In this document: positions 1 to 64,000 of the stretch, piece by piece
How positions within the stretch are numbered: the stretch's first letter is position 1
Layout: the number at the start of each line of letters is the position of its first letter
DNA from: Candidatus Rifleibacterium amylolyticum
Lineage (GTDB): Bacteria; Muiribacteriota; Ozemobacteria; Ozemobacterales; Ozemobacteraceae
Length of the DNA stretch: 64,000 nt
Assembly (NCBI GenBank): GCA_009917695.1
Contig: JAACJG010000009.1
Span: forward strand, 186,001 to 250,000
Reading direction: 5' to 3'
Notes under the pieces: model-generated
The model's input: the letters and a program-made list of their open reading frames with translations, nothing else
What the model was told of the DNA's origin: nothing
Databases searched by the model: none
Program-made: the position numbers and the translations under genes

Positions 1-847
1 GACCATCACCAGCATCGGTGAACGAGCAGTCTTCGAGATTGATCGAACCGCCAGGGCCGGGCAGATGGTATGGGTCAGACTTTTCATAAAGCGTGTGAGC
101 TGCTGCCGATTCGCAGGTGAAGCGGCGTTTCGGGTTGAGAGCTTCGAGAATAAAGGAGTCCTTTTTGAGAATGCCAAGTGCACAGTCAGCACCAGATCCG
201 GGTGTCGCCGCGATCGCAGCACATTCAAGAATCTTGCCCATATGCAGCGCCAGGCCTTCATCATAGCCCTGCATTACCGGCAATGCCGCGAAAACGGCGG
301 GGTCATAGCAACGGCCGGCCAGCACCACGTTACAACCGGCTTCTAATGCTTCGACGATCGGCTCTATGCCAATCTGGGCAACCAGATATGTCGTCTCGTC
401 GATAAGCCCTTCGGTCAGCTCATGCACGCATGCCAGCGGACTGATGCGGCCCTCGCGCAGCGCCTTCTTTACCGTCTGTTTATCAACATCAGAAGGAATC
501 ACACCCATCTTGAAGCTGAGCTTTTCTTCCTGCGCAATTTCTTCGATGATTTTGCGACACCATTCGAGATGCACAGAAGCGCCGCTGCCGCCGGCTGTTC
601 CGACTACAACCGGAATACCCAGTCGGACGCCCTCTTTGATCATATAACGCAGGTCGCGTTTAACAAAGGCGCGATCGGTAAAAGCCTTGCCGGCGCCGAG
701 ATAATAGGGGCCGGGGTCGGTCGAACCGGCGTCTACAGCTATGAGATGTGGTTTGCGCTCGATTCCGCGTTTGAATGAGCTTTCGGGAAAGCCATAACCA
801 AGTATGGCGGTAGGCGATAATACTCTGAATTCTTCGTTGTTTGTCAT
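1..847 (-). CDS. AtuA-like (DUF1446) protein, 3' end outside window
   Basis: The first about 282 residues of a protein that runs off the left edge. It reads as the acyclic-terpene-utilisation AtuA/DUF1446 family: an early GYGFPE motif, VDAGSTDPGP near residue 40, GTAGGSGAS near residue 87, and later LAGRCYDP. The family's biochemical role is not settled; members recur beside methylaspartate ammonia-lyase genes, as here. It is the last gene seen of the glutamate mutase operon. The upstream stop and this start overlap as ATGATG: the ATG at 848-850 and the ATG at 845-847 are both possible, and I chose 847 because GGAG then lies 7 nt upstream. Role in mesaconate or acyl-CoA metabolism is inferred from position only. 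Confidence 0.8.
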   Translation of the reverse strand, partial: MTNNEEFRVLSPTAILGYGFPESSFKRGIERKPHLIAVDAGSTDPGPYYLGAGKAFTDRAFVKRDLRYMIKEGVRLGIPVVVGTAGGSGASVHLEWCRKIIEEIAQEEKLSFKMGVIPSDVDKQTVKKALREGRISPLACVHELTEGLIDETTYLVAQIGIEPIVEALEAGCNVVLAGRCYDPAVFAALPVMQGYDEGLALHMGKILECAAIAATPGSGADCALGILKKDSFILEALNPKRRFTCESAAAHTLYEKSDPYHLPGPGGSINLEDCSFTDAGDG

Positions 848-2097
848 CATTTCACTCCGCTTCGCATGCGCAGAACTGCAATTATGCGCTCGAGTTCGTT
901 GTTAACTATGGTGTAGCCCTCGTCGAAGCCCATGCCTGGTTTGGCCAGCATGCGCTCGGCCCTGGCGGCCACCGCGAGATGCACGCAGATTCTTGCCGAC
1001 ACGTCGGTTTCGTTGCAGGTTCCGCCCTGATAGGCTTCGACGCCAGTTTTACGGCAATAAAGCACACTTTCGACGATGTTCTGAATGCCGCCGAGATCTG
1101 GCGTCTTGATCTGCACCATGTCGCAGGCCTTCGCATCGCAGAAATCGCGCACGTCTTCGTAGGTATTGCACCATTCATCCGCAACAATCTTGACCTTCGA
1201 GCCAATCTTGTGGAGCTTCTGCGTGATATAGCCGAGTTTTTCGATCTGCAGCTGCTTTTCTTCCATATCGACCGGGCCTTCGATATAGAGCGGCAGACCG
1301 CCGGCATGCTTTTCGAGCGATGCCAGATAATCGACGATCTTGTCCATGTCATGGTCGAAAATCGGCCCGATGTTGCCGTAAACGTCGATGTGCAGGTTGG
1401 GCCGATAGGATTCATGCGTGCGCAACTGGTTGATACGACGCACCAGCCATTCGATGTATTCGCGCAACTTGGAGCCATCGCGGCCAAGCTTCTCGTCGAT
1501 ATTGTTAATCAGGCCGTGTGGCAACACTTCGACGCCCTTAAGAATCATCTTGTCGACGTTGTCGTAGCGGTTGTCGCCACTCTGGCCGAATATCGGCACG
1601 CGCTCGGGCACGACCGGCAGGTTGTATTCACTGCACACTACCTCGCAGGGCATGAGCTTGAGCGCTTTTGCGCGCGCATCGAGCAGCGCCTGGGTCAGGC
1701 CGTAGCGAATCGCCGAATGCAGCGGCTTTCCTTCGATAACAAGACCGGCAAATTTTGCTGCCATGTCTCTGAAAGTGCCGAGTTCCATGCCTTCGAGCAA
1801 AGGGCGCACATGTTTTTCGAGAAAGGGAACATATTCTTCGGCGAGAAACAGCGGGTCGCGGCCACCGGCGCCCGAATACTGCACCGCCGCGCAATCGCCC
1901 AGCCCGATCTGCCCGTCTTCGAGCAGAAGCTGCACCGAAATGCTCTGGCCCGCTTCCCTGATGCGGGTGAAGCGCGTGGTGACCGGTTCGCCGGTATAGA
2001 CAAAACCGTCATGGCCGGCGCCTTTTTTGATGGCGCGCTGGTCGTCGAAGAAAAATGCTGAAATGCCTTTGCTGAATACTGCTTTTACTATTTTCAT
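847..2097 (-). CDS. mal: methylaspartate ammonia-lyase
   Basis: Converts (2S,3S)-3-methylaspartate to mesaconate and ammonia, second step of the methylaspartate route of glutamate fermentation; cytoplasmic enolase-superfamily enzyme. With the ATG at 2097 the protein is 416 aa and the catalytic residues fall exactly at the family's published numbering: His194 in LPHGL, metal ligands Asp238 (HID), Glu273 (IEGP) and Asp307 (ADE), and Lys331 in VQIKTPDLGG. That fixes the start; an in-frame extension upstream would add 22 unrelated residues. GGGAG lies upstream of this ATG, which overlaps the glmE stop as ATGA, suggesting translational coupling. Confidence 0.95.
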   Translation of the reverse strand: MKIVKAVFSKGISAFFFDDQRAIKKGAGHDGFVYTGEPVTTRFTRIREAGQSISVQLLLEDGQIGLGDCAAVQYSGAGGRDPLFLAEEYVPFLEKHVRPLLEGMELGTFRDMAAKFAGLVIEGKPLHSAIRYGLTQALLDARAKALKLMPCEVVCSEYNLPVVPERVPIFGQSGDNRYDNVDKMILKGVEVLPHGLINNIDEKLGRDGSKLREYIEWLVRRINQLRTHESYRPNLHIDVYGNIGPIFDHDMDKIVDYLASLEKHAGGLPLYIEGPVDMEEKQLQIEKLGYITQKLHKIGSKVKIVADEWCNTYEDVRDFCDAKACDMVQIKTPDLGGIQNIVESVLYCRKTGVEAYQGGTCNETDVSARICVHLAVAARAERMLAKPGMGFDEGYTIVNNELERIIAVLRMRSGVK

Positions 2098-3539
2098 CTG
2101 GGTCTCCCTACCAGTCTGCCTTTGCTGATTGCGTAAATATCGTCGGTCACCATCTGGAAGCACACATCGCGGTTCTCAGCCTTCGCGCGCTCTTCGAGGC
2201 GGGCGCGGTGATAGGCCACAATCTCGTCGTCAAGCGCGAGATTGCCCTTGTTAAAAACGCGGATATAGCCTTCGTTGTCGCGCATTGGCAGAATTTTGCC
2301 GTGATTGTGAATCGAGGGCGCGAACGGAATATCCATGGCGCCAGCTTCGAACGCGGCAACTACGCCGTTTTCGATGTCGCCGTTGCCGAGGCGGTAGATC
2401 GCTTCCATGATACTTCTGACTTCGCGCTCGATCATTTCGATTTCTTTGCGATGCTCAGGGCCAATCGGAAACTTCTGGTCGCGCAGCATGTTGACGGCCT
2501 GGCGGGTGCAGCGCAGGCCCTGAGCGTTCGCCTCTTTGGTCGGAATGCCCATGGCTTCGTGCGGCGATTTAACGATTACCTTGTCGGCGCCAGCGAGAAC
2601 GGCAACCGAAGCACCCCAGCTGATGACCGAAAAGGCCTTGGCTTCGTCTTCAGGAAAGCCGCCCATCCACTGATGAAAGACCGTGGTCAACTCATAATCA
2701 CTGAAGCCCTCGCGCTTGAAAAATTCGTGGGCGAGGCTTTTGAGAGAAATCAGCGCCGCGATATCCTGAAACATGTTGCCGCCCTGGCCGTAGCCGAGAG
2801 TCAGCGATTTCACACCCTGGCGCAGCGCAAGAATGCCTTCGACGATAGCGACGACGTGGCTGACGAACGGCGGCACGAGTGTGCCGGTCAGCGGGCCAAA
2901 AGGCTCGCGGTTGATGTGAACGCCGTTTTCTTCGTAGATTCCGACGAGGCGATCGACGTATTTCCAGTCTTCGATCGACTTTTTCAGCGGAACCTTCTTG
3001 GCATAAGGAATATTGTAAGAAATACCACCGCCCTCGTAGCTGGTAAACCCGCCGGCCAGCGTGATTTCGGCGAGCAGACGGGCATCGGGCGTGCCATGAC
3101 GAACCTGAATCGGTTTTTTAACCGCTTCAGTAACCTGGCGACAACCGATGAGACCGTGATTAACTGCCGGAAAGCCGTTGAGCAGAGAAGTTCGTGCCTG
3201 CAGCGATTTTTCGATGCCGACGGCGGCTTCCTGATAGCGGTTCTGGCGGGTATAGGCGTCGATGGTGGTCGGCAGCAGATCGGCTTCGCCCTCTTTTTCG
3301 AGATACTGCAGAAGCTTGATATGGTCTTGAATCAGAGCAACACCGGCGCGGGGCTGCAGCAGCGTTTCGCCGGTTTCTGAGGCCTTTCGCATGGCTACGG
3401 CAAAGTTTTTGGCAGCCGGAATTTTTTTCTGATATTCGATGCCTTCTTCGAGATCGAGACCCTTGCCGGTTGGCCAGGTTTCGAGAATTTCGCTGCGGAT
3501 CCGGTTGAAACTGTCGCGGCTAAGCATGTGTGAACTCAC
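2094..3539 (-). CDS. glmE: glutamate mutase epsilon (catalytic) subunit
   Basis: Large subunit of adenosylcobalamin-dependent glutamate mutase, which rearranges L-glutamate to (2S,3S)-3-methylaspartate. 481 aa, the family length. Strongly family-like stretches include RAGVAL near residue 63, STIDAYTRQNRY (here TTIDAYTRQNRY), ARHGTPD..LLAE, EGGGISYN.PYAK, REPFGPLTGTLVPP, FHQWMGGFP and GIPTKEAN. I chose the GTG at 3539 because AAGGAG sits 10 nt upstream; the ATG at 3527 has no comparable site. It overlaps the end of glmL by 20 nt. It works as a complex with the GlmS product. Confidence 0.95.
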   Translation of the reverse strand: MSSHMLSRDSFNRIRSEILETWPTGKGLDLEEGIEYQKKIPAAKNFAVAMRKASETGETLLQPRAGVALIQDHIKLLQYLEKEGEADLLPTTIDAYTRQNRYQEAAVGIEKSLQARTSLLNGFPAVNHGLIGCRQVTEAVKKPIQVRHGTPDARLLAEITLAGGFTSYEGGGISYNIPYAKKVPLKKSIEDWKYVDRLVGIYEENGVHINREPFGPLTGTLVPPFVSHVVAIVEGILALRQGVKSLTLGYGQGGNMFQDIAALISLKSLAHEFFKREGFSDYELTTVFHQWMGGFPEDEAKAFSVISWGASVAVLAGADKVIVKSPHEAMGIPTKEANAQGLRCTRQAVNMLRDQKFPIGPEHRKEIEMIEREVRSIMEAIYRLGNGDIENGVVAAFEAGAMDIPFAPSIHNHGKILPMRDNEGYIRVFNKGNLALDDEIVAYHRARLEERAKAENRDVCFQMVTDDIYAISKGRLVGRPR

Positions 3540-4971
3540 GGTGACTGAACTCCTTAACTTGTTCGTTGTGATGCATTCTGGTCAGATATTGAACGGCTGA
3601 AGCGGCGCTCTGTCGCGGAAATTCCGAGGCCAGACAGCCCAGCAGCGGCAAAACATATTCGGTATCGGCATAATACTCGAAATTTTCAGGAAGCAGATGA
3701 AGTTTCTCTGATTCAGCCGGCTTTGGCGACTGCAGTTCGAGAATGTCGCCGGCACGCCCCATGGCGGCGAGAAAGCCGCCGCTGCCAATCATGCGATTGA
3801 CGTGGCGCAGGTCTTTGCCGGTCTGAGCCATGACCGGGCCTTTGGTCGTCATGACTTCTTCGATAGTTCCGGCGTGGCGGACAAGTGCGTGTTGAAGGCA
3901 TGCGGCTGCCAGCAGACGGTCATACTGCTGCTCGGCCAGGTCGACCGGCAGATAGCTGGTATTGGCAGAGAGCCTGTCGACATAGCTTTGCATATCAGCA
4001 TAGCCGTTCTGCGAATCTTCGAGGCTCTGTAGCAAAAAATCCTTCGCCGTGTCAAAGGCGGCGGCGGCGCTTACCCGCATGCCAAGGTCGCCTTCGACGG
4101 TGCGCTTGATTCTGGGCTCGACTATGCCTTTGAGAACCGTGCCTGAATCAGGGTTATAAGCTTCGCAGAACGAATAGAAATCGGTGGTGGCGCCACCCAT
4201 GTCGATGAGTGCGAAACGTTCCCAGCCAGGAACGTTGTTTCCGATGGCTTCGACCAGGTTGAGCACGGCCAGCGGAGTTGGCAGCGGCTGCGTATCGAAG
4301 CGACGCACCAGCTCATCGAGGCCTTTTCCCGCCACTATGCGTTCGAGAAAAACCTGTCTGATCGTCTCTCTGACTGGCTCGATATTGAGGCGGCCGAAAT
4401 CGGGCATGAGATTCTCGGTGATGCGCAGGTCGCGCTCTCCGAGCAGGTCGCGGACCTGATCGACCGCCTGATTGTTGCCGGCGTAGACGATCGTGCCGTT
4501 AAAGGCAGAACTGGCTATAGCGCGGGCGTTCTCGGTTACGTAACGCTCGTTGCCGCCGTCAGTGCCGCCGCAGAGCAGAAGAATGTCGGGGTGCGCCTGC
4601 TCGATAGCTGCTATGCAGCTGCGTGTCAGGCGATACGGGTAGGCGGCGCAGATGCGGGCGCCAGCCGAGAAGGCGGCGAGGCGGGCTATATGCAGTGTCA
4701 TTTCGGGGACAAGCCCGACGACAGCGACATTCAGCCCACCCTTAGCCGACGAAGAAAAACGGAGAGGGACAGGTGCCGGCCCGATACTGTGCCAGTCATA
4801 CTCCGGCTGCAGCTGATGCAGCGCGGCGTAGACGCCATCGGGCAGATGGCTGGTGGTGGTTGCCACGACCGCGCGCGACTTCACGCTGAAGCGATCGTGG
4901 CTAAGATTGAACATCGCCGCCTTGGTCCAGGTCGAGCCGATGTCAATGCAGATAATGCCGTCTTCAATCAT
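3520..4971 (-). CDS. glmL: glutamate mutase reactivase / accessory protein GlmL
   Basis: ASKHA-fold ATPase of the MutL/GlmL family, believed to reactivate glutamate mutase by exchanging damaged cobalamin. The N-terminus has the phosphate-1 loop IDIGSTWTK; a second nucleotide site appears as [13 protein letters not shown] about residue 258; GSGG occurs near residue 410. Length about 483 aa fits. The ATG at 4971 places the phosphate loop about 9 residues from the N-terminus as in homologues; an in-frame ATG at 4998 would add 9 residues without a better ribosome site. It overlaps glmS by 8 nt and glmE by 20 nt, as expected for subunits made together. Confidence 0.93.
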
Positions 4972-5392
4972 TTCCCTTTTGCCTTGTATCAAGGTCATTT
5001 TTCAGCAATTCCACCACTTTTGCGAGATCACAGTCAGGGCCGAACACCCTGTCATACCCCATTTTCAAAAATTTAGCCTCGACCTCAGCGAACGGGGTCT
5101 TGCCGACCACGAGGTTGCCGCCGACGTAGAGAATAATGTCTTCGAGACCTTTTTCGATGCACTTTTCGCGCAGGCCGGCGCAGTCGATTTCGCCATGGCC
5201 GTAGAGCGACGAAACCATGATGGCGCGGGCATCGGTTTCGATTGCAGCGTTGATGAACTCTTCCTGGCTGACCATGACGCCAAGGTTGGTGACCTTGAAG
5301 CCGGCTTCGCTGAAAAATGCTTCGAGAATCTTGTTGCCGACTGAATGGCAGTCGAAACCGATTACGCCTAATACGATGTTTACTGGTGTCAT
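4964..5392 (-). CDS. glmS: glutamate mutase sigma (B12-binding) subunit
   Basis: Small cobalamin-binding subunit of glutamate mutase, 142 aa. The B12-binding signature D-x-H-x-x-G is present as Asp14-Cys-His16-Ser-Val-Gly19; His16 would be the lower axial cobalt ligand. VSSLYGHGE about residues 60-68 and YVGGNLVVG about residues 89-97 match the rest of the Rossmann-type cobalamin fold. Its ATG overlaps the stop of the upstream GntR gene as ATGA, so regulator and enzyme are translationally linked. Cytoplasmic; partner is GlmE. Confidence 0.95.
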
Positions 5393-6489
5393 TGTTTTTT
5401 TCCTGGTCTGTTCAGCAAGTTTTTTATCAGTTCTTCGAGATACAGAAGCGAGCCGCGCTCGATCTGGTAAGCAAAATCAATCAGCTGACCGCCACGCTGT
5501 CGGAAAATGTTGATCGCATGCAACAACTCCGAAGGCAGTTGAACAGCGAAACCCGGCGGAACGATCAGTACATCTTTGTCGTCAATAAACTCTTCGATTG
5601 CATCCGTCTTTTCATCGAGATAGCAGACGCCGGAGAGATCGCCATTAAAGCCGGATTTTCCGACCCAGCCGCTGATAATCTGAAAAAAGCGCCGGCTCTG
5701 GTAGAGCACGCCGACCCGACTGTCGTTGTTGAGGCGGGCGAGTGCGATCAAAGTTGCCTGCGAAGGCGATACCACCACCGGAACAGCTTTGTCAGCCAGT
5801 TCAGGCACAAGACTGCGCAATTCTTCGATGTGGTTTGAGGTGGTCAATATCAGGTCGAACGGCGCCAGCACTGCTGCCGGATCTTTTGCTTCGCGCAACT
5901 CGGCAAAGAGAAAACGCGCGGTCGACATATGCGTCAAAGGCGCCAGCTGAGATTGGTATATACCAAGCGCTTCCGGATTGCAGTCGACAGCAGCTATGGC
6001 AAATTGTGAAAAGCGCTCTTCGCGGCGGCTGAGCAGGAGGTTGAAGATATCTGCCATTTCGCGCCAGGCAAAGCCAACGTCTTCAAGCTGCATGATGCAG
6101 TTTTCGATCAGCTGTGTAGCCAGGTCAAGCCGGCTGGTCGGCCGCTCAGCCTCTCTGACATTTGCTGTTTTACTGTCATTGTTGCGCGATTGAAGCTGGC
6201 GCTCTCGCTCCGACTCGTCCTGTTGTGAAACCGGCGAATCGGCCACCAGGCTGCCACGCCCGCGGGCGGCCACAATATAATGCTGCTGCACCAGCATTTC
6301 ATAAGCTTTTTTGATGGTGCCACGAGCGACTTTGAGCTGCAGTGCGAGCTCACGTTCGGCTGGCAGCTGTTGCCCCGGCGTCAGGCGGCCGGCGCGAATC
6401 AGCGCCGCAATCTGGCTGCTGATCTGCCTGTAAATAGGCTCCTGCCCATGATTATTGATTTTAACCGGCAACATTTTGCTGACCGCCAT
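5389..6489 (-). CDS. GntR-family transcriptional regulator with sensor-like C-terminal domain
   Basis: N-terminal winged-helix GntR domain at about residues 12-80 ([36 protein letters not shown]), a low-complexity linker at about 80-115, then a roughly 250-residue domain with alternating strand/helix pattern, possibly periplasmic-binding-protein or UTRA-like, that probably binds a pathway metabolite. First gene of the glm-mal operon and overlapping glmS by 4 nt, so it is the likely local regulator. A palindromic promoter-operator lies just upstream and a perfect 14-bp palindrome lies within the gene. The start is the ATG at 6489; a TTG directly before it and an ATG at 6474 are alternatives. 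Confidence 0.88.
5953..5966. promoter_or_regulatory. candidate intragenic GntR operator
   Basis: Perfect 14-bp palindrome TTGGTATATACCAA inside the gntR coding sequence (it encodes LGIYQ on the minus strand). Its half-site TTGGTATA is the same as in both arms of the operator over the gntR promoter. A TGGTATA-type dyad is typical of GntR/HutC-class regulators. Possible downstream auxiliary operator for looping or roadblock; function is inferred. Confidence 0.5.
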
Positions 6490-6490
6490 C

Positions 6491-6541
6491 AATTGGTATA
6501 GTCCAACAAAACCATTCTATACCAATTTTCAATAAAGTCAA
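6491..6541 (-). promoter_or_regulatory. promoter and inverted-repeat operator of the gntR-glm-mal operon
   Basis: On the minus strand, TTGACT (6536-6541) and TAGAAT (6514-6519) are separated by 16 bp and form a good sigma-70-type promoter. A perfect 11-bp inverted repeat, AATTGGTATAG at 6491-6501 and its complement at 6517-6527 with a 15-bp gap, covers the -10 box and the expected start of transcription. Each arm holds the half-site TTGGTATA. Binding here should block RNA polymerase, so autorepression relieved by a metabolite is the simplest model. Confidence 0.75.
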
Positions 6542-6560
6542 CCAAAATTGGCGATTGCGA

Positions 6561-7103
6561 TTAACCTGCTTCGCCAATGCTACACAGTGCAGGCGCGCAC
6601 GAGCAGGAGAAGAGTTCGCTCTGCCAGCGGGTGAATTTGTTTTGATAGCTTTGCGAGGCGTTGGCCGGGCTGGTTGAAGGCAGCACGACGAGTTGATAAC
6701 GCTCTATCAGATCGGGTGCGACTTTCAAGATGTGTCGTTTGAAAGAGCTGAAGGCTTTCTGGCCGTTGAAACAGATTTTGCGAACCTGCGGCAGCTTTTT
6801 GAGCAGGCCGGCGATATCGTTGGGGTGTTCGGAATCTTTTTCGATGTTCGAATCGAGACTGCCCTCACGCCGGCACTGCTGCAGCACATCCCACAATGAA
6901 ATGCGCAGTTTTTTAAGAATCTTCAGACGGTGTTCGTAATCAGTCGAATAATCTACACCGGCGCAGGCAAAAATGAATTGCCAGAACAGATTATGCGGGT
7001 GTGCATAGTATTGCCCGGCCCGCAGCGAGGCCTCGCCCGGCATCGATCCCAGCACCAGCACGACGGCATCTTCCACCACAACTGCTGCAAAACTCTTTTT
7101 CAT
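6561..7103 (-). CDS. DNA-deoxyinosine (hypoxanthine) glycosylase, UDG superfamily
   Basis: 180 aa. Removes deaminated adenine (hypoxanthine) from DNA, starting base-excision repair. Family-6 UDG-superfamily signatures are visible: LGSMPGEASLRAGQYYAHP at about residues 18-36 followed by NLFW, the central ICFNGQKAF, and the C-terminal LPSTSPANA motif. It forms a pair with the O-methyltransferase just upstream (9-nt gap). The C-terminal about 20 residues, with three Cys, look less conserved. The gntR promoter lies directly after its stop, so no space is left for a long terminator. Confidence 0.87.
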   Translation of the reverse strand: MKKSFAAVVVEDAVVLVLGSMPGEASLRAGQYYAHPHNLFWQFIFACAGVDYSTDYEHRLKILKKLRISLWDVLQQCRREGSLDSNIEKDSEHPNDIAGLLKKLPQVRKICFNGQKAFSSFKRHILKVAPDLIERYQLVVLPSTSPANASQSYQNKFTRWQSELFSCSCAPALCSIGEAG

Positions 7104-7112
7104 TCCAAACTC

Positions 7113-7778
7113 TTAGAGAACCACCGAGATAGAGAAGCCATCGTAGCCTTTAACTCCTACTGTCTGCAATGCAGTAGTCCGTAGAGATTTTTCTGCGGCA
7201 AGAGCTTTTAGAAAGTTTCTGACGCCGACAACCCGCTCTTCGTCTGTCTCCAAGTTGGCTACTTCGCCCTTTCTGACGACATTGTCAGCAACTATAACAG
7301 TTCCCTGATGCGACAGTCTGAGGCTCAAAGCAAGATAATCGACGTAACCGGGTTTGTCAGCATCGATAAACACCAGATCAAAGGGGTCGACAGACTTCTC
7401 GATGAGCGAAGTCAGCGCGGGTTTTGCGTCGGCATTGATTATCGTAACTCCGCTGCCGACACCGGCCAGATCAAAGTTTCTGCGGGCGACTTCAGCGTGC
7501 TTTGCTTCGTATTCAATCGTGACCAGCTTCCCATTATCTGCGAGTGCGCGGGCCAGCCAGATGCCGCTGTAGCCGCCGAGCGTTCCGATTTCAAGAATAC
7601 GCCCGGCCCGGCAACTCTGCGCCAGAATCTGCAAAAACATACCCTGACATGGCGACACGCTTATCGCCGGCAGTCCGGCCACGCGGCAATTTTCCTGCAC
7701 CTGCTGCATTACGCTGTCATCAAGACTGAAAAGACCGTTAAAATAATCGTCTACGCTGTTCCAGGTTGCCTGACTCAT
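7113..7778 (-). CDS. class I SAM-dependent O-methyltransferase (CCoAOMT-like)
   Basis: 221 aa from the ATG at 7778, which has AAAGGAAAG about 6 nt upstream; an in-frame upstream ATG would add 9 residues with no such site. Motif I is LEIGTLGGYSGIWLA, the metal-binding acidic motif is FDLVFIDADKPGYVDY, and the post-motif is GTVIVADNVVRKGEV. This is the family of caffeoyl-CoA and catechol O-methyltransferases, which methylate small hydroxylated compounds using a divalent metal. The bacterial substrate cannot be told from sequence. Likely cotranscribed with the downstream glycosylase. Confidence 0.88.
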   Translation of the reverse strand: MSQATWNSVDDYFNGLFSLDDSVMQQVQENCRVAGLPAISVSPCQGMFLQILAQSCRAGRILEIGTLGGYSGIWLARALADNGKLVTIEYEAKHAEVARRNFDLAGVGSGVTIINADAKPALTSLIEKSVDPFDLVFIDADKPGYVDYLALSLRLSHQGTVIVADNVVRKGEVANLETDEERVVGVRNFLKALAAEKSLRTTALQTVGVKGYDGFSISVVL

Positions 7779-7929
7779 GAACTTTCCTTTCGCGACATAC
7801 TTCATCTAAGCAACAGCAAATACAACATATTTGCACGGCAAAAGTCATTGCAATTTTTTTGGAACCTTAGAAAAAATCCGGCGGTCATTATTTATGAGAA
7901 CAAAAAAATATTGCATGGAGGTAAGCAAT

Positions 7930-8619
7930 ATGTTGAGAAGGAAATTGATAATCGGCTTTGGTGTTGTGTTGATAGCAGCGATGCTATTCTTTGCCATGCC
8001 AGTGCGAACAGCTGAATCTGGTGTAAACACAACAGACCAGGATGATTTTCTGAAGCCGAAAGAGGATCAGCCTGGCGATCCCCTCGAAAGTTTTCAGAGC
8101 CGCTTTGACAGTTTTATGAGGCAACCTTTTTTTCAAGATCCCAGTCTTAATAACTTGCGCGGTTTCGACCTGTTCAACCGCAACATAAACGAGCATTTTG
8201 AGCGCATATTCAAAAACATTGACATGTTTTCCGGCATGAATTTTCCGACATCATTACTCAGTAACTCTATGATGCAGGTTGACAAGGGAAAGGCTGAGAT
8301 CAAAGAAATTGATGACAAGCTTCTCGTCAAACTCGACTTGCCGGGACTTGACAAGAACTCCATAGACCTGAAGCTTAGCGATAACCGCTTGATCATCTCT
8401 TCCGAGCGTAAGCAAACCACTACCTCAAGTGACGACAGAATCCGGATATATCGCAATGAGATAAGTTATGGCAGCTTTTCACGGATAGTAGATCTTCCAC
8501 AGCCCGTGATCGAGGATAAGGTCGAAGCCAGCTATGAAAACGGCGTTCTAACCGTAATTGCGCCAATAAATAAAAACAAACCGGCCAAAGACCCTGGTCG
8601 AAAAATTGAGATCAGGTAA
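7930..8619 (+). CDS. exported Hsp20/alpha-crystallin family protein
   Basis: 229 aa. The start at 7930 is set by GGAGG 8 nt upstream. The N-terminus (MLRRK then a roughly 18-residue hydrophobic stretch ending FAMPVRTAES) is a Sec signal peptide or anchor, followed by an acidic Gln/Asp-rich linker and a Phe/Asn-rich segment. The alpha-crystallin domain spans roughly residues 115-220, with DLPGLDKNSIDLKL, ISYGSFSRIVDLP and SYENGVLTV. Small heat-shock proteins hold unfolding proteins without ATP; export would place this one in the periplasm, which is unusual. It heads a two-gene unit with a cytoplasmic paralogue 38 nt downstream. Confidence 0.9.
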   Translation: MLRRKLIIGFGVVLIAAMLFFAMPVRTAESGVNTTDQDDFLKPKEDQPGDPLESFQSRFDSFMRQPFFQDPSLNNLRGFDLFNRNINEHFERIFKNIDMFSGMNFPTSLLSNSMMQVDKGKAEIKEIDDKLLVKLDLPGLDKNSIDLKLSDNRLIISSERKQTTTSSDDRIRIYRNEISYGSFSRIVDLPQPVIEDKVEASYENGVLTVIAPINKNKPAKDPGRKIEIR

Positions 8620-8657
8620 TTACTGCGACAAACAATACTGGTTAAGGAGGTTAATTT

Positions 8658-9224
8658 ATGGACTGGAAAAAATTGGCACCCTGGAACTGGTTCAAGAAGG
8701 AAGAAGAAGAAGTAAAGATTCCAGTAAATAAGGGAGACAAACAGCTTGCCAGATATCGATCTAACCCGTTCTCGCAATTTCAGAACGAAATGAACAGGAT
8801 ATTCGACAATCTTTTGAATTCCTTTGCTACACCATCTCTGTTCTCGAATCTCAATGATCTCGGGAAAAATCTGTTTACCGTTTCAGAATGGCTAAGACCA
8901 AGTCTAGACGTCTCTGCGACAGAAAACAATTACCGCATAAGCGTAGAGCTTCCGGGTGTCGAGCCATCAGAAATACGGCTTGAATTACAGGACGATCAGC
9001 TGATCATAACCGGCGAGAAAAAGCAGGAAAAGGAGGTGAAGGAAGACCATTATTATCGCATCGAACGTTCCTATGGCAGTTTTCGTCGCGTATTGTCTCT
9101 ACCTGAAGATGCCGACAAAGACAAAATTGACGCTTCTTTCAAAAACGGCATCATGACAATAACGATAACACGTCTACAACTGCCACAGGCGAAAACAAGA
9201 CTCATCGAAGTCAAAGCATCCTGA
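8658..9224 (+). CDS. Hsp20/alpha-crystallin family small heat-shock protein
   Basis: 188 aa, with a strong AAGGAGG ribosome site. No signal peptide: the N-terminus is MDWKKLAPWNWFKKEEEEV. The crystallin domain covers about residues 80-188 with RPSLDVSATENNYRISVELPG, IERSYGSFRRVLSLP and SFKNGIMTITI. The C-terminal I-x-I/V-type anchor is weak. ATP-independent holdase in the cytoplasm, likely cotranscribed with the exported paralogue upstream and ended by the hairpin at 9241-9266. Confidence 0.93.
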   Translation: MDWKKLAPWNWFKKEEEEVKIPVNKGDKQLARYRSNPFSQFQNEMNRIFDNLLNSFATPSLFSNLNDLGKNLFTVSEWLRPSLDVSATENNYRISVELPGVEPSEIRLELQDDQLIITGEKKQEKEVKEDHYYRIERSYGSFRRVLSLPEDADKDKIDASFKNGIMTITITRLQLPQAKTRLIEVKAS

Positions 9225-9240
9225 TTCTATCCAAGGTTTC

Positions 9241-9266
9241 CGGCGGCTCAGCCGAGCCGCCTTTTT
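9241..9266 (+). terminator. rho-independent terminator of the Hsp20 pair
   Basis: GGCGGCTC (9242-9249), loop AGCC, perfect complement GAGCCGCC (9254-9261), then five T. Placed 17 nt after the Hsp20 stop. Confidence 0.93.
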
Positions 9267-9397
9267 ATGTTGCGCACAATTCAAATCTTTTGCAAACTTT
9301 GATACACTCTGGTATCTCAATTCCCATCACAACGCTGTCTGCTGGTAAATATTTCCAGATTATTTCAGATGATGACAGCGCGGGGACGAATGGCTAT
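9265..9397 (-). pseudogene. remnant of an Rpn/PD-(D/E)XK transposase-like gene
   Basis: A short minus-strand open stretch ending at the TAA at 9265-9267 encodes W..(L)PAD...M..EIPECIK. The intact Rpn-family gene at 10695-11627 encodes the same block (W....FSAD...METEIPECIK), and 21 bp around it (9298-9318 against about 11006-11026) are identical. No start codon or the rest of the gene is present, so this is probably a decayed fragment of a related element copy. Its placement upstream of the secreted gene at 9434 may reflect deletion between two copies. Confidence 0.5.
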
Positions 9398-9433
9398 AAT
9401 GGCGTTGTCGATTCAACCACAGAGAGGTAAATA

Positions 9434-10672
9434 ATGAAAATCGCCAAAGCTTTCGTGATCTTTTCAGCAATACTGCTGCTGGTTGCAGCACCCGCTTTTA
9501 CCGCTGAAACTGCGGATTCTAACTATGAGGCAGTTGTAAAAAAAGTGGCAGGCATGACCCACGACCAGCAGGCGCGCGAGCTCGCAAAAAAATACGATCT
9601 CGACATAGTCAACATCACCTGGGAAGACACCGCCCGTGACCTCGGCTCCTCAATGGGGCCCAACATAAGCGACATGACCATTCAGGTTCACCACGGCAGC
9701 AAAGAAGCGCGCCAGATGACCTGCATGCCGGTTATCAGATTTCCCAATTTCACCGACAAGACCGCTGATATTCCGCTCGGCAAGCTATATGCGCGCGTTG
9801 GCAACGAAAAAGGCAAAGAGCTCAAAACCATTCCACTCGGCGCCCTACTTGAAGACCCGCGGCCGCTGCTGAGCAACCCATCGTCATGGCCGGGCGAAGG
9901 CAACATGCTGCTGGCGCAGCGCGACTCGCACGTGCTGGTGTCGGCACAGGCCTGCTTTTTGCCCATTCCCAAGGGCGACGAAGCAACCTTCAATCCGGTC
10001 ATTTTCAATTACCAGTCTTACGTCGGCAATCCGGCGGTGCTGGCGATTCTGGTCACCCGCGAAGGCACCAGCATGACGATCATCGACAACCAGCGCGATT
10101 CAGTTCAGAACGGCGGCGCATGGGGCCAACGGCTTTTCTTCAACCTTAACGGGGAAAAAGCCTCGCTGACCGGCAAACGCGCCAGCGACGCTGCTGCTGC
10201 CGAATCCGCTACCACGCCCGACGCGTCTGACAAACCCGGCCGCCCGACCGCTCCGGCTGTCGGCAAAACCGGCGGCGACAACATGGTGATGCTGATCCAG
10301 GTGCCGTTGAAATTCAAGCCGCAGCCGAGAAGCGAAGCCAAGGGTATCGCTTTTGAAGACGACTTTCGAGTTGATCGCGAAAGCGTGTCAAACGTCGAGG
10401 AAGCAGTCATCGGCCACGGCGAAATCGAAGGCCCGTTCATCGAGATGGATGGTCAGGCGATCGAACGTGACGACCGTTACCCGATCCGCGTTACCGTGCA
10501 GTTCTACAAGGCCACCGATAACGGCGTCGTCAGTGAAAAAGACATCAAGGCGATCCGCGAACAGATCGACCGCGTTTATGCTGATGGCAGCTACGTCGGC
10601 TCACTCGTCGTTCCCGAAAATGAAAGCCTGCAACGCCCCACCGACTGGAAGCCAACAAAGATATCGTTCTGA
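9434..10672 (+). CDS. secreted protein of unknown function
   Basis: 412 aa with an N-terminal signal peptide (MKIAKAF, hydrophobic core, cleavage near PAFTA) and GAGAGG-type ribosome site. I recognise no domain. The chain has an alpha/beta-looking N-terminal half (residues about 30-240), an Ala/Thr/Pro-rich linker around 245-285 (ASDAAAAES, RPTAPAVG), and a C-terminal part (about 290-412) that includes paired charged strands. The linker suggests two exported domains. No neighbour clearly shares its operon. GC and codon use look native. Confidence 0.75.
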   Translation: MKIAKAFVIFSAILLLVAAPAFTAETADSNYEAVVKKVAGMTHDQQARELAKKYDLDIVNITWEDTARDLGSSMGPNISDMTIQVHHGSKEARQMTCMPVIRFPNFTDKTADIPLGKLYARVGNEKGKELKTIPLGALLEDPRPLLSNPSSWPGEGNMLLAQRDSHVLVSAQACFLPIPKGDEATFNPVIFNYQSYVGNPAVLAILVTREGTSMTIIDNQRDSVQNGGAWGQRLFFNLNGEKASLTGKRASDAAAAESATTPDASDKPGRPTAPAVGKTGGDNMVMLIQVPLKFKPQPRSEAKGIAFEDDFRVDRESVSNVEEAVIGHGEIEGPFIEMDGQAIERDDRYPIRVTVQFYKATDNGVVSEKDIKAIREQIDRVYADGSYVGSLVVPENESLQRPTDWKPTKISF

Positions 10673-10694
10673 AAATCGCCAATCAGAAAAATAA

Positions 10695-11627
10695 TTACAA
10701 ACCGGGGTCTGCACTGGCGATGATGTTCTGAAGTTCTGTTTCGTTAAGGCCAGTGGCCTGCACTATAACGTCGTTAGCAATACCAAGTCGAAGCATTCTA
10801 GCTGCAATCTCCAAGCGGCTCTCTTCTTTACCTTCTGCTTTACCTTCTGCTTTACCAATTTCGATGCCTTCTTTGAAGCGGGTATTCATTTCGAGGTTGT
10901 AGACGAATTTATCTTTCTCACGGGCTTCCATGAGAATACGCATACGCTCGTTCGCATTGATGCGCTTAAGCTCAGAAATGGCCATAACGATATTCTCCTC
11001 GTTTTTGATACACTCTGGTATCTCTGTCTCCATGATACCGTAATCAGCAGAAAATTTCATCACATGCAGCCATTTTTCCAGCCTCGTCATCTCCTTGCGC
11101 GGCTTGGCATCACGAAACTTGGTCAGGTCGATATAATGCAAAGCTAACGTGTCTTTTAGAATGATACTGCTGTCACGGTTACAGAATTCAAAAACTTCAT
11201 GCACCCGGTTCGAATCAGGAAACAGATCGAAATTCATGATCGAAATGCTCGTAGCCGAATTCAAAGCGGCGTAATTATCTCCAGCATGAGCCTGATCAGA
11301 ATACAGGCGGGCTACATAAAGAACCGTTCTTGGCACATAAGAACTGTGTTGACAGGCCTGCGCCTCGATATTGAACCAGCGCCCCATTTTGTCACGCGCT
11401 TTAACATCTACAATCGTCAGCTTTTCATCAAAGAAGCGCCGCAGATTGAATGGGTTTAGATACCTCAAGGCTTCAATCTGACAATCATTTTCAAGCTGCA
11501 GCACTGCATTAATAAGGCTGATAGTGATTCGCTCGTGTCCCTTCCTCCCAAATATCCATTGAAAGGCAAAGTCGTTGAGCATCGAATAGATTTTTAATTC
11601 TTTATTCAAGGTAATTGTGTCAGACAT
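10695..11627 (-). CDS. Rpn-family recombination-promoting nuclease / putative transposase
   Basis: 310 aa from the ATG at 11627, which has GGAGG about 9 nt upstream. It matches the Rpn/PD-(D/E)XK nuclease family: N-terminal LNDFAFQWIFGRKGHE, then LTIVDVKARDKMGRWFNIEAQ holding the catalytic Asp and the E-x-Q equivalent of (D/E)xK, and the typical C-terminal helical tail with IGKAEGKAEGKEE repeats. Characterised homologues nick or cut DNA and promote RecA-independent recombination. Often multicopy in genomes; a decayed relative is visible at 9265-9397. No terminal inverted repeats were seen around it. Confidence 0.88.
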   Translation of the reverse strand: MSDTITLNKELKIYSMLNDFAFQWIFGRKGHERITISLINAVLQLENDCQIEALRYLNPFNLRRFFDEKLTIVDVKARDKMGRWFNIEAQACQHSSYVPRTVLYVARLYSDQAHAGDNYAALNSATSISIMNFDLFPDSNRVHEVFEFCNRDSSIILKDTLALHYIDLTKFRDAKPRKEMTRLEKWLHVMKFSADYGIMETEIPECIKNEENIVMAISELKRINANERMRILMEAREKDKFVYNLEMNTRFKEGIEIGKAEGKAEGKEESRLEIAARMLRLGIANDVIVQATGLNETELQNIIASADPGL

Positions 11628-11780
11628 GATCGCAGAACCTCCGGCTGAAAAATTTCGGAGTGTTCGACGACACATCGTATTTAATCACTCCGATAGTTAA
11701 TCAGCCGAAAAACGAAATGGGGAAAAAATAATTGATCATGGCTCAGGTTGTTACATTTTTATCTATACTAAGCAGCACTC

Positions 11781-11789
11781 TGGTATAAT
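11781..11789 (+). promoter_or_regulatory. extended -10 promoter of the 37-aa basic protein
   Basis: TGG followed by TATAAT (11784-11789) is a consensus extended -10 element; no clear -35 at the usual distance. The expected transcript would start near 11796, leaving a leader of about 70 nt before the small gene at 11864. Confidence 0.55.
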
Positions 11790-11863
11790 AAAGCTGGCAG
11801 CCGTAAACTTTTACGGATGCGATGCCTTTATGGCGAAGGATATTGAGAGTGAAAGGAGCATAT

Positions 11864-11977
11864 ATGGGAGACAAAGGCGGCAAGAAAGACAAAGACAAGG
11901 CAAAAAAACAAACCACCAAAAAGCATGACGACAAGGTCAAGCATGCTGAAGAAAAACAGCCAAAACGCAAAACCTGA
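11864..11977 (+). CDS. 37-aa lysine-rich small protein
   Basis: Short gene opening MGDKGGKKDKDKAKK and ending KQPKRKT, about 40% Lys/Arg with no hydrophobic segment. An AGGAG 7 nt before the ATG and an extended -10 promoter upstream support it. Very small MGDK-type basic proteins of unknown role occur in many bacteria; this fits that class by composition only. After the stop there is an inverted repeat (GCCCCGC near 11990, GCGGGGC near 12016) without a T-run, so termination is uncertain. Confidence 0.7.
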   Translation: MGDKGGKKDKDKAKKQTTKKHDDKVKHAEEKQPKRKT

Positions 11978-12096
11978 TAATTAGAGATTGCCCCGCTCAG
12001 ATAGTTAAAAATTTGTGCGGGGCCGTTCGAAAAAACTGGTTGCAACTGCGTTGTTAGAAAAACTCTAGCCCGCAGTTCGCGCCAGTTTTTTTACGC

Positions 12097-12483
12097 TCAG
12101 TTCCAGGCCTGCTTGATGACTATTTCGGTCATTGGATAATGTTTGCGGCTCAAGGTGAAGATATGACCACCGGTCTCTGCTGCCTTTGCTGCCAGAATCG
12201 CATCGTTGAAGTCGATGCCGTGGCTGGGGTTCCACTTTCTGAACAGCCGACCGGCAGTATCTATTATGGCCTGATCGACAGGGGCGGTTTTGAACTGCGA
12301 TAAAAACAGTTCTGTGGCCTGCTCTTCTTCGGGCCGCATGAAAAAAAGTATCTCGCCTCTCTGCAAAGCTCCGACCCACAGCTCATATTCGCCAGAACCG
12401 GCCAGCTTTCTCAAAAAATTCGTCGCCTTCTTTTCGCCACGCAGGTGCCATATCAATATGTCAGAATCGATGTAAGCTCTCAT
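12097..12483 (-). CDS. PIN-domain ribonuclease toxin (VapC type)
   Basis: 128 aa. PIN-domain acidic residues are visible: Asp6 and Asp8 in MRAYIDSDILIWHL, a Glu near residue 44 in LQRGEIL, and the late pair in HGIDFNDAILAA. VapC-like toxins are Mg-dependent RNases that cut tRNA or rRNA. Its start overlaps the upstream small gene by 4 nt, the standard antitoxin-toxin arrangement. Located in a patch of accessory genes. Confidence 0.88.
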   Translation of the reverse strand: MRAYIDSDILIWHLRGEKKATNFLRKLAGSGEYELWVGALQRGEILFFMRPEEEQATELFLSQFKTAPVDQAIIDTAGRLFRKWNPSHGIDFNDAILAAKAAETGGHIFTLSRKHYPMTEIVIKQAWN

Positions 12484-12710
12484 CGCTGATGCCTTCGCAT
12501 TGATTTATTTACCTCGCCACGGATCCGCGCGACGGTTTTGGCGGCACTTTCATCGCGCTGCCAGGCGCCACTGGTATCGGAAAAAACATCGGTTTTTTCC
12601 TGTTCGTTGGTGCGCTTCCAGAGAAGGTTGATCGCGCGCCAGCTCGACGCAAGCATCAAAGTCGATATCATCACAGACTGACTGCGCCGAGCTTTTGACA
12701 GTTCGCGCAA
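12480..12710 (-). CDS. putative antitoxin partner of the PIN toxin
   Basis: Up to 76 aa. The C-terminal part (SGAWQRDESAAKTVARIRGE) resembles the toxin-binding tail of antitoxins paired with PIN toxins. The N-terminus is not typical: no ribbon-helix-helix or AbrB start is visible, the first start codon is a TTG at 12710, and an ATG at 12668 is the alternative; neither has a convincing ribosome site. Another frame over 12600-12690 reads DDIDFDACVELARD, so a frameshift near 12600 is possible. Identity rests mainly on the overlap with the toxin. Confidence 0.55.
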   Translation of the reverse strand: MRELSKARRSQSVMISTLMLASSWRAINLLWKRTNEQEKTDVFSDTSGAWQRDESAAKTVARIRGEVNKSMRRHQR

Positions 12711-12723
12711 AAACTGTCACAAT
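12695..12723 (+). promoter_or_regulatory. promoter-like sequence with 8-bp palindrome
   Basis: TTGACA at 12695-12700 and CACAAT at 12718-12723 with 17-bp spacing would serve the gene at 12754. The -35 box is embedded in a perfect inverted repeat, TGACAGTT (12696-12703) and AACTGTCA (12712-12719), 8-bp gap, which sits at the head of the divergent antitoxin gene. It could be the operator of the toxin-antitoxin pair. Confidence 0.45.
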
Positions 12724-12753
12724 AATGCAGAGAGAGATCTGGGGAGAGAAGCC

Positions 12754-13539
12754 ATGCGACCTGCCAGTTTAGGGTACTGGTGCTGCCTTTTGCTGCTGCT
12801 TGCCGGCATCGAAGCTGTTACGGCTGCGATTTCCGATGACGGGAAGCGGGCAATCGAGCAACTGCGTCAGCGACACCAGAGCGCTGAAGCTGAGCCTGCC
12901 CGGCCAGGAATGCGCGACCTCGCCGAGCAGCTGCGCCAGAAGCACAAAAATAACGAAAAACCCGTCACTCCCCAGGCTTCCAAGACGCCGGCCGCCACAC
13001 CGGTCAAGACTGTCGAACCACTGCAGCCCACAGCAGAGGCTGAACCTTCGACTGTCGCAGCAGAAGAACAGACTGTTTCATCACCGGCCGCCACGGAAGC
13101 ACCAGTTTACGGTACCTGCGGCGACGGTGACCTGCCGGCCGAAGAATACGACCATATCCCCTACCCTGCCGCCCCGGAAAAAAGGGCGCAATCAGCAGAA
13201 ACCTTCCAGCAGAAACAGGCTACCAGCTCAGACGACGCAGGCTTTTCCGGCTTTTTCATAGCGGTTATGGCAGTCATAACTCTCTTTACCTTCGGTTCGG
13301 CCTTTGCCGGTTCCGGTGTTCGCGGCTCGCCTCCGGGAGCATTGCAGGCCGCCGGCACACTCATGCTTCTCGGCGCAATTGTAGTAGGCGGCATAACTGT
13401 GATCAAATTCTGGCCAATCCTGCTGCTGCTCTTCTTCGGCTACGTCTTCAGCCAGTCGAGCCGATCATCGAGCGACAGCAGCTGCTGCGGCTGTGGCTGC
13501 GGCCTCATCATCTTACTTCTCTTGCTTGGGATTCTGTGA
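12754..13539 (+). CDS. membrane protein with Pro/Ala-rich exported region and Ser/Cys-rich tail
   Basis: 261 aa; a GGGGAG ribosome site precedes the ATG. Signal sequence at about residues 8-25, then two copies of an EQLRQ(R/K)H motif (near 35 and 58), a disordered Pro/Thr/Ala/Glu-rich stretch to about residue 150, and two or three hydrophobic segments (about 168-190, 205-232 and the C-terminal end). The tail holds SSDSSCCGCGCG directly before a final hydrophobic helix. No known family recognised. The Cys cluster might bind metal or be acylated; that is speculation. Confidence 0.75.
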   Translation: MRPASLGYWCCLLLLLAGIEAVTAAISDDGKRAIEQLRQRHQSAEAEPARPGMRDLAEQLRQKHKNNEKPVTPQASKTPAATPVKTVEPLQPTAEAEPSTVAAEEQTVSSPAATEAPVYGTCGDGDLPAEEYDHIPYPAAPEKRAQSAETFQQKQATSSDDAGFSGFFIAVMAVITLFTFGSAFAGSGVRGSPPGALQAAGTLMLLGAIVVGGITVIKFWPILLLLFFGYVFSQSSRSSSDSSCCGCGCGLIILLLLLGIL

Positions 13540-13549
13540 ATAAGTGTGA

Positions 13550-16500
13550 CTATAGGCTAACGATGCAGATAAAACGAGCGAATGGGAACAGTTTTTCCGG
13601 GTCTATTTTTACTTCTGGATATTGTTTGTTTTTGGAAACCAGATAGTAACTGCCATCTGCCGCTTTTTTGATTGTCTTCAAGGCATAAGCAGTATCGCCA
13701 AATTCGTTGTTGTATTTGACAGCGAGAATTTGCCCGGATGTGCTGCCACCTCTGTCGGAAGTAATTTTTTCCAGTACTACCAGTGAGCCATCCGGAATTG
13801 GGCTTTTGCCGCCATCCATTGAGTTGCCGCTGATTTTTACGACAAGATGACGATCCGCAGACAAGTTCCCGCTTTGTTTTACAGCGATACTTTCAGATGC
13901 AGTTTCAGAAGTATTCATTTGATCAAGCGCACCAGCAGCCATCTTCAGATCAGGGAAAAATGGCAGAACTATCTGGTCCGCGGCTTCAGCCTCAAGATTG
14001 CCAATTTCTGCAATTATTTGCGTGTTCTCTGCTTTATTTTGCTTTTTCGGCGCAATTTTTCGATGAAAGTACAAGGCCAGAGCATATTCAACCCTTTCGA
14101 CGATCAGTATACGAAACTCTGGGCTGAGCCAGTAATTTACGACTTCGGGTTTCAAGCTGAACGATAGATTACTTCGATCAAAAATAAAATAATCATCCGG
14201 CAGATTTGAAAGAAATTTCAGCGGCATGTCTCGAAGCAATCTTGCAAAACGACTAATAGGAACGCTCGACGGGTTTTCTTCGGCCTCAAGCAAAGAGCAG
14301 TCATGCATTTGTAACGGATGAGTCAGATAATAATCCCGAAATTTCTCTGCAATCCAGTTTACCGGCCAACTTGTCCGCTTTTGAGAATCTGCCAGCAAAA
14401 CCTTCAATACAACCATTTTGTAGGACTTGCTTGGGCTCAATTCTTTCTCGAGATGCTGCAGGAACTTTTCGCCAGGGCTGCTCAGCAATGTCTTTTCGTA
14501 ATCCGAAAGGTCTTCAGCCCTTTCCTTAACCCTCAACCAGTTATTAAAAGTCTTAACAAAATCCTTTGGATGGGCCGCTTCCGGATTGACCAGAAAATCA
14601 AGCAGTGTCGGAGAACTGCCAAGTTTATCTTTCATGCGCTTATATGCATCGAGCAGGAACTCATCGCGGCGGCGCGGCGAAAATGTCCTCTTTATATCGT
14701 CTTCCCAGATGCGTTGCACGCGCAAATCAGCGTCAACGCTACAGCCTGCTGGCAATCTGAACCGTGGCGGAATGCGCAGAGGTCTGTCGGTTGAAACAGA
14801 ATACTCACCCGACATTATCATGGGAATGACATAAGAATTTCTGTAGTTGCCGACAAAATCAAGAACAACCAGGAATTCTTTGTCTCCTGTGAGGCGAAGT
14901 CCACGACCCAGTTGCTGCAATATTACCGTTGGCGATTCAGTCGGTCTCAAAAGTAAAACATGACTCACAGCAGGGATATCCACACCTTCACCGAGAATAT
15001 CGACTGAACAGATCACTTTAAGAGAATCGCTTTCTGACTGGAGGTGAGCGATTACTGTTTCTCGCTCTAATTCTGAAGAATCACCAGTCAAACAGGCTGC
15101 ATCAATACCACTTCGCCTGAATGCTTCGGTCATATACTTTGCATGGCCTATATTCGAGCAAAATGCCAGCGCCTTGATTTTGCCTGAAGACGGCAGATAT
15201 GCAAGTAGATTGCCGACAATGATGTTGGTTCTAGTATCGTTACTCAGAGCCCTTTCAAGCTCCTGTTCGTCATAACCAACGCCTGTCCAGCGAATCTTAC
15301 CGTAGTCAGTCGGATCATAGATCGCAAAATACTGAAAAGGAGCCAGCCATCTCTGGTCTATCGCATTGAACAGCCTGGCTTCATAAGAAATATCATAATC
15401 GCAAAGCCGCAAAACATCACGGCCATCCATTCTTTCCGGAGTTGCTGTCAGGCCCAGAAAAAATTTGCATTCAAAATGCTCAAGAATCCTTTTGTAGGTT
15501 GCGGCTTCACTGTGATGAAATTCATCGAACACAATGTATTCAAAGCGGTCTCTTGCAAACATTCCAAGCGCAGCCGGGCGAGAAAGCGTCTGAACCATTG
15601 CAAAAACGCTCTGATCAGATTGGGCAATCCTCTTTTTTTCTCCTGCTGAAATATTGCCTGTAAAAAGCTCACCAAATTCCGGTTGTTCAAGCACTTCCCG
15701 GAATGTCTCGCGAGCCTTTGTCAGAATGTTTTCACGATGCACAAGAAATAGAACGTTCTTCAGTCCACTTTGTGCAAAATCAAAAGCGGCCAGATGAGTT
15801 TTACCCAGACCTGTTGCAGCTATTACAGCTGTCTTTCGAACTCCGTTGTTACGTCTTTCAGCCAGTTGTTGCAGTGCTTCCTGCTGGCTTTGCCGCGGTT
15901 TTGGGCAACGCATTGCTGAAGGCTCGACAGCTAATTCCTTGAGCAGCCTCGAACGTAGCTGACGCGACTTCTCGTAACGATTTCGGTAATATTCCAGAAA
16001 TTCCCCGGAAATTTCGATAGCATCTTCATGCCAGTATTTAAGATAGTTTTCCTGTGCAACTCGATATACTGTGCGGCCATCTTCTCGATTGAACGGCAGA
16101 TTCACTTCCGAGTTCGAGAAAAAATTCCATTCTTCATTATCACGCAGACCGCCACCAGTCATGTTTGAAGATCCAATAATCAACGAGTTGCGGTCATCGG
16201 CTTTTTTGAACAGAAAGCACTTCAGGTGAAAGGCCGGAGGAACCTGGCTGAAACGATCGATCCTGTCATCTGATGCCGGATAAAAAACTTTCAACTGCAA
16301 CCCTGGATGCAGACTCTGAATATGTAGCAGATCTTCCGGATTATTGAAATCGTTCATGGTAGAGGTAAGCAACTGCAAAGAGCCGCCGCGGGAAAGAAAA
16401 TCCTCAAGCGGGCGCTTCAACAGATTGATCATTCCGCGTGTTAAAAATGCAGACGCGATTTGGCATTCTGAGCTTTCGGCAAGCTCCTGTTTAATGACAT

Positions 16501-16918
16501 CCAACAATGATGGCGAGCTTGACGTGGAAACAACAAAGGGATTCAACAGGAATCCGCTTTCCGATTCGTGACCCGAAATTTCCTCATCCTTTGAATAAAC
16601 CGCATGCAGGTATATCTGGTCGGCAAATGCCCCACGACTATCGGCACGCTTTCGCCTGGTTTCCTCGATCTGTGCCAACGACACATTATAGTGCGCCGCC
16701 AAAGAAAGTATAACCTCTAATACATCAGCGGCTTCTTTGGTAAATTCAGAGCTGTCTCTGGCTTTGAACAGTTCATAAGCCTCTTCAAGGAGCTTCAAAC
16801 GAAGAAAATACTCAAGCTTTCCGGAATCGAGCTGCTTCGTTACAGCCTTCTTACCCTCTTTCGCTATGATAGAGGGTATCTTGTCACGAACCAGCTTGCG
16901 GTAAAAGATCGGCGCCAT
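13550..16918 (-). CDS. MazG-like / PLD nuclease / SF2 helicase / S24 peptidase-like fusion
   Basis: 1122 aa, four recognisable parts. Residues 1-105: MazG-like NTP-pyrophosphohydrolase fold with the metal motif Glu46-x-x-Glu49 ... Glu62-x-x-Asp65. About 130-300: phospholipase-D-type nuclease with one HKD motif (His231-x-Lys233 ... GSSN 249-252). About 355-720: superfamily-2 helicase with Walker A around Lys373 (ATGLGKTH), box DEFH at 465-468, motif III GLTATPERMDG and motif VI QQLGRGLR. Residues 1021-1122: LexA/S24-like domain with GNSM (Ser1033) and a Lys near 1081, the Ser-Lys dyad. Such PLD-helicase proteins occur in defence loci; an anti-phage role is inference. No partner gene is adjacent. 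Confidence 0.85.
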   Translation of the reverse strand: MAPIFYRKLVRDKIPSIIAKEGKKAVTKQLDSGKLEYFLRLKLLEEAYELFKARDSSEFTKEAADVLEVILSLAAHYNVSLAQIEETRRKRADSRGAFADQIYLHAVYSKDEEISGHESESGFLLNPFVVSTSSSPSLLDVIKQELAESSECQIASAFLTRGMINLLKRPLEDFLSRGGSLQLLTSTMNDFNNPEDLLHIQSLHPGLQLKVFYPASDDRIDRFSQVPPAFHLKCFLFKKADDRNSLIIGSSNMTGGGLRDNEEWNFFSNSEVNLPFNREDGRTVYRVAQENYLKYWHEDAIEISGEFLEYYRNRYEKSRQLRSRLLKELAVEPSAMRCPKPRQSQQEALQQLAERRNNGVRKTAVIAATGLGKTHLAAFDFAQSGLKNVLFLVHRENILTKARETFREVLEQPEFGELFTGNISAGEKKRIAQSDQSVFAMVQTLSRPAALGMFARDRFEYIVFDEFHHSEAATYKRILEHFECKFFLGLTATPERMDGRDVLRLCDYDISYEARLFNAIDQRWLAPFQYFAIYDPTDYGKIRWTGVGYDEQELERALSNDTRTNIIVGNLLAYLPSSGKIKALAFCSNIGHAKYMTEAFRRSGIDAACLTGDSSELERETVIAHLQSESDSLKVICSVDILGEGVDIPAVSHVLLLRPTESPTVILQQLGRGLRLTGDKEFLVVLDFVGNYRNSYVIPMIMSGEYSVSTDRPLRIPPRFRLPAGCSVDADLRVQRIWEDDIKRTFSPRRRDEFLLDAYKRMKDKLGSSPTLLDFLVNPEAAHPKDFVKTFNNWLRVKERAEDLSDYEKTLLSSPGEKFLQHLEKELSPSKSYKMVVLKVLLADSQKRTSWPVNWIAEKFRDYYLTHPLQMHDCSLLEAEENPSSVPISRFARLLRDMPLKFLSNLPDDYFIFDRSNLSFSLKPEVVNYWLSPEFRILIVERVEYALALYFHRKIAPKKQNKAENTQIIAEIGNLEAEAADQIVLPFFPDLKMAAGALDQMNTSETASESIAVKQSGNLSADRHLVVKISGNSMDGGKSPIPDGSLVVLEKITSDRGGSTSGQILAVKYNNEFGDTAYALKTIKKAADGSYYLVSKNKQYPEVKIDPEKLFPFARFICIVSL

Positions 16919-17028
16919 GGCGGCAGTTTAAACCAGATTCAAATTGCATTCAACCGAAACCTCGACGAAATGTCTCCTGACCCGACAAGCAAGTTTGTGG
17001 TATAAAGGAAAGGTCACAGGAGGTAATT

Positions 17029-17730
17029 ATGACTACTAGATCAACCATACGGATCGTTGTTTGTCTCGCGTTGTTCGTGTGTGCGCTGACTGCTGCTGAA
17101 GCTTTCAACTGGCGCAATGTCTGCAAAAAATGCGATTATATCAACCAGCCGTCGGCGACCCATTGTGAATCATGCCAGACGCCGATGAATCATTGTTTGA
17201 AGTGCGGCACCGATAACAGAATCGATGCCGACTACTGTGTTAAGTGCGCTGCACCGCTGGCTGAAATGCGCATTCTTGGGTCGATCGAACCCGAAGTGCG
17301 TGAACAGCTCAAGCTCGGCGAGTCGCCCAGAGCCAGAGCGGATCTCGACATCAGAAGTCTTCGCCATCTGATCGCCATCGACCCGGAAAACACCGAAAAA
17401 TACCAGTTCGAACTCGGCCTGAAATACCAGGCAATAAACTTCTTTTCAAGAGAATCCGAGACTTGGCGAGCGTTTGTCAAAGACTTCCCGGCCTCGCAAC
17501 ATATTCCGCTGGTAAAGCAATATGCCTCTGAATCACTGCGAAAATGGGGCTATCTGATGTATGAACAGGGCCGATATTCCAAAGCTGTCGAGCTGCTTAA
17601 CGAGTCACTGCAGATGAATCCGGACAACAAAACCGCCAGAACGTGGCTCGGCCAGGCAACCAAAGCCGCACGCAGGGGCGACAGAATTGTCGAACCGGTT
17701 GAAGCTGCTGAGCCAGTATACGGATATTAA
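17029..17730 (+). CDS. exported zinc-ribbon and TPR protein
   Basis: 233 aa with an AGGAGG ribosome site and a signal peptide (residues about 8-25, ending AEA). Three Cys-x-x-Cys pairs follow at about residues 32-73 (CKKCDY, CESCQTP, CLKCGTDN...CVKC), making two treble/zinc-ribbon modules. Residues about 100-225 are helical with a TPR-like unit (YSKAVELLNESLQMNPDNKTA). A zinc ribbon behind a signal peptide is odd because such modules are usually cytoplasmic. Unknown role, perhaps protein-protein binding at the envelope. Ended by the hairpin at 17753-17787. Confidence 0.78.
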   Translation: MTTRSTIRIVVCLALFVCALTAAEAFNWRNVCKKCDYINQPSATHCESCQTPMNHCLKCGTDNRIDADYCVKCAAPLAEMRILGSIEPEVREQLKLGESPRARADLDIRSLRHLIAIDPENTEKYQFELGLKYQAINFFSRESETWRAFVKDFPASQHIPLVKQYASESLRKWGYLMYEQGRYSKAVELLNESLQMNPDNKTARTWLGQATKAARRGDRIVEPVEAAEPVYGY

Positions 17731-17752
17731 GCCTGCAACCTCTATAATCTTA

Positions 17753-17787
17753 TGTGCTGACGGAGTTATACCGGCAGCACATTTTTT
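17753..17787 (+). terminator. rho-independent terminator
   Basis: TGTGCTG (17753-17759) pairs with CAGCACA (17775-17781), with an inner CGG/CCG pairing, then six T. Follows the zinc-ribbon/TPR gene. Confidence 0.88.
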
Positions 17788-17906
17788 ATGCGCCGAAAAC
17801 ATCTTCCGAGAACATTATAAGTTCGCGACAGACAAGGCAAACAAAAGAGCTCTTGACTAATCGGGCAGCGGCAGATACTCTGCAGTAAAATCAGCGTGAA
17901 CAGAAC

Positions 17907-20105
17907 ATGAGCAACATAAAACAGACAGAAACGCAATCAGCTAAATTCGGGACTTTTGGCGGGGTTTTTACACCCAGCGTTCTCACCATTCTTGGCGTTA
18001 TCATGTTCCTGCGCTTTCCGACGGTGGTCGGTTACGCGGGGTTGTGGTCGGCGCTGCTGATACTGCTGGCGGGAAAGTCGATCTCGGTTATCACTGCCCT
18101 GTCACTCGCGTCGATTTCGACGAATATGCGCGTCAAGGGCGGCGGTGCCTACTTTCTTATCAGCCGCAGTCTTGGCATCGAGTTTGGCGGCGTCATCGCC
18201 ATTTTCTTTTATATTGCCCAGGCAATTGCAGTTACCCTTTATGTAATAGGTTTCACCGAAGCGGTATTTTCGGCGATTCCTGATACTTCACTGTCGTTTC
18301 AGGCCGTAGCAACAATTACCAATTTTCTGGTTTTCATCTCGGTCTTCATCGGCGCCGGCTGGACAATCAAACTGCAATACGGAATTCTCGCGGTAATGTC
18401 GATTTCCTGCTTATCGTTTTTTGCAGGCGCATCTCAGAGTTTTTCAGTCGATACGCTCAACGCCAACCTGGCAGCAAACTGGACATCAGAACACAGTTTT
18501 TTCAGTGTCTTTGCCCTGTTTTTTCCGGCAGTTACCGGAATTATGGCCGGAGTCAACATGTCTGGCGACCTGAAAAACCCCAGCAAGGCGATTCCCAAAG
18601 GAACCTTCTGGGCAGTCGGAACAACTGCGCTCCTGTATGCCGCAATCGCGCTGTTTCTGGCTGCTTCGTGTGAAAGATCGGTATTGCTTGGCGATACTTT
18701 TGTAATCAAAGACATGGCCTGGTCGGGCGCGCTGATTTACGCCGGAGTTTTCTGCGCGACGATTTCTTCGGCCCTCGGCAGCATGATGGGGGCACCCAGA
18801 ATTCTTCAGGCTTTCGCCCGCGATAACATTTTCCAGAAACTCAAATGGTTCGGGGCCGGCAGCGGCAAAGCCGACGAGCCACGCCGCGCCATAGTTCTCA
18901 CCTTTCTCATCGCTCAGGCCGGGATCATGGCTGGCGACCTCGACAGCGTCGCGCCGATCATCACTATGTTTTTTCTGCTTACTTACGGAACCATCAATCT
19001 TGCGTGCTTTTATGAAATGATCTCGCAAAACCCCAGCTTCAGACCGACATTTAAAATGCACCACTGGTTGGTAGCACTGCTGGGGGCTCTTGGCTGTCTG
19101 GCGGTTATGATTCTGATCAACCCGCTGTGGGCAACCATCGCCATGATTCTTGCCGGCGGCATGTTTTATTACATCGAACGTTCTGAAATCATCGTGCAAT
19201 GGGGCGACCTGCACAGCGGACTGGCCTACGAACAGGCGCGCAAGGCTCTGCTGCGCCTCGAAAACGAAAAGTTTCACCCCAAGAACTGGCGCCCCTCTAT
19301 TCTTGCGCTGAGCGGCGGAACCTGGAACCGCCTGCACCTGCTGCAGTATGCCTGTGCGCTTTCGGCCGGCAAGGGCGTGGTTTCGCTTGCGCAGGTCATC
19401 ATCGGCGACCTGGAAGAACACTCGGTCAGGCAGCAGGAAGCTGAAAAGATAATGCGCAAGTTTATCCGAAACGAGGAACTGCCTGCTTTTCCGGTGGTTA
19501 TAGTTGACCAGGACTTTTCAAATGCGCTCAAGGCGCTTCTGCAATGCCACGGTATCGGCGGACTCAAGCCGAACTCGCTTCTGCTCGGCTGGACAAACGA
19601 AGGCGCCGACTCGCCGACTTTCTCTTATATTCTCAACATGGGCAAGCGCATGAAAAAGAGCGTGCTTGTCGTAAAAAGCACACAGGAACAGGGAGAATGG
19701 GAAACGCCTGTCGGCGCGATAAATATTATCTGGCAAAGCAGCATCAACAGTTCCATGACGCTGCTGCTCGGCTTTCTCCTCAAGGAAAACCGCGAATGGC
19801 GCCATTGCCCGCTGCGAATTCTGCGGCCGATCGCGCTGAAGGCAGATCTGATGAAGGTCAAATCCGATATGAAAACCATGTTAAAAAACGCGCGAATCGA
19901 GGCGGAAGTGGTTGTATTGCCCACCGACAGCCCACTCGCAGCGATAAGAGAAAATCTTGGGAGCTCTGCCGTTATACTCGCCGGTTTTGAAGCCCCATCT
20001 GAAGACGAAACCCTCGACGCCATAGCAAAAATGCGCGAAATCATGGCTCTGCCGGGCGACGTAGTTCTCTGCTCGTCAGCCGGGGAGATCTCGCTTACGG
20101 CCTGA
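17907..20105 (+). CDS. APC-superfamily cation-chloride cotransporter-like permease (SLC12 type)
   Basis: 732 aa. The N-terminal FGGVFTPSVLTILGVIMFLR and VKGGGAYFLISRSLG are the first two-helix signatures of the cation-chloride cotransporter branch of the APC superfamily; 12 hydrophobic helices span about residues 20-425. A cytosolic C-terminal domain (about 430-732) carries repeated Rossmann-like strands, as in eukaryotic NKCC/KCC regulatory tails (ALSGGTWNRLHLLQYA). Function as Na/K/Cl or amino-acid transporter is not decided by sequence. The ribosome site is weak. The next gene is convergent. Confidence 0.85.
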   Translation: MSNIKQTETQSAKFGTFGGVFTPSVLTILGVIMFLRFPTVVGYAGLWSALLILLAGKSISVITALSLASISTNMRVKGGGAYFLISRSLGIEFGGVIAIFFYIAQAIAVTLYVIGFTEAVFSAIPDTSLSFQAVATITNFLVFISVFIGAGWTIKLQYGILAVMSISCLSFFAGASQSFSVDTLNANLAANWTSEHSFFSVFALFFPAVTGIMAGVNMSGDLKNPSKAIPKGTFWAVGTTALLYAAIALFLAASCERSVLLGDTFVIKDMAWSGALIYAGVFCATISSALGSMMGAPRILQAFARDNIFQKLKWFGAGSGKADEPRRAIVLTFLIAQAGIMAGDLDSVAPIITMFFLLTYGTINLACFYEMISQNPSFRPTFKMHHWLVALLGALGCLAVMILINPLWATIAMILAGGMFYYIERSEIIVQWGDLHSGLAYEQARKALLRLENEKFHPKNWRPSILALSGGTWNRLHLLQYACALSAGKGVVSLAQVIIGDLEEHSVRQQEAEKIMRKFIRNEELPAFPVVIVDQDFSNALKALLQCHGIGGLKPNSLLLGWTNEGADSPTFSYILNMGKRMKKSVLVVKSTQEQGEWETPVGAINIIWQSSINSSMTLLLGFLLKENREWRHCPLRILRPIALKADLMKVKSDMKTMLKNARIEAEVVVLPTDSPLAAIRENLGSSAVILAGFEAPSEDETLDAIAKMREIMALPGDVVLCSSAGEISLTA

Positions 20106-20108
20106 GTT

Positions 20109-20738
20109 TTAAAGCCCGGTCAGCGGGATATCGAGCAGAGGAAAGTCTTTAAAGCTGGGGTGGTCGAAGTGCCACCATTCGCTGGCAAGCAGCTTGAAGC
20201 CGGCCGCCTGCATCGCCTGCTGCAATATCTTGAGATTAGCTTCTACCGCCGGTGGCAGGCCCTTCTGAAAGGCGCCGGCTTTGGCGCCAAATTCGTCATA
20301 GAGGCTCGGCATTTCGACTTCGGCACCGTCAAGCGTCAGCAGCGTCAGATCGACCGAGGCGCCGCGATTGTGGCGCGAACCGGTATCGGGGTGCGCTACG
20401 AAGTTGCGGTCAGGATTTTTTTCCCAGAGCTTGCGCTGCACCGACAGTGGCCGGTAGGCATCGAGTATCTTGAGGCGGTAGCCCTGCGCGCGCAGCAGTT
20501 CGGCTGCGCTCGCCAGCGCTGCGGCGGCTGGTTCCACCAGAAAGGCGCGATTGGCCGGGTAAAGCGTTTCGCCGGTAAAATTATACGGCGTGGCATAGGG
20601 CATATCGACTACCAGATCGGTTATCAGGGCCTGCAGATCGACAAGATTATGGCGCGGCAGCTCAGCCAGCTGCGCCAGCAAAATCGCCGATGAAGCCAGC
20701 ACCATGGCCAGGCACCCTGCAAATCTTAATATCAGCAT
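20109..20738 (-). CDS. exported D-alanyl-D-alanine dipeptidase (VanX/DdpX family)
   Basis: 209 aa. Zinc dipeptidase that cleaves D-Ala-D-Ala. Signal peptide at residues 1-22; zinc motif S-x-H-x-x-G-x-x-x-D as SRHNRGASVD about residues 121-130, and the second part SEWWHFD near residue 186 containing the catalytic Glu and zinc His. LDAYRP near residue 92 carries the transition-state Arg. Export suggests a role in peptidoglycan peptide turnover rather than vancomycin resistance, and no vanHA genes are nearby. Confidence 0.9.
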   Translation of the reverse strand: MLILRFAGCLAMVLASSAILLAQLAELPRHNLVDLQALITDLVVDMPYATPYNFTGETLYPANRAFLVEPAAAALASAAELLRAQGYRLKILDAYRPLSVQRKLWEKNPDRNFVAHPDTGSRHNRGASVDLTLLTLDGAEVEMPSLYDEFGAKAGAFQKGLPPAVEANLKILQQAMQAAGFKLLASEWWHFDHPSFKDFPLLDIPLTGL

Positions 20739-21033
20739 CTTTCAGCTCTCCCGCAGATTATACTGTCAGAAAATCAGACAGACTTTTCAACAATATTAAG
20801 TCATAGTCATATTCAATCTGTCTACAATTTAATAATACAAGTCTGCATATAATAAAAGGAACGACCACTGTCTATTTGTTCATGGTTCTTTATAAATTGT
20901 GTTTCTGCGGTTAAGAGCTTCTTTATTATACTGCCTGATTTAGCTGGTAACATGCGTGTCTGATATATTATTCAGGTGATTCAGACTGGAAATTCTGCTA
21001 CCATGTCACAAACCACAAATGAGGAACAAACAC
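20739..21033. other. AT-rich intergenic region
   Basis: Divergent spacer of about 295 bp between the dipeptidase and the HD hydrolase. TATAAT-like strings occur (for example near 20848), compatible with promoters on both sides, but no convincing -35/-10 pair, palindrome, RNA or coding sequence was identified. Confidence 0.6.
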
Positions 21034-21588
21034 ATGATCAGCCGCGAAAGAGCATATGAACTTCTCGACCAGCACCTCAGCAGCGACAACCTGCGCCGGC
21101 ACTGTCTCGCCAGCGCCGCCGTCATGAAAGCAGCAGCCGAAAAGCTCGGTCAGCCGGCTGCAGATTGGGAAATTCTCGGTCTGCTCCACGATCTTGATTT
21201 CGACAAGACCAAAGACGACATGAAAAGCCACGCGCGCATCGCTGCCGACATACTTCGCGGCGAAGATCTGCCCGAGGAGTATCTTCACGCCATCATGGCG
21301 CACAACGAAGAGACCGGGGAAGTGCGCAGCAGTGTGCTCGACCACGCGCTGGCCGCATCAGAAAGCATTACCGGCCTGATCGTCGCCTGTGCCATGGTTT
21401 ACCCCGACCGCAAAATTTCGTCGGTCAAAGCCAGGTCGATCACCAAACGTATGAAGGAAAAGGCATTTGCGCGCAATGTTTCGCGCGAGAATATTCTTGA
21501 ATGCGAAAATGCCGGCATCCCCTTCCCCGAATTCGTCGATCTGGCCTTAAAGGCGATGAGCGACATCGAAGCCGAACTGATCGAGTAA
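21034..21588 (+). CDS. HD-domain phosphohydrolase
   Basis: 184 aa starting at the ATG at 21034, which has GAGGAAC 6 nt upstream; an earlier in-frame ATG would add 5 residues. A compact HD domain: RRHCLASAAVM (first His) and GLLHDLDFDKTKD (His-Asp), then HARIAADI and HNEET. Single-domain HD proteins of this HDIG type are metal-dependent phosphohydrolases acting on nucleotides or nucleotide-like substrates; the exact substrate is unknown. Stand-alone with its own upstream region. Confidence 0.85.
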   Translation: MISRERAYELLDQHLSSDNLRRHCLASAAVMKAAAEKLGQPAADWEILGLLHDLDFDKTKDDMKSHARIAADILRGEDLPEEYLHAIMAHNEETGEVRSSVLDHALAASESITGLIVACAMVYPDRKISSVKARSITKRMKEKAFARNVSRENILECENAGIPFPEFVDLALKAMSDIEAELIE

Positions 21589-21648
21589 CTTATTATTCGC
21601 TCTGCAAATTTTTATTCATAATCCTGTAACGAGAAAGGAACCGAGACT

Positions 21649-21909
21649 GTGACATACCAGAAGTATGTGTTTCTTTTGCTATTGTCAGGCGCTTTACTGC
21701 TGCCGGGCTGCTTCGACTTTACCGGCAGTCACCGGCGCAAGCGCGATGAGCTCAGCAAGGAACTCACGCTGCTCAGAGAAGAATTGCGACGATCAGCAAC
21801 CGTGCTGGATGTAAGAGACCAGTTAAAACAGGAACTGGCAATAACCGAATACAAGCTCGACAGGCTACGGCGCGCCCAACAGGAACTGCAGGAGAAGGGG
21901 CATGAATAA
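21649..21909 (+). CDS. small coiled-coil lipoprotein
   Basis: 86 aa from a GTG with AAAGGA upstream. Signal peptide with lipobox LLLPGC (Cys near residue 24), then a single highly charged helix with heptad spacing (SKELTLLREELRRS, RDQLKQELAITEYKLDRL). Lpp-like: probably anchored in the envelope and trimeric or dimeric. Its end overlaps the start of a second, similar lipoprotein by 8 nt, so the two are likely made together and may associate. Confidence 0.75.
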   Translation: MTYQKYVFLLLLSGALLLPGCFDFTGSHRRKRDELSKELTLLREELRRSATVLDVRDQLKQELAITEYKLDRLRRAQQELQEKGHE

Positions 21910-22174
21910 AACAGAACTAATTGCCATACTGTCGCTGCTGACAGTTCTTGTAAGCGGCTGCAGCCTTGAATATGCCAGCGATATCAAAGAGGAAAACATC
22001 GTATTGCAAACAGAAATAGACAAACTCAAAATGACGCTGGCAGAAGTTCCAACCGTCCACAATGATATAGAAAGGCTTAAACATCAACTCAGCCAAAGAA
22101 CTGAAGAATTGCACGAATTCCAGCAAAAGTATCCTGAAGTCGTCAAATACGCCAGAGAAAATGAAAAAGAGTGA
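21902..22174 (+). CDS. small coiled-coil lipoprotein
   Basis: 90 aa; ribosome site AGGAGAAGGG. Lipobox LVSGC with Cys20, followed by a predicted coiled coil (ENIVLQTEIDKLKMTL, IERLKHQLSQRTEELHEF). Similar in plan but not obviously in sequence to the overlapping upstream lipoprotein. Probably part of a short lipoprotein operon; function unknown. Confidence 0.78.
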   Translation: MNKTELIAILSLLTVLVSGCSLEYASDIKEENIVLQTEIDKLKMTLAEVPTVHNDIERLKHQLSQRTEELHEFQQKYPEVVKYARENEKE

Positions 22175-22262
22175 CGCGCCGAGAACGGAACCGGGCTAGT
22201 TAAAAAATGTCACAAAGCAATTGACTTTGCCGGGCCGGAATGGTAACATCAGGTTTACGCAA

Positions 22263-22337
22263 AGGCTCGTAGCTCAGTTTGGTTAGAGCACCACGTTGAC
22301 ATCGTGGGGGTCAGCGGTTCAAGTCCGCTCGGGCCTA
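22263..22337 (+). tRNA. tRNA-Val (anticodon GAC)
   Basis: Cloverleaf: acceptor AGGCTCG pairs with CGGGCCT (one T-G pair), D-arm GCTC/GAGC, anticodon stem CCACG/CGTGG with loop TTGACAT (anticodon GAC), variable GGGTC, T-arm AGCGG-TTCAAGT-CCGCT, discriminator A. No CCA is encoded. A T-run follows immediately and trmJ begins 30 nt later. Confidence 0.96.
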
Positions 22338-22367
22338 TTTTTTATCCCAATTTTACGGAGCCAGTTT

Positions 22368-23135
22368 TTGTCAGGAACCAACCCGCTGTTAGATAACATT
22401 CGCATCATTCTCGTCGAACCACAGGGCGCACTTAATGTTGGGGCAACCTGCCGAGCCATGAAAAACTTCGGGCTGAGCCATCTCAGCGTCGTGCGGCCGG
22501 GCTGCGAACTCGATCTCGATGCTGTCAAAATGGCGATGCATTCGACTGATATTCTTGAATCGACGCGCATAGTGCAGACCATACCTGAAGCGATAGAGGG
22601 CAGTCTGCTGGTGCTTGGCACTGCCAACCGGCGCGGCGAATATCATGAGCCGAATCTGACAGTCCAGGAAGGTATGCTCAAAATCAGGCAGGTTCTCGAT
22701 AAAGGACCGGTATCTATTCTTTTTGGCCGTGAAGAATGGGGTCTGACCAAAGAAGACCTGGTTCACACCATGGGCACCATGCGTATTGTCACCGATGCGG
22801 GCTGCACATCGCTGAATCTTTCGCAGGCCGTGCTGCTGGTCGCTTATGAAATTTATCAGAACTTCGGCAACCCCATTCCTTTGCCAAAAGCGCAGGCTGA
22901 CGACCCCTATGAGCAACCTCCGACGACTGAAGAACTGGCGCGCCTTTACAACCACATGGAAGCAGTGCTCAGCATGTGTGAATTTCTACCGTTGGTTAAT
23001 GGCGATGCGGTAATGCAGGTTCTGCGGGCGTTTTTTCACCGCTCGACCCCTACCCTGCGCGAAGTGAATCTGCTGATGGGCGTTTTTTCAAACCTGCGCG
23101 GTTTCATGCGCAAATACGTCAAAAACCCAAAATAG
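22368..23135 (+). CDS. trmJ: tRNA (cytidine/uridine-2'-O-)-methyltransferase TrmJ-like (SPOUT)
   Basis: 255 aa from a TTG at 22368 with GGAG 7 nt upstream; the in-frame ATG at 22296 lies inside tRNA-Val and cannot be the start. N-terminal RIILVEPQGALNVGATCRAMKNFG is the TrmJ signature, and the SPOUT trefoil knot shows as SILFGREEWGLTKED and TSLNLSQAV. The C-terminal about 80 residues are helical, as in TrmJ. It methylates the 2'-O of nucleotide 32 in the tRNA anticodon loop using SAM. Position right after a tRNA suggests cotranscription. Confidence 0.88.
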   Translation: MSGTNPLLDNIRIILVEPQGALNVGATCRAMKNFGLSHLSVVRPGCELDLDAVKMAMHSTDILESTRIVQTIPEAIEGSLLVLGTANRRGEYHEPNLTVQEGMLKIRQVLDKGPVSILFGREEWGLTKEDLVHTMGTMRIVTDAGCTSLNLSQAVLLVAYEIYQNFGNPIPLPKAQADDPYEQPPTTEELARLYNHMEAVLSMCEFLPLVNGDAVMQVLRAFFHRSTPTLREVNLLMGVFSNLRGFMRKYVKNPK

Positions 23136-23465
23136 CGCTCTGCCTCGCCAGAATATACCTCGCACGAAGACACAGAGCCACAAAGACAAGTCAGCAATTG
23201 TAATTTTCGCTTGTGAACGCCCATTTTATAAATCAACTCACTTATCAATGAGATTGCTTCGTCGTTCTGCTTCGCATAACTCCTCGCGAAGGCCAGGGAT
23301 GACCAAGTGTCGGTGAGCATCAGGATAGAAGCGAACCGACCAATGACAAGCTTAAAACAGGCGTCAATTCTAAGACAGTTTTACGTTTGCCCAGGAAGCT
23401 TTGTGCGAATCACGGAATTTTTTGGCGGTTTGTGGTAAATTAACAGCACAGGCTGAAATACTCAG
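23136..23465. other. intergenic region with dispersed repeat fragments
   Basis: 330 bp with no gene. It holds a copy of the CGCAC..AGACACAGAG repeat (23161-23190) and a GC-rich imperfect dyad around 23249-23292 (GAGATTGCTTCGTCG ... CTCCTCGCGAAGG), resembling intergenic palindromes found dispersed in many genomes. The last 100 bp probably hold the promoter of the cyclase gene pair, but no clear -35/-10 was assigned. Confidence 0.6.
23161..23190 (+). repeat. dispersed 30-bp repeat, solo copy
   Basis: This 30-bp segment matches 25 of 30 positions of the reverse complement of 32437-32466, and more weakly 32325-32350. It is the same sequence that forms the terminal inverted repeats of the MITE-like element at 32325-32466. 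Confidence 0.65.
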
Positions 23466-26400
23466 ATGGAGCGAACGAGAGTGCTGATTATAACTTCCAG
23501 TCAGAAGAGAACCGGTTTTATCTGGATTCTGCTGCTGGCTGTGTTGTTATTGGCACCAATGGTATGGCTCAATAATCTGATCGTCGAACTCCGCGAAAAG
23601 GACGAGACTTATCTCGACATGCAGGCCCGCGAGCGCCTGCTGAACGAAATGGAGAGCTTTCAAGAGCGACTGAAAGCCGAAAAACATATTGAGACTGCTC
23701 TTGAAGACATGCGCAGAGAGTTCGGTATTAACATCGATAATGACAATTACCGGAACCTGACCTTTTCTTATGCTACCGACCCGATGCTCATTCAAAGCAA
23801 TTTTCCGGCAAGCGCCAGTGAATATCTCAGGCAAAAATATCATATTACACCGCTGCTTACATTTGCTGTCGATTGCGATATGCAGAATTTTTATTCACAC
23901 TATTCGCAAAATTTATTCTCGGATGTGAAAGAACGCCTGGCCTTTGAAAATGCGGCCGCTTTCTGGATGGTTTTCTCACAACATGACGTTGTTAATGAAC
24001 TACCAACAACGCCTGATTTGAACGCAAAATTTGATTTGTACAAAAACAGTGGCAACCGCGGCTATGAAAATGCCCAACAGAAATTCAACGATCTTTTACA
24101 ACGTCATATTTCTGCTTTTGCAACTCTTCCAACAGCAAACAGCATCTGTCGGGTGTTCTTTTCCAACCGATTCGGAGCCCAGCGGTCATTTCAGATTATC
24201 AACCAGATAACCAGACCACGAGGCCTGCGCATAAGCATGCTCGGCTGCTATTATTTTGTTATCAACAGTTGCGACATTTCACCTTCGATGATACTAAAAA
24301 CCTCTCTTAACAGCTTAGATCAGACAATAGAAAGATCATTCATAAAAAGAGGCATCGAGCAACCTCAATTTGTCTACACCAGCGACTGTCTTGCCTATTA
24401 TTCAGCATTTCCTGCACATTATTCGACACTTATCGAAGACTATGCAATCAAAAACCTGCTGGCTCGCAACCATTTGCGCAAATTCGTCAATCAGCACGTT
24501 CTCTGTGTCAGAATTGACAGCAAACACCTCAAGTCACGATTTGCTGCAGCAGAAAAAATCAGCGGAGCTATGGTAAGAATGCTTCTGCTGTTGTTCTTTG
24601 CCCTGCTGATCAGGTCATACATGCGTGAACTTGAATACGGAATGCGACTTGCAAAAAAACTGCGCATAGCAGTAGCAATCATCGTTATGCTGCCAGTAAT
24701 CGGAGTTTTTCTGGTCAGCCGCCAGTATGAAGCTAACAGCGAAAAGATGAGCCTGATCAAATGCCAGACAAAAATAAAACGCCAGATCAATTTTCTGGCA
24801 AAACTTATCAACGACACAGACGCACGAACTGTGTTGATGTTGCAGGAAGTCAAAAAATTTCTGATTTACCGCCATTATAATATCGATAACGAAAAAATCA
24901 GAAAACTGCTGAACGAAGGGCATTTCCGCAAATTAACCGCAGGCGTGCTTGAGGGATCGCTGACCAGAGACGGCAACGCCATCATGACAGCGCGCAGAAA
25001 AAACACCGACAGCTCTACAGTGCGAAGCGGTCTATACCAGATTCTGCTCGACCTTGGAGCCATTGATCAAAATTCTGAAGCTGTTAAAAAGATCCACAAA
25101 CAGTATACCCTCCTGATCGGGCTGGCCGGCGCTCTAACAAATCTATTCAGTGAACCAGAAGCGCTTGCCCGCGAAGGTCTGCTCAACAAGCATATTTTGT
25201 CGGCTTCGGCGCTGATGAGATCTGTTCATCATTTTATCGCACACCCACGAACCCCGCAGACAATAGACGCCATTGCGCTGTTCATGGCCGATGACATCAA
25301 CATTGTAAAAAAGCTCTACGCGCAACTGTCGCAACTTTCCTTACATTTGTTCCGAGAATACGACGAAAACTGCCAGATCGATTATGCTCTGGCAATGCGA
25401 AGTCCCAGCTCAGTACGCACCTATCAGGCACCAAATTTTTCGGCCCCTTCCAACCGAATGGCGCAGCTGGCTGCAAAAGCGATGAACAATAAAACTTCAG
25501 GTAGTATTATTAGAAGATCTCCTGGACAGATCAACATCGACAGCTGGACAATTTCTGATCTCAATCCGGTGATCATTCTCGCCAGGGCCACTGTTTCCAG
25601 AACTTCATCTGCACATCTGATGTTCGTCATCCTCCCATGGATGCTGCTGCTCTACTCCATTCTGGCAGTTACGCTCATTTCAGATGTTCTCGCCGACATA
25701 TTTCTGGCACCGGTCAAAGCGCTGCTCGCGTTTGTCAGGCAACTTCGGCAGAATGACCTGCACGTTAAGGTTTTGATTACTTCTGGCGGCGAGTTCGAAG
25801 AGCTTGGCAATTCATTCAACCAGATGGTAGAAGGCCTCAGACAGCGCGAAAAAATGAGGCGCTTTGTCTCTGACAAGCTGGTTGCAAGTCTTGAAAAGCA
25901 AGGCGAATCGCAGCAGCCAGGCCGCGCTTCCTTAAGCGTGTTGAGTTCCGATATTCGCGGATTTACTGCTTTGAGCGAACAGTTTCCGCCTGAAGAAATC
26001 GTGAGTCTTCTCAACGATTACTTTTCCTCAATGGAAGAAGCACTTCAGATGTATGGCGGCTCGATCGAGAAAATAGTAGGGGATGCAATTACAGCGGCTT
26101 TTTATGACGATGCCGGTCAGGAATGTCACGCGACAAGGGCCTGCAAGGCCGCGCGTGAGATGAAAGCGAAGCTTAGCGTTTTTAACCGCGAGCGACAGGA
26201 AAGAAAAAAATTTACCATCAGCAATGGAATCGGCATCGCCAGCGGAGAGGCCGTGCTCGGCTTTGCCGCCGGCAAGTCAGGTCGTCGTGAGTTCGTTCTT
26301 ATCGGCGAGGTAACTCATCGCGCCGAAAAACTTGAGACACTGACGCGCTGGGCAAAAAGCACCGGCATTTTTGTTGACCGGGTAACCGCCGATCTTTTGT

Positions 26401-26474
26401 CTGAAGAAGTCACGGAAGTTTATGTGAACAACGAAGAAGAGCAGACCGTCTGCCTGGAGCTGCGGCATGACTGA
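23466..26474 (+). CDS. membrane class III nucleotide cyclase, metal-binding (C1-like) half
   Basis: 1002 aa. Hydrophobic segments at about 18-38, 369-383, 400-419 and 718-740 would frame two large extracytoplasmic sensor regions; a HAMP domain (about 741-795) leads to a class III cyclase domain (about 820-985). Both metal Asps are present, Asp829 (SSDIRGFT) and Asp873 (IVGDAI), with Lys869. The residues that stabilise the transition state are not: the usual V-N-L-A-A-R-L is VTHRAEKL, giving His951 for Asn and Lys955 for Arg, and the adenine-site Asp is Glu942. Its stop overlaps the next cyclase gene by 8 nt. A homodimer should be poorly active or inactive. Confidence 0.88.
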   Translation: MERTRVLIITSSQKRTGFIWILLLAVLLLAPMVWLNNLIVELREKDETYLDMQARERLLNEMESFQERLKAEKHIETALEDMRREFGINIDNDNYRNLTFSYATDPMLIQSNFPASASEYLRQKYHITPLLTFAVDCDMQNFYSHYSQNLFSDVKERLAFENAAAFWMVFSQHDVVNELPTTPDLNAKFDLYKNSGNRGYENAQQKFNDLLQRHISAFATLPTANSICRVFFSNRFGAQRSFQIINQITRPRGLRISMLGCYYFVINSCDISPSMILKTSLNSLDQTIERSFIKRGIEQPQFVYTSDCLAYYSAFPAHYSTLIEDYAIKNLLARNHLRKFVNQHVLCVRIDSKHLKSRFAAAEKISGAMVRMLLLLFFALLIRSYMRELEYGMRLAKKLRIAVAIIVMLPVIGVFLVSRQYEANSEKMSLIKCQTKIKRQINFLAKLINDTDARTVLMLQEVKKFLIYRHYNIDNEKIRKLLNEGHFRKLTAGVLEGSLTRDGNAIMTARRKNTDSSTVRSGLYQILLDLGAIDQNSEAVKKIHKQYTLLIGLAGALTNLFSEPEALAREGLLNKHILSASALMRSVHHFIAHPRTPQTIDAIALFMADDINIVKKLYAQLSQLSLHLFREYDENCQIDYALAMRSPSSVRTYQAPNFSAPSNRMAQLAAKAMNNKTSGSIIRRSPGQINIDSWTISDLNPVIILARATVSRTSSAHLMFVILPWMLLLYSILAVTLISDVLADIFLAPVKALLAFVRQLRQNDLHVKVLITSGGEFEELGNSFNQMVEGLRQREKMRRFVSDKLVASLEKQGESQQPGRASLSVLSSDIRGFTALSEQFPPEEIVSLLNDYFSSMEEALQMYGGSIEKIVGDAITAAFYDDAGQECHATRACKAAREMKAKLSVFNRERQERKKFTISNGIGIASGEAVLGFAAGKSGRREFVLIGEVTHRAEKLETLTRWAKSTGIFVDRVTADLLSEEVTEVYVNNEEEQTVCLELRHD

Positions 26475-29325
26475 AGCCAGAAAAACATTCACCAGCAACA
26501 ACCGCTCACATAGTAGCAGGCTGCTGGCAATCTGGCTTTTTCTGATTGTCTTGCCGGCACTGGTTCTTATGGTTTCTTTCGATCACATTCTCAAAGAGAG
26601 CGAAGGATATATACTAGACCGCCTGAAAATAAGAATGCTGCAGGAGATGAATGATTTTCGCAGCAAACTCAGCTTTGGACACATGCTCGAATTGAAAATG
26701 CGGGATCAATCTGACGAATTTGCCCGAGACAGTTCTGATGCCAGCAGCTTGGCAGCAATTGTCAGTGATAGAGTACAGATTCCTGTAAGCGCGGTTTTTT
26801 ATTTAAATCCAGAAACAGAAGACCTCTCGTATTATCTGGCAGAATCTGTCAAGCCGACATTTTCAATGGTTTCACATACCATGCTGCGCAACTACCTGCA
26901 AAGCCTGATAAAAAAGAATAGAGCTTCACCAGATGACAATGATTACAGCAGATGGAAAGGCTCATCAAAATTCTCAAGAAGTATTAAATATTTTCGCAAT
27001 CTGTTCAACGCTGCCGGGGAAATTGAACTTCAGCTTAATCGAGTGGTACGGTCGTATTCTGGCAATGCTGAACTTGGACGATTGCTTTTTTTTGCGATTC
27101 CGCTTGCAGATTCAGGTTCCGCCATAGTTGTTTTCAGAGAAATTGACATTTCTCTGCAACAGCTCGCCAGCCATGCAAAAACCAGCAACCTGTTTTCTGA
27201 TCTGCAACGAGGTTTTGCAATGTCGACAGAAGGCAGACAGGCTGTTTATATGCTTGGCAATGAAATGCAACATTTCAACCGCAAGCAAGATGGCACAATA
27301 ATATTAAGTGCAGTAGCGCCTGAAGAATTTCTTCTGCGCCGCGTCTCCAAAGGCACGCTGGTACCGATCATGCTGACAGAAACTCTTGAAAATCTGCCCC
27401 TGATACAGATTACCGCACCCATGTCATCGCAGCAGCACCCCCTGCGAAAAATCACCGGGCAAGCAGAAAAAGCGGCTCTTCTGCTGGTGCTGCTCTCTTC
27501 TGTAGTTCTACTGCGTATTTATCTGTTCGGCTACGGTAGCGGCCTCAGAATTCGCAGCCGTCTGTTGATCTGCGTTATTGGTGCTTCGATTTTGCCCTTC
27601 TCGACCTTCCTTGCCGGGTTAGCCTACCACGAGCATTTTGCCGGAGAACTCGAAAAGTCAGAGATAGACCAATATCTCAATCTACAACAGGACTTCCTCA
27701 ATAAATCGCTCAATGCCAGAATAGATTTTGAAGAACGCAAAATGACCGAACTCGCAGAAATCCTGGGAAGACTGAGCTGGGATGAAGCCGATCAGTATCT
27801 TGCTCGCTGGATAAAAAACAGTGTCGCAGCGCTCATTCTGTACAGCCAGGATGAGCGCGAAAAAACCTACACCACTGATCCCAACGAAAAGCTAAACGCT
27901 ACTGAGCTCAGCATGAAAACTATCAGCTTCATGTCGATCAGAAATGCTATCAGACCTCTTTCTGAAACGCCACAAGGCTCTGATGGAAGTGTCGGCGCCA
28001 TGAATATTAGAATCAAAGGGCTCGGGATAATCCTGGAAAACGTCGGGCGACTACAGGAGACCATTTCTGATAAAGCAGTCACACTGTTTTCAGCGTTTCC
28101 TGTCTTTGCTGAGAACAGGCGTTTCGACAAACCCAGGTCAATTATTTTAATCAAATATTACACTGCTGACATTATTCATGACTTTTTAAAAACCTATCCT
28201 GAATTCCTTAAAAACGAAATCAAGGGCAGATATCGCGTAAGAAGCTGTTTTATTCCAATCAGACAAGCATTCAGACTTCCACCAGAACACGATGCCATCT
28301 GTAGCTCTGGTTTTTCGCCTGCCAGATGGTCACATCTTGCCCGCCAAGTTCTGAACAGTCGATCAACTGCATTCTGGTCAGATGAAAATTCTGCGGCTGT
28401 TGCCGGTTTTCATAACCGCCTGCAATGCATAATAATTCACACCTCAGAACGTTCCGACACCACTGCTTCGCCCGTTGGCGCAGTATTTTTGCCAGCGCTG
28501 CTCTATTTTCTGCTGATGGTGGCAACCACTGTCGTATTTATTGCAAAAATTCTCATAGATCCAATAGATATGCTCAAGCAGGGGGCCGACCTGGTTGCTG
28601 CTGGCAAATACCAGCAGCATATTGAATTGCAATCAGGCGATGAATTCGAACCCCTCGCCAGTTCTTTTAATGAAATGGCTGCCGGCCTCTATCAGCGAGA
28701 ACTTCTCACAAGCTATGTTTCGCAGGATGTTATCGATGAGGTCAGCAGCGACATAACTCTTTTACCAGGCGGAGAGCGAGTTGAAGCCAGTGTTGTATTT
28801 TGTTCTTTAAGCGGGTTTAAGGAGCTAAGCCTGTCATCGAGCCCTGAAGAAATAGTAACGAAGCTTGGTCGGCTCATTGAAATAGCCGATAATGCTGCTG
28901 TCAAACATGGTGGCGTCATGGACAAACTGATTGAAGATACTGTCATGCTTGTGTTCAGACAGCGCAGCAGCGACAAGAATTATGCAATTGCGGCCTGCCG
29001 GGCTGCACTCGATATCAATCGGGCTTTTGCAGACACAGACAAATCGGTCAAGGTTGCGACAGGCATAGCTTCAGGCTCAGCGGTTTCCGGCAAGATCGGC
29101 TCAAAAACAGGCAAACTCGACTTCACACTGATCGGCAACCCGGTCAATCTGGCCGCACGCCTCAAGGTACAGGCACACAAAGCAGACAACACCGGAATCA
29201 TCGTCTGTCCGGCCACGATCAGACTACTTAAAGGTCAGGCACGTCTGCGTTTTATCGAACGTACAGAAATAAAGGGAAGGTCGCGAACCTTCCCTCTTTA
29301 TGAGCTTTTAGAGCTGCGAGACTGA
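26467..29325 (+). CDS. membrane class III nucleotide cyclase, nucleotide-binding (C2-like) half
   Basis: 952 aa with the same plan as its upstream neighbour: hydrophobic segments at about 17-36, 336-354, 366-387 and 676-697, two outside regions, HAMP (about 698-750) and a cyclase domain (about 770-945). Here the first metal Asp is Ser780 (VFCSLSGF), while Lys820, Asp824, the adenine-contacting Asp885 (KLDFTLIG), Asn894 and Arg898 (VNLAARL) are all kept. It therefore lacks what the neighbour has and has what the neighbour lacks. The two probably arose by duplication and act together; adenylate rather than guanylate is suggested by Lys820/Asp885. Confidence 0.88.
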   Translation: MTEARKTFTSNNRSHSSRLLAIWLFLIVLPALVLMVSFDHILKESEGYILDRLKIRMLQEMNDFRSKLSFGHMLELKMRDQSDEFARDSSDASSLAAIVSDRVQIPVSAVFYLNPETEDLSYYLAESVKPTFSMVSHTMLRNYLQSLIKKNRASPDDNDYSRWKGSSKFSRSIKYFRNLFNAAGEIELQLNRVVRSYSGNAELGRLLFFAIPLADSGSAIVVFREIDISLQQLASHAKTSNLFSDLQRGFAMSTEGRQAVYMLGNEMQHFNRKQDGTIILSAVAPEEFLLRRVSKGTLVPIMLTETLENLPLIQITAPMSSQQHPLRKITGQAEKAALLLVLLSSVVLLRIYLFGYGSGLRIRSRLLICVIGASILPFSTFLAGLAYHEHFAGELEKSEIDQYLNLQQDFLNKSLNARIDFEERKMTELAEILGRLSWDEADQYLARWIKNSVAALILYSQDEREKTYTTDPNEKLNATELSMKTISFMSIRNAIRPLSETPQGSDGSVGAMNIRIKGLGIILENVGRLQETISDKAVTLFSAFPVFAENRRFDKPRSIILIKYYTADIIHDFLKTYPEFLKNEIKGRYRVRSCFIPIRQAFRLPPEHDAICSSGFSPARWSHLARQVLNSRSTAFWSDENSAAVAGFHNRLQCIIIHTSERSDTTASPVGAVFLPALLYFLLMVATTVVFIAKILIDPIDMLKQGADLVAAGKYQQHIELQSGDEFEPLASSFNEMAAGLYQRELLTSYVSQDVIDEVSSDITLLPGGERVEASVVFCSLSGFKELSLSSSPEEIVTKLGRLIEIADNAAVKHGGVMDKLIEDTVMLVFRQRSSDKNYAIAACRAALDINRAFADTDKSVKVATGIASGSAVSGKIGSKTGKLDFTLIGNPVNLAARLKVQAHKADNTGIIVCPATIRLLKGQARLRFIERTEIKGRSRTFPLYELLELRD

Positions 29326-29328
29326 GCT

Positions 29329-30303
29329 TTACCAGCCCAGTATATAGGCAAAAATCAGCGGTGCAACTATTGTCGCGTCTGACTCGACGATGTATTTAGG
29401 TGTATTGATGTCGAGCTTGCCCCAGGTGATTTTTTCGTTGGGAACCGCACCAGAGTATGAGCCATAACTGGTGGTCGAATCAGAAATCTGGCAGAAATAG
29501 CTCCAGAACGGAATCTTTTCCATTTCGAGATCCTGATAGAGCATGGGCACGACGCAGATCGGGAAATCACCGGCAATACCGCCGCCAATCTGGAAAAATC
29601 CAACGCCTTTACCAGATGAATTCTTGATATACCAGTCTGCCAGCCACATCATGTATTCAATGCCGCTCTTCATGGTCGAAGGCTTGAGATCACCCTTGAT
29701 GCAGTAAGAAGCGAAGATGTTGCCCATGGTCGAGTCTTCCCAGCCGGGTACGATGATTGGCAGGTTCTTCTGGGCGGCTGCCAGCATCCAGCTGTTCTTC
29801 GGATCGATCTCGTAATACTGCTCGAGCACGCCCGAAAGCAGCATCTTGTACATATACTCGTGCGGGAAATAACGTTCGCCCTTGCTTTCAGCGTCCTTCC
29901 AGATTTTGAAGATATGCGCCTGCAGGCGTCTGAAAGCTTCTTCTTCGGGGATGCAGGTGTCGGTAACCCGGTTCAGGCCCTTTTCCAGCAGATCCCACTC
30001 ATCTTTAGGAGTCAGGTCGCGATAATGTGGAACGCGGCGATAATGGTTGTGAGCGACCAGGTTCATGATGTCTTCTTCGAGGTTAGCGCCAGTGCACGAA
30101 ATGATAGCGATCTTGTCCTGCCTGATCATTTCGGCAAGCGATTTGCCGAGCTCGGCCGTACTCATGGCGCCTGCCAGCGTTACCATCATTTTTCCGCCTT
30201 CTTTGAGATGCAGGCAATAGCCTTTGGCAGCGTCGACCAGGGCGGCCGAGTTGAAATGCAGGTAATGTTCTTCGATGAACGAGGTTATCGTGCTATGAGT
30301 CAT
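29329..30303 (-). CDS. deoxyhypusine-synthase family protein
   Basis: 324 aa, ribosome site AGGAGA. Matches the DHS fold: MVTLAGAMSTAELGKSLAEMI, IISCTGANLEEDI, and the catalytic-lysine motif TWGKLD with Lys296, the residue that carries the aminobutyl intermediate in true DHS. QIGGGIAGDFPICVVPM and DSTTSYGSYSGA also fit. Bacteria lack eIF5A, so the acceptor is something else; bacterial homologues have been linked to homospermidine-type polyamine synthesis. The NAD-dependent transfer from spermidine is inferred. Single gene, convergent with the cyclase pair. Confidence 0.88.
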   Translation of the reverse strand: MTHSTITSFIEEHYLHFNSAALVDAAKGYCLHLKEGGKMMVTLAGAMSTAELGKSLAEMIRQDKIAIISCTGANLEEDIMNLVAHNHYRRVPHYRDLTPKDEWDLLEKGLNRVTDTCIPEEEAFRRLQAHIFKIWKDAESKGERYFPHEYMYKMLLSGVLEQYYEIDPKNSWMLAAAQKNLPIIVPGWEDSTMGNIFASYCIKGDLKPSTMKSGIEYMMWLADWYIKNSSGKGVGFFQIGGGIAGDFPICVVPMLYQDLEMEKIPFWSYFCQISDSTTSYGSYSGAVPNEKITWGKLDINTPKYIVESDATIVAPLIFAYILGW

Positions 30304-30392
30304 GGCAATCTCCTGTTTTCGCGGATCGCGATGTTATTGCTGTAAAATACTCCATAACCGCTGACAAATCAACCGCAGATCGAAGATCGATT

Positions 30393-30428
30393 ACGATCAC
30401 GATTACGAAAACGATCACGATTACAAAT
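30393..30428. repeat. two-copy 18-bp tandem repeat
   Basis: ACGATCACGATTACGAAA (30393-30410) is followed directly by a near-copy (30411-30428, ending ACAAAT). Low-complexity CGAT/CGATTA sequence continues on the left. It lies in the divergent promoter region between the DHS homologue and the ABC transporter. Confidence 0.7.
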
Positions 30429-30472
30429 ACGCGAAAGAGAAATCTTTTGCAAGCTTGCGTTATCAGAGGTTG

Positions 30473-31495
30473 ATGAGTAATATGCCTAATATGAACGAAC
30501 GGCAGCAGGAATACGCAATTGTTACGCGTGCGCTTAATCGCGAATTCAGAGTCAGACTGAAAGCCGAAGGACTGGCCGCCAGTCTGCGCAATTTTTTCGC
30601 GCCGCAACATAAGACAGTTAACGCAGTAAATGATCTCGACATGCAGATCGGCGCCGGCGAAATAGTTGGCTTTCTCGGGCCCAACGGGGCCGGCAAAACA
30701 ACCACCCTCAAAATGCTTTCGGGGCTGCTCGTGCCAACTTCAGGCAGCATCGACGTTCTCGGCTACACTCCGTTCAGTCGCGACCATGCCTTTCTGCGCC
30801 ACATTTCGCTGGTCATGGGGCAGAAGCAGAACCTCTGGTGGGATCTGCCGCCGGTCGAAACTTTCGCAATACATCGCCGGATCTATGGCCTTACTGACCA
30901 ACAGTATGCCGAGCGCACAAAAGAGCTCATCGATATGCTCGAAATCTCTGACTGCCTGGAAACCCAGACACGCAAGCTCTCGCTTGGCCAGCGCATGCGC
31001 TGCGAGCTCGCCGTGTCGCTTTTGCATCAACCGAAAATACTCTTTCTCGACGAACCGACGATCGGTCTCGACATTCTGATGCAGAAAAAAATTCGCAGTT
31101 TTCTGCTCGATTATCACCGCCGCTTCAAGCCGACGATACTGCTGACATCACATTATATGGACGACGTGGCGGCGCTGGCGCAGCGGGTTATCGTCATAGA
31201 TCGCGGCAACAAGGTATTTGACGGGTATCTCAGTGATCTCACCCATAAGCTGCATCCCGAAAAAATTGTATCAGTAGTATTAAACAACGGGAATTTTATC
31301 TGCAATCCCGAAGAGGGCTGCCGCCTGATCCATCAGGACGGACAGCATTATCGCCTGCTCGTCGAACGCAATCGGGTTCCTGAAATCGCTGCCAGACTTT
31401 ACGCAACCGGCAATATCGCTGATCTGACCATCGAAGATCCACCACTCGAAGATATTATCGGTCAGCTTTTTACAGCTGAAACCCGGAACAGCTGA
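30473..31495 (+). CDS. ABC-2 type exporter ATP-binding protein
   Basis: About 340 aa. Walker A GPNGAGKTTT, Q-loop VMGQKQNLWWDLPP, signature LSLGQRMRCELA, Walker B ILFLDEPTIGLD and switch His in LLTSHYMDD. The extended N-terminus (ALNREFRVRLKAEGL...SLRNFFAPQ) and the LGQRMR signature mark the group of ATPases that pair with two unlike ABC-2 permeases, as here. Energises export of an unknown substrate. The start could be the ATG at 30473, 30482 or 30491; AGAGG lies just upstream of the first. Confidence 0.92.
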   Translation: MSNMPNMNERQQEYAIVTRALNREFRVRLKAEGLAASLRNFFAPQHKTVNAVNDLDMQIGAGEIVGFLGPNGAGKTTTLKMLSGLLVPTSGSIDVLGYTPFSRDHAFLRHISLVMGQKQNLWWDLPPVETFAIHRRIYGLTDQQYAERTKELIDMLEISDCLETQTRKLSLGQRMRCELAVSLLHQPKILFLDEPTIGLDILMQKKIRSFLLDYHRRFKPTILLTSHYMDDVAALAQRVIVIDRGNKVFDGYLSDLTHKLHPEKIVSVVLNNGNFICNPEEGCRLIHQDGQHYRLLVERNRVPEIAARLYATGNIADLTIEDPPLEDIIGQLFTAETRNS

Positions 31496-31497
31496 GC

Positions 31498-32307
31498 ATG
31501 AACATCTTTGCAGCCGGCGGTAAACTCGCGGTTCTCGCGGCATATTTCAAGATAATTCTCACCTACCGCGGCATGCTGCTGATTCATGGTCTGAGGCTGT
31601 TATTGCTGCCGATGGTTCTGGCTTCAGCCTGGCTGTCGATCGAAAAAGCGCCAGGCAACCCGTACACTGATTCAGATTATCTGCTGTATTATCTTCTCGT
31701 ACCGCTGATCATGAATCTTACTGACAGCCGTATCGTCTTTAAATTCTCGCTGGCAGTAAAAGATGGATCTCTCAATCGCGAGCTGCTCAAGCCCTTTCCG
31801 CCACTGCTTGGCTACCTGCTCGAAAGCATCGCTAACAACACAATGCAGCTTCTTTATCTGATCCCGTTCAGCTTCGCGTTCTGGCTGTTTGTGCGTGATC
31901 GAATCGTTCTCGCCCATCTTCAGCCTTCTCTGCTGATCTTTTTTGTGGCAGCGATACTGATCGGCTGGCTGGCCCGCCTCGCAGTTTCGGGCTCGATTGC
32001 ACTGCTGAGCTTCTGGATCGAAGACGTTACCACGCTCAATCTTATTCTCAACGGCGGAATCTGGGCTCTACTCGGCGGCATGATCGTGCCGGTAGCAACA
32101 TTTCCCGAACGAATACGCTACATCGCAGAGCTTCTGCCATATCGTTATATGCTGAGCTTTCCGATCGAAATCTTCAGCGGACGACTGTCGACACCTGAGA
32201 TTTATCAGGGCTTTGCGACCGCTCTGCTATGGATAATCGTTTTCTCGGTGATCATGCGTATCATCTGGAAATGCGGACTGAAAACCTACACGGCATACGG
32301 AGGGTAA
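31498..32307 (+). CDS. ABC-2 type exporter permease, first subunit
   Basis: 269 aa with six hydrophobic segments and the ABC-2 permease pattern (VKDGSLNRELLKPFPPLLGYLLES coupling region, GGMIVPVATFPERIRYIAELLPYRYMLSFP near residues 196-220). Starts 2 nt after the ATPase stop. Partner of the ATPase and of the permease at 32492. The following 184 bp hold an inverted-repeat element that separates the two permease genes. Confidence 0.88.
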   Translation: MNIFAAGGKLAVLAAYFKIILTYRGMLLIHGLRLLLLPMVLASAWLSIEKAPGNPYTDSDYLLYYLLVPLIMNLTDSRIVFKFSLAVKDGSLNRELLKPFPPLLGYLLESIANNTMQLLYLIPFSFAFWLFVRDRIVLAHLQPSLLIFFVAAILIGWLARLAVSGSIALLSFWIEDVTTLNLILNGGIWALLGGMIVPVATFPERIRYIAELLPYRYMLSFPIEIFSGRLSTPEIYQGFATALLWIIVFSVIMRIIWKCGLKTYTAYGG

Positions 32308-32324
32308 GCAGAAATGCAATGACG

Positions 32325-32466
32325 CGCACAAAGTCTCCAAGCCACGAAGAGCATAATATCAGGCAAAAGATTAAAGAATTATTTTGCTATATAATCTCTG
32401 ACTGCCAATGCAGTATGCTGTTACTGCAATTTATATCTCTTCTTTGTGTCTCTGTGCCTTTGTGCG
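32325..32466. mobile_element. MITE-like element with 26-bp imperfect terminal inverted repeats
   Basis: The left end (32325-32350) and the reverse complement of the right end (from 32466 inwards) agree at 20 of 26 positions, beginning CGCACAAAG in both; total length about 142 bp, AT-rich core, no coding capacity. A further copy of the end sequence lies at 23161-23190. It sits between two permease genes of one transporter, so it is probably an insertion into an operon. Target duplication was not identified. Confidence 0.6.
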
Positions 32467-32491
32467 ATACCTGGTGTTCGAGCACGATATT

Positions 32492-33277
32492 ATGAGACAG
32501 ATGGCGATAATAGTAAATCTCTGGAAGGCGACGGTGATCCAGGCAATGGAATACCGTGCCAGCTTTGTGTTTGCGATCGTCGCCAATTTTTTTGACTTTA
32601 TATTCGGATTGCTGCAGTATCTCGTCTTTTTTACTGCGGCAAAAAGCATCGCCGGCTGGGAAGCAGACCACATGCTGGTGCTTTATGGCGTTTTCATGCT
32701 GGTGTTCGCCCTGCATTTCATTCTGCTCTACCCAAATCTGGTGGCGATGGGTGACATGGTTAATTCAGGCAATCTCGATCTTCTCTTGACCAAGCCGGTA
32801 GACTCTCAGCTGATAATATCTTTTCGCAGAATATCGCTCGAAGAGCTTGGCAGTATAGGTACGGCGACCATTTTGCTTGGCTGGCTGCTTTATCGTGGCG
32901 TCATCGTCTTCGATATCGGCAACTTTCTGCTGTTTGGTGTGAGTATGGTATCTTCGCTGCTGCTGGTATATTGCGTCTTTGTTCTGCTGATATGCCTGGC
33001 GGTCATCATGGAAAGGCTGGATAACATGTCGCAGCTTCTCTGGTCGCTGTTTGCGCTGTGCCGTTATCCGGTCGACATCTATCCAGATCGTATCAGATAC
33101 GCCTTTATGAGTTTTCTGCCGGTTGCTTTTATCGCCACGATACCGGCATCAGCCCTGCTCGGGCGAAGCGACAGCGCCACAGTCTGGCATGGCTTTGCCA
33201 TGGCAGTTGTGGCTGTGCTTTTCTGCAGCTGGTTATGGCGACGGGCGATAGGAGCCTATACTTCCGCTGGCGGCTAA
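32492..33277 (+). CDS. ABC-2 type exporter permease, second subunit
   Basis: About 261 aa, six hydrophobic segments. NLDLLLTKPVDSQLIISFRRISLEELGS is the cytoplasmic coupling loop of this permease family, and YPVDIYPDRIRYAFMSFLPVAFIATIPASALLG is its conserved C-terminal motif. The start is placed at the ATG at 32492 because an earlier in-frame start would read through the inverted-repeat element; the ATG at 32501 is also possible. The ribosome site is poor. Forms the transporter with 30473 and 31498 products. Confidence 0.86.
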   Translation: MRQMAIIVNLWKATVIQAMEYRASFVFAIVANFFDFIFGLLQYLVFFTAAKSIAGWEADHMLVLYGVFMLVFALHFILLYPNLVAMGDMVNSGNLDLLLTKPVDSQLIISFRRISLEELGSIGTATILLGWLLYRGVIVFDIGNFLLFGVSMVSSLLLVYCVFVLLICLAVIMERLDNMSQLLWSLFALCRYPVDIYPDRIRYAFMSFLPVAFIATIPASALLGRSDSATVWHGFAMAVVAVLFCSWLWRRAIGAYTSAGG

Positions 33278-33284
33278 CCCTTGC

Positions 33285-33728
33285 CTATTCGCTTTTTTTA
33301 CTGAGGGCTTCGGCCCGGGCCTTGAGATTGTCGGGCAGAACGGGAGTCCAGCGAAGTTTAAGCAGATTGCCTTCATGCTTGCCCTCGACGTAGTAATGGC
33401 GACGAATCTCGATTTTAATGTCATCTTCGTTAACGGTGCAAAGATAACCATAGCGATTACACATGCTTTTTAGAAAGTTGTTTACCTGATCCTTGCTGGT
33501 TCCAACATTGATATCACAGATTCCGGCCAGCTCATACTCCGCTGAAGTTGAACGTTCGGCAAAAGGCGGCATATCGAGATAACGCATGTTGGAGCCATCA
33601 TAGAGCCGTATGTAATACTTCTGGTTGAACCACTGATTACCAAAGTAAACTCCCACAAGACCTATGATAACGACAAGCAGGAGTACCAGACCGGCCATAC
33701 CAGTCCTGCTGCAAGAATTAGCTTTCAT
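33285..33728 (-). CDS. single-pass membrane protein of unknown function
   Basis: 147 aa from the ATG at 33728, which follows GGAAGAGG; an upstream in-frame ATG would add an unlikely Gly/Arg run. One hydrophobic helix at about residues 11-32 (GLVLLLVVIIGLVGVYFG), then an extracytoplasmic domain of about 110 residues with two Cys in ICDINVG and MCNRYGYLC that could form disulfides. No family recognised. Lies downstream of the pullulanase gene on the same strand, but a terminator separates them. Confidence 0.68.
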   Translation of the reverse strand: MKANSCSRTGMAGLVLLLVVIIGLVGVYFGNQWFNQKYYIRLYDGSNMRYLDMPPFAERSTSAEYELAGICDINVGTSKDQVNNFLKSMCNRYGYLCTVNEDDIKIEIRRHYYVEGKHEGNLLKLRWTPVLPDNLKARAEALSKKSE

Positions 33729-33801
33729 ACCTCTTCCTCCACCTCTAGTGAACTGCTGCATCTATCGTCGGCCGGCATACTTTTGTTAACCTTTGCCGTA
33801 A

Positions 33802-33835
33802 GAAAAAGCGGCTTTCTGCTGAACAGAAAGCCGCT
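33802..33835 (-). terminator. rho-independent terminator of the pullulanase gene
   Basis: Perfect 12-bp stem: AGCGGCTTTCTG (33807-33818) and its complement (33824-33835) with a 5-nt loop; reading on the minus strand it ends in TTTTTCTT. About 14 nt after the gene's stop. Confidence 0.93.
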
Positions 33836-33848
33836 GCCTTAATGACTG

Positions 33849-36116
33849 TTATTTTCGCAGAATTACACCGGTGGTTGGTGGAACGTTGTAGTCGCCCTCT
33901 GCGTCATAGAGACCTATATCGTTAACTTTTTCGCCGTCGCAGATGACTTTCCAGGTGCCACCGATTGGCAGTCGGAAGTTAACCCAGTTGTGCGGATCGC
34001 CGTTGAGCAGCACCAGCAGGTTGTCACTGCCCTTGAGGAACATGCCAAGACCTTTGCTGTTCGCCGGCTGGATCCAGTCGATATGCTGGCTGTTGAGCGC
34101 AACTGCGTGCCTGAAATTCGGGTATTTTTTGCGCAGTGAGATGAGGCCGCTGTAAAGGTCGAAGATATCACGATTTTTGCCTTTTACGGTCCAGTCGATG
34201 TAGTTGATGTCATTGTCCTGGTCGTAGGAATTATGGTTGCCGCGTTTGCTGCGGTTGAATTCCTGACCGGCATGAATCATCGGAACACCCTGCGCCGTCA
34301 GCAGAACAATGGCTGCCAGGCGGGTCTTTTTCTTGTCACCGTGATAAAGGTCATTCAGCGTATAGCCATCATGCGCTTCGAGATAGTTGAGGCTTTCTGC
34401 CGGTTTGGCGGTCCACCAGAAGCAGCTTCCAGCCATTACTGTCATCACATCATTGCGGTTGCCATTACCGTCGATGAAAGCCCGCATTTTTTCGCGGAAG
34501 TCATCGTTCCATTTGGCCAGACGGGTATTACGGAAATCACTTTTACCCCATTGGTTGCGCTGCCAGTCAGCGGCCCAGGGTTCAGCGGTAAGAATCGTCG
34601 ATTCAGGCAATTCATCAATAACACGCTGCATCGTCTTTTTATCGATGATTGTGCCAAGATCGAATCTGAAGCCATCGACGTGGTATTCTTTCATCCAGTA
34701 TTTGAGGCTGTCGAGAATCATCTTGCCGGTCATCGGGTTTTCGGTGCGCATTTCATTGCCGCAGCCGGTTCCGTTCCAATAAAATTTGCGGTCATCCATA
34801 AGGCGATAGTAACCGGGATTGTCGAAACCCTTGAAGTTAAGAGCAAGACCGCGATGGTCGCCCTCGGCAGTATGGTTGAACACCACATCGAGAACAACGG
34901 CAAAGCCTTCTTTATGGAGGCCATTGATCAAGGTTTTGAGCTCTTTGACCGCCTGCCCGGACTTGCCGGTGGCAAAAGAGCACTCAGGGGCAAAGAAATG
35001 ACTGGTCATATAACCCCAGTGGTTGGTTACACCAGCGAAATTGTTATCGAATTCATGAATCGGCATGAGCTGGACTACGTTTACTCCAAGCTGTCTGAGA
35101 TGGCCGAGAACTATATTGGTATCTCTTCCATGCAGCATACCCAGATAACCGCCTTTGTGCGGACCGGTTACATTGGAGCTTTTGTGAGCAGTAAAATCTT
35201 TGACATGCATTTCATATATGATCGCATCTTTACCTGCAGGCGGTTTGAAGCCCTGATCTGTCCAGGTGAAGGAACGGTCGACTACGATGCTTTTGCCGTC
35301 ATGATCTACGTTAGCAAAGGCGTAAGGGTCGGAAAGAAAACGTTCGGGGTCGAAAAGAAATCCAGGAGTTTTGGGGCCATCAGCGGTGTAGGAATAATAT
35401 GTTCCATAGAGAGCCCCTGGCAGAGCAATGCTCCAGATTCCGTTATCAGCCTTTTTCATGGCATGGGTGACGCCCTGTTTTGCTGTGGCGGTTTTGAAAA
35501 GGTGCAGTTTTACTTCGGTCGCATCAGGAGAATATACCGAGAATATGGTTTTGCCGTTGACAACATGCGCTCCCAGCATACTGGCGGTAGTATTGCGCGC
35601 TGTGCGGGGAGCAGCTGTAGCACCAGATCTGGCAAGAAGCTGAACTCTGTCGCTGACATTAGTGTCGATGCGGGTCTGATTGCCGGCAAATTCTTTGCGC
35701 ATGGCCTGCATTGCCTTGAGATTGCCAAGCAGCTGCCGATTTTCGGTCTGGGCGAGGTACTTAACCCGGGCTTCAAGAAGATTGAGGCTTTCTTCGAAGG
35801 CGCGTTTCTCGGCCTGATTTTTGACCCGGTAACCGTATAACCTGATCTGCTGTGCAGCAGCTTCGGCCTGCTCAGGCGTTTCAATAGTGGCCATCAGCCG
35901 CTTAAGGTTATCGACGCTCGCCGACTCACGCGAAAGGGCTGCTACCGCTCCATCGTTGCCAGATTCACTGAGCGCACGGCCAGCCAGGTGAATATCCCGG
36001 GCCATGCGGTTGATGTTATCAACCAGGCGCTTGTCAAAATCGCTTGCAAAAAGCGATACCGATACCAGCAAAGCCAGAGCCAGGCATAAATAACCTCTTA
36101 CCGAAGTTTTGTACAT
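33849..36116 (-). CDS. secreted GH13 pullulanase/isoamylase-type enzyme
   Basis: 755 aa. Signal peptide at residues 1-24; an all-helical N-terminal region at about 27-165 that I do not recognise; CBM48-type sandwich at about 182-275 (TIFSVYSPDATEVKLHLF); GH13 barrel at about 295-690. Catalytic residues: nucleophile Asp486 (DGFRFD), acid/base Glu512 (TAEPW) and Asp583 (EAHDGYT). NHWGYMTSHFFAPE is the pullulanase-type region. It should hydrolyse alpha-1,6 branches of pullulan, starch or glycogen outside the cytoplasm. No CBM41 is visible. A second secreted GH13 lies at 60773, so the organism probably degrades extracellular alpha-glucans. Confidence 0.9.
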   Translation of the reverse strand: MYKTSVRGYLCLALALLVSVSLFASDFDKRLVDNINRMARDIHLAGRALSESGNDGAVAALSRESASVDNLKRLMATIETPEQAEAAAQQIRLYGYRVKNQAEKRAFEESLNLLEARVKYLAQTENRQLLGNLKAMQAMRKEFAGNQTRIDTNVSDRVQLLARSGATAAPRTARNTTASMLGAHVVNGKTIFSVYSPDATEVKLHLFKTATAKQGVTHAMKKADNGIWSIALPGALYGTYYSYTADGPKTPGFLFDPERFLSDPYAFANVDHDGKSIVVDRSFTWTDQGFKPPAGKDAIIYEMHVKDFTAHKSSNVTGPHKGGYLGMLHGRDTNIVLGHLRQLGVNVVQLMPIHEFDNNFAGVTNHWGYMTSHFFAPECSFATGKSGQAVKELKTLINGLHKEGFAVVLDVVFNHTAEGDHRGLALNFKGFDNPGYYRLMDDRKFYWNGTGCGNEMRTENPMTGKMILDSLKYWMKEYHVDGFRFDLGTIIDKKTMQRVIDELPESTILTAEPWAADWQRNQWGKSDFRNTRLAKWNDDFREKMRAFIDGNGNRNDVMTVMAGSCFWWTAKPAESLNYLEAHDGYTLNDLYHGDKKKTRLAAIVLLTAQGVPMIHAGQEFNRSKRGNHNSYDQDNDINYIDWTVKGKNRDIFDLYSGLISLRKKYPNFRHAVALNSQHIDWIQPANSKGLGMFLKGSDNLLVLLNGDPHNWVNFRLPIGGTWKVICDGEKVNDIGLYDAEGDYNVPPTTGVILRK

Positions 36117-36205
36117 CAGTTGCCTCCAGGTTCAGGTTGTCAATGTATTTATTGATTATACTTATTTTAACCCAAAACGTCAGCGGATATACAAGAAAAT
36201 GTACA

Positions 36206-36237
36206 TAAAAAAACTCCCGTGAGCGCACGGGAGTTTT
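36206..36237 (-). terminator. rho-independent terminator
   Basis: AAACTCCCGTG (36211-36221), loop AGCG, perfect complement (36226-36236). On the minus strand it is followed by seven T, so it ends the gene at 36251-36916. Confidence 0.93.
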
Positions 36238-36250
36238 GTTTGTCTTAGCT

Positions 36251-36916
36251 TTATTCGACGCTTAAATGAATGATGGTGTCACCGTCATCGCCACCTTCGA
36301 CCCTGAGAACTTTGAGAATACCCTGACGTGCCTTCTTGAAGCGTTCCTGCAGCATGAGCAGATCTTTGTCGCTTTTGGTCACATTCATACCGAAGATGAT
36401 GAGATCTTTCTCATAGCGTTTGAGCATTCGCCGCAGATCTTCGATATCAGAAACGGAAAGGTTGCACTTTTTGCTGACCTGACCAAAGTTAGGCGCCATA
36501 CCGATCTCTATGACATTTTCGGTGAGATTCTGCAAAAGTCTGATGGCATAGTATTTGTCCATCGGCCGAACACGCACCAGCGTCCGCGAAGCATGATTCT
36601 TGAACCAGCCTTTGCGCAGAAAAGTGTTGAATACACCGTGTATCTCATCGTTGTTATCAATTTTTGGCGATGGATTGTTGTTCCAGATTATCAGACTGCG
36701 CTTTGAAGCAAGAGTAGGCTTTGACTGGTCGCGCTTGAGCGGCTCAGTATTAGGCGGAATCCGCAGCGACAAAGTTACCTGCTTGTCCTTGATGTCTTCG
36801 GGAACGGGAATGGTGATGGTCGAGTCAGCGCTGACCGAAAAAGTGAAAATGCCGGCCAGAACTGCCATTATTCCGAGCGGAACAAGGGCCCTCAGACCCG
36901 GTATCGTAAGTTTCAT
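36251..36916 (-). CDS. secreted protein of unknown function
   Basis: 221 aa with GGAGG 6 nt before the ATG. Signal peptide ends near residue 31 (FTFSVSADS). The mature part begins with a beta-type stretch (TITIPVPEDIKDKQVTLSLRIPP), then a mixed region containing SKRSLIIWNNNPSP, and ends with a helical segment and GGDDGDTIIHLSV. No family recognised. Own terminator; shares a strand with the downstream pullulanase but not its transcript by this evidence. Confidence 0.72.
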   Translation of the reverse strand: MKLTIPGLRALVPLGIMAVLAGIFTFSVSADSTITIPVPEDIKDKQVTLSLRIPPNTEPLKRDQSKPTLASKRSLIIWNNNPSPKIDNNDEIHGVFNTFLRKGWFKNHASRTLVRVRPMDKYYAIRLLQNLTENVIEIGMAPNFGQVSKKCNLSVSDIEDLRRMLKRYEKDLIIFGMNVTKSDKDLLMLQERFKKARQGILKVLRVEGGDDGDTIIHLSVE

Positions 36917-37005
36917 GACATACCTCCGTTACAATCTCGTTCTTCGCTGCCTATCGGCAGGCAATACAAGTTTGTTAACCGATTACGGAAATATGTCGTC
37001 AGCGT

Positions 37006-38079
37006 TCAAAAATCGAGTTCGAGCAGACTGTTTGACGTATGCGTCAGCCGCAGCAAACCATCAGGCTTGATCATATATACATCTTCGATTCTGACGCCGC
37101 CCCACCCCGGCAGATAAATTCCGGGCTCGACCGTAAACAACATTCCAGGCTCAGCCTTATCTTTGCATTTTTTATTCAAAGCCGGCATTTCGTGGACGTC
37201 TAGACCGAGAGAATGCCCGAGTCCATGCCCGAAGTATTCGCCATAGCCGGCATCGGTAATGACCTTGCGCGCAACAGCATCAACCTTGTTGCAGACGATT
37301 CCAGCCTTAAGCGCCTTAACTGCTTCGGTCTGCGCCTTGAGAACCGTGTTATAAACTTTTTTGAATTTGGCGGTGGCCTTGCCGAGGAATATGGTTCTGG
37401 TCATGTCAGAGTGATAACCGCCCAAAACAGCACCAAAGTCGATCTTAACCATTTCGCCAACTTTGATCTTGCGCGAAGACGGCTGTGCGTGCGGCTTTGA
37501 AGAATTGGGACCTGATGCGATAATAGTATCGAAACTCGGCATTTCTGAACCGCGCATTTTCATGCTGAATTCAAGATGTGCGGCAACTTCGGTTTCACGC
37601 ATACCAGGTTTGATAACTTTGATCAGATCGGCAAAAGCAGCATCAGCAATGGCAAAAGCCTTTTTGAGACAGGCCAGCTCGTCAGCATCCTTATATTGCC
37701 TGAGCTCTTCGACAAGTAATTCGGTCGGAACAAGATCTATCTTGAGATTATCAGCATAAGAAAGAAAAAGATTCAGGCTCATACTCTTTTCGATGCCAAG
37801 CCTGCCAATTTTGAGCTTTTTAATCTCTTTTTTCAGAGAATCGACAAGACTCTTTGTGAAAACGACAATTCGGGCGGCCTTGCCAACCTGAACGGCGCTC
37901 TGTTCCTGGTAACGGAAATCAGTAAAAAACACAGCCCGGCTCGGCGTTATCAGCAAACTGCCGCTCGAACCTGAAAATCCGCAGAGATAACGAATGTTTC
38001 TCGGGTTAGTAACCAGCAGAGCATCGTAATCTTTGGTAAAACTGCGGCGCAAACTATCAATTCGTTCAATGTGATTCAT
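37006..38079 (-). CDS. M24 family aminopeptidase (Xaa-Pro type)
   Basis: 357 aa, AAGGAG ribosome site. N-terminal creatinase-like domain to about residue 130 (ALLVTNPRNIRYLCGFSGSSG), then the pita-bread metal site: Asp in KIDFGAVLGGYHSDMTRT (two ligands), His in GHGLGHSLGLDVHE, Glu in TVEPGIY and Glu in GVRIEDVYMI. Removes N-terminal residues ahead of proline; two-metal hydrolase of the cytoplasm. Last gene in the long minus-strand run that starts at 46782. Confidence 0.92.
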   Translation of the reverse strand: MNHIERIDSLRRSFTKDYDALLVTNPRNIRYLCGFSGSSGSLLITPSRAVFFTDFRYQEQSAVQVGKAARIVVFTKSLVDSLKKEIKKLKIGRLGIEKSMSLNLFLSYADNLKIDLVPTELLVEELRQYKDADELACLKKAFAIADAAFADLIKVIKPGMRETEVAAHLEFSMKMRGSEMPSFDTIIASGPNSSKPHAQPSSRKIKVGEMVKIDFGAVLGGYHSDMTRTIFLGKATAKFKKVYNTVLKAQTEAVKALKAGIVCNKVDAVARKVITDAGYGEYFGHGLGHSLGLDVHEMPALNKKCKDKAEPGMLFTVEPGIYLPGWGGVRIEDVYMIKPDGLLRLTHTSNSLLELDF

Positions 38080-38108
38080 AGCTGTCTCCTTACCTGCTTC
38101 CTGCTATT

Positions 38109-39422
38109 TCAGGATCTGGTCTGATTTCTCGGGGGCTGAAAGGTTACGACCGGGCGGCCGCCAAACGGGCTGCGCGCCAGAATGTCTGTGGCCTGCGAAC
38201 CAGGCGCAATCATGGTTATTGCCATGCGGTTGCGATCGAGAATCTCTTTGGCAACCGCCCTGATATCCTGCGACGTGGTTTCCAGATATGGTTTGAGCGT
38301 GTCTTCGGGACGTTTGGGTTCGACCCCATACAAAAAGCCGGTTGACAGGCGATTCATACGATTGGTCGTACTTTCGAGAGCGATCAGCATGTTGCCCTTG
38401 AGCTGTTCGCGGGTATCATCGAGTTCCCGCTCGGTCAGCCCGCGCGAAGCGACTTTTTCGATCTCAGCATGGAAAAGTTCGAGAACCTTCTCGAGATGTT
38501 CCATGGAAGTGCCGGCGTAGATCCCGAGCAAACCTGTTTTCTTGAACGAAGTATGATAAGAATAAACGGTATAGGCCAGGCCTCGTTTTTCGCGGATTTC
38601 CTGAAACAGGCGACTGCTCATCCCCCCGCCAAAAGCGGCATTGAGAATGGTCATGGCATAACGTCGCCCGTCAGAAAAAGACACGCCTGGCGTTCCCATG
38701 GTCAGATGTACCTGTTCGATATCTTTCTGATGGATAGTAACATCGCAGGTTGGGCTGGGTAAAGTCTCTCGCGGTTTGAACGTGCCGGTGCGCATTTTTT
38801 TGAGCTTCTTTTCGAGCATCTGCTTGAGTTCATCCCAGTCAAAGTTGCCGGCTACGCAAATCTGCAGGTTGCCGGTAACATACTGCCGATTGAAAAAAGA
38901 ATAAATATCATCACGCTGCATCGACGCCACTGTTTGCGCAGTGCCGAGAATCGGACTACCGAGAGGTGCATTTTTCCAGATATTCTGGCTCAGCAGTTCA
39001 TGAATGATTTCGTCAGGCGAATCTTCGTACATCTTGATTTCTTCGAGAATAACGCGGCGCTCACGTTCGAGCTCCTCGATGACGAACTGCGAATTGATGA
39101 TCATATCAGAAAGCACATCGACAGCGACATCGAGGCGATCTTTAACTACCCTGGCGTAGTAGCAGCAGTAGTCTTTTGCCGTGAACGCATTGAGGTAGCC
39201 ACCGATACGATCAAATTCACTTGCAATCATTCTGGCAGTGCGCTTTTTAGTGCCTTTGAACATCATGTGTTCGATAAAATGCGAAACACCCTGCAACTGC
39301 TCGTTTTCGTAGAGAACACCACTTTTTAGAAACATTCCGATCGAAACGCTCTGAACGGTGTCGAACTTTTCGGCAATTACCTGAATACCGTTATCCAGGG
39401 TCTGTTTAAGATATGGTGACAA
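38109..39422 (-). CDS. M16 family zinc peptidase (processing-peptidase-like)
   Basis: 437 aa from a TTG at 39422 with GGAG 7 nt upstream; the first in-frame ATG at 39458 would overlap scpB by 32 nt and add residues unlike the family. Inverted zinc motif His48-Phe-Ile-Glu51-His52 (SHFIEHMMFKGT) and downstream VILEEIKMYEDSPD. The C-terminal half has the RGLAYTVYSYHT motif and lacks zinc ligands, as usual. Family members degrade peptides or process precursors; often found beside cell-wall and division genes. Confidence 0.9.
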   Translation of the reverse strand: MSPYLKQTLDNGIQVIAEKFDTVQSVSIGMFLKSGVLYENEQLQGVSHFIEHMMFKGTKKRTARMIASEFDRIGGYLNAFTAKDYCCYYARVVKDRLDVAVDVLSDMIINSQFVIEELERERRVILEEIKMYEDSPDEIIHELLSQNIWKNAPLGSPILGTAQTVASMQRDDIYSFFNRQYVTGNLQICVAGNFDWDELKQMLEKKLKKMRTGTFKPRETLPSPTCDVTIHQKDIEQVHLTMGTPGVSFSDGRRYAMTILNAAFGGGMSSRLFQEIREKRGLAYTVYSYHTSFKKTGLLGIYAGTSMEHLEKVLELFHAEIEKVASRGLTERELDDTREQLKGNMLIALESTTNRMNRLSTGFLYGVEPKRPEDTLKPYLETTSQDIRAVAKEILDRNRMAITMIAPGSQATDILARSPFGGRPVVTFQPPRNQTRS

Positions 39423-39426
39423 AATA

Positions 39427-40191
39427 TTACTCCATGTCAGAATGCCGCGGCCCGTCATTTTCCGGTTCTGCAGCCTGCTGTGAATTATCGGTCTCGTCTT
39501 CTGTTATCGGCATAAGACCCTGACTGTCGTTGAAATCTTTTTCGACCTGCTTCTGTTCGCCGGCAAGTTCTGCCTTCTGCCCTTCTGGCGTAAGTTGCTC
39601 GGGAATATCGATCGAAGGTACCGGCAGTTCCTTGAGGCTTTTCATACCGAAATAATACAAAAAATCCTGGGTAGTCGAATACAGACGCGGCTTACCAAGC
39701 ACCTGTTTCTCGCCAGAAACGTAAATCAACTTCTTTTCAAGCAGGTTGGAAACGACGCCATCACAGTTGACGCCACGAATTGCATCGATCTCAGCCTTGG
39801 TTATCGGTTGCTTGAAAGCGATAACAGAAAGAGTCTCGAGTGCCGGCAGCGAGAGTGAAACGAGCTTTTGTCCATCAAGGCGTTGAATGAATGGCGATAC
39901 TTTGGCTTTGGTTGCCAGCTGTACTCCGTTCTCAAGTATGGCGATCTGCAGGCCACTGCTCTCGTCAGCGTCATAAACTCGCTTACGAGCGTGCACGACT
40001 TCTTCTGCTTTTTCCGGGGTTATTCCGAGCACTGCAGCCAGCTTTTCCAGGGCAATCGGACGATTCTGCACCAGCAGCAGACCATCGAGAGCTGCGCCAA
40101 GCAGTTCGGGATCGACTTCGACTACAGCCTGCTCAGAGGCAGCTTCAGTCGCCGACATTTCCTGGTTTATCGTCATATTTTCTTCATTCAT
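39427..40191 (-). CDS. scpB: segregation and condensation protein B
   Basis: About 254 aa. Partner of ScpA and SMC in the condensin that compacts and separates chromosomes. Winged-helix pair with the family signature LETLSVIAFKQPITKAEIDAIRGV near the middle and GKPRLYSTTQDFLYYFGM later. The ATG at 40191 with AGGAGG is chosen over one at 40209. A long acidic, Glu/Gln-rich tail (about residues 190-254) and an acidic N-terminus extend beyond the core. Overlaps scpA by 8 nt. No smc gene in this window. Confidence 0.92.
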   Translation of the reverse strand: MNEENMTINQEMSATEAASEQAVVEVDPELLGAALDGLLLVQNRPIALEKLAAVLGITPEKAEEVVHARKRVYDADESSGLQIAILENGVQLATKAKVSPFIQRLDGQKLVSLSLPALETLSVIAFKQPITKAEIDAIRGVNCDGVVSNLLEKKLIYVSGEKQVLGKPRLYSTTQDFLYYFGMKSLKELPVPSIDIPEQLTPEGQKAELAGEQKQVEKDFNDSQGLMPITEDETDNSQQAAEPENDGPRHSDME

Positions 40192-41026
40192 TACTGCCTC
40201 CTGCGGCATTACTGATTATCTCGCCAGAAACCTCGTCGGGTTTGTCTTCGGGCAGATCTTCGCCGTCATCTCTTTTTTCACTGCCGGCAGCGGCCGGTCG
40301 CAGCACTATCGGCTTGAAGTTGGCTTTCTGGCTGAGATTGAGTTCGCCGGCTTTGGCCATTTCAAGAACTGCCATGAACGAAAGTACAGTTTCGTAACGG
40401 CTGGCGGCTTTTTTGACCAGACGGTCGAATGTCATTTCGCCTTTAAAAGCCTTCAATAGGGCTCTTATCTCGTTGATACGCTCGATAATGCCGATCTTTT
40501 CGAGCACTACACGGTGAACCGGCGGGCTGATGCGGCGGCGCACCAGAGCATGATAAATGCTGAGCAGTTCAGAAGGCCCGATATCGATCTCGAGTATTTC
40601 TTCGGGCTGGCGTTCGAGATCACTGCTACGGGTGTAGATACGCGAAGCACTGCGTTCCATCTCACGCAGTTCGAGCGCAACCATCTTGAACTTTTTATAT
40701 TCGAGCAGCTTTTCGACGAGGCCGGCGCGAGCGTCTTCTTCGTAAAAACTTTCGTCGATATCGAGATCGCCGCTGCTCACTTCTTCTGGTTTTTCACGTG
40801 GCAGCAGCATCTTCGACTTGATTTCGAGAAGAGTTGCAGCCATTACCAGAAAACCGGAAGCGACTTCCATGTCGAGAATTTCCATCATCTGCAGGTATTC
40901 GAGATACTGCGAAGCTATATGCGCTATCGGAATATCGTAAATGTTGATTTTCTGCTCTTCAATAAGGTGATAGAGCAGATCGAATGGTCCTTCGAAGACC
41001 GGCAGTCTGACCTGATAGCCACTCAT
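40184..41026 (-). CDS. scpA: segregation and condensation protein A
   Basis: 280 aa kleisin subunit bridging SMC heads. N-terminal signature FEGPFDLLYHLIEEQKINIYDIPIA, central LLEIKSKMLLP, and the C-terminal winged-helix region (RLVKKAASRYETVLSFMAVLEMAKAGEL). Starts directly after the trpS stop (TAAATG) and overlaps scpB by 8 nt. An acidic C-terminal tail of about 30 residues follows the core. Confidence 0.94.
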   Translation of the reverse strand: MSGYQVRLPVFEGPFDLLYHLIEEQKINIYDIPIAHIASQYLEYLQMMEILDMEVASGFLVMAATLLEIKSKMLLPREKPEEVSSGDLDIDESFYEEDARAGLVEKLLEYKKFKMVALELREMERSASRIYTRSSDLERQPEEILEIDIGPSELLSIYHALVRRRISPPVHRVVLEKIGIIERINEIRALLKAFKGEMTFDRLVKKAASRYETVLSFMAVLEMAKAGELNLSQKANFKPIVLRPAAAGSEKRDDGEDLPEDKPDEVSGEIISNAAGGSNE

Positions 41027-42010
41027 TTACAGCAGGAACCCCATTACCTGTCGGATATTCTGCATAACTTCAGAAGCTACCAGATGTGCCCGCTTTTCGC
41101 CGGCGTCGAGAACCTCTTCAATATAGCCCTTGCGGGATTCAATTTCGAGACGCCGCTGGCGTATCGGCTCGAGCATGGCATTGAGGCGTTCGAACAGAAT
41201 GAGTTTGCAGTCCCGGCAACCCAGCGCAGCGGTACGGCAGCCCTCGGCAATTTCATCGAGCCGGTCTGGCGTGTAGATTTTGTGATAAGCGAAAACCGTG
41301 CAGACTTCCGGATCGCCCGGGTCATTGCGGCGAACGCGCTGCGGGTCGGTAATCATCTGCTGAATTTTGCTTTTGAGGTTTTCGGGAGTCTCGCGCAGAT
41401 CGATGCCGTTATTATAAGACTTGCTCATCTTGCGCTTGTCGATACCGATCAGCAATGGCACCTGCGAGAGAACTGCTTCGGGTTCTTTGAGCACTTCGCC
41501 GAAGGTACCGTTGAAACGGCGGATAATTTCGCGACTCAGTTCGAGATGTGGCAACTGGTCTTTTCCGACCGGCACTGCCTCTGCGTTGTATACCGCAATA
41601 TCAGCCGTCATGAGAACCGGGTACATAAGCTTACCCAGAGAAACTCCTGATCTGGCGTCATCATCACGTACAGCATCTTTAAAGGTCGGGCAGCGTTCAA
41701 GCCAGCCAAGAGGAGTGCAGTTGGCAAGAATGGTGGCAAGTTCAGCGTGTTCATGCATGGCAGACTGTCTGAAGATAACAGCCTTTTCCGGGTCGATGCC
41801 GACGCTGAGCCAGTCTACGATCATCTCTCTGATGATCGCTGGCAGATTATCGATCTTGAGACGATCGGTAAATGCATGCCAGACGGCTGCAAAGAAATAG
41901 CAGTCATAGGTATCCTGCAATGAAACCCAGTTTTTCAGGGTGCCTTCGAGATGTCCAAGATGCAGTGAACCGGTAGTCCGCATGCCGCTGACAAGTCTCT
42001 TTTTCGCCAT
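41027..42010 (-). CDS. trpS: tryptophanyl-tRNA synthetase
   Basis: 327 aa class I synthetase. HIGH-type motif HLGH at residues 17-20 (GSLHLGHLEG) and KMSKS as RKMSKSYNN. The ATG at 42010 with AGGAGA fits the family start; longer in-frame extensions upstream read through the neighbouring spacer. ADIAVYNAEAVPVGKDQLPHLELSREI is the TrpRS-specific region that binds tryptophan. Immediately followed by scpA. Confidence 0.95.
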   Translation of the reverse strand: MAKKRLVSGMRTTGSLHLGHLEGTLKNWVSLQDTYDCYFFAAVWHAFTDRLKIDNLPAIIREMIVDWLSVGIDPEKAVIFRQSAMHEHAELATILANCTPLGWLERCPTFKDAVRDDDARSGVSLGKLMYPVLMTADIAVYNAEAVPVGKDQLPHLELSREIIRRFNGTFGEVLKEPEAVLSQVPLLIGIDKRKMSKSYNNGIDLRETPENLKSKIQQMITDPQRVRRNDPGDPEVCTVFAYHKIYTPDRLDEIAEGCRTAALGCRDCKLILFERLNAMLEPIRQRRLEIESRKGYIEEVLDAGEKRAHLVASEVMQNIRQVMGFLL

Positions 42011-42038
42011 TATCGGTGTCTCCTGTATGGTAATTCGG

Positions 42039-43202
42039 CTAATAATCGGTTGAACGCAGGGCCTCTTCGGCCGCGCGAAGTGTTTCAGAATCAGGTTTGA
42101 GCAACAGCACTTTCTGCCAGCAGCTTCGCGCCTTGTCGATCTGCTGTTGCTTGTAGTAACCCACGCCAAGATTGAAATGGGCTTCGGTGTGATCAGGAGT
42201 AAGCTCTATCGCCTTTTCCCAGAATTCGATTGCCCGCTCGATATTGCCCTGGCGATCGAAAAGATTGGCATAGGTAAAGTAAACCATCGAATCTTTTGAA
42301 CCCTCTCTTATCAGTGCGTCAAGTATGCGCACCGCCGCCGCAAGGTCATTTTCATAATAACTGGCGCGGGCAAGCAGCAGGCGCTCGCCTGGTTCGAGGC
42401 GTCCTACCATTTCAAATGGTGACAATACCGACACGGCAAGATCGTAAAAACCCAGATTGACCGCCAACTTGGCGATTGTTACCGCCTCAGCCCTGTCGGC
42501 AATCGTTGCCGGGTTGACCATGCGCAGATAATGCGCAGCATTGTCGCGGTTGTAGTTGGCATCTTCAACGCTGGCCATAAGCATAAGCAGCTGGTTGTTG
42601 GTCGGATCGGCGGCAACCGCCCGGCGCAGTATACTTTCGGCAAGACTGTAGCGCATGCCCTCTACGAGGGCTTTGCCGATTTTCACAGCTTCATCACTGC
42701 GCAAAGTTGACTCGTTGCTTTTCTGCATCAGCTTTTGCAGTTCAGGGTCGCATAAAATGCGAATACCTGTGTCTTCAAGGCTGAAATGAAGTATCGGCAT
42801 ACTCTTCTGACTGCTGTCTACCTTAAAATACAGATCGACTCTCGACTGTGTCGACGGAAACACATTGAAGGCATCGCGGGTAGCCTTAAGTTCACGATCG
42901 AGTGTCGGCTGAAAATTATTGTCGAGTTCGAGTGAAAAATCTTTGAGAGGATCGATGCGATATGTTCTCGCGCCGGTGTTAACAAAAGTCATATTAACAA
43001 ACACTTCATCCTGACGCGAGACACCAAGACCTGAGGCAAAAGGCTGCCGCTGAATACTGTTAACCGAGAGTACCAGTCCGGTGGGGTGAACGACGTCTTC
43101 TCCCATCAGAAAGGTTGATTCAGCGGTCACTGAAGCGGCAACCAGAGTCAGCAGAAGCAATATAATGACACTTGCTTTAGTTTGAGGCTTGCAAAAAATC
43201 AT
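42039..43202 (-). CDS. exported TPR protein
   Basis: 387 aa from the ATG at 43202; a longer in-frame form would overlap the upstream gene. Signal peptide (about residues 10-29, ending SVTAES), a beta-rich domain at about 35-165 (GLVLSVNSIQRQPFA, VFVNMTFVNTGARTYRIDPL), resembling extracytoplasmic DUF4352-like modules, then helical TPR repeats to the end. The last repeats have Trp at the helix-B position (AIEFWEKAIEL, ARSCWQKVLLL), as in the large TPR protein at 58638. Function unknown; envelope assembly factor is possible. Confidence 0.8.
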   Translation of the reverse strand: MIFCKPQTKASVIILLLLTLVAASVTAESTFLMGEDVVHPTGLVLSVNSIQRQPFASGLGVSRQDEVFVNMTFVNTGARTYRIDPLKDFSLELDNNFQPTLDRELKATRDAFNVFPSTQSRVDLYFKVDSSQKSMPILHFSLEDTGIRILCDPELQKLMQKSNESTLRSDEAVKIGKALVEGMRYSLAESILRRAVAADPTNNQLLMLMASVEDANYNRDNAAHYLRMVNPATIADRAEAVTIAKLAVNLGFYDLAVSVLSPFEMVGRLEPGERLLLARASYYENDLAAAVRILDALIREGSKDSMVYFTYANLFDRQGNIERAIEFWEKAIELTPDHTEAHFNLGVGYYKQQQIDKARSCWQKVLLLKPDSETLRAAEEALRSTDY

Positions 43203-43254
43203 GGCCTCAATACTACCATACCCTGTAGCACAAGTAAAACAGCTATAAAGTTTT

Positions 43255-44193
43255 TCAGTAAAAGAGCAGCAGGTAGTCGTAAGCGTCGCAGGTTCGATCA
43301 ACTGCCTTCATCAGCAGTTGTGACTTCGCATATCTCGCCGCAAAGGCTTTTTGCAGAGGTCGGACCATTTCCTGTTCGTAAAGGGCCGGTGGCAGATCAA
43401 GACCAGACCAGATAAGAGCGGTTATCTTTGAATTCGCCGACAACTTTGTGATTGTGTAATAATCAGTCGGGCGGGCCAGATCGATCTGATATTTGCGCAA
43501 CTGCATCCTGATTTGTCGCCGTGCCTGCTCGAGATCGTCGTGACCATTATGCCAGGCATCAAATACTACCTGCAATGTCATTTCAGCATTTTCCTCATCA
43601 CCGAAGACCATCGGAAACAAGGTCAGGCAGGTCTCAGCCGGTGCAAGCTCATCGAGACTGAGACTGGTAATGGCAACTTTTGCTTCGCGCCCTTTGATAA
43701 ACTCTGCGTGACGATTGAGCATAAGTCCCATTATCTCGTCGGGACGACATTCGACCTCAACCTCGCAGGCGCGATTGCTGAGCCAATATGACATGATCTG
43801 ATAAACAGCGGACCAGAATATCTCGCGCTGAGACTCTTCTTCGATTTCAAAAGCGGCTTCGCGCCAGTAAAAGAGATAATCCAGCTGCTGACGATCGAAC
43901 AGGCGATCTTTCCAGGCCCGAAAGGGGTTCATGGAAAGGTCGAGCGGATTTTTGATCTGCTGATTGAATTTCTGCAGATTTCGCTCTGAGAAAACTCCAT
44001 AACTGCCATCGAGCCAGGCTCGCAGCAACATGGCCTGGCTCGGCGAGAAGGCATTGACTGAGAGAGCAAAATCCCGGCGACTAAGCCAGTTCAACGCCGA
44101 AAAGCGATGAACGAAGGGGAAAAAAACCGAGTCGATCGTTGCAATTTCTGAGACAGCTTCGAGCAACCAGGCCGATTGTAGACGCAAAGTCAT
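43255..44193 (-). CDS. cytoplasmic protein of unknown function
   Basis: 312 aa, no signal or membrane segment, and no family recognised. Rich in Trp, Tyr and Phe in the middle (FRAWKDRLFDRQQLDYLFYWREAAF). The C-terminal half is more helical. Its ATG overlaps the stop of the HD-GYP gene as ATGA, so the two are translationally coupled, and the product may act with the phosphodiesterase. Nothing suggests DNA binding. Confidence 0.7.
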   Translation of the reverse strand: MTLRLQSAWLLEAVSEIATIDSVFFPFVHRFSALNWLSRRDFALSVNAFSPSQAMLLRAWLDGSYGVFSERNLQKFNQQIKNPLDLSMNPFRAWKDRLFDRQQLDYLFYWREAAFEIEEESQREIFWSAVYQIMSYWLSNRACEVEVECRPDEIMGLMLNRHAEFIKGREAKVAITSLSLDELAPAETCLTLFPMVFGDEENAEMTLQVVFDAWHNGHDDLEQARRQIRMQLRKYQIDLARPTDYYTITKLSANSKITALIWSGLDLPPALYEQEMVRPLQKAFAARYAKSQLLMKAVDRTCDAYDYLLLFY

Positions 44194-44867
44194 TGCTTGA
44201 TACTCGCAAGCGGGCAGCCGATAGCGATCCAGGTTTTAACCAGCTGCGGATCGAATTGCATGCCAGAAAGCCTTTTAACCTCGGCAACAACGTCTTCGTC
44301 TCTTGAATACTGGCGCTTGCGGTAATCCCGCGTTGCTTTCATTGCCGAAACGGCATCAGCCAGGGCTATGATTCTGGCGGCAAGAGGAATTTCTTCGCCC
44401 TTGAGATTATCGGGATATCCAAGACCGTCCCATCTCTCATGATGCCAGCGAATCAGCGTTGGCACCTCATCGAGATCTTCTATCTGAGCCTTGAGATGTA
44501 GCTCTCCGAGCAGCGTATGTGTCCGCAAAAGTTCAAGCTCATCGCCTTCGAGTTTCTTATCGCTTTTAACAAGATCGCGAGGCAAAAGCAGTTCGCCTAT
44601 ATCGTGCAGCATGGCCGCAGCATTGAGACTCTGCAACTGTTGATCGTTGAGACCGCAGGCCACACCGATTCTTTCAGACAATTCAGCTATTTCGCGCGAA
44701 TGCTCCTTGTCATAACCCTCAAGGCGATCTACGATAGAGGCGACTCCACGCATCAGCTGAGCATAGCGTTCTCTGGCCGGCATCGCCTTTTCTCTCTGGT
44801 CGAAGTAGAGATAGGCAAGCCAGGTAATGAGAACAATCAATATGGCGTTAAAAAACGTTATCAGCAT
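44190..44867 (-). CDS. membrane-anchored HD-GYP domain protein
   Basis: 225 aa. One N-terminal helix (residues 3-21) followed by an HD-GYP domain: EHSREIAELSERIG, MLHDIGELLLP (His-Asp), HTLLGE, HHERWDGLGYPDNLKGEEIPLAARIIALADA with the GYP motif intact. Such domains hydrolyse c-di-GMP to GMP or pGpG using two or three metals. Together with the cyclase pair it points to rich nucleotide second-messenger signalling. Coupled to the next gene by ATGA overlap; starts 3 nt after the upstream gene. Confidence 0.9.
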   Translation of the reverse strand: MLITFFNAILIVLITWLAYLYFDQREKAMPARERYAQLMRGVASIVDRLEGYDKEHSREIAELSERIGVACGLNDQQLQSLNAAAMLHDIGELLLPRDLVKSDKKLEGDELELLRTHTLLGELHLKAQIEDLDEVPTLIRWHHERWDGLGYPDNLKGEEIPLAARIIALADAVSAMKATRDYRKRQYSRDEDVVAEVKRLSGMQFDPQLVKTWIAIGCPLASIKQ

Positions 44868-44870
44868 TGT

Positions 44871-45611
44871 TTAGAATCCGAAATTGGCTCCAACCACGTA
44901 TCTGCTCGTTTCATGCACGCGATCTGGGGTATAAAATCCAAAATCCAGGCTCAGGGCTTCGTCGAACCGATGACGCAAACCCACAACAAAGTCGTTCCCG
45001 GCGTAATCCATGGTCAAGGTGGTGTCAGGGTCAAGGTTGAGACTGGCCCCCATAACGAAAAAAACCGGATCTACCGTGGCGCCTCTCTCGCTGTAACGCC
45101 CGAATGAAGCTTTTTTCTGATTCTCGTTCATAGCGATGTTAGTGCCAAGGCCAAGAACAACGCGGTTTCCCGGCAGGCCATTCAAAAGCATCACCGAGTT
45201 CTGGTAATCTTCGTTCGGGTCAATGAAGGCTGCAACCGCCATATTAGACCTGATCTTGTATTTGCCGGCAAAAACAGGATCAGTCTGATCCTGTGCACCG
45301 TCAATCGAGAATCTCTTGATGACAGCCACTTCTGAATCGTCGGCAAAAGCGAATACGCCCTTGAAAGAAGCCTCGTTGAATTTTGACTCTCCCACCATGT
45401 GCACAGCGGCACGGGCACCGCCAGGAGGCAGCACATCGAGACCCGGCACCAGCATGGTGCCGCTCAACCCGTTAATGGTAGCGCTGGCAAAACAACCCGA
45501 AGCAACCGCAAGAAATAGCAGTATCAGAAAAATGCCGGCAGCAGAGCGACGGCTGCGCTCAGTAACCCTCGATATCGCGTAATTTCTCGCGAATCTGTTC
45601 GACCTGTTCAT
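44871..45611 (-). CDS. envelope beta-barrel-like protein
   Basis: 246 aa from the ATG at 45611. A hydrophobic leader follows a long basic N-region (NRSNRFARNYAISR, RSRRSAAGIF), with ASGC at the cleavage zone so either a lipoprotein or ordinary signal peptide. The mature part begins INGLSGTMLVPGLDVLPPGG and continues as alternating strands ending in an aromatic residue (YVVGANFGF), the pattern of outer-membrane barrels. About 53 nt overlap with the upstream gene is unusual; no other start codon lies ahead of the hydrophobic core. Confidence 0.72.
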   Translation of the reverse strand: MNRSNRFARNYAISRVTERSRRSAAGIFLILLFLAVASGCFASATINGLSGTMLVPGLDVLPPGGARAAVHMVGESKFNEASFKGVFAFADDSEVAVIKRFSIDGAQDQTDPVFAGKYKIRSNMAVAAFIDPNEDYQNSVMLLNGLPGNRVVLGLGTNIAMNENQKKASFGRYSERGATVDPVFFVMGASLNLDPDTTLTMDYAGNDFVVGLRHRFDEALSLDFGFYTPDRVHETSRYVVGANFGF

Positions 45612-46782
45612 GCCGCGGAAATCGCCTGAGAAACTCCTGATAGGACTTTCTGGCCTGATCATAATCACGCAGTTCCTTTTCGTAAAGTTCACCTTTTCGC
45701 AAAAAGGCATCTGCTGATACATCGGCATCAGGATACTTTTCGGTTACCGAATTATAATAATTCAAAGCCTTCTCTACATTCTCACTACTCTTGCGATATC
45801 TGACACGACCGTCAACAGTAGTCTTCTTCATCGAATCAAGATCCTGCTCGTAGATGCGGCCCAGGCGGTATACCAGATCACCAGTGCCTGGAGCGTCTGG
45901 ATATTTTTCCATAAGCTCTTCGAGAGCCGACGCCGCCCCCTGGTAATCTTTCTGTTTGGCGTCGAGAACATCGATCAGTTTGCGGTATGCCATTACCGCC
46001 TCGTCCTGGTCTCCAGCCATGGCAGCTGCCTGACGATAGGCATCAGCCGCCTTTTTGAAATTGCCCGACCCGGCATGCATGTCGCCGAGATCGAGGCTGG
46101 CTTTGGCGGCATCTTCAGCATCTGCCGCCGCAACGACATCTTCCTGCGTCGAAATGGCGTCTGATTGAACTCCGGTACCGACCGCAAGTTTTGTCATCCT
46201 CTCCTGGGCCGCACTGAAATAGGTGCTGTAGGAATAGTCAGCGACGATTTTGCGATAATTTTCGGCCGCCTGCTCAATCTGGCCGATAGCTTCATGGCTC
46301 ATGGCGAGATTGTAGTATACCCGGTCTATCGCAAGAAATGCCGGATGTTCATCGATTATCTTCCGGTAAATTTCGATTGCCATAGGATAGTTTCGCAAAC
46401 GCTCTTCATACACTCTGGCAAGATCATACAAAGTTTTGGGCAGTTCCGGTCCACTCACCCCACCAGCCTGTAAACCGCCGTTAAGCATATCAGCCGCCTC
46501 ACTGAAGTTGGCAAGAGCGCTGGTCATCTGCGCTTCTGCCTGCTTTATTCTGATTTTGCCAATTTCAACCATGGCAGGTGCATGCGACTTGCCCTGTCCG
46601 AGCAATGGTTTCAGTTCCTCGACGGCGGCATCATATGCTCCCTGAGCCAATTGCTGCATAGCACGCTGAAACTCGGGAGTAACCTGAATCGGCTGCGCCT
46701 GCAATCCATGCGTCATCGACTGAAACATGAATATTAAAGTTGCGATTAGAACGCATTTGCTGGCATATTTTAAATTGGTCAT
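45559..46782 (-). CDS. exported TPR protein (BamD/YbgF-like repeats)
   Basis: 407 aa with AGGAGC ribosome site and a signal peptide ending near residue 29 (THGLQAQ). Seven or more TPR-like units, including IEIYRKIIDEHPAFLAIDRVYYNLAMSHE, AAENYRKIVADYSYSTYFSAAQ and KSYQEFLRRFPRHEQVEQIREKL, the spacing seen in outer-membrane lipoprotein and Tol-associated proteins. Probably a periplasmic scaffold for envelope assembly. First gene of the long minus-strand run, divergent from parB. Confidence 0.82.
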   Translation of the reverse strand: MTNLKYASKCVLIATLIFMFQSMTHGLQAQPIQVTPEFQRAMQQLAQGAYDAAVEELKPLLGQGKSHAPAMVEIGKIRIKQAEAQMTSALANFSEAADMLNGGLQAGGVSGPELPKTLYDLARVYEERLRNYPMAIEIYRKIIDEHPAFLAIDRVYYNLAMSHEAIGQIEQAAENYRKIVADYSYSTYFSAAQERMTKLAVGTGVQSDAISTQEDVVAAADAEDAAKASLDLGDMHAGSGNFKKAADAYRQAAAMAGDQDEAVMAYRKLIDVLDAKQKDYQGAASALEELMEKYPDAPGTGDLVYRLGRIYEQDLDSMKKTTVDGRVRYRKSSENVEKALNYYNSVTEKYPDADVSADAFLRKGELYEKELRDYDQARKSYQEFLRRFPRHEQVEQIREKLRDIEGY

Positions 46783-46886
46783 TTAGGCTGCTCCTGATTT
46801 TTTATAAATTATTGTCGTAGTTTGAAACTCATGATAACATAACCTGTAAATTCTGTTAAACCTGACAAAGAAAGAGCGGAAAAAAT

Positions 46887-47762
46887 TTGTTAAACCAACA
46901 GGATAAAAGAGCCGATACTGATAGCATGGGCTATTCGCGTTTGCCGGCAGCCGATGTAGAAATGGAATTCCACATGCTGCCGCTGGAGAAAGTATTCCCC
47001 AACCCGAATCAGCCACGAAAGGTCTTTGAAAAACAGGCACTGGAAGAACTGGCGCAGTCGATACGCGAGAATGGATTGCTGCAGCCGGTTCTGGTAAGAG
47101 CAGTCGGCGACCGCTACCAGATCGTATCAGGTGAGAGGCGCTATCGCGCCAGCAAAATTGCCGGAATCAGAGCCATACCAGCTGTTATTCGCCGTCTCGA
47201 CGAAGAACAGACCATGCTGGCAGGGCTGATCGAAAACATACAGCGCCAGGATCTGAATCCGATTGAAGAAGCGAGATCTCTGCGCGATATAATCCTGAAC
47301 TACAGCCTGACGCACGACCAGCTCGCAGAAAAAATCGGCCGCAGCAGATCGGCACTGACCAACAGGCTCCGTCTGCTCCAGCTTCCCGCCGACATCCAGG
47401 AACTTGTCGCCTCAGGCAAAATATCAGCCGGACACGCAAAAATGCTCGCCGGCCTGAAAGATCCGCTTGAGATAAAAACCTGGGCCCGGCTCATCGTCAA
47501 AGACCAGCTGTCTGTTTATGAAATTGAAAAACGCATGGCACAAAGCCGAAACCAGCCTGCGGGCGATTCGGTAAAAACGAAAGGTAAATCTGCGATGAGT
47601 CAAGATCTGCACATCAGAGCTGTTGAAGATAATCTTCAGGAACTTCTGGGCGCCAGAGTTCGAATTCGTCATGGAAAAAAGAGCGGTCGTATCGAAATTG
47701 AATTTTACAACCGCGAAGATCTCGAGAGGGTTGTCGAAACTATGGTTTCGCTCTGCCCGTAA
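46887..47762 (+). CDS. parB: ParB/RepB/Spo0J-type partition protein
   Basis: 291 aa from a TTG preceded by GAGCGGA; an ATG at 46926 is the alternative. ParB N-domain with NPNQPRKVF, RYQIVSGERRYRASKIAG (CTP-binding GERR motif) and ENIQRQDLNPIEEA, then the helix-turn-helix THDQLAEKIGRSRSALTNRLRLLQLP and a C-terminal dimerisation domain. ParB loads on parS, binds CTP and spreads to recruit SMC. No standard ParA gene is next to it; the nearest ParA/MinD-like ATPase is the fused one at 48735. Confidence 0.92.
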   Translation: MLNQQDKRADTDSMGYSRLPAADVEMEFHMLPLEKVFPNPNQPRKVFEKQALEELAQSIRENGLLQPVLVRAVGDRYQIVSGERRYRASKIAGIRAIPAVIRRLDEEQTMLAGLIENIQRQDLNPIEEARSLRDIILNYSLTHDQLAEKIGRSRSALTNRLRLLQLPADIQELVASGKISAGHAKMLAGLKDPLEIKTWARLIVKDQLSVYEIEKRMAQSRNQPAGDSVKTKGKSAMSQDLHIRAVEDNLQELLGARVRIRHGKKSGRIEIEFYNREDLERVVETMVSLCP

Positions 47763-47790
47763 TTACCAGCCGGGAAAGGTAAGCAGACAG

Positions 47791-48678
47791 GTGATAATTA
47801 AGTTCTGGGGTGTCAGAGGATCGATTCCAACACCGGGAAGAGATACCGTCGAATTCGGCGGTAATACGACCTGTATAGAAGTTATTACCAGCAGCAAAGA
47901 ACGCATAATATTTGATGCCGGCACCGGCATTCGCGTGCTCGGGCTGGAATTGATGAAGACGGAATTCGCCCAGGGCAAAGGCCGGGCTCATATCTTTTTC
48001 ACCCACTCCCACTGGGATCACATCCAGGGCTTCCCCTTCTTTGCCCCTGCTTACATAGGACGCAAAGACATGCAGGGAAACCGAATAAACGACTGCTGCA
48101 ATGAATTCAACCTTTATGGAGCAGCTGATGTCGGCGACCGGCTCGAAGCGACTTTGCGCGGGCAGATGGATAACTACTATTTCCCGGTCGATCTCAACTA
48201 TCTTTCATCTAAAATCAACTTCAAAACTCTCAAGGACAACCGCATCACTATAGGCGATACCACCATATCGGCCTTGAAGCTGGTACACCCCAACGGTGTG
48301 CTCGGTTACCGCATCGAAGACGGCAAATCATCGGTAGCTCTCGCGACCGACTGCGAACACCCGTCAGATGGCACAATAGACCAGAACCTGTTACGGCTGT
48401 CCGAGAACGTCGATGTTCTTATCTACGATGGCCAGTATACCCCCGAAGAGTATGCACCGCACAAATTCGACCTGCCCGGCCCGGGGAAACAGGGATTCGG
48501 CCACTCGACTGCTGAAGAGGGCATCCGTGCCGCCAAGGCCGCTGGAGCCAAACGACTGGTCATTACCCACCACAAACCACTGCACAATGATGAATTTCTG
48601 CGGCGAATGGAAGAAAATGCAAGAAAGCTGTTCGATGCAGTCGAATTCGCTCGCGAAGGCATGCAGATAGATCTGTAG
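47791..48678 (+). CDS. MBL-fold metallo-hydrolase
   Basis: 295 aa from a GTG at 47791 with AAAGG upstream. FWGVRGSIPTPG is a typical start of this metallo-beta-lactamase subgroup. Zinc ligands H-x-H-x-D-H appear as THSHWDHIQG near residue 74, then a His in KLVHPNG, DCEHP and a C-terminal THHKPLH. Members act on phosphodiesters or cyclic nucleotides; the precise substrate is unknown. Lies 28 nt after parB, so likely cotranscribed. Confidence 0.88.
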   Translation: MIIKFWGVRGSIPTPGRDTVEFGGNTTCIEVITSSKERIIFDAGTGIRVLGLELMKTEFAQGKGRAHIFFTHSHWDHIQGFPFFAPAYIGRKDMQGNRINDCCNEFNLYGAADVGDRLEATLRGQMDNYYFPVDLNYLSSKINFKTLKDNRITIGDTTISALKLVHPNGVLGYRIEDGKSSVALATDCEHPSDGTIDQNLLRLSENVDVLIYDGQYTPEEYAPHKFDLPGPGKQGFGHSTAEEGIRAAKAAGAKRLVITHHKPLHNDEFLRRMEENARKLFDAVEFAREGMQIDL

Positions 48679-48716
48679 CAATTCTGTTTTTTTGTAGTTG
48701 CAGCAGATAGCGAATG

Positions 48717-48735
48717 TGGTATGATGTGCATACCA
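48717..48735 (+). promoter_or_regulatory. extended -10 promoter in a hairpin before the giant-protein operon
   Basis: TGG plus TATGAT (48720-48725) forms an extended -10 element; TTGCAG about 16 bp upstream is a weak -35. The same bases make a perfect 7-bp dyad, TGGTATG (48717-48723) and CATACCA (48729-48735). Transcription would begin near 48731, only a few nt before the ATG at 48735, implying a nearly leaderless message. Confidence 0.5.
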
Positions 48736-51700
48736 TGGGGAAGGCATCTCTTCTAACACCCGTATATTTCTTCAGCTCTATAAGAGCAGGTTCCGGCAAG
48801 TCTACCATGCTTGCCAACCTTGCGATTTATCTGAACAATATCAATCAACGGATCGCAATTGTCGATCTAGATTCAGACACCCCATTAAAGCTTAAAAATA
48901 CTTTTCCTCGCTCGATAAGCCTGCAGGAATATCCTGACGTCTCTCTTATCTCCCAGAATCAGGATTCGCGTTACCAGAAGAATTTCTATTTCACCGAAAC
49001 CAGCCTGATATCGTATTTTCCGGCACAAAAGCTCAAAGACGCCTCGATGCTTTTCAGCGACACAACTCTACGCGACTTTTTCATCCAGATTACAGCCTGT
49101 TTTGATACGGTAATGGTTAATTTTCCAGCCGGGGCGCAACACTCGCGACAGGCATCTTTGCTGCTGGCTCGACAACACCTCTGGCGTGGAAAAAGCCCCG
49201 TTTCGATAATTGTTTCGCAATCTGATGAGAAGAGCCTGGTGAGTCTTGACAACCTCATCTGCGAAAACCCGGCTTTTTATTATCAGCTGCAGGAAAACAC
49301 CCTGCTGCTTTTCAACCGGGTTCCTGCTACAGTCGAAGACCAGAAACTCGCAGAAAACACACTCAACAGCCTTGAACTGCGCAGTTTATTCAATTTTCCC
49401 GCCACTTTTGTCTGCGGAATCAACGAAGAATTTCCGCACCAGAGACAACTGGCGGCTCCGCTTGTACTCGACCAGAATTCAGTCATCCACCAGACCGTTG
49501 CCGGTCTTCAGAGGATGCTTACCGGCACGGTCCGCAGTCTTAGCCGTGCACTGTTCGAACAGACCAATGACTATCAGCCATGCCTGGATGGACAGCTGCT
49601 GGAAAAGCTGTCGCCATATCTCGATAAAATTCAGGCGACATCTGCCCGCAGACTCTTCCAGCATCCACCGGACATTCAGGTGTTTCTCGAAGAAAACGAA
49701 GGCAATTATCGAATCAGAATCCGTCTGACCGGTGTAAAACAGCCGCTGGCAGGTATTCAGCGGAAAATTGCCATGCAGATAAAACACAGCATCAGAGACC
49801 GGCTTTCACCGGCGATCTGGCAATTCAGGCGAAATTACGAACTGCCCGACCAGGAAGGATTCACTCTGAAAAAGGAGCGCGCTGCGCTCTCGGTAAAACC
49901 AGTTTACCGCTTTGACGACCGCTTTGGCAGTTCTATCGACTGCCGACTTCGCTGCAACTTCGAGCTCAAACCTGAACGTGGGCGCTATCCTTCGCCAATA
50001 TTGTTCAAGCCCGATCTGGAAATGCCTGAGATCCCTTCACTATCAGAAGTTCTCGGTTATATGCGTAAGCAGTTCAAGAAATGCAGCTTTGCCCCCGACA
50101 AAGAATTTGCCCGCCCAGGCGTTACTCATTTCTTCATTCCTCCTGAATTTGACCTCTCTACCACTTACAGCCCGCTGTTTTGGCCTGAATATCAGGGATT
50201 ACTGCAGCTGACTGAGCGAAAAACATTGCAGCACTCAATCGATTTCTGCCAGGCCGGACAGCTTTTGGAACGCAGCCTGGACAAACCTTGCGACCTGCCA
50301 GATGTATTCGCAAGAAACTGGGCGATAGTTACAGAAAGCCGGTTTGAAGCAGAAGTAACCTGCAAAATTTCGCGAAACCTGGCGGCTAAAACGCTCGACC
50401 TCGGCCGGATCAACCACACACCGCCAATACTCAATTCAGGCAGTTATCTTGAAAGGCATGATTCTTTGCCGGTAATCAGAGGGCATGAGATTCCGCCCAT
50501 AATTTACATAAGCGTATCTGCATTCATCGGCCTGCCAAATTCCCGCAACAAACCAATCCGGGCAGAAAATTACGAATGGCGCGACAGTTTCTTCCCCAGA
50601 CCTTTAGGGTACGCTCATTGCGAACTTAACAGCAATATCAGCTGCCAGCTCGTTATGATTGCTGCTGCAACAAAAAGTCAACAGAAAGACTACTTCAGTT
50701 TCACCTTCAGCGATGAAGTGAAGGTTTATCGTACTGCAATTTTTGCTAAAACAGAGGTTGAGACTCCCAGAAGATTTGCGCTCGATAGCGGCCGACCAGA
50801 CAAAGAAAACTACATCCCCTGGGCCGAGCTCAGACTGCCTGAAACCTTTAAGCTGGCCGATGTCATGATCGATCACTTCTTTGCGCCAACGGTCTATAAG
50901 CTGCCACATAATAACAGCTTCAGCACTGAAAAAGGCACGCGGCTTTATAGTTTCAGCCATCCCACATTATTCCAGAACACATATTCAGAGCCTGTTGCCG
51001 AAGCAATGAAGAAGGCCCTGTCTCTTTCACGAGCGGAACTGGCGCACAAGTTTTCTGCCGCCGGGCATGACTACTACAACCTCGGCTATAGAAAGAGCAA
51101 AAGCCAGCCGGCTTTGCGGGATCAGATTCTCAAAAGCTTCTACGCTCCTGAGAAGCTGAAAAGTTACCGTGACATCAGCAGTATCCAGGCCACCAGAACC
51201 GACTATCTGCTGGACGAACGGCTGAAAAAGTTGAAATTCTTACCGCACAAACCCAGAATTACCGAGATAAGGACGATTCTTGGCCGACCACCAGTTCTCA
51301 GCCATCTGCCAGAAAAAAGACCGCTGCTTGCAGCTGCCGCCCTCACCTCTCAGAAGCTAGTCTACCGACAGCTGTCTTTCAGAAAACAGCCGGAAAAATT
51401 CTCAGCAGCAACGGCGCCACATCTGGTTCAGATCATTCCCGCTCAGAATGAGTCTAATAAAATGCCTGCCGGCAACACCTATAAATCTGACAGTCTGAAT
51501 ATAACAGCTGCAAAAACTACTTTCACCGTAGAAGCCCCTGATCTTTTTACTCTCTCGATAAGAATTGGCAGTCGCCAGATTTATCACGCTGTCAGCACCA
51601 GTTTAAAAGATCGGATTGATATCAACACCATGATTGAAACCACGAACTTTGACTATCAGCACGTTTATTCAGAAGCCTTTGTTGAGCCTGTTTTCAGCAA

Positions 51701-52292
51701 CATGTTTCCGACTTTTGCCGATTGTCCACTGCGAACGCGCAAAATTGAACTGCCGAACAGTCTCGCCTTTCCGATACTGGCAGCTGAAAAGGAAGCACTC
51801 GATCATGCCAGTTCGCTTAACTTTCAGACAGAGCGCAGCTTTAAAGCTGATTATGGCATAGACATTCCGGCAATCAGGCCCGCGTATGACAATCTGTTGA
51901 TGACCCGGCAATCACTGCCTAAATCAGCGTCTAAAACCTGGAAAAGCCTGCAGTTGACAAGAAAGCACTTTCGCCCCCTGTTTCCTGACGAAATTGAAAC
52001 TCTTTACCGGCATCTGCTCTGGTCTTTTGCGGCAAAAAGAAAACAACCAGCCGCTTTTTCAGCAGCGTCTCTCACCAGAAAAGAAAATGCCAGTCTCTTT
52101 CGCACGAACGATGCCGGGCCATTGGACGCCGCGAATTATCGCGATAAAGGTCTGTCACCATCAGCCAGACTAAAACAGAATTTTTTGCGTGACGCGATCA
52201 AGGTCAGCAAACTGCGCCTGAAGGATGTAATGAGTCTGGCGCGACAGGCCAGCGAAAAATTCAGTCAGGTTACCAGCCAGCTGCGCGCATGA
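48735..52292 (+). CDS. giant protein with MinD/ParA-like ATPase head
   Basis: 1185 aa from the ATG at 48735; the ATG at 48714 is alternative but falls upstream of the predicted transcript start. Residues about 5-230 form a MinD/FlhG/ParA-type P-loop ATPase: Walker A RAGSGKST, A' IVDLDSD, and Walker B VMVNFPAG in which the usual Asp is Asn. The signature Lys of the deviant Walker A is Arg. The remaining roughly 950 residues match no family I know: short strand-sized pieces rich in Phe, Leu, Pro and Arg (FELKPERGRYPSPILFKP), and a helical C-terminus. No signal peptide. Overlaps the next gene by ATGA. Function unknown. Confidence 0.8.
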   Translation: MGKASLLTPVYFFSSIRAGSGKSTMLANLAIYLNNINQRIAIVDLDSDTPLKLKNTFPRSISLQEYPDVSLISQNQDSRYQKNFYFTETSLISYFPAQKLKDASMLFSDTTLRDFFIQITACFDTVMVNFPAGAQHSRQASLLLARQHLWRGKSPVSIIVSQSDEKSLVSLDNLICENPAFYYQLQENTLLLFNRVPATVEDQKLAENTLNSLELRSLFNFPATFVCGINEEFPHQRQLAAPLVLDQNSVIHQTVAGLQRMLTGTVRSLSRALFEQTNDYQPCLDGQLLEKLSPYLDKIQATSARRLFQHPPDIQVFLEENEGNYRIRIRLTGVKQPLAGIQRKIAMQIKHSIRDRLSPAIWQFRRNYELPDQEGFTLKKERAALSVKPVYRFDDRFGSSIDCRLRCNFELKPERGRYPSPILFKPDLEMPEIPSLSEVLGYMRKQFKKCSFAPDKEFARPGVTHFFIPPEFDLSTTYSPLFWPEYQGLLQLTERKTLQHSIDFCQAGQLLERSLDKPCDLPDVFARNWAIVTESRFEAEVTCKISRNLAAKTLDLGRINHTPPILNSGSYLERHDSLPVIRGHEIPPIIYISVSAFIGLPNSRNKPIRAENYEWRDSFFPRPLGYAHCELNSNISCQLVMIAAATKSQQKDYFSFTFSDEVKVYRTAIFAKTEVETPRRFALDSGRPDKENYIPWAELRLPETFKLADVMIDHFFAPTVYKLPHNNSFSTEKGTRLYSFSHPTLFQNTYSEPVAEAMKKALSLSRAELAHKFSAAGHDYYNLGYRKSKSQPALRDQILKSFYAPEKLKSYRDISSIQATRTDYLLDERLKKLKFLPHKPRITEIRTILGRPPVLSHLPEKRPLLAAAALTSQKLVYRQLSFRKQPEKFSAATAPHLVQIIPAQNESNKMPAGNTYKSDSLNITAAKTTFTVEAPDLFTLSIRIGSRQIYHAVSTSLKDRIDINTMIETTNFDYQHVYSEAFVEPVFSNMFPTFADCPLRTRKIELPNSLAFPILAAEKEALDHASSLNFQTERSFKADYGIDIPAIRPAYDNLLMTRQSLPKSASKTWKSLQLTRKHFRPLFPDEIETLYRHLLWSFAAKRKQPAAFSAASLTRKENASLFRTNDAGPLDAANYRDKGLSPSARLKQNFLRDAIKVSKLRLKDVMSLARQASEKFSQVTSQLRA

Positions 52293-55200
52293 GCTTCAAA
52301 CAGATTCACAACCCCGATGCACCAGTTTTTGACCAGCCACCAAAACAGACTGGTGCAGGCTTTTTTATTCGCAGACTGATGAGTCTTGCCGGCAAGCCGG
52401 TGCTTGCCGAAAAGAACCTGCCGATAAGACCATCAAACGACAAGCTCGCAGGCAAATGCTACGCGAACAGTTCACTTAAGCTTTATCGCCAGCAGAAATC
52501 AGATAAATTTGATCGCCGTTTCAGACCCAATACAAGCCGTACTGCCAGGCAGCCCGCCAGTTTTTCCGACAAAATCGAAAGTCCTGGTAGTGTAATGTCA
52601 CTGCAAAGACCTGCACTGACAGCGCACTCCGCCACAGGATTCACAAATTCTTCTGCACCCATTCCCGACATCCCGGTGCCGAGACCGCCGGCGGCTTTGT
52701 TTGAAAACCTCAGCATAAGCCAGAATGCATATGATTTTAGCAAAGACCGGGCAAACATGAAAATGCTTGGTGTCAGAGCTAAACTGCGCTCAGTCAAGTC
52801 TGGCAGCGTTTCTGAAAGGATCAAACAGTCTGGCAGAACTGAAAAATTTCAGCCCCCTGTCTGCTATAGGCCAGATAAATTCGCAGCATCAGAACAAACT
52901 CTGATCTTTTCTACAGATTATCTGGCTGCACAAAACGTGTTTACTAATTGTTTGCCATCCAGATGCTATTTTTCGCCGAATCCAGGTGATTTTGGCTTTC
53001 TCGGAATTTTGCCGACATACATTTCGCGCAGCTTGAACAACGCATTTTCAGCCAAATTTGCGGCAAATTTCAACAGAACTCAGGACAGCTATGACAGTCG
53101 CCCTGAGTTTGCCAGAAATCTGATACTTGAATGCCATACCGAGCTGGTCCCAATAATCGGCAGCTATCAGGCAATCAATCCACAGGCAGGCAAGCTTAAG
53201 CCTTCATGGCCAACCAGATCACGCGAATTGCCAGCAAGCTTCAAAAACTTACAGGCCGACTCCTTTCGCATTGACGAAGCTGAAAGGCGCTTTCGCTCTC
53301 AGAAAAAAATTGTCACAGAACGGACTTCTTCATTTCAATCCCAGATTGAAGCAGAAGGCAAGGCGATCAAGGCAGAAGGTCTTTTCGCTGAGCCATTGCA
53401 AAGGCTTGCCTGTTGCGCAATTCGCAACCGACTAAGGCTTAAGCTGACCCTGAAGCGTGCCACATATCAAGAATCATCGCCTACTTACCAGCTGCTGCTT
53501 CATCGCAAGAATATGGCAGCGAAAGCAGCTCTGCCTGAAAAACTGAAAACCCGCTTTAATTCACTGAAAACGAAGCAAAGATGTGCGAATCTCCATCATT
53601 CTATGCTGTCTGCCAATTCCGACAGGCAACATTTTGCGACAAGACGTTTTGAAATGCGCTTTCTGGCGGCAGGACACGTGCGCTACTGTAGAAAATCTTT
53701 AAAAACCTGCCTGACCACCAACAAGCAGCGATTGCCATCTTTAGCCGTCAAAAGCCTGACTTTCAGTGTTCCTGCAACCAGTCACATCCTCAGACAATTT
53801 TTTGCTGAAAGTCGATTGTTGCTGGAGAGTTACGACACAATATACCTCCGCCCACTACCTTTTTTGATGAGGTTGAGCGCATCTGATTTTACCGACATCT
53901 ATCTGCCGGAACATCGGCGCCGTGCTTTTCCTGCTCGTATCGACTTCATTGCTGAAATGAGACCACAGTCACTTCGCAGGCGAAACTCGCTGAGATCTCT
54001 GAGATTCAGGTTAGTGCGCATAGAAAACGGTTTTTCAAATATGCTTATGCGGGCTCCACGCCGAATAAGCGCAGCAAAGCTTCATTTCTCGACAAAGGAT
54101 ACAGGTGCCCGGGCAGAAATAAAAGAGTCACTTTCCTGTCGAATGGCTTCTAACCGCATGAATTACCTTCCGGGATACCGGGGCAGACTTGAAAAATTCA
54201 GTTACAGCAGCAGTTCTCCAGCGCAGATTACGGATAGTATTGCTCTAAACATGCCGATAATGGGCCGACAGAGCCCTGCAACTATTACGCAGAGACATTT
54301 CATAACACCCACGGAATGGCAAAGTTCAGTAAAAAAATACCAATGTCGGGTAAAACTGGCGCCCTACCCCTTCGGATTTCCGGGGTTCAAGCTGCCCGCC
54401 TTTCCTTTCGCACCAATCGAGTCGGCTGTTTCCTTTACCTATCTTCTGCTCAACCAGATTCGCATTGACGTCAGAGATCGCTATTTTCCTGTTCGAGAAA
54501 AGGTTTTTCTGCCACCACTAAGCTTGAAGAATCCACGACGTTTTCTTTTTACCGACAGGAGTCGCATCAATAATGAACTCTATCGTGAACCAGATGCACC
54601 GCTGCAAGGAATACTAAGTTCAGCCAAAAAGATCGTCTGGTTCGATCACGACTGGGGTATGCGAAAATACCGGGTATTGAGCGATAACTTATGCTTCAAC
54701 CCATTACGAGCCCGACAAAGAAACAGATATGCTGATTGTTTTGCATCAGGAAAAATTGCTGATGATTGCAGCAGCATTGCGCCTTCTCAGCCGAAAATCG
54801 AATTGCTGATGCCTGGGGTCAGACGTCTGCTTTTGCGTTGTGCCAGATTTTTTGAAGCAGAGCGCTTTGATTCTGATTTTACTGAGATTGACATGATCAG
54901 GCTGGAAACAATAGCCAGACTGCCGCACCAGCAGGCAATTCGTGCGCGGGAAGCATTCACAGAATGTAACTCATCCCTGCATTTTTACTCACCTCGCCGC
55001 TACAGGCCTGAAACGGCTTATCCGACAATGAAAAACTGCTGTCCTGGCAATTTATCATATAAACAGCGCTTGAGGACATACAATTTTCCGTGGCGACCGG
55101 AAACAGCAACCCCCGTTCTATCTGTAAACTATCACTTGCAGGAAGAACCTCTGCTGGACCGCCTCACATTTTTCGATCAGATCGGGCTCGAAAATTGCTT

Positions 55201-56134
55201 TTTAACCTTCAATCGACTGAAAATCAGTGGTCAGACGACCCTTACCAATCAGATAGCCGCCGAACACTGGCGGGTTTCCAGCACATTCCCGTTCGCTCAG
55301 ATCGAGACCGGCAGAATGACATGCTACAGTCGCGGCGCGAAAGGCGAAAGCAGACTTGACTATGAAAAACCCGGACTGCCTCAGGTGATTGACCGGACTC
55401 AGTTTTATAAACTGATCGATGTTTTCAGGCTCAGGTTGAAAAGACGCAAGAACAACAGAAATCAGCTGACAGATTACCTGACAGGCAATATTCATAAAGA
55501 CGCCTGCCGTTTTACCGAACCCGCCGGCATGAGTATTCCAGCAAGATTTGATGCTGGCAGTCTGCATTGGGTGATTCTTCTGCGCAGTTTTATCAACCTG
55601 AAGATGAAAGATCAAGCTTACGACTGCCTGCTGACTACTGCTGACAGCACGCCCCCTGCTTTCCAGTCAGTCAGAGCAAGCATCTTTACCGATTTCCGCC
55701 AGAAAAAGAACTGGCTTGAAGCCGGCAACCTCGATGAACCGCCTGCCATACCAGAATTCGGACTGCCAGAATATTTCAACGACCATTTGCGTATTATCGA
55801 AAGAGCACAGAAGTTTTCTCCCTGCCAGAGCACAGTTATATTATCAGCAGATTCGAAGCTGTCTTCTGCTGATTGTGTATATACAGAACCTGGCTATGAA
55901 CTGAATATGAGCATGCAGCAGAGACCTCAATACCGCAGAAATCTGCAGCTTTATATACTGCACATGGCAATGGATCTCGATGATTACGATCTCTATCTCG
56001 GAGTTGCAGAGAAAGAACTTCAGGGAGACCTGTCTGAACCAGGCGAAAAGCTGAGTGATTACAGATATCCTGAAATACCAGAGTGGATAGATTTGCCGGA
56101 TAATATGGAAAAGAGGGTAGGCATGCGAATCTGA
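52289..56134 (+). CDS. giant Arg-rich protein of unknown function
   Basis: 1281 aa with no recognised domain, no signal peptide and no membrane segment. Strongly basic middle (repeated RRR/RRxxS clusters), frequent Phe, Tyr, Pro and Ser, and segments of strand length ending in LP or FP (APYPFGFPGFKLPAFPF). The C-terminal about 60 residues are acidic and helical (MDLDDYDLYLGVAEKELQ). The style matches the long tail of its upstream neighbour and part of the coiled-coil protein at 57025. Coupled by ATGA overlap to the ATPase-headed gene. Maintained as an open frame of 3.8 kb, so it is certainly a real gene. Confidence 0.82.
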   Translation: MSFKQIHNPDAPVFDQPPKQTGAGFFIRRLMSLAGKPVLAEKNLPIRPSNDKLAGKCYANSSLKLYRQQKSDKFDRRFRPNTSRTARQPASFSDKIESPGSVMSLQRPALTAHSATGFTNSSAPIPDIPVPRPPAALFENLSISQNAYDFSKDRANMKMLGVRAKLRSVKSGSVSERIKQSGRTEKFQPPVCYRPDKFAASEQTLIFSTDYLAAQNVFTNCLPSRCYFSPNPGDFGFLGILPTYISRSLNNAFSAKFAANFNRTQDSYDSRPEFARNLILECHTELVPIIGSYQAINPQAGKLKPSWPTRSRELPASFKNLQADSFRIDEAERRFRSQKKIVTERTSSFQSQIEAEGKAIKAEGLFAEPLQRLACCAIRNRLRLKLTLKRATYQESSPTYQLLLHRKNMAAKAALPEKLKTRFNSLKTKQRCANLHHSMLSANSDRQHFATRRFEMRFLAAGHVRYCRKSLKTCLTTNKQRLPSLAVKSLTFSVPATSHILRQFFAESRLLLESYDTIYLRPLPFLMRLSASDFTDIYLPEHRRRAFPARIDFIAEMRPQSLRRRNSLRSLRFRLVRIENGFSNMLMRAPRRISAAKLHFSTKDTGARAEIKESLSCRMASNRMNYLPGYRGRLEKFSYSSSSPAQITDSIALNMPIMGRQSPATITQRHFITPTEWQSSVKKYQCRVKLAPYPFGFPGFKLPAFPFAPIESAVSFTYLLLNQIRIDVRDRYFPVREKVFLPPLSLKNPRRFLFTDRSRINNELYREPDAPLQGILSSAKKIVWFDHDWGMRKYRVLSDNLCFNPLRARQRNRYADCFASGKIADDCSSIAPSQPKIELLMPGVRRLLLRCARFFEAERFDSDFTEIDMIRLETIARLPHQQAIRAREAFTECNSSLHFYSPRRYRPETAYPTMKNCCPGNLSYKQRLRTYNFPWRPETATPVLSVNYHLQEEPLLDRLTFFDQIGLENCFLTFNRLKISGQTTLTNQIAAEHWRVSSTFPFAQIETGRMTCYSRGAKGESRLDYEKPGLPQVIDRTQFYKLIDVFRLRLKRRKNNRNQLTDYLTGNIHKDACRFTEPAGMSIPARFDAGSLHWVILLRSFINLKMKDQAYDCLLTTADSTPPAFQSVRASIFTDFRQKKNWLEAGNLDEPPAIPEFGLPEYFNDHLRIIERAQKFSPCQSTVILSADSKLSSADCVYTEPGYELNMSMQQRPQYRRNLQLYILHMAMDLDDYDLYLGVAEKELQGDLSEPGEKLSDYRYPEIPEWIDLPDNMEKRVGMRI

Positions 56135-56172
56135 ACTGCTGGATAAATCTGCCTGTTTTTTAGCTTCTGACG

Positions 56173-56201
56173 TTGACTTGCGTATAACGAGAGATTAGAA
56201 T
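56173..56201 (+). promoter_or_regulatory. sigma-70-type promoter of the PP2C gene
   Basis: TTGACT (56173-56178) and TAGAAT (56196-56201) with exactly 17 bp between. The same two hexamers serve the gntR operon promoter. Predicted start near 56208, about 22 nt before the PP2C ATG. Lets the last three genes be expressed apart from the giant genes. Confidence 0.72.
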
Positions 56202-56229
56202 GCTGTAAAGCAAAAGCTGGAGAAAACTT

Positions 56230-57015
56230 ATGAGATTCTTTACCCTGAGCGACAAAGGCAAAGTGCGCCCTAACAATGAAGATTATGCCGAAAGTCTCGC
56301 ATTGCAGTATTGCGGACCGCTTGGCAATAAAATAGAAGTGACCGCCCTGATACTCGCAGACGGGATGGGAGGAGCTGCCGCCGGTGAATTCGCGTCAATG
56401 CTGGCAGTTCAGACAGTCAAAGAAAACATGTCCAGAAATCTGTTTGAAAAGCAGCCTGAATATCTATTGAACTCTGATAAGACACTCTTTTTAGAAGAAT
56501 GTTTTGTTAAGGCTAATAAGGCGATATACACAAAAGCATGTGAAAACCCCGACATGGAAGGAATGGGAACCACTATCGTCGTGGCGCTCATCTATCGTGA
56601 TTCTCTTGCTCTGGCCCATATTGGCGACAGCAGGTGTTACCGTTACCGCCGCAATGAGCTTGTTGCACTGACCAGAGACCATTCACTCGTGCAGGAATTT
56701 GTCGAAGCCGGCAGAATTACGGCAAAAGAAGCATTTTCGCACCCGCAACGAAATGTTATTACGCGCGCGCTTGGCATTGGTGAACAGATCGAGGTAGAGC
56801 GCAAAAATATGGTTCTTGAAAAAGGCGATCTGCTTCTGCTCTGTTCTGATGGCCTGTGCGGATTTGTCGAAGATGAAACAATCAGCCAGGTCGTTGCCAA
56901 ACTTTATAACGCCGAAGGCACCGATCTCGAACTTCTGGCAAACAACCTGATAAAAGCATCATATCTGAACGGCGCCGGCGACAATGTCAGTGTCAGCCTG
57001 TATCAACACCTGTAA
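56230..57015 (+). CDS. PP2C-family serine/threonine phosphatase
   Basis: 261 aa, ribosome site GGAGAA. All PP2C motifs are visible: RPNNED (residues 13-18), ADGMGG (Asp44), GMGTT, AHIGDSRCYRYR, RDHS, LLCSDGL, and a final GAGDN. Metal-dependent phosphatase that reverses Ser/Thr phosphorylation, in the cytoplasm. No Ser/Thr kinase gene lies in the window, so the partner kinase is elsewhere. Followed by a coiled-coil gene 9 nt later; a target in the neighbouring giant or TPR proteins is plausible but inferred. Confidence 0.93.
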   Translation: MRFFTLSDKGKVRPNNEDYAESLALQYCGPLGNKIEVTALILADGMGGAAAGEFASMLAVQTVKENMSRNLFEKQPEYLLNSDKTLFLEECFVKANKAIYTKACENPDMEGMGTTIVVALIYRDSLALAHIGDSRCYRYRRNELVALTRDHSLVQEFVEAGRITAKEAFSHPQRNVITRALGIGEQIEVERKNMVLEKGDLLLLCSDGLCGFVEDETISQVVAKLYNAEGTDLELLANNLIKASYLNGAGDNVSVSLYQHL

Positions 57016-57024
57016 AGACACCGG

Positions 57025-58614
57025 ATGGAAAAAAAGCCTGTCAATCCCGAGCTCAGCGCAGCCGAACAACTCGATGCGCTCGAAATAATCTGTCGCAGTC
57101 TGGCCGCTGTTTTAAAAAAGCGGGTAGACGAAGATGCCGACAGCGGGACTGCCGGTTTTTTCGAACAGCTTGAAAATATAGACTTTGCCGGCCTGCGTCG
57201 GCAGCTTGTCGGTGAAACGGACACACTGTCGATGCTTTCTGAGCTCAAGTCCTTAATCACCGAAAAAGATCAGAAAATTATCGAATTCAAAACCAGCCTT
57301 GCCGATCTGGTGGTAGAGAACCGCAATCTGCAAAAGCAACATCAGGCGTTGCAAGAGAGATTCAGCGCTTTGAATACCCAGCTCAATCAGATGCAGCTGC
57401 ACAGCAAAGACCTGAGTCTGAAATATTCAACGGCAAGTTCCAATCTGGATGCTCGTGAAAAAGAATTGGAAAGCGCCAGCATCGAGTTGCAGGAGCTTCG
57501 ATCCCGCAGTTATCAGCTGAAAAGCCTGTGCGCTGATTATGAAGACCTGTTAAAAAAGAAGGAAGATGACCTCTCCAGAACCCTCGGTGAAAATGCCCAG
57601 CTCAAGAAGAGCAGCGAAAAGGCGGTAAGTGACCTAGACCATGTCGCCAACAGCAATCGGCAGCTGCGCCAGTCTCTTGAAGCTCTACAGCACAGAGAGG
57701 TCGAACTGGTCAAAACAATAGATGTACTGCAACGCGAAAAGAATCACGTGCAGACGCAGCTCAGCCGTGTTCTTACCGGTCTCAATAAAATGGCCGTATA
57801 TCAGCAGCCAGACAATACGAATCATGAATCTTCGCAGTTAGAACCCAAAACACTGGTGCCCTATCTGCCGTTCTGTTTTCCTGAGAGGCTGCCGGCAGCA
57901 ATCAGCTTCAGGCGCGAAATTCAACTTAACCAGCCGGGTTCCCTGCAGCGCCGCAAATTACCGGCACCCCGAACATTTGCCCAGTACAGCGTGCCTGAGC
58001 AGTCGATAATTCCGGCACACGTCCGCACTCAAGCAGCAAGAATGAAGAACAGGCTAAAAAAGCCATTTGAAATGAAGTTTCACGCGGCTTATCGCATTCA
58101 GCCAAAGCTGTCCATCTCTCAGGATATGTGCCAGCAACTCAGATATGATGATACTTTTGCCTTAGATTACGATCGACCGATTTCTTACCATCCTGTGCAA
58201 AAAACCAGCAGTCGTGCGGTAAAAATGCTGATCTCACGCAAACTAAGAGATGATGAAATACTCACCAACTCTTTCGACCTCTTCATGAACTACCTGATCC
58301 GCGAAATCGTTGAACGCAATTTCAATTCTGACGACATTTTCACCATATTGATGAATGAAATCAGAGTGGTTGCAGGCAGGCCGGCTGAATTTAAATATTC
58401 AAATATTTTTCTCGAAACGCTTGCTTTCAGACACCGGTTCCAACTACAATCGCAGAGAATCAAAATGGCTGACGCAAGCTTCAATTACAGCTTCAAGCGC
58501 AGCAATCGACTTAAATCAGTACTTGAGATGTTTGGAAACACCATCAGTTCGATGGTTCAAAAATACGATATCGTCGCCACGCCACCACACGGCAAAAGCG
58601 AACCTGAAAAATAA
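57025..58614 (+). CDS. coiled-coil protein with giant-protein-like tail
   Basis: 529 aa. Residues about 75-265 are a long coiled coil (DLVVENRNLQKQHQALQERF, KEDDLSRTLGENAQLKK). The rest (about 265-529) is not coiled: Pro/Arg/Phe-rich segments (YLPFCFPERLPAAISFRREI, RKLPAPRTFAQYSVPEQS) that resemble the tails of the two giant proteins upstream, and a helical end. No signal peptide, no family recognised. Starts 9 nt after the PP2C stop, so they should be cotranscribed. May be a structural link of the same assembly. Confidence 0.78.
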   Translation: MEKKPVNPELSAAEQLDALEIICRSLAAVLKKRVDEDADSGTAGFFEQLENIDFAGLRRQLVGETDTLSMLSELKSLITEKDQKIIEFKTSLADLVVENRNLQKQHQALQERFSALNTQLNQMQLHSKDLSLKYSTASSNLDAREKELESASIELQELRSRSYQLKSLCADYEDLLKKKEDDLSRTLGENAQLKKSSEKAVSDLDHVANSNRQLRQSLEALQHREVELVKTIDVLQREKNHVQTQLSRVLTGLNKMAVYQQPDNTNHESSQLEPKTLVPYLPFCFPERLPAAISFRREIQLNQPGSLQRRKLPAPRTFAQYSVPEQSIIPAHVRTQAARMKNRLKKPFEMKFHAAYRIQPKLSISQDMCQQLRYDDTFALDYDRPISYHPVQKTSSRAVKMLISRKLRDDEILTNSFDLFMNYLIREIVERNFNSDDIFTILMNEIRVVAGRPAEFKYSNIFLETLAFRHRFQLQSQRIKMADASFNYSFKRSNRLKSVLEMFGNTISSMVQKYDIVATPPHGKSEPEK

Positions 58615-58637
58615 ACAAAGTAGAGTTTGGAGGCCTT

Positions 58638-60776
58638 ATGAAGCGTACTTATCTGCAGGACGAAGCAAACACCCATTATAACCTTGGCATAGCCTACTAC
58701 ACCAAGGGGCAGTATGAACAGGCCATCGCAGAGTGGGTGCAGTCACTGATCAAGAACCCACAGAACAGCGAAGCCAGATTCAAACTCGGCGTTGCCTATT
58801 ACCAGCTCAATCGCATCGATGAAGCGCTCAAGGAATGGGAAATCGCGGTCTCGCTCGACCCGCAGAATTACGAGGTACTGCACAACCTCGGTATCGCTTA
58901 TTACAATAAGGGCGAAGACTCAAAGGCCATCGACTACTGGGAAAAATGTCTCGAAGTCAGAAGCCACGACCCTGAAATTCATTTCAAGCTGGGTATCGCC
59001 TACTACAACCTCGGCAAGGAAGATCAGGCTATCGCCCTCTGGGAAAAAGCTGCCAACCTTAACCCTGATGACGCCGACATATTCTTCAGACTGGGTGTGG
59101 CTTATTACAACAAGGGACTCGACGACAAGTCGGTCATCGCCTTTTCGAAGTCGATCGAGCTCAACCCCAAAAACTCAGAAGCGCACAACAATCTCGCCAT
59201 CGTCTTTTACCGCCTCGAAATGTTCCAGCAGGCAATCGACGAATGGAAAAAGGCTCTCGCACTCAGCCCGCGCCAGCCTGAAATCTTCAACAACCTCGGC
59301 AATGCTTACAGCAAGCTCAATCAGCACCGCGAAGCCATCGAAACCTGGCAGAAAATTCTTGACCTGACTCCCGACAGCTCAGAAGTCTACTTCAAGCTAG
59401 GTTCGGCCTACGGCAAACTCGACGATCTCGAAAAGGCCATCAAAAGCTGGGAAAAGTGCATATCTCTCAACCCCAACGATATCGAAGCCCATTTCAATCT
59501 TGGTGTTGCGCAATACAATTCCGGCAACTTTCAAAAAGCCATTACCTACTGGAATACTGTGCGTGAGAAACGCAGCGAAGATGCCGACATCTGCGAAAAG
59601 ATCGGTAATGCCTACTGCGGACTCGAAGACTTTGCCGAAGCCGCCAAGTTCTGGAACCGCGCGATTTCTTATGTCAGCGACGACCCTCAGCTGCACCACA
59701 AACTCGGTATCGCCTATTCAAAGCTCAACAAGACTCAGGAAGCCATTTTTCAGTGGCAGAAGGCGATTGAGATCGACTCCGATCACTTTGAGGCACACCA
59801 CAACCTCGGCATAGCTTTTTACAACCTGCAGCGCTTTGACGACGCCCTTACCGAATGGGAAAAAGCCAAAGCCCTCAATCCAACCGATCCCGATCTCTAC
59901 TTCAAGCTGGGGCACGCATACCGGCAGAAGCGCAAACTCGACAACGCCATTTCCAGCTGGAAGAAGACGATCGAACTCGATCCGAACAATCCAAACACCC
60001 ACTTTGTGCTGGGTAATGCCTATGACGAAAAGGGCCTTATCGACGACGCCATTCTTTCATGGCGCAAGGTCGTCGAACTGGCACCTAACGATGTCGATGC
60101 CCACAACAACCTTGGTATAGCCTATTTTCAGAAGAATATGTTCGATCAGGCCATCTCGGAATGGGAAGACGCGATCAGAATCACTCCTGAAAACGGCGAA
60201 CTTTATAACAAGCTCGGCATTGCCTACATCAAGCTCGAGCTGTTTGACAAGGCCGTTGAATGCTGGGAAAAGGCGCTTAAATACAAGCCTGAAGACGCCG
60301 ACATTCTCTCCAATCTGGCCACTGCTTACCACAACCGTGAAATGTATGACAAAGCCATCGAAATCTGGAAAAGGGTCATCAAATACAACCCGCAGGATTC
60401 GGAAGCCCGCAACAAGCTGGGTATCGCTTATTACAACAAGGGCATGTACGATCAGGCCATCGACCTCTGGAAGAAGGCAATCGAGCTCAACCCCAAAGAT
60501 GCTGCCGCCTACTACAATATCGGCACCGAGGAATTCGAGAAGGGCCGCATCAACGAAGCTATAACAGCATATATGAAAGTGCTCGAAATCGACCCGAAGT
60601 TCATCCAGGTTTATTACAACCTCGCGGTCATCTACGCACGCAAGCGTCAGTTCAGAGATGCCGTCGATGCCGCCCGTCGCTTCCTTGGCCATACTCCGAC
60701 CGGCGTCGAAGCCGACAATCTCAAGACCCTCATCGAACAGTGCGAAAAGGAAATGGAACAGGAAATCGAGATTTAA
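58638..60776 (+). CDS. 20-repeat TPR protein
   Basis: 712 aa, GGAGG ribosome site. About 20 consecutive 34-residue TPR units cover residues 8-690 (LGIAYYNKGxxxxAIxxWxKAIELNP). In 17 of the 20, helix B carries a Trp (AIAEW, AIDYW, AIDLW), so the array is built on one recent consensus. No signal peptide. The superhelix would bind several partners or a long one, and the operon suggests the giant and coiled-coil proteins. The stop shares TTAA with the convergent amylase stop. Confidence 0.93.
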   Translation: MKRTYLQDEANTHYNLGIAYYTKGQYEQAIAEWVQSLIKNPQNSEARFKLGVAYYQLNRIDEALKEWEIAVSLDPQNYEVLHNLGIAYYNKGEDSKAIDYWEKCLEVRSHDPEIHFKLGIAYYNLGKEDQAIALWEKAANLNPDDADIFFRLGVAYYNKGLDDKSVIAFSKSIELNPKNSEAHNNLAIVFYRLEMFQQAIDEWKKALALSPRQPEIFNNLGNAYSKLNQHREAIETWQKILDLTPDSSEVYFKLGSAYGKLDDLEKAIKSWEKCISLNPNDIEAHFNLGVAQYNSGNFQKAITYWNTVREKRSEDADICEKIGNAYCGLEDFAEAAKFWNRAISYVSDDPQLHHKLGIAYSKLNKTQEAIFQWQKAIEIDSDHFEAHHNLGIAFYNLQRFDDALTEWEKAKALNPTDPDLYFKLGHAYRQKRKLDNAISSWKKTIELDPNNPNTHFVLGNAYDEKGLIDDAILSWRKVVELAPNDVDAHNNLGIAYFQKNMFDQAISEWEDAIRITPENGELYNKLGIAYIKLELFDKAVECWEKALKYKPEDADILSNLATAYHNREMYDKAIEIWKRVIKYNPQDSEARNKLGIAYYNKGMYDQAIDLWKKAIELNPKDAAAYYNIGTEEFEKGRINEAITAYMKVLEIDPKFIQVYYNLAVIYARKRQFRDAVDAARRFLGHTPTGVEADNLKTLIEQCEKEMEQEIEI

Positions 60777-62566
60777 TCGAGATTTTTCCAGTCCATGTGA
60801 ATGTATTCAGAGCCGGTATCGGCAACCTCGGCGATCAGGTTATCGCCGGGTTGCCAGACGGTCTGACCTTCGAGGCGATAAAAGCATTTACCCTCAAATA
60901 TGCGCGCCAACGGCATTCTGACTGTAGCCGTGTATTCGTCGTCTGAGATTTTCTGCATCGGCAAAGCTTTGCGAACTTCAGTGCTCCAGTTGCCGATTTC
61001 TGCAAAGTTGCCGGTAAAAAAGACTTTCGCCTTTTCCGGCAGATAAGAAGCCTTGAGTTTGAGCGTAACCGTTCGGCTGCCCCAGGCTTTTTCGTCGAAA
61101 AAACGCCGCTGCCAGCGCCGAAAAACCTTTTCATAGTGACCTGTCTTGACATCCGCCATGAATACGGCAAAGCTTCTGCCGGCAAGCGAGGTCTGCAGGC
61201 GTCCCTGGCGAACAATCGCGCGGGCCGGCCCGATTTTCGAATCCATGACTTTCGGCAGCCCGTCTGCATGCAACGCGAAATCTATCTGACGGGGGCTGTC
61301 ATCGTTGTTAAAAACAACGACGGCCATCTGATCGGGCATCAACCGGGCAAAAGCATAGGTGCCGGCATCTGCGTGCAGGTTGCACTGTAAGCCGCGCCGC
61401 AGCGCCGGGCTGCTTTTACGCAGAGCAATAAGTTCGCGCGTAAAGTTGAAAAGATCGCTGTCAGCGGCAAACTCCATCGAACGCCGATTCTCGGGCTCCG
61501 GCTCATGCGCACCAGTCAAACCCTGCTCATCACCGTAATTCAAAGTTGGTATACCGCGGGCGGTAAGAATAAAAGCCAGGGCCAGACGATACTTGCGTTC
61601 ATCGCCATCACATGAAGTAATGAAACGGTCGAGGTCGTGGTTGTCGAGAAAAGTTGCGAGCAGGCCGGCGTCGGGGTATTTGCGGTCAAAATAGATGCGT
61701 GATGCAAGCCGGCGCATATCGGCACCCCTGGCAAAAACGTCTTTCATCGTGTAATAGAGTGGAAAGTCAAACAGACTGTTGAAGCCACCTTCTTTCCATA
61801 TTGTCAGAGTTGCCTCAGGGTCGCCGTGCAGATATTCACCGAGCAGCAGAAAACCAGGCCCGCCATCATTCTGCGACGATGCATTGAAATCACGCCAGAA
61901 ATCAACCGGCACATGCTTTACCGCATCGAGTCTGAAGCCATCTGGCTGCAGGCGATCGATCCAGTGTCGGCCGACCAGGCGAAAAAATGTCTTAACTACC
62001 GGCTTCTGCGAAGCAAAATCGGGCAATCCGAAAATCCTGCGGTTGGTAAGTTGTTCGGTGTCGTGCCAGTCGACGATATCGAGAGGCGGGTTGAACCATT
62101 CCGGGTTGGCTTCGACAAAAGGTGCATCATAACCCATGTGATTGACAACCATATCGAGAACGAGCTTCATGTCAGCCTGGCGCAGGCGCTGACGCAGTTC
62201 AACAAGTTCTTTTTCGCTGCCAAAACGCGAATCTACTGACCAGAAATCATGTACCCAGTAACCATGATAAGGTTGATGCTTGAAGAAGCGTTCATTACGA
62301 TTGGTAAAAAACGGGCTGAGCCAGATTCCGGTCACCCCAAGATTCTCGAGATAGTCCAATTTTTGTAGAAGACCAGCGATGTCGCCACCATGAAAACCAT
62401 TTATATCGGAGGTGTCGACCTCGTGATCGTTGCTCTTGTCGCCATTACAGAAGCGATCGATGAAGACAAAATACAGTATCTGATCTTTCCAGTCTTCAAT
62501 AGATTTTGCATTGAGTGGCATTGCAGCCAGCAGGGCGAGCAGGAGCAGGGCTATGGTTTTTTTCAT
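60773..62566 (-). CDS. secreted alpha-amylase family protein (GH13) with C-terminal CBM20
   Basis: 597 aa. Signal peptide at residues 1-20 (LLALLAAMPLNA). GH13 barrel with nucleophile Asp214 (DGFRLDAVKH), acid/base Glu244 (LLGEYLHG) and Asp310 (FLDNHD). After a C-terminal beta-domain, about residues 497-597 read as a starch-binding CBM20 (VTLKLKASYLPEKAKVFFTGN, IGNWSTEV, FYRLEGQTVWQPGDN). It should cut alpha-1,4 links in starch or maltodextrins outside the cell or in the periplasm. Convergent with the TPR gene, overlapping by 4 nt. Confidence 0.93.
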   Translation of the reverse strand: MKKTIALLLLALLAAMPLNAKSIEDWKDQILYFVFIDRFCNGDKSNDHEVDTSDINGFHGGDIAGLLQKLDYLENLGVTGIWLSPFFTNRNERFFKHQPYHGYWVHDFWSVDSRFGSEKELVELRQRLRQADMKLVLDMVVNHMGYDAPFVEANPEWFNPPLDIVDWHDTEQLTNRRIFGLPDFASQKPVVKTFFRLVGRHWIDRLQPDGFRLDAVKHVPVDFWRDFNASSQNDGGPGFLLLGEYLHGDPEATLTIWKEGGFNSLFDFPLYYTMKDVFARGADMRRLASRIYFDRKYPDAGLLATFLDNHDLDRFITSCDGDERKYRLALAFILTARGIPTLNYGDEQGLTGAHEPEPENRRSMEFAADSDLFNFTRELIALRKSSPALRRGLQCNLHADAGTYAFARLMPDQMAVVVFNNDDSPRQIDFALHADGLPKVMDSKIGPARAIVRQGRLQTSLAGRSFAVFMADVKTGHYEKVFRRWQRRFFDEKAWGSRTVTLKLKASYLPEKAKVFFTGNFAEIGNWSTEVRKALPMQKISDDEYTATVRMPLARIFEGKCFYRLEGQTVWQPGDNLIAEVADTGSEYIHMDWKNLD

Positions 62567-62653
62567 AATCCGGTCAACCTTTCAATGACATGAGATCTTG
62601 CATCAAGTCACATTATAACAGGCACTGTCACGAAAATCACAAGCTTTAACCGT

Positions 62654-64000
62654 TCAGGAAAAATGATCGAAAAGGCCGGTGGTGCGATACTGCAAGGCCT
62701 CAGCCAGATGACTTGCGGCAATAAACTCGGACTCATCGAGATCAGCAATGGTTCTGGCAATAACCAGCACCTTGTCGTATCCCCTGGCCGAAAGAGCAAA
62801 GCGACGGGCGGCGGCGATCAGCATTTTCTGGGAATCAGAATCAATGCGACAATATTGTTCGATTTTTTTGCCGGAGAGGTTTGCGTTGAGAAGCATTCCG
62901 GCAGGATCATTGCGATGTTTCTGAAGCGCGCGGGCTTTAACGACTCGTTCACGCACTGTCTCTGAGCTTTCACCGCCAGGTTTTTCTGCGAGTTCCCATG
63001 GTTGCAGACGTGGCACATGCACCTGAAGATCGATACGATCGAGCAACGGGCCGGAAAGTCGCTGTCGATACTTGCTGATCTGGCGGTTGTCGCACACACA
63101 CTCAGATGTGGGGTCGGTACTGAAACCACATGGGCAAGGATTCATCGCTGCCGCAAACAAAAACCGGGCCGGAAACAGGCAGGTCTGGGCCGCGCGCGAT
63201 ATTGAAACCGAGCCGGAAGAAAGTGGTTCGCGCAGAACTTCGAGAACCGATTTTTTGAATTCAGGAAGTTCGTCGAGAAACAGCACACCATGATGCGCCA
63301 GCGAAACTTCGCCAGGTCCCGGCGATCTACCACCACCGATAAGGGCAACATCAGAAAGTGTATGATGCGGGTCACGGAATGGTCGTTGTCTGATCAGACC
63401 GGCACCCGGCGGCAGCAGTCCTTTTATGCTGTATATGCGCGTCACATCGAGTGCCTCGACAAAATCGAGTGGCGGCAGGATCGACGGCAGTGCACGCGCC
63501 AGCATTGTCTTACCAGAGCCTGGCGGTCCGGAAAATATGATGTTGTGACCGCCGGCGGCGGCAACTTCGAGGGCGCGGCGGGCCATCGCCTGGCCTTTGA
63601 TGCCTGACATATCGTTGAACGCGAATATTTCATCGGCCTGGCGCTCGTGGTCGTGGGTCGGCAAATCGGCAACCGGCGCTTTCCCGCTCGAAAATGCGGC
63701 GACCAGTTCCCCGATGGTGGCATAAGAAACGACTTCGAGCTCAGGCACGACCAGAGCTTCACGCGCATTGTCGCGGGGCAGAACGATGCCCTTGTATCCC
63801 AGCTGGAGCGCCATAAGCGCTATGGGCAGAACACCCCGGGTGTGGCGCAATTCACCATTCAAACTGAGTTCACCGACAAAAATGTATTCACGACTGAGTG
63901 TGTCAGGAATAAGCTCCATCGATGTAAGAATCGAAACAGCTATAGGCAGATCAAGGCCGGAGCCCTCTTTGCGCAGATCGGCAGGAGCAAGATTTACGAC
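62654..64000 (-). CDS. comM: ComM/YifB Mg-chelatase-like AAA+ ATPase, 5' end outside window
   Basis: At least 449 residues; the frame stays open to the right edge (VVNLAPADLRKEGSGLDLPIA at the edge is the conserved YifB region), so the N-terminus is missing. The Lon-type S16-like N-domain is followed by the AAA+ core: FSGPPGSGKTMLARALPSILPP (Walker A), VLFLDELPEF (Walker B), then MNPCPCGF with a Cys cluster (PCPCGF, CVC) and a C-terminal Mg-chelatase domain. Homologues are hexameric helicases that drive branch migration during natural transformation. Confidence 0.93.
   Translation of the reverse strand, partial: VVNLAPADLRKEGSGLDLPIAVSILTSMELIPDTLSREYIFVGELSLNGELRHTRGVLPIALMALQLGYKGIVLPRDNAREALVVPELEVVSYATIGELVAAFSSGKAPVADLPTHDHERQADEIFAFNDMSGIKGQAMARRALEVAAAGGHNIIFSGPPGSGKTMLARALPSILPPLDFVEALDVTRIYSIKGLLPPGAGLIRQRPFRDPHHTLSDVALIGGGRSPGPGEVSLAHHGVLFLDELPEFKKSVLEVLREPLSSGSVSISRAAQTCLFPARFLFAAAMNPCPCGFSTDPTSECVCDNRQISKYRQRLSGPLLDRIDLQVHVPRLQPWELAEKPGGESSETVRERVVKARALQKHRNDPAGMLLNANLSGKKIEQYCRIDSDSQKMLIAAARRFALSARGYDKVLVIARTIADLDESEFIAASHLAEALQYRTTGLFDHFS

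Follow-up and report, generated by a model that had tools for sequence, protein, structure and literature searches.

An S24 Domain in the Place of the Target Reader of a SauUSI-Like Protein from Candidatus Rifleibacterium amylolyticum

Results

The window analyzed here is a stretch of 64,000 nucleotides from Candidatus Rifleibacterium amylolyticum. An open frame at positions 13550–16918, present on the minus strand only, codes for a protein of 1122 residues. From the N- to the C-terminus, this protein consists of a MazG-like NTP pyrophosphohydrolase, a PLD nuclease, an SF2 helicase, a helical coupler, and an S24 domain, all encoded on the minus strand. A first-pass annotation had given the coordinates and the length correctly, leaving the strand unstated, and had described the gene as a four-domain fusion. 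This fusion is real and not a product of chance. A relative in a second genome of the same phylum (G027, represented by loci L008 and L023) is 63% identical to the window protein and has the identical order in one frame. The individual domains were also recognized correctly. Absent from the annotation were the coupler, the relationship to SauUSI, and a LexA-type Ala995–Gly996 site.

The head of the protein (residues 1–110, 16589–16918) is predicted to be an all-alpha, COG4997-like domain of the MazG type. The Pfam family PRA-PH matches this region with an E value of only 0.0019, which is below the cut-off. Free-standing proteins annotated as nucleoside triphosphate pyrophosphohydrolases align to the head with 36–46% identity, 82–95% coverage, and E values down to 4e-14. 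The head contains an EExxE motif (45–49) and an ExxD motif (62–65), both of which are conserved in two close relatives. No MazG relative was found in viral contigs.

The central part of the protein closely follows the plan of SauUSI. The PLD-type nuclease (residues 137–302, 16013–16510) matches PLDc_2 in Pfam (E = 1.1e-5). His231, Lys233, Asn252, and Glu263 are invariant in 33 aligned sequences, which bears out the earlier assignment of a single HKD-type motif, and the HxK feature of SauUSI-type enzymes is present. The SF2 helicase or translocase (residues 340–700, 14819–15901) matches ResIII (E = 5.2e-36) as well as Helicase_C. Its core is RadD-like and contains a Walker A motif (370–374), DEFHH (465–469), and motif VI in the form QQLGRGLR (668–675). 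As in SauUSI-type enzymes, the ATPase is followed by a coupler (residues 701–955, 14054–14818), which is helical in the model and stands in place of the SauUSI coupler (PMC7913695). The window protein matches the PADLOC model mREase_IV with E = 6e-90 and, in the PDB, SauUSI (7clg) with E = 3e-88 over residues 117–843, so that the alignment ends within the coupler. When an AlphaFold2 model of the whole protein (mean pLDDT of 79.8) is compared by Foldseek, SauUSI ranks first (E = 5e-41), and the structurally aligned residues are about 21% identical. No solved structure is closer than that of SauUSI. Identification as a Dnd/phosphorothioate restriction enzyme or as PbeA was rejected, because these matches are weaker than those to SauUSI-type proteins.

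SauUSI itself consists of a PLD nuclease, an SF2 ATPase, a coupler (618–805), and a C-terminal target recognition domain with an SRA fold (PMC7913695), a domain that is named DUF3427 (PMC3874153). A Pfam search of the window protein for DUF3427 gave no match at E ≤ 1, although the same model matches relatives; the last domain is S24. Judged from sequence and models, a LexA/CI/UmuD-fold domain occupies the place of the SRA/DUF3427 reader. Since the defining reader was tested for and is absent, the window protein falls short of full membership in the SauUSI Type IV family. As regards motor and nuclease, it probably works like SauUSI. Neither PADLOC 2023 nor NCBIfam 2026 contains a model that spans the whole MazG-PLD-helicase-S24 architecture.

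The coupler is connected to the S24 domain by a linker that is predicted to be disordered (residues 956–981, 13976–14053, pLDDT <50). The S24 domain itself (residues 982–1122, 13553–13975) is recognized by Pfam with E = 5.7e-9 in the whole protein and 1.2e-10 as a domain alone. Each of 39 diverse aligned sequences matches this Pfam family alone. Modeled separately (pLDDT of 82.8), the domain matches LexA and the hyper-cleavable fragment of the lambda repressor. Comparison with 3k2z, 8gmu, and 2hnf gives Z scores of about 12–13 over 110–123 residues, including the cleavage-site region. In a PDB search with a profile of four S24 sequences no chain matched; a profile of 39 sequences found UmuD, weakly. 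In this match (8gmt) the Cys-Gly of UmuD falls on the corresponding site of the S24 domain, which confirms the columns of the site and of the Ser.

UmuD is cleaved at a Cys-Gly bond and LexA at an Ala-Gly bond. By alignment with the E. coli LexA and UmuD sequences, we take Ala995-Gly996 (13931–13936) to be the scissile bond, and Ser1033 (13820–13822) and Lys1081 (13676–13678) to be the nucleophile and the general base of the catalytic dyad. The Ala-Gly bond and the Ser-Lys dyad are also given in PMC7101444. The alignment confirms the positions of Ser1033 and Lys1081 given by the first-pass annotation, which had also named poor conservation of either residue as evidence against its proposal. 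In this respect the two residues differ: among 84 S24 copies Ser1033 is invariant, whereas position 1081 is Lys in only 4 and Arg in 80. Ala994 and Gly996 are also invariant (84/84), and position 995 is Cys in 79 copies and Ala in 4. The Lys1081 copies, which represent three distinct sequences, all belong to the MazG clade; a relative from the same phylum with a methyltransferase head (L011) has Arg. The Ser-Lys dyad is therefore complete alongside a MazG partner and altered to Arg alongside a methyltransferase partner. The strict retention of the site and the Ser argues that either the chemistry or a docked geometry still matters. The Arg at position 1081 argues against ordinary fast cleavage in most relatives, and fast LexA-type cleavage therefore does not characterize the family as a whole. 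The window protein carries the full LexA-type set (Ala995-Gly996, Ser1033, Lys1081), and because all three elements are present, self-cleavage of this protein is possible. In the models, residues 991–1000 are helical and do not form an extended cleavage loop.

The window's phylum was sampled with 39 genomes, 13 of which encode a PLD-helicase relative and 4 the S24 subtype. The close relative in G025 (L007, 1435–4362, minus strand) comprises MazG, PLD, and helicase domains and breaks off within the linker, immediately ahead of the place of S24. The PLD-helicase body thus exists without the S24 module, as read from this sequence; L007 also resembles the predicted cleavage product of the window protein. 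In G002 (L010) the head is degenerate and S24 is absent, and in G035 (L011) a SAM methyltransferase head stands in place of MazG. The four-domain gene of G006 (L009, also L022) is broken by a frameshift, which splits the relative in the coupler (L022, 1592–5040, and L009). A programmed frameshift was considered and set aside, since an assembly or decay effect is more likely. The L022 sequence is labeled Methylomirabilis, although it matches the G006 contig from the window's own family. At L023 (4342–5202, minus strand), a protein with DUF3427 and HNH_2 domains adjoins the MazG-PLD-helicase-S24 gene, such that a reader domain is found on a separate nuclease.

A search of genome contigs with the window protein as the lone query gave no confirmed match, whereas an S24-domain profile succeeded. 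Scanning 85,000 genomes with this profile returned 268 relatives; the best 80 were retained for analysis. Among these 80, two MazG-clade loci rank first with 61% identity and the next reach at most 43%; it is therefore unlikely that the scanned genomes contain another close relative belonging to the MazG clade. The relatives come from many genera of marine and soil bacteria and comprise PLD-helicase-S24 proteins with or without an SRA tail as well as HNH-S24 proteins. We classified 64 long proteins by helicase-motif position and tail length, and Pfam confirmed the classes on representatives. The architecture methyltransferase-PLD-helicase-S24-SRA accounts for 33 of these, PLD-helicase-S24-SRA for 13, and PLD-helicase-S24 for 16; one is a MazG-PLD-helicase-S24 protein and one (L067) a helicase-S24 protein with no recognized PLD domain. 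Judged by tail length, S24 is followed by DUF3427 in 46 of the 64. Another four loci, namely L030, L054, L096, and L102 (5873–7411, on a viral contig), encode HNH-S24 proteins; these indicate that the S24 module can move between nucleases. The suggestion of the first-pass annotation that S24 is part of a sensor-effector set gains indirect support from this shuffling between PLD-helicase and HNH nucleases and from the position of S24 at the place of the SRA reader.

Nearly all of these relatives are accompanied by a small TehB-like SAM methyltransferase, either fused or encoded just upstream. It lies immediately upstream on the same strand at 28 of 30 loci with unfused PLD-helicase-S24 and at all four HNH-S24 loci, and is homologous to the fused head, mostly with 50–60% identity. 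Inspection of the sequence by eye revealed no evident DNA-methyltransferase motif IV, so that the partner may be something other than a DNA methyltransferase. Other neighbors of the S24-nuclease genes vary, apart from an HNH_2 gene at 11 loci and some genes that are common within Marinobacter. The MazG head does not belong to a general four-part set: only a small clade of Riflebacteria has it, and elsewhere the partner is the methyltransferase. A tree built from the PLD-helicase core places the MazG clade, which here includes L010, on a long branch apart from the methyltransferase-linked S24 clade (supports 100/100 and 100/99). A single origin of S24 within the PLD-helicase tree was not rejected (p = 0.08). 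A further tree, of 75 rows, was distorted by L067.

Phage and viral collections contain almost no relatives, the exception being the one viral contig with HNH-S24, and in phage records the S24 subtype was not found beyond one weak repressor match. We know of no published name for the methyltransferase and S24-nuclease pairs. Literature searches, mainly outside the subscription journals, gave no description of these pairs or of PLD-helicase-S24 proteins. Two further loci are worth recording. Two PLD-helicase genes, one with S24 and the other of the SauUSI type, lie side by side with an ABC three-component system on a Pseudoalteromonas plasmid (L006, 12163–23657). In Pseudomonas sp. N040 (L028, 7836–14400) two large open frames (1162 and 1060 residues) follow a methyltransferase-PLD-helicase-S24-SRA gene.

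The window gene is part of a 9.4 kb accessory segment (10675–20126) that is absent from the congener G024 (L128). The flanks of this genome are collinear with the window up to 10674 and again from 20127 onward; a gap of about 210 bases separates them. Missing along with the S24 gene are a PDDEXK_2 gene, a PIN pair, a TPR gene, and a transporter. Pfam confirms the neighbors proposed earlier, namely a PIN-domain toxin-like gene (12097–12483, minus strand, E = 1.5e-11) and an Rpn/transposase-type PDDEXK_2 nuclease gene (10695–11675, minus strand, E = 1.7e-48). A small gene that overlaps the PIN gene (12480–12710, minus strand) has no Pfam match and is a candidate antitoxin. The gene has a G+C content of 45.6%, compared with 49.9% for the window. 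Outside the window's phylum, the S24 subtype was found in 7 of 369 Gammaproteobacteria and, among 42 genomes from the phylum of G040, in 3. The idea of a defense-type nuclease in an accessory zone is thus supported by the relationship to SauUSI, the patchy distribution, and the absence of the segment from the congener. Elsewhere in the window, translations indicate two adjacent large adenylate/guanylate-cyclase-like membrane proteins (23466–29325) and two Hsp20-like genes (7831–9224), each pair in tandem.

The host genome encodes one RecA and, besides the protein described here, a canonical LexA (with HTH, Ala-Gly, Ser, and Lys) and one CI-like S24 protein. Since RecA and LexA are present, a RecA-responsive S24 domain is possible in this host. 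Inspection by eye of the region upstream of the gene revealed no recognizable LexA/SOS box.

Discussion

We read the window protein as a patchily distributed restriction or defense nuclease with a SauUSI-like motor and an S24 sensor or switch, which in the MazG clade would be a switch of the LexA cleavage type. We regard this reading as plausible rather than probable. What weighs most against it is the Arg found in most relatives, together with the helical form of the cleavage region in the models. A dimeric PLD nuclease, a DNA-translocating SF2 motor, and the coupler would together form a single-chain, ATP-dependent restriction-type nuclease, and the S24 module is most likely the sensor or switch that licenses it. 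The intact MazG-PLD-helicase-S24 protein would be latent. Invasion or a DNA-damage signal, by analogy a RecA-ssDNA filament, may stimulate an intramolecular cut at 995–996. Loss of the 127-residue tail would then switch the motor-nuclease on or, with lower likelihood, switch it off, while the MazG head would simultaneously hydrolyze dNTPs or modified dNTPs. A more far-reaching version seems unlikely to us: RecA-filament-stimulated self-cleavage would gate the nuclease, with the SOS signal read inside it and a dNTP-destroying domain fused to it, and S24 would be the shared trigger of methyltransferase-linked defense on both PLD-helicase and HNH nucleases.

S24 may instead no longer be a protease but a reading or docking module that replaces SRA as the target-recognition domain and works with no cleavage involved, its target being DNA (a modified base or a particular structure), a RecA filament, or a phage protein. 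The position of S24 at the place of the target reader, its fusion to HNH nucleases, the exchange of Lys for Arg in most copies, and the helical cleavage-site region in the model are all consistent with such a role. On the other hand, a dead protease would be expected to lose the Ser and the Ala-[Cys/Ala]-Gly site by drift, S24 and SRA occur together in many relatives, so that S24 is not simply a substitute reader, and the clade of the window protein retains Lys. This alternative is a possible one, if somewhat doubtful.

The switch could also operate in reverse, with DNA damage leading to S24 cleavage and shutting the nuclease off, as a built-in restriction alleviation that protects a gapped or foreign-marked host chromosome. 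In S24-SRA proteins a cut at the conserved site would indeed sever the reader from the motor-nuclease, and for Type I enzymes proteolysis is a known route to restriction alleviation (PMC4231737). The window protein, however, has no reader after S24 that could be severed, and L007 keeps an intact-looking body in the absence of S24; we consider this direction decidedly unlikely. Least probable is a helicase-nuclease for DNA repair or housekeeping. The RadD-like helicase core and the hint at SOS given by a LexA-type module would suit this function, but the distribution is patchy (7/369 Gammaproteobacteria, 4/39 genomes of its own phylum), the neighbors vary apart from the methyltransferase, the gene and its segment are missing in the congener, and the closest solved structure is that of SauUSI.

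In repressors and in UmuD, S24 modules have a known role as switches. Their appearance as an exchangeable part of restriction-type nucleases suggests that some immune nucleases may take DNA damage or the replication of a phage as their signal, in place of base modification or in addition to it. In addition, the pair of a methyltransferase gene with an S24-nuclease gene, which occurs in many genera, is apparently undescribed.

Comparison with Known Systems

The window protein shares with SauUSI the PLD nuclease, the SF2 ATPase, and the coupler in equal order, as well as the HxK motif. The two differ at both ends: the tail of SauUSI is an SRA/DUF3427 reader of 5mC/5hmC, whereas the window protein has MazG as its head and S24 as its tail. 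SauUSI-type enzymes require ATP and act solely on DNA that carries modified sites. With LexA, lambda CI, and UmuD it has in common the fold of the S24 domain, the Ala/Cys-Gly site, and the Ser, to which the MazG clade adds the Lys. LexA, CI, and UmuD undergo autocleavage, as a rule stimulated by RecA. In contrast to these proteins, S24 is fused here to a motor-nuclease instead of a DNA-binding HTH, has additional residues behind the Ser motif (GGK.PI) and ahead of the Lys strand, and in most relatives has Arg in place of Lys. The head is about 40% identical to MazG/COG4997-like pyrophosphohydrolases and has their EExxE...ExxD signature, but those enzymes, which split (d)NTPs into NMP and PPi, are usually free proteins of about 110 residues. 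Finally, the methyltransferase pairs with PLD-helicase-S24(-SRA) or HNH-S24, found mostly in Gammaproteobacteria, share either the body or the S24 module with the window protein, and differ from it by a TehB-like SAM methyltransferase in place of MazG, Arg in place of Lys, and, often, an SRA tail.

Follow-up and report, generated by a model that had tools for sequence, protein, structure and literature searches.

Two overlapping genes of Candidatus Rifleibacterium amylolyticum each encode a membrane receptor that ends in a class III cyclase domain, and the question raised by this locus is whether each protein is a cyclase in its own right or whether the two form one enzyme. The window is the whole stretch of DNA analysed, 64,000 nucleotides of contig JAACJG010000009.1, and the positions of the pair are counted from its first letter. 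In mammalian adenylate cyclases the C1 domain supplies the metal-binding aspartates and the C2 domain the substrate and transition-state residues, giving one active site and one pseudo-site (PMC4174876). Genes 1 and 2 very probably encode a heterodimeric membrane adenylate cyclase of this C1/C2 type with one composite site, its activity and product being inferred.

Both genes are class III nucleotide cyclases, with Guanylate_cyc (PF00211) scores of 46.1 and 52.3 bits against a cut-off of 21.9; PF00672 and PF00211 lie above the Pfam cut-offs in both chains, and the six catalytic positions can be aligned in each. The genes and their domains are located as follows.

23466 to 26474, forward strand: gene 1, the A-type (C1-like) subunit, 1002 aa (ORF call, orthologue alignment)
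25692 to 25844, forward strand: HAMP domain of gene 1, aa 743-793 (PF00672, E 3.4e-7)
25929 to 26420, forward strand: catalytic domain of gene 1, aa 822-985 (PF00211, E 5.3e-12)
26467 to 26474, forward strand: overlap of genes 1 and 2, 8 bases (ORF coordinates)
26467 to 29325, forward strand: gene 2, the B-type (C2-like) subunit, 952 aa (ORF call, AlphaFold model, alignment)
28537 to 28689, forward strand: HAMP domain of gene 2, aa 691-741 (PF00672, E 1.7e-8)
28783 to 29283, forward strand: catalytic domain of gene 2, aa 773-939 (PF00211, E 7.1e-14)

Gene 1 runs in the order TM1 (aa ~17-35), sensor 1, TM2 (~364-382), TM3 (~399-417), sensor 2, TM4 (~720-738), HAMP and class III catalytic domain, and gene 2 likewise contains four TM segments, two sensor domains, a HAMP and a class III catalytic domain. 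The identical four-helix, two-sensor, HAMP layout that the original prediction had proposed for both genes is borne out by the Pfam HAMP matches and by four strong hydrophobic segments in each. In the AlphaFold model of gene 2 (pLDDT 73.5), the helices are separated by two alpha/beta domains on the extracytoplasmic side; no sensor fold was assigned to the pair by Pfam, and the fold search gave only cyclase matches among the matches listed. AAA and TPR domains of the sAC type were not found by Pfam in the window pair, which therefore does not belong to that type, and the two six-helix membrane domains of the mammalian type in one polypeptide are also absent, with four TM segments per chain and two genes. 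Directly adjoining the cyclase pair, at 29329 to 30303 of the window on the reverse strand, is a deoxyhypusine synthase-family gene (PF01916), here in a bacterium.

The catalytic residues were called by alignment against P. aeruginosa CyaB (PDB 3r5g), CyaC-type 2w01 and 5o5k, giving D829, K869, D873, E942, H951 and K955 for gene 1 and S780, K820, D824, D885, N894 and R898 for gene 2. The kept and lost residues lie at the following positions.

25950 to 25952, forward strand: Asp829 of gene 1, first metal-binding Asp, kept (alignment; invariant, 102/102 A domains)
26082 to 26084, forward strand: Asp873 of gene 1, second metal-binding Asp, kept (alignment; 102/102 A domains)
26289 to 26330, forward strand: lost substrate and transition-state residues of gene 1, Glu942 (for Asp), His951 (for Asn) and Lys955 (for Arg) (alignment)
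28804 to 28806, forward strand: Ser780 of gene 2, replacing the first metal-binding Asp (alignment; Ala, Ser or Val in orthologues)
28924 to 28926, forward strand: Lys820 of gene 2, adenine-binding Lys, kept (102/102 B domains)
29119 to 29160, forward strand: Asp885 (adenine) with Asn894 and Arg898 (ribose/triphosphate, transition state) of gene 2, kept (alignment)

Neither chain has all six residues, so neither fits the homodimeric bacterial class III cyclases; the residue split of C1 and C2, with the metal aspartates on one side, Lys/Asp/Asn/Arg on the other and one complete site, is met by the pair, and the purine-specifying Lys820 and Asp885 in the composite site point to an adenylate rather than a guanylate cyclase. 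The two open reading frames, their overlap and every residue call of the original prediction were reproduced, and its claim that neither homodimer would have a full site while a heterodimer would have exactly one is supported by the complementary loss in this residue pattern. Some activity can persist in noncanonical class III cyclases whose Asn/Arg are altered, so that gene 1 by itself is perhaps not fully dead, and the second metal aspartate, D824, is still present in gene 2. On these grounds one might imagine that gene 1 (or gene 2) is active as a homodimer with noncanonical residues and that its neighbour is an unrelated paralogue, since some class III cyclases are generally known to function with altered residues, but the strict A plus B pairing in every unit, the 28 A-B fusions and the congruence of the trees described below leave this explanation very little room.

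The source genome, a 5.39-Mb assembly with close named relatives among the Candidatus Riflebacteria genomes, contains 61 PF00211 class III cyclase domains; according to a review, a bacterial strain can have as many as 30 class III isozymes (PMC9552081). Wherever two of these domains are adjacent or fused as a unit, one has both metal aspartates without the Asn/Arg pair (A type) and the other has Lys, Asn and Arg without a complete metal pair (B type). Thirty-six of the 61 sit in 18 A/B units, comprising 13 adjacent gene pairs and 5 fused proteins (~2000 residues), and every one of the 18 adjacent or fused units combines a complementary A and B. Chance pairing of A and B domains was ruled out, as random dealing of 18 A and 18 B labels gives 18 mixed units with P = 2.9e-5. 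The likeness to the mammalian C1/C2 split that had been proposed thus stands, and the window pair is indeed made of two genes, but the single-polypeptide form, attributed to the mammalian enzymes, also occurs at five loci of the source genome. Most A/B gene pairs of this genome overlap by 1-59 bases, and the 8-base overlap of genes 1 and 2 is likely to mean translational coupling. Among the unpaired domains, 23 of 25 keep all six positions and the other two are degenerate in another way than the A and B types; the 23 full-site domains vary at the adenine Asp position, as known cyclases do.

Across the phylum, with pairs and fusions taken from related genomes, 102 non-identical units were gathered (74 pairs and 28 fusions, in 52 clusters below 60% identity), with the adjacent or fused domains of the source genome (G000) and of G002, G005 and G010 drawn from complete match lists. 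Both metal aspartates are present in all 102 A domains and in none of the 102 B domains, whereas Lys, Asn and Arg are present in all 102 B domains, with the adenine Asp in 90 of them and Ser, Glu or Thr in the other 12. The A domains keep Asn in seven cases, Arg in five and both in one. All six residues were read in a single A domain, that of the fused L092:8030-14044 (G002, a relative), and in no B domain; accordingly, 101 of the 102 units combine an A without the Asn/Arg pair and a B without the full metal pair. Four B domains were gapped at the first Asp and were read by eye, as Ser in L032, L069 and L150 and as Ala in L158. Three B domains keep the first metal Asp, the second then being Glu; these (L028:2096-5146, L084:4345-7389 and L178:3563-6619) form an orthologous group in which the second metal Asp is changed to Glu and the first is not lost.

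The orthologues of the window pair, ranging from 71/67% to about 30% identity, all keep the pattern. The expectation that homologous pairs would do so was met by those in G001, G002, G005, G009, G016, G018, G019 and G021, and the search for an orthologue of the pair with all six residues in one protein, which would have spoken against the proposal, found none. The A gene of G001 is broken in the assembly, and its second part, in another frame, also lacks the Asn/Arg positions. The A/B pairs were found in two families of the phylum, that of the window and one other (G023, G030), and 28 of the 102 units are single polypeptides, in every one of which A precedes B, just as C1 precedes C2. One or both proteins could in principle be pseudoenzymes, the degenerate domain being regulatory or a scaffold without ATP cyclisation, or one of them decaying, and each domain by itself does lack residues thought essential; decay would not, however, leave the exact complementary set in 102/102 units. 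Other A positions, such as Phe14, Thr15, Glu19 and Glu140 (CyaB-fragment numbering), are also invariant (81/81), and the subunits are conserved over their whole length between species at 52-71% and lower, which also speaks against decay, so we give this explanation hardly any credence.

The heterodimer reading is also reflected in the history of the domains. In a tree of 80 rows, the A domains form one clade (96/85) and the B domains one group (99/91), while the unpaired Riflebacteria domains group with CyaC, CyaB and the mycobacterial cyclase; a root among these ordinary cyclases would imply a single A/B split. The possibility that the active-site residues themselves drive the tree was ruled out, as masking those columns altered the grouping little, with one change for A and two for B. 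A and B share ancestry over their whole length, their receptor parts being aligned as homologues by hhalign (99.8%, 697 columns), which supports the duplication followed by division of labour that had been suggested for the two genes. The distances among A partners and among B partners are correlated (r = 0.83, with a maximum of 0.16 in 2000 permutations), and within the source genome the correlation is r = 0.69 against a permutation maximum of 0.42, indicating that the partners co-evolve and that the units were copied as units. The best reading is that the A/B arrangement arose once, was amplified many times and was fused in some loci.

Each A subunit may join several B subunits, forming a mixed network in place of 18 insulated enzymes; this is a variant of the heterodimer explanation and leaves composite-site catalysis unaffected. 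The same genome has 18 A and 18 B domains that go back to one origin, and 13 of its units are separate chains, so mixing is conceivable, but the gene overlap, the co-inheritance of partners within the genome and the fused units favour cognate pairing without being decisive, and we regard free combination as unlikely while keeping it in consideration.

The fused A rows fall into a single clade (100/99), as do the fused B rows (100/100), suggesting that the fused A-B proteins probably descend from one fusion event that was later copied, as far as their phylogeny can tell. Two single genes of the source genome, L160 (1018 aa) and L161 (968 aa), are built as four-helix receptors like the A/B subunits, have complete sites and branch next to the A/B split, so that, judged from their sequences, they look like surviving homodimeric relatives. 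With these two genes, the 13 pairs and the 5 fusions, the homodimer, the split heterodimer and the fused pseudoheterodimer would all be found in one genome. It seems quite likely that the phylum invented the C1/C2 cyclase by itself, amplified it (~18 per genome) and repeated the fusion of the animal type, with all stages surviving in one genome. In another family (G026), two adjacent dCache cyclases, L152:2791-5025 and 4991-7120 (both on the reverse strand), also show complementary loss, with Asn changed to Ser in one and the first metal Asp to Lys in the other; their position in the tree is among ordinary cyclases, and they possibly represent an independent, younger origin of the arrangement.

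For the structure, a natural fused relative, L026, was modelled over residues 805-2004 (A catalytic domain to C terminus) with 18 fused homologues, giving an AlphaFold model with a pLDDT of 79 and a moderate pTM of 0.55. Human AC5 and AC9 head the PDB matches of this model at a TM-score of 0.27-0.29 (by query length), while all single-domain cyclases reach 0.14-0.16 over about half the superposed length of AC5/AC9. As one catalytic domain accounts for ~0.14, AC5 and AC9 must superpose either on both domains or on one domain plus as many membrane residues; the simpler reading of the model, made without active-site distances, is that both catalytic domains of fused L026 would superpose on AC5/AC9. 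In the profile search, the alpha chains of soluble guanylyl cyclase (sGC) fall on the A half, and the beta chains of sGC fall on the B half together with mammalian C2 domains.

In the mechanism proposed here, subunits A and B would be co-translated and would pair through TM4, the HAMP domains and the coiled-coil segments. This would bring the catalytic domains together head to tail, with only one of the two composite sites complete. In that site, A would supply Asp829 and Asp873 for the two metals and B would supply Lys820/Asp885 for the adenine and Asn894/Arg898 for the ribose and triphosphate, and cAMP would be made from ATP, while the second composite site would be a dead pseudo-site, formally like the mammalian forskolin pocket. 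The four extracytoplasmic sensor domains, two per chain, would feed the single active site, and the heterodimer could thereby respond to two different sets of signals at once, an ability that a homodimer lacks; two receptor halves acting on one active site is the likely, though inferred, use of the pair. Dimerisation, the inactivity of single chains (the "obligate" of the original prediction), the cAMP product, the sensing role and the restriction to cognate partners are all inferred, without biochemical data. Another cyclic nucleotide (cGMP, cCMP or cUMP) might be the product of the heterodimer, as class III enzymes with other specificity are known and 12 of the 102 B domains have Ser, Glu or Thr in place of the adenine Asp; the chance of this appears small, since the window B has the adenylate pair Lys820/Asp885, Lys being universal among B domains and Asp nearly so, and the source genome has 19 cNMP-binding-domain matches, which are possible receptors for the cyclase product.

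The same four-helix, two-sensor, HAMP type of receptor was also observed with a SpoIIE/PP2C-type phosphatase output, in tandem genes of ~1000 residues, at L188 (G000:C7:12500-32400), L189, L191 (G000:C3:376000-391500), L192, L193 and L196. In L191, YSGG/FTGG occurs in 4310-7255 and 10122-13022 and the YTDG motif in 1435-4323 and 7231-10125, and perhaps, from these motifs alone, such partners follow the same active/degenerate pairing as the cyclases with a different output.

A 2022 review describes the class III cyclases of bacteria as homodimers and states that no fused dimeric form is known from them (PMC9552081), and no bacterial heterodimeric class III cyclase was found in the open-access literature, subscription papers not being covered. 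The series from full-site homodimers through complementary subunits to fusions that one genome appears to hold is a testable evolutionary one, the many natural heterodimeric receptor cyclases, possibly mutually insulated, offer material for studies of partner specificity, and paired cyclases are potential parts for orthogonal cAMP control.

Among known systems, mammalian AC1-AC9 share with the A/B units the metal Asp from the first domain, the Lys/Asp/Asn/Arg from the second and one active and one pseudo site, and the fused bacterial forms share their domain order and match AC5/AC9 in the fold search. The bacterial half, however, has 4 TM segments, two extracytoplasmic domains and a HAMP where the mammalian half has 6 TM segments; the window pair is two genes and the fused bacterial forms are 2 x 4 TM, and the bacterial units show no sign of G-protein input and have an apparently separate, bacterial origin. 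Animal soluble guanylyl cyclase is similar in having two separate chains with one composite site, its alpha chain corresponding to A and its beta chain to B by profile, but it has H-NOX haem sensing and GTP-specific residues and is cytosolic and eukaryotic. The chytrid rhodopsin-cyclases (RGC/NeoR) are likewise membrane receptor cyclase heterodimers, reported to function only as heterodimers (PMC8815786), but they have a rhodopsin sensor and are guanylyl cyclases of fungi. ADCY10 and the sAC-like bacterial tandem proteins also have C1 and C2 in a single chain, but sAC is cytosolic, with AAA ATPase and TPR; another family of the phylum has one such sAC-like protein (L154:1490-6082, reverse strand, G027; 1530 aa), in which an AAA ATPase domain comes after the two cyclase domains and whose architecture differs from that of the A/B units. 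Tandem cyclases of the sAC kind do therefore occur in bacteria. The bacterial HAMP-type homodimeric receptor cyclases share the TM receptor, the HAMP and the C-terminal class III domain, and the full-site singles L160 and L161 share the 4-TM layout with the A/B subunits, but the homodimers have two full sites, whereas in the window pair the loss is split over two genes. The mechanism belongs to a known kind, and what is new is its bacterial, two-gene and 8-helix fused versions, together with their amplification.
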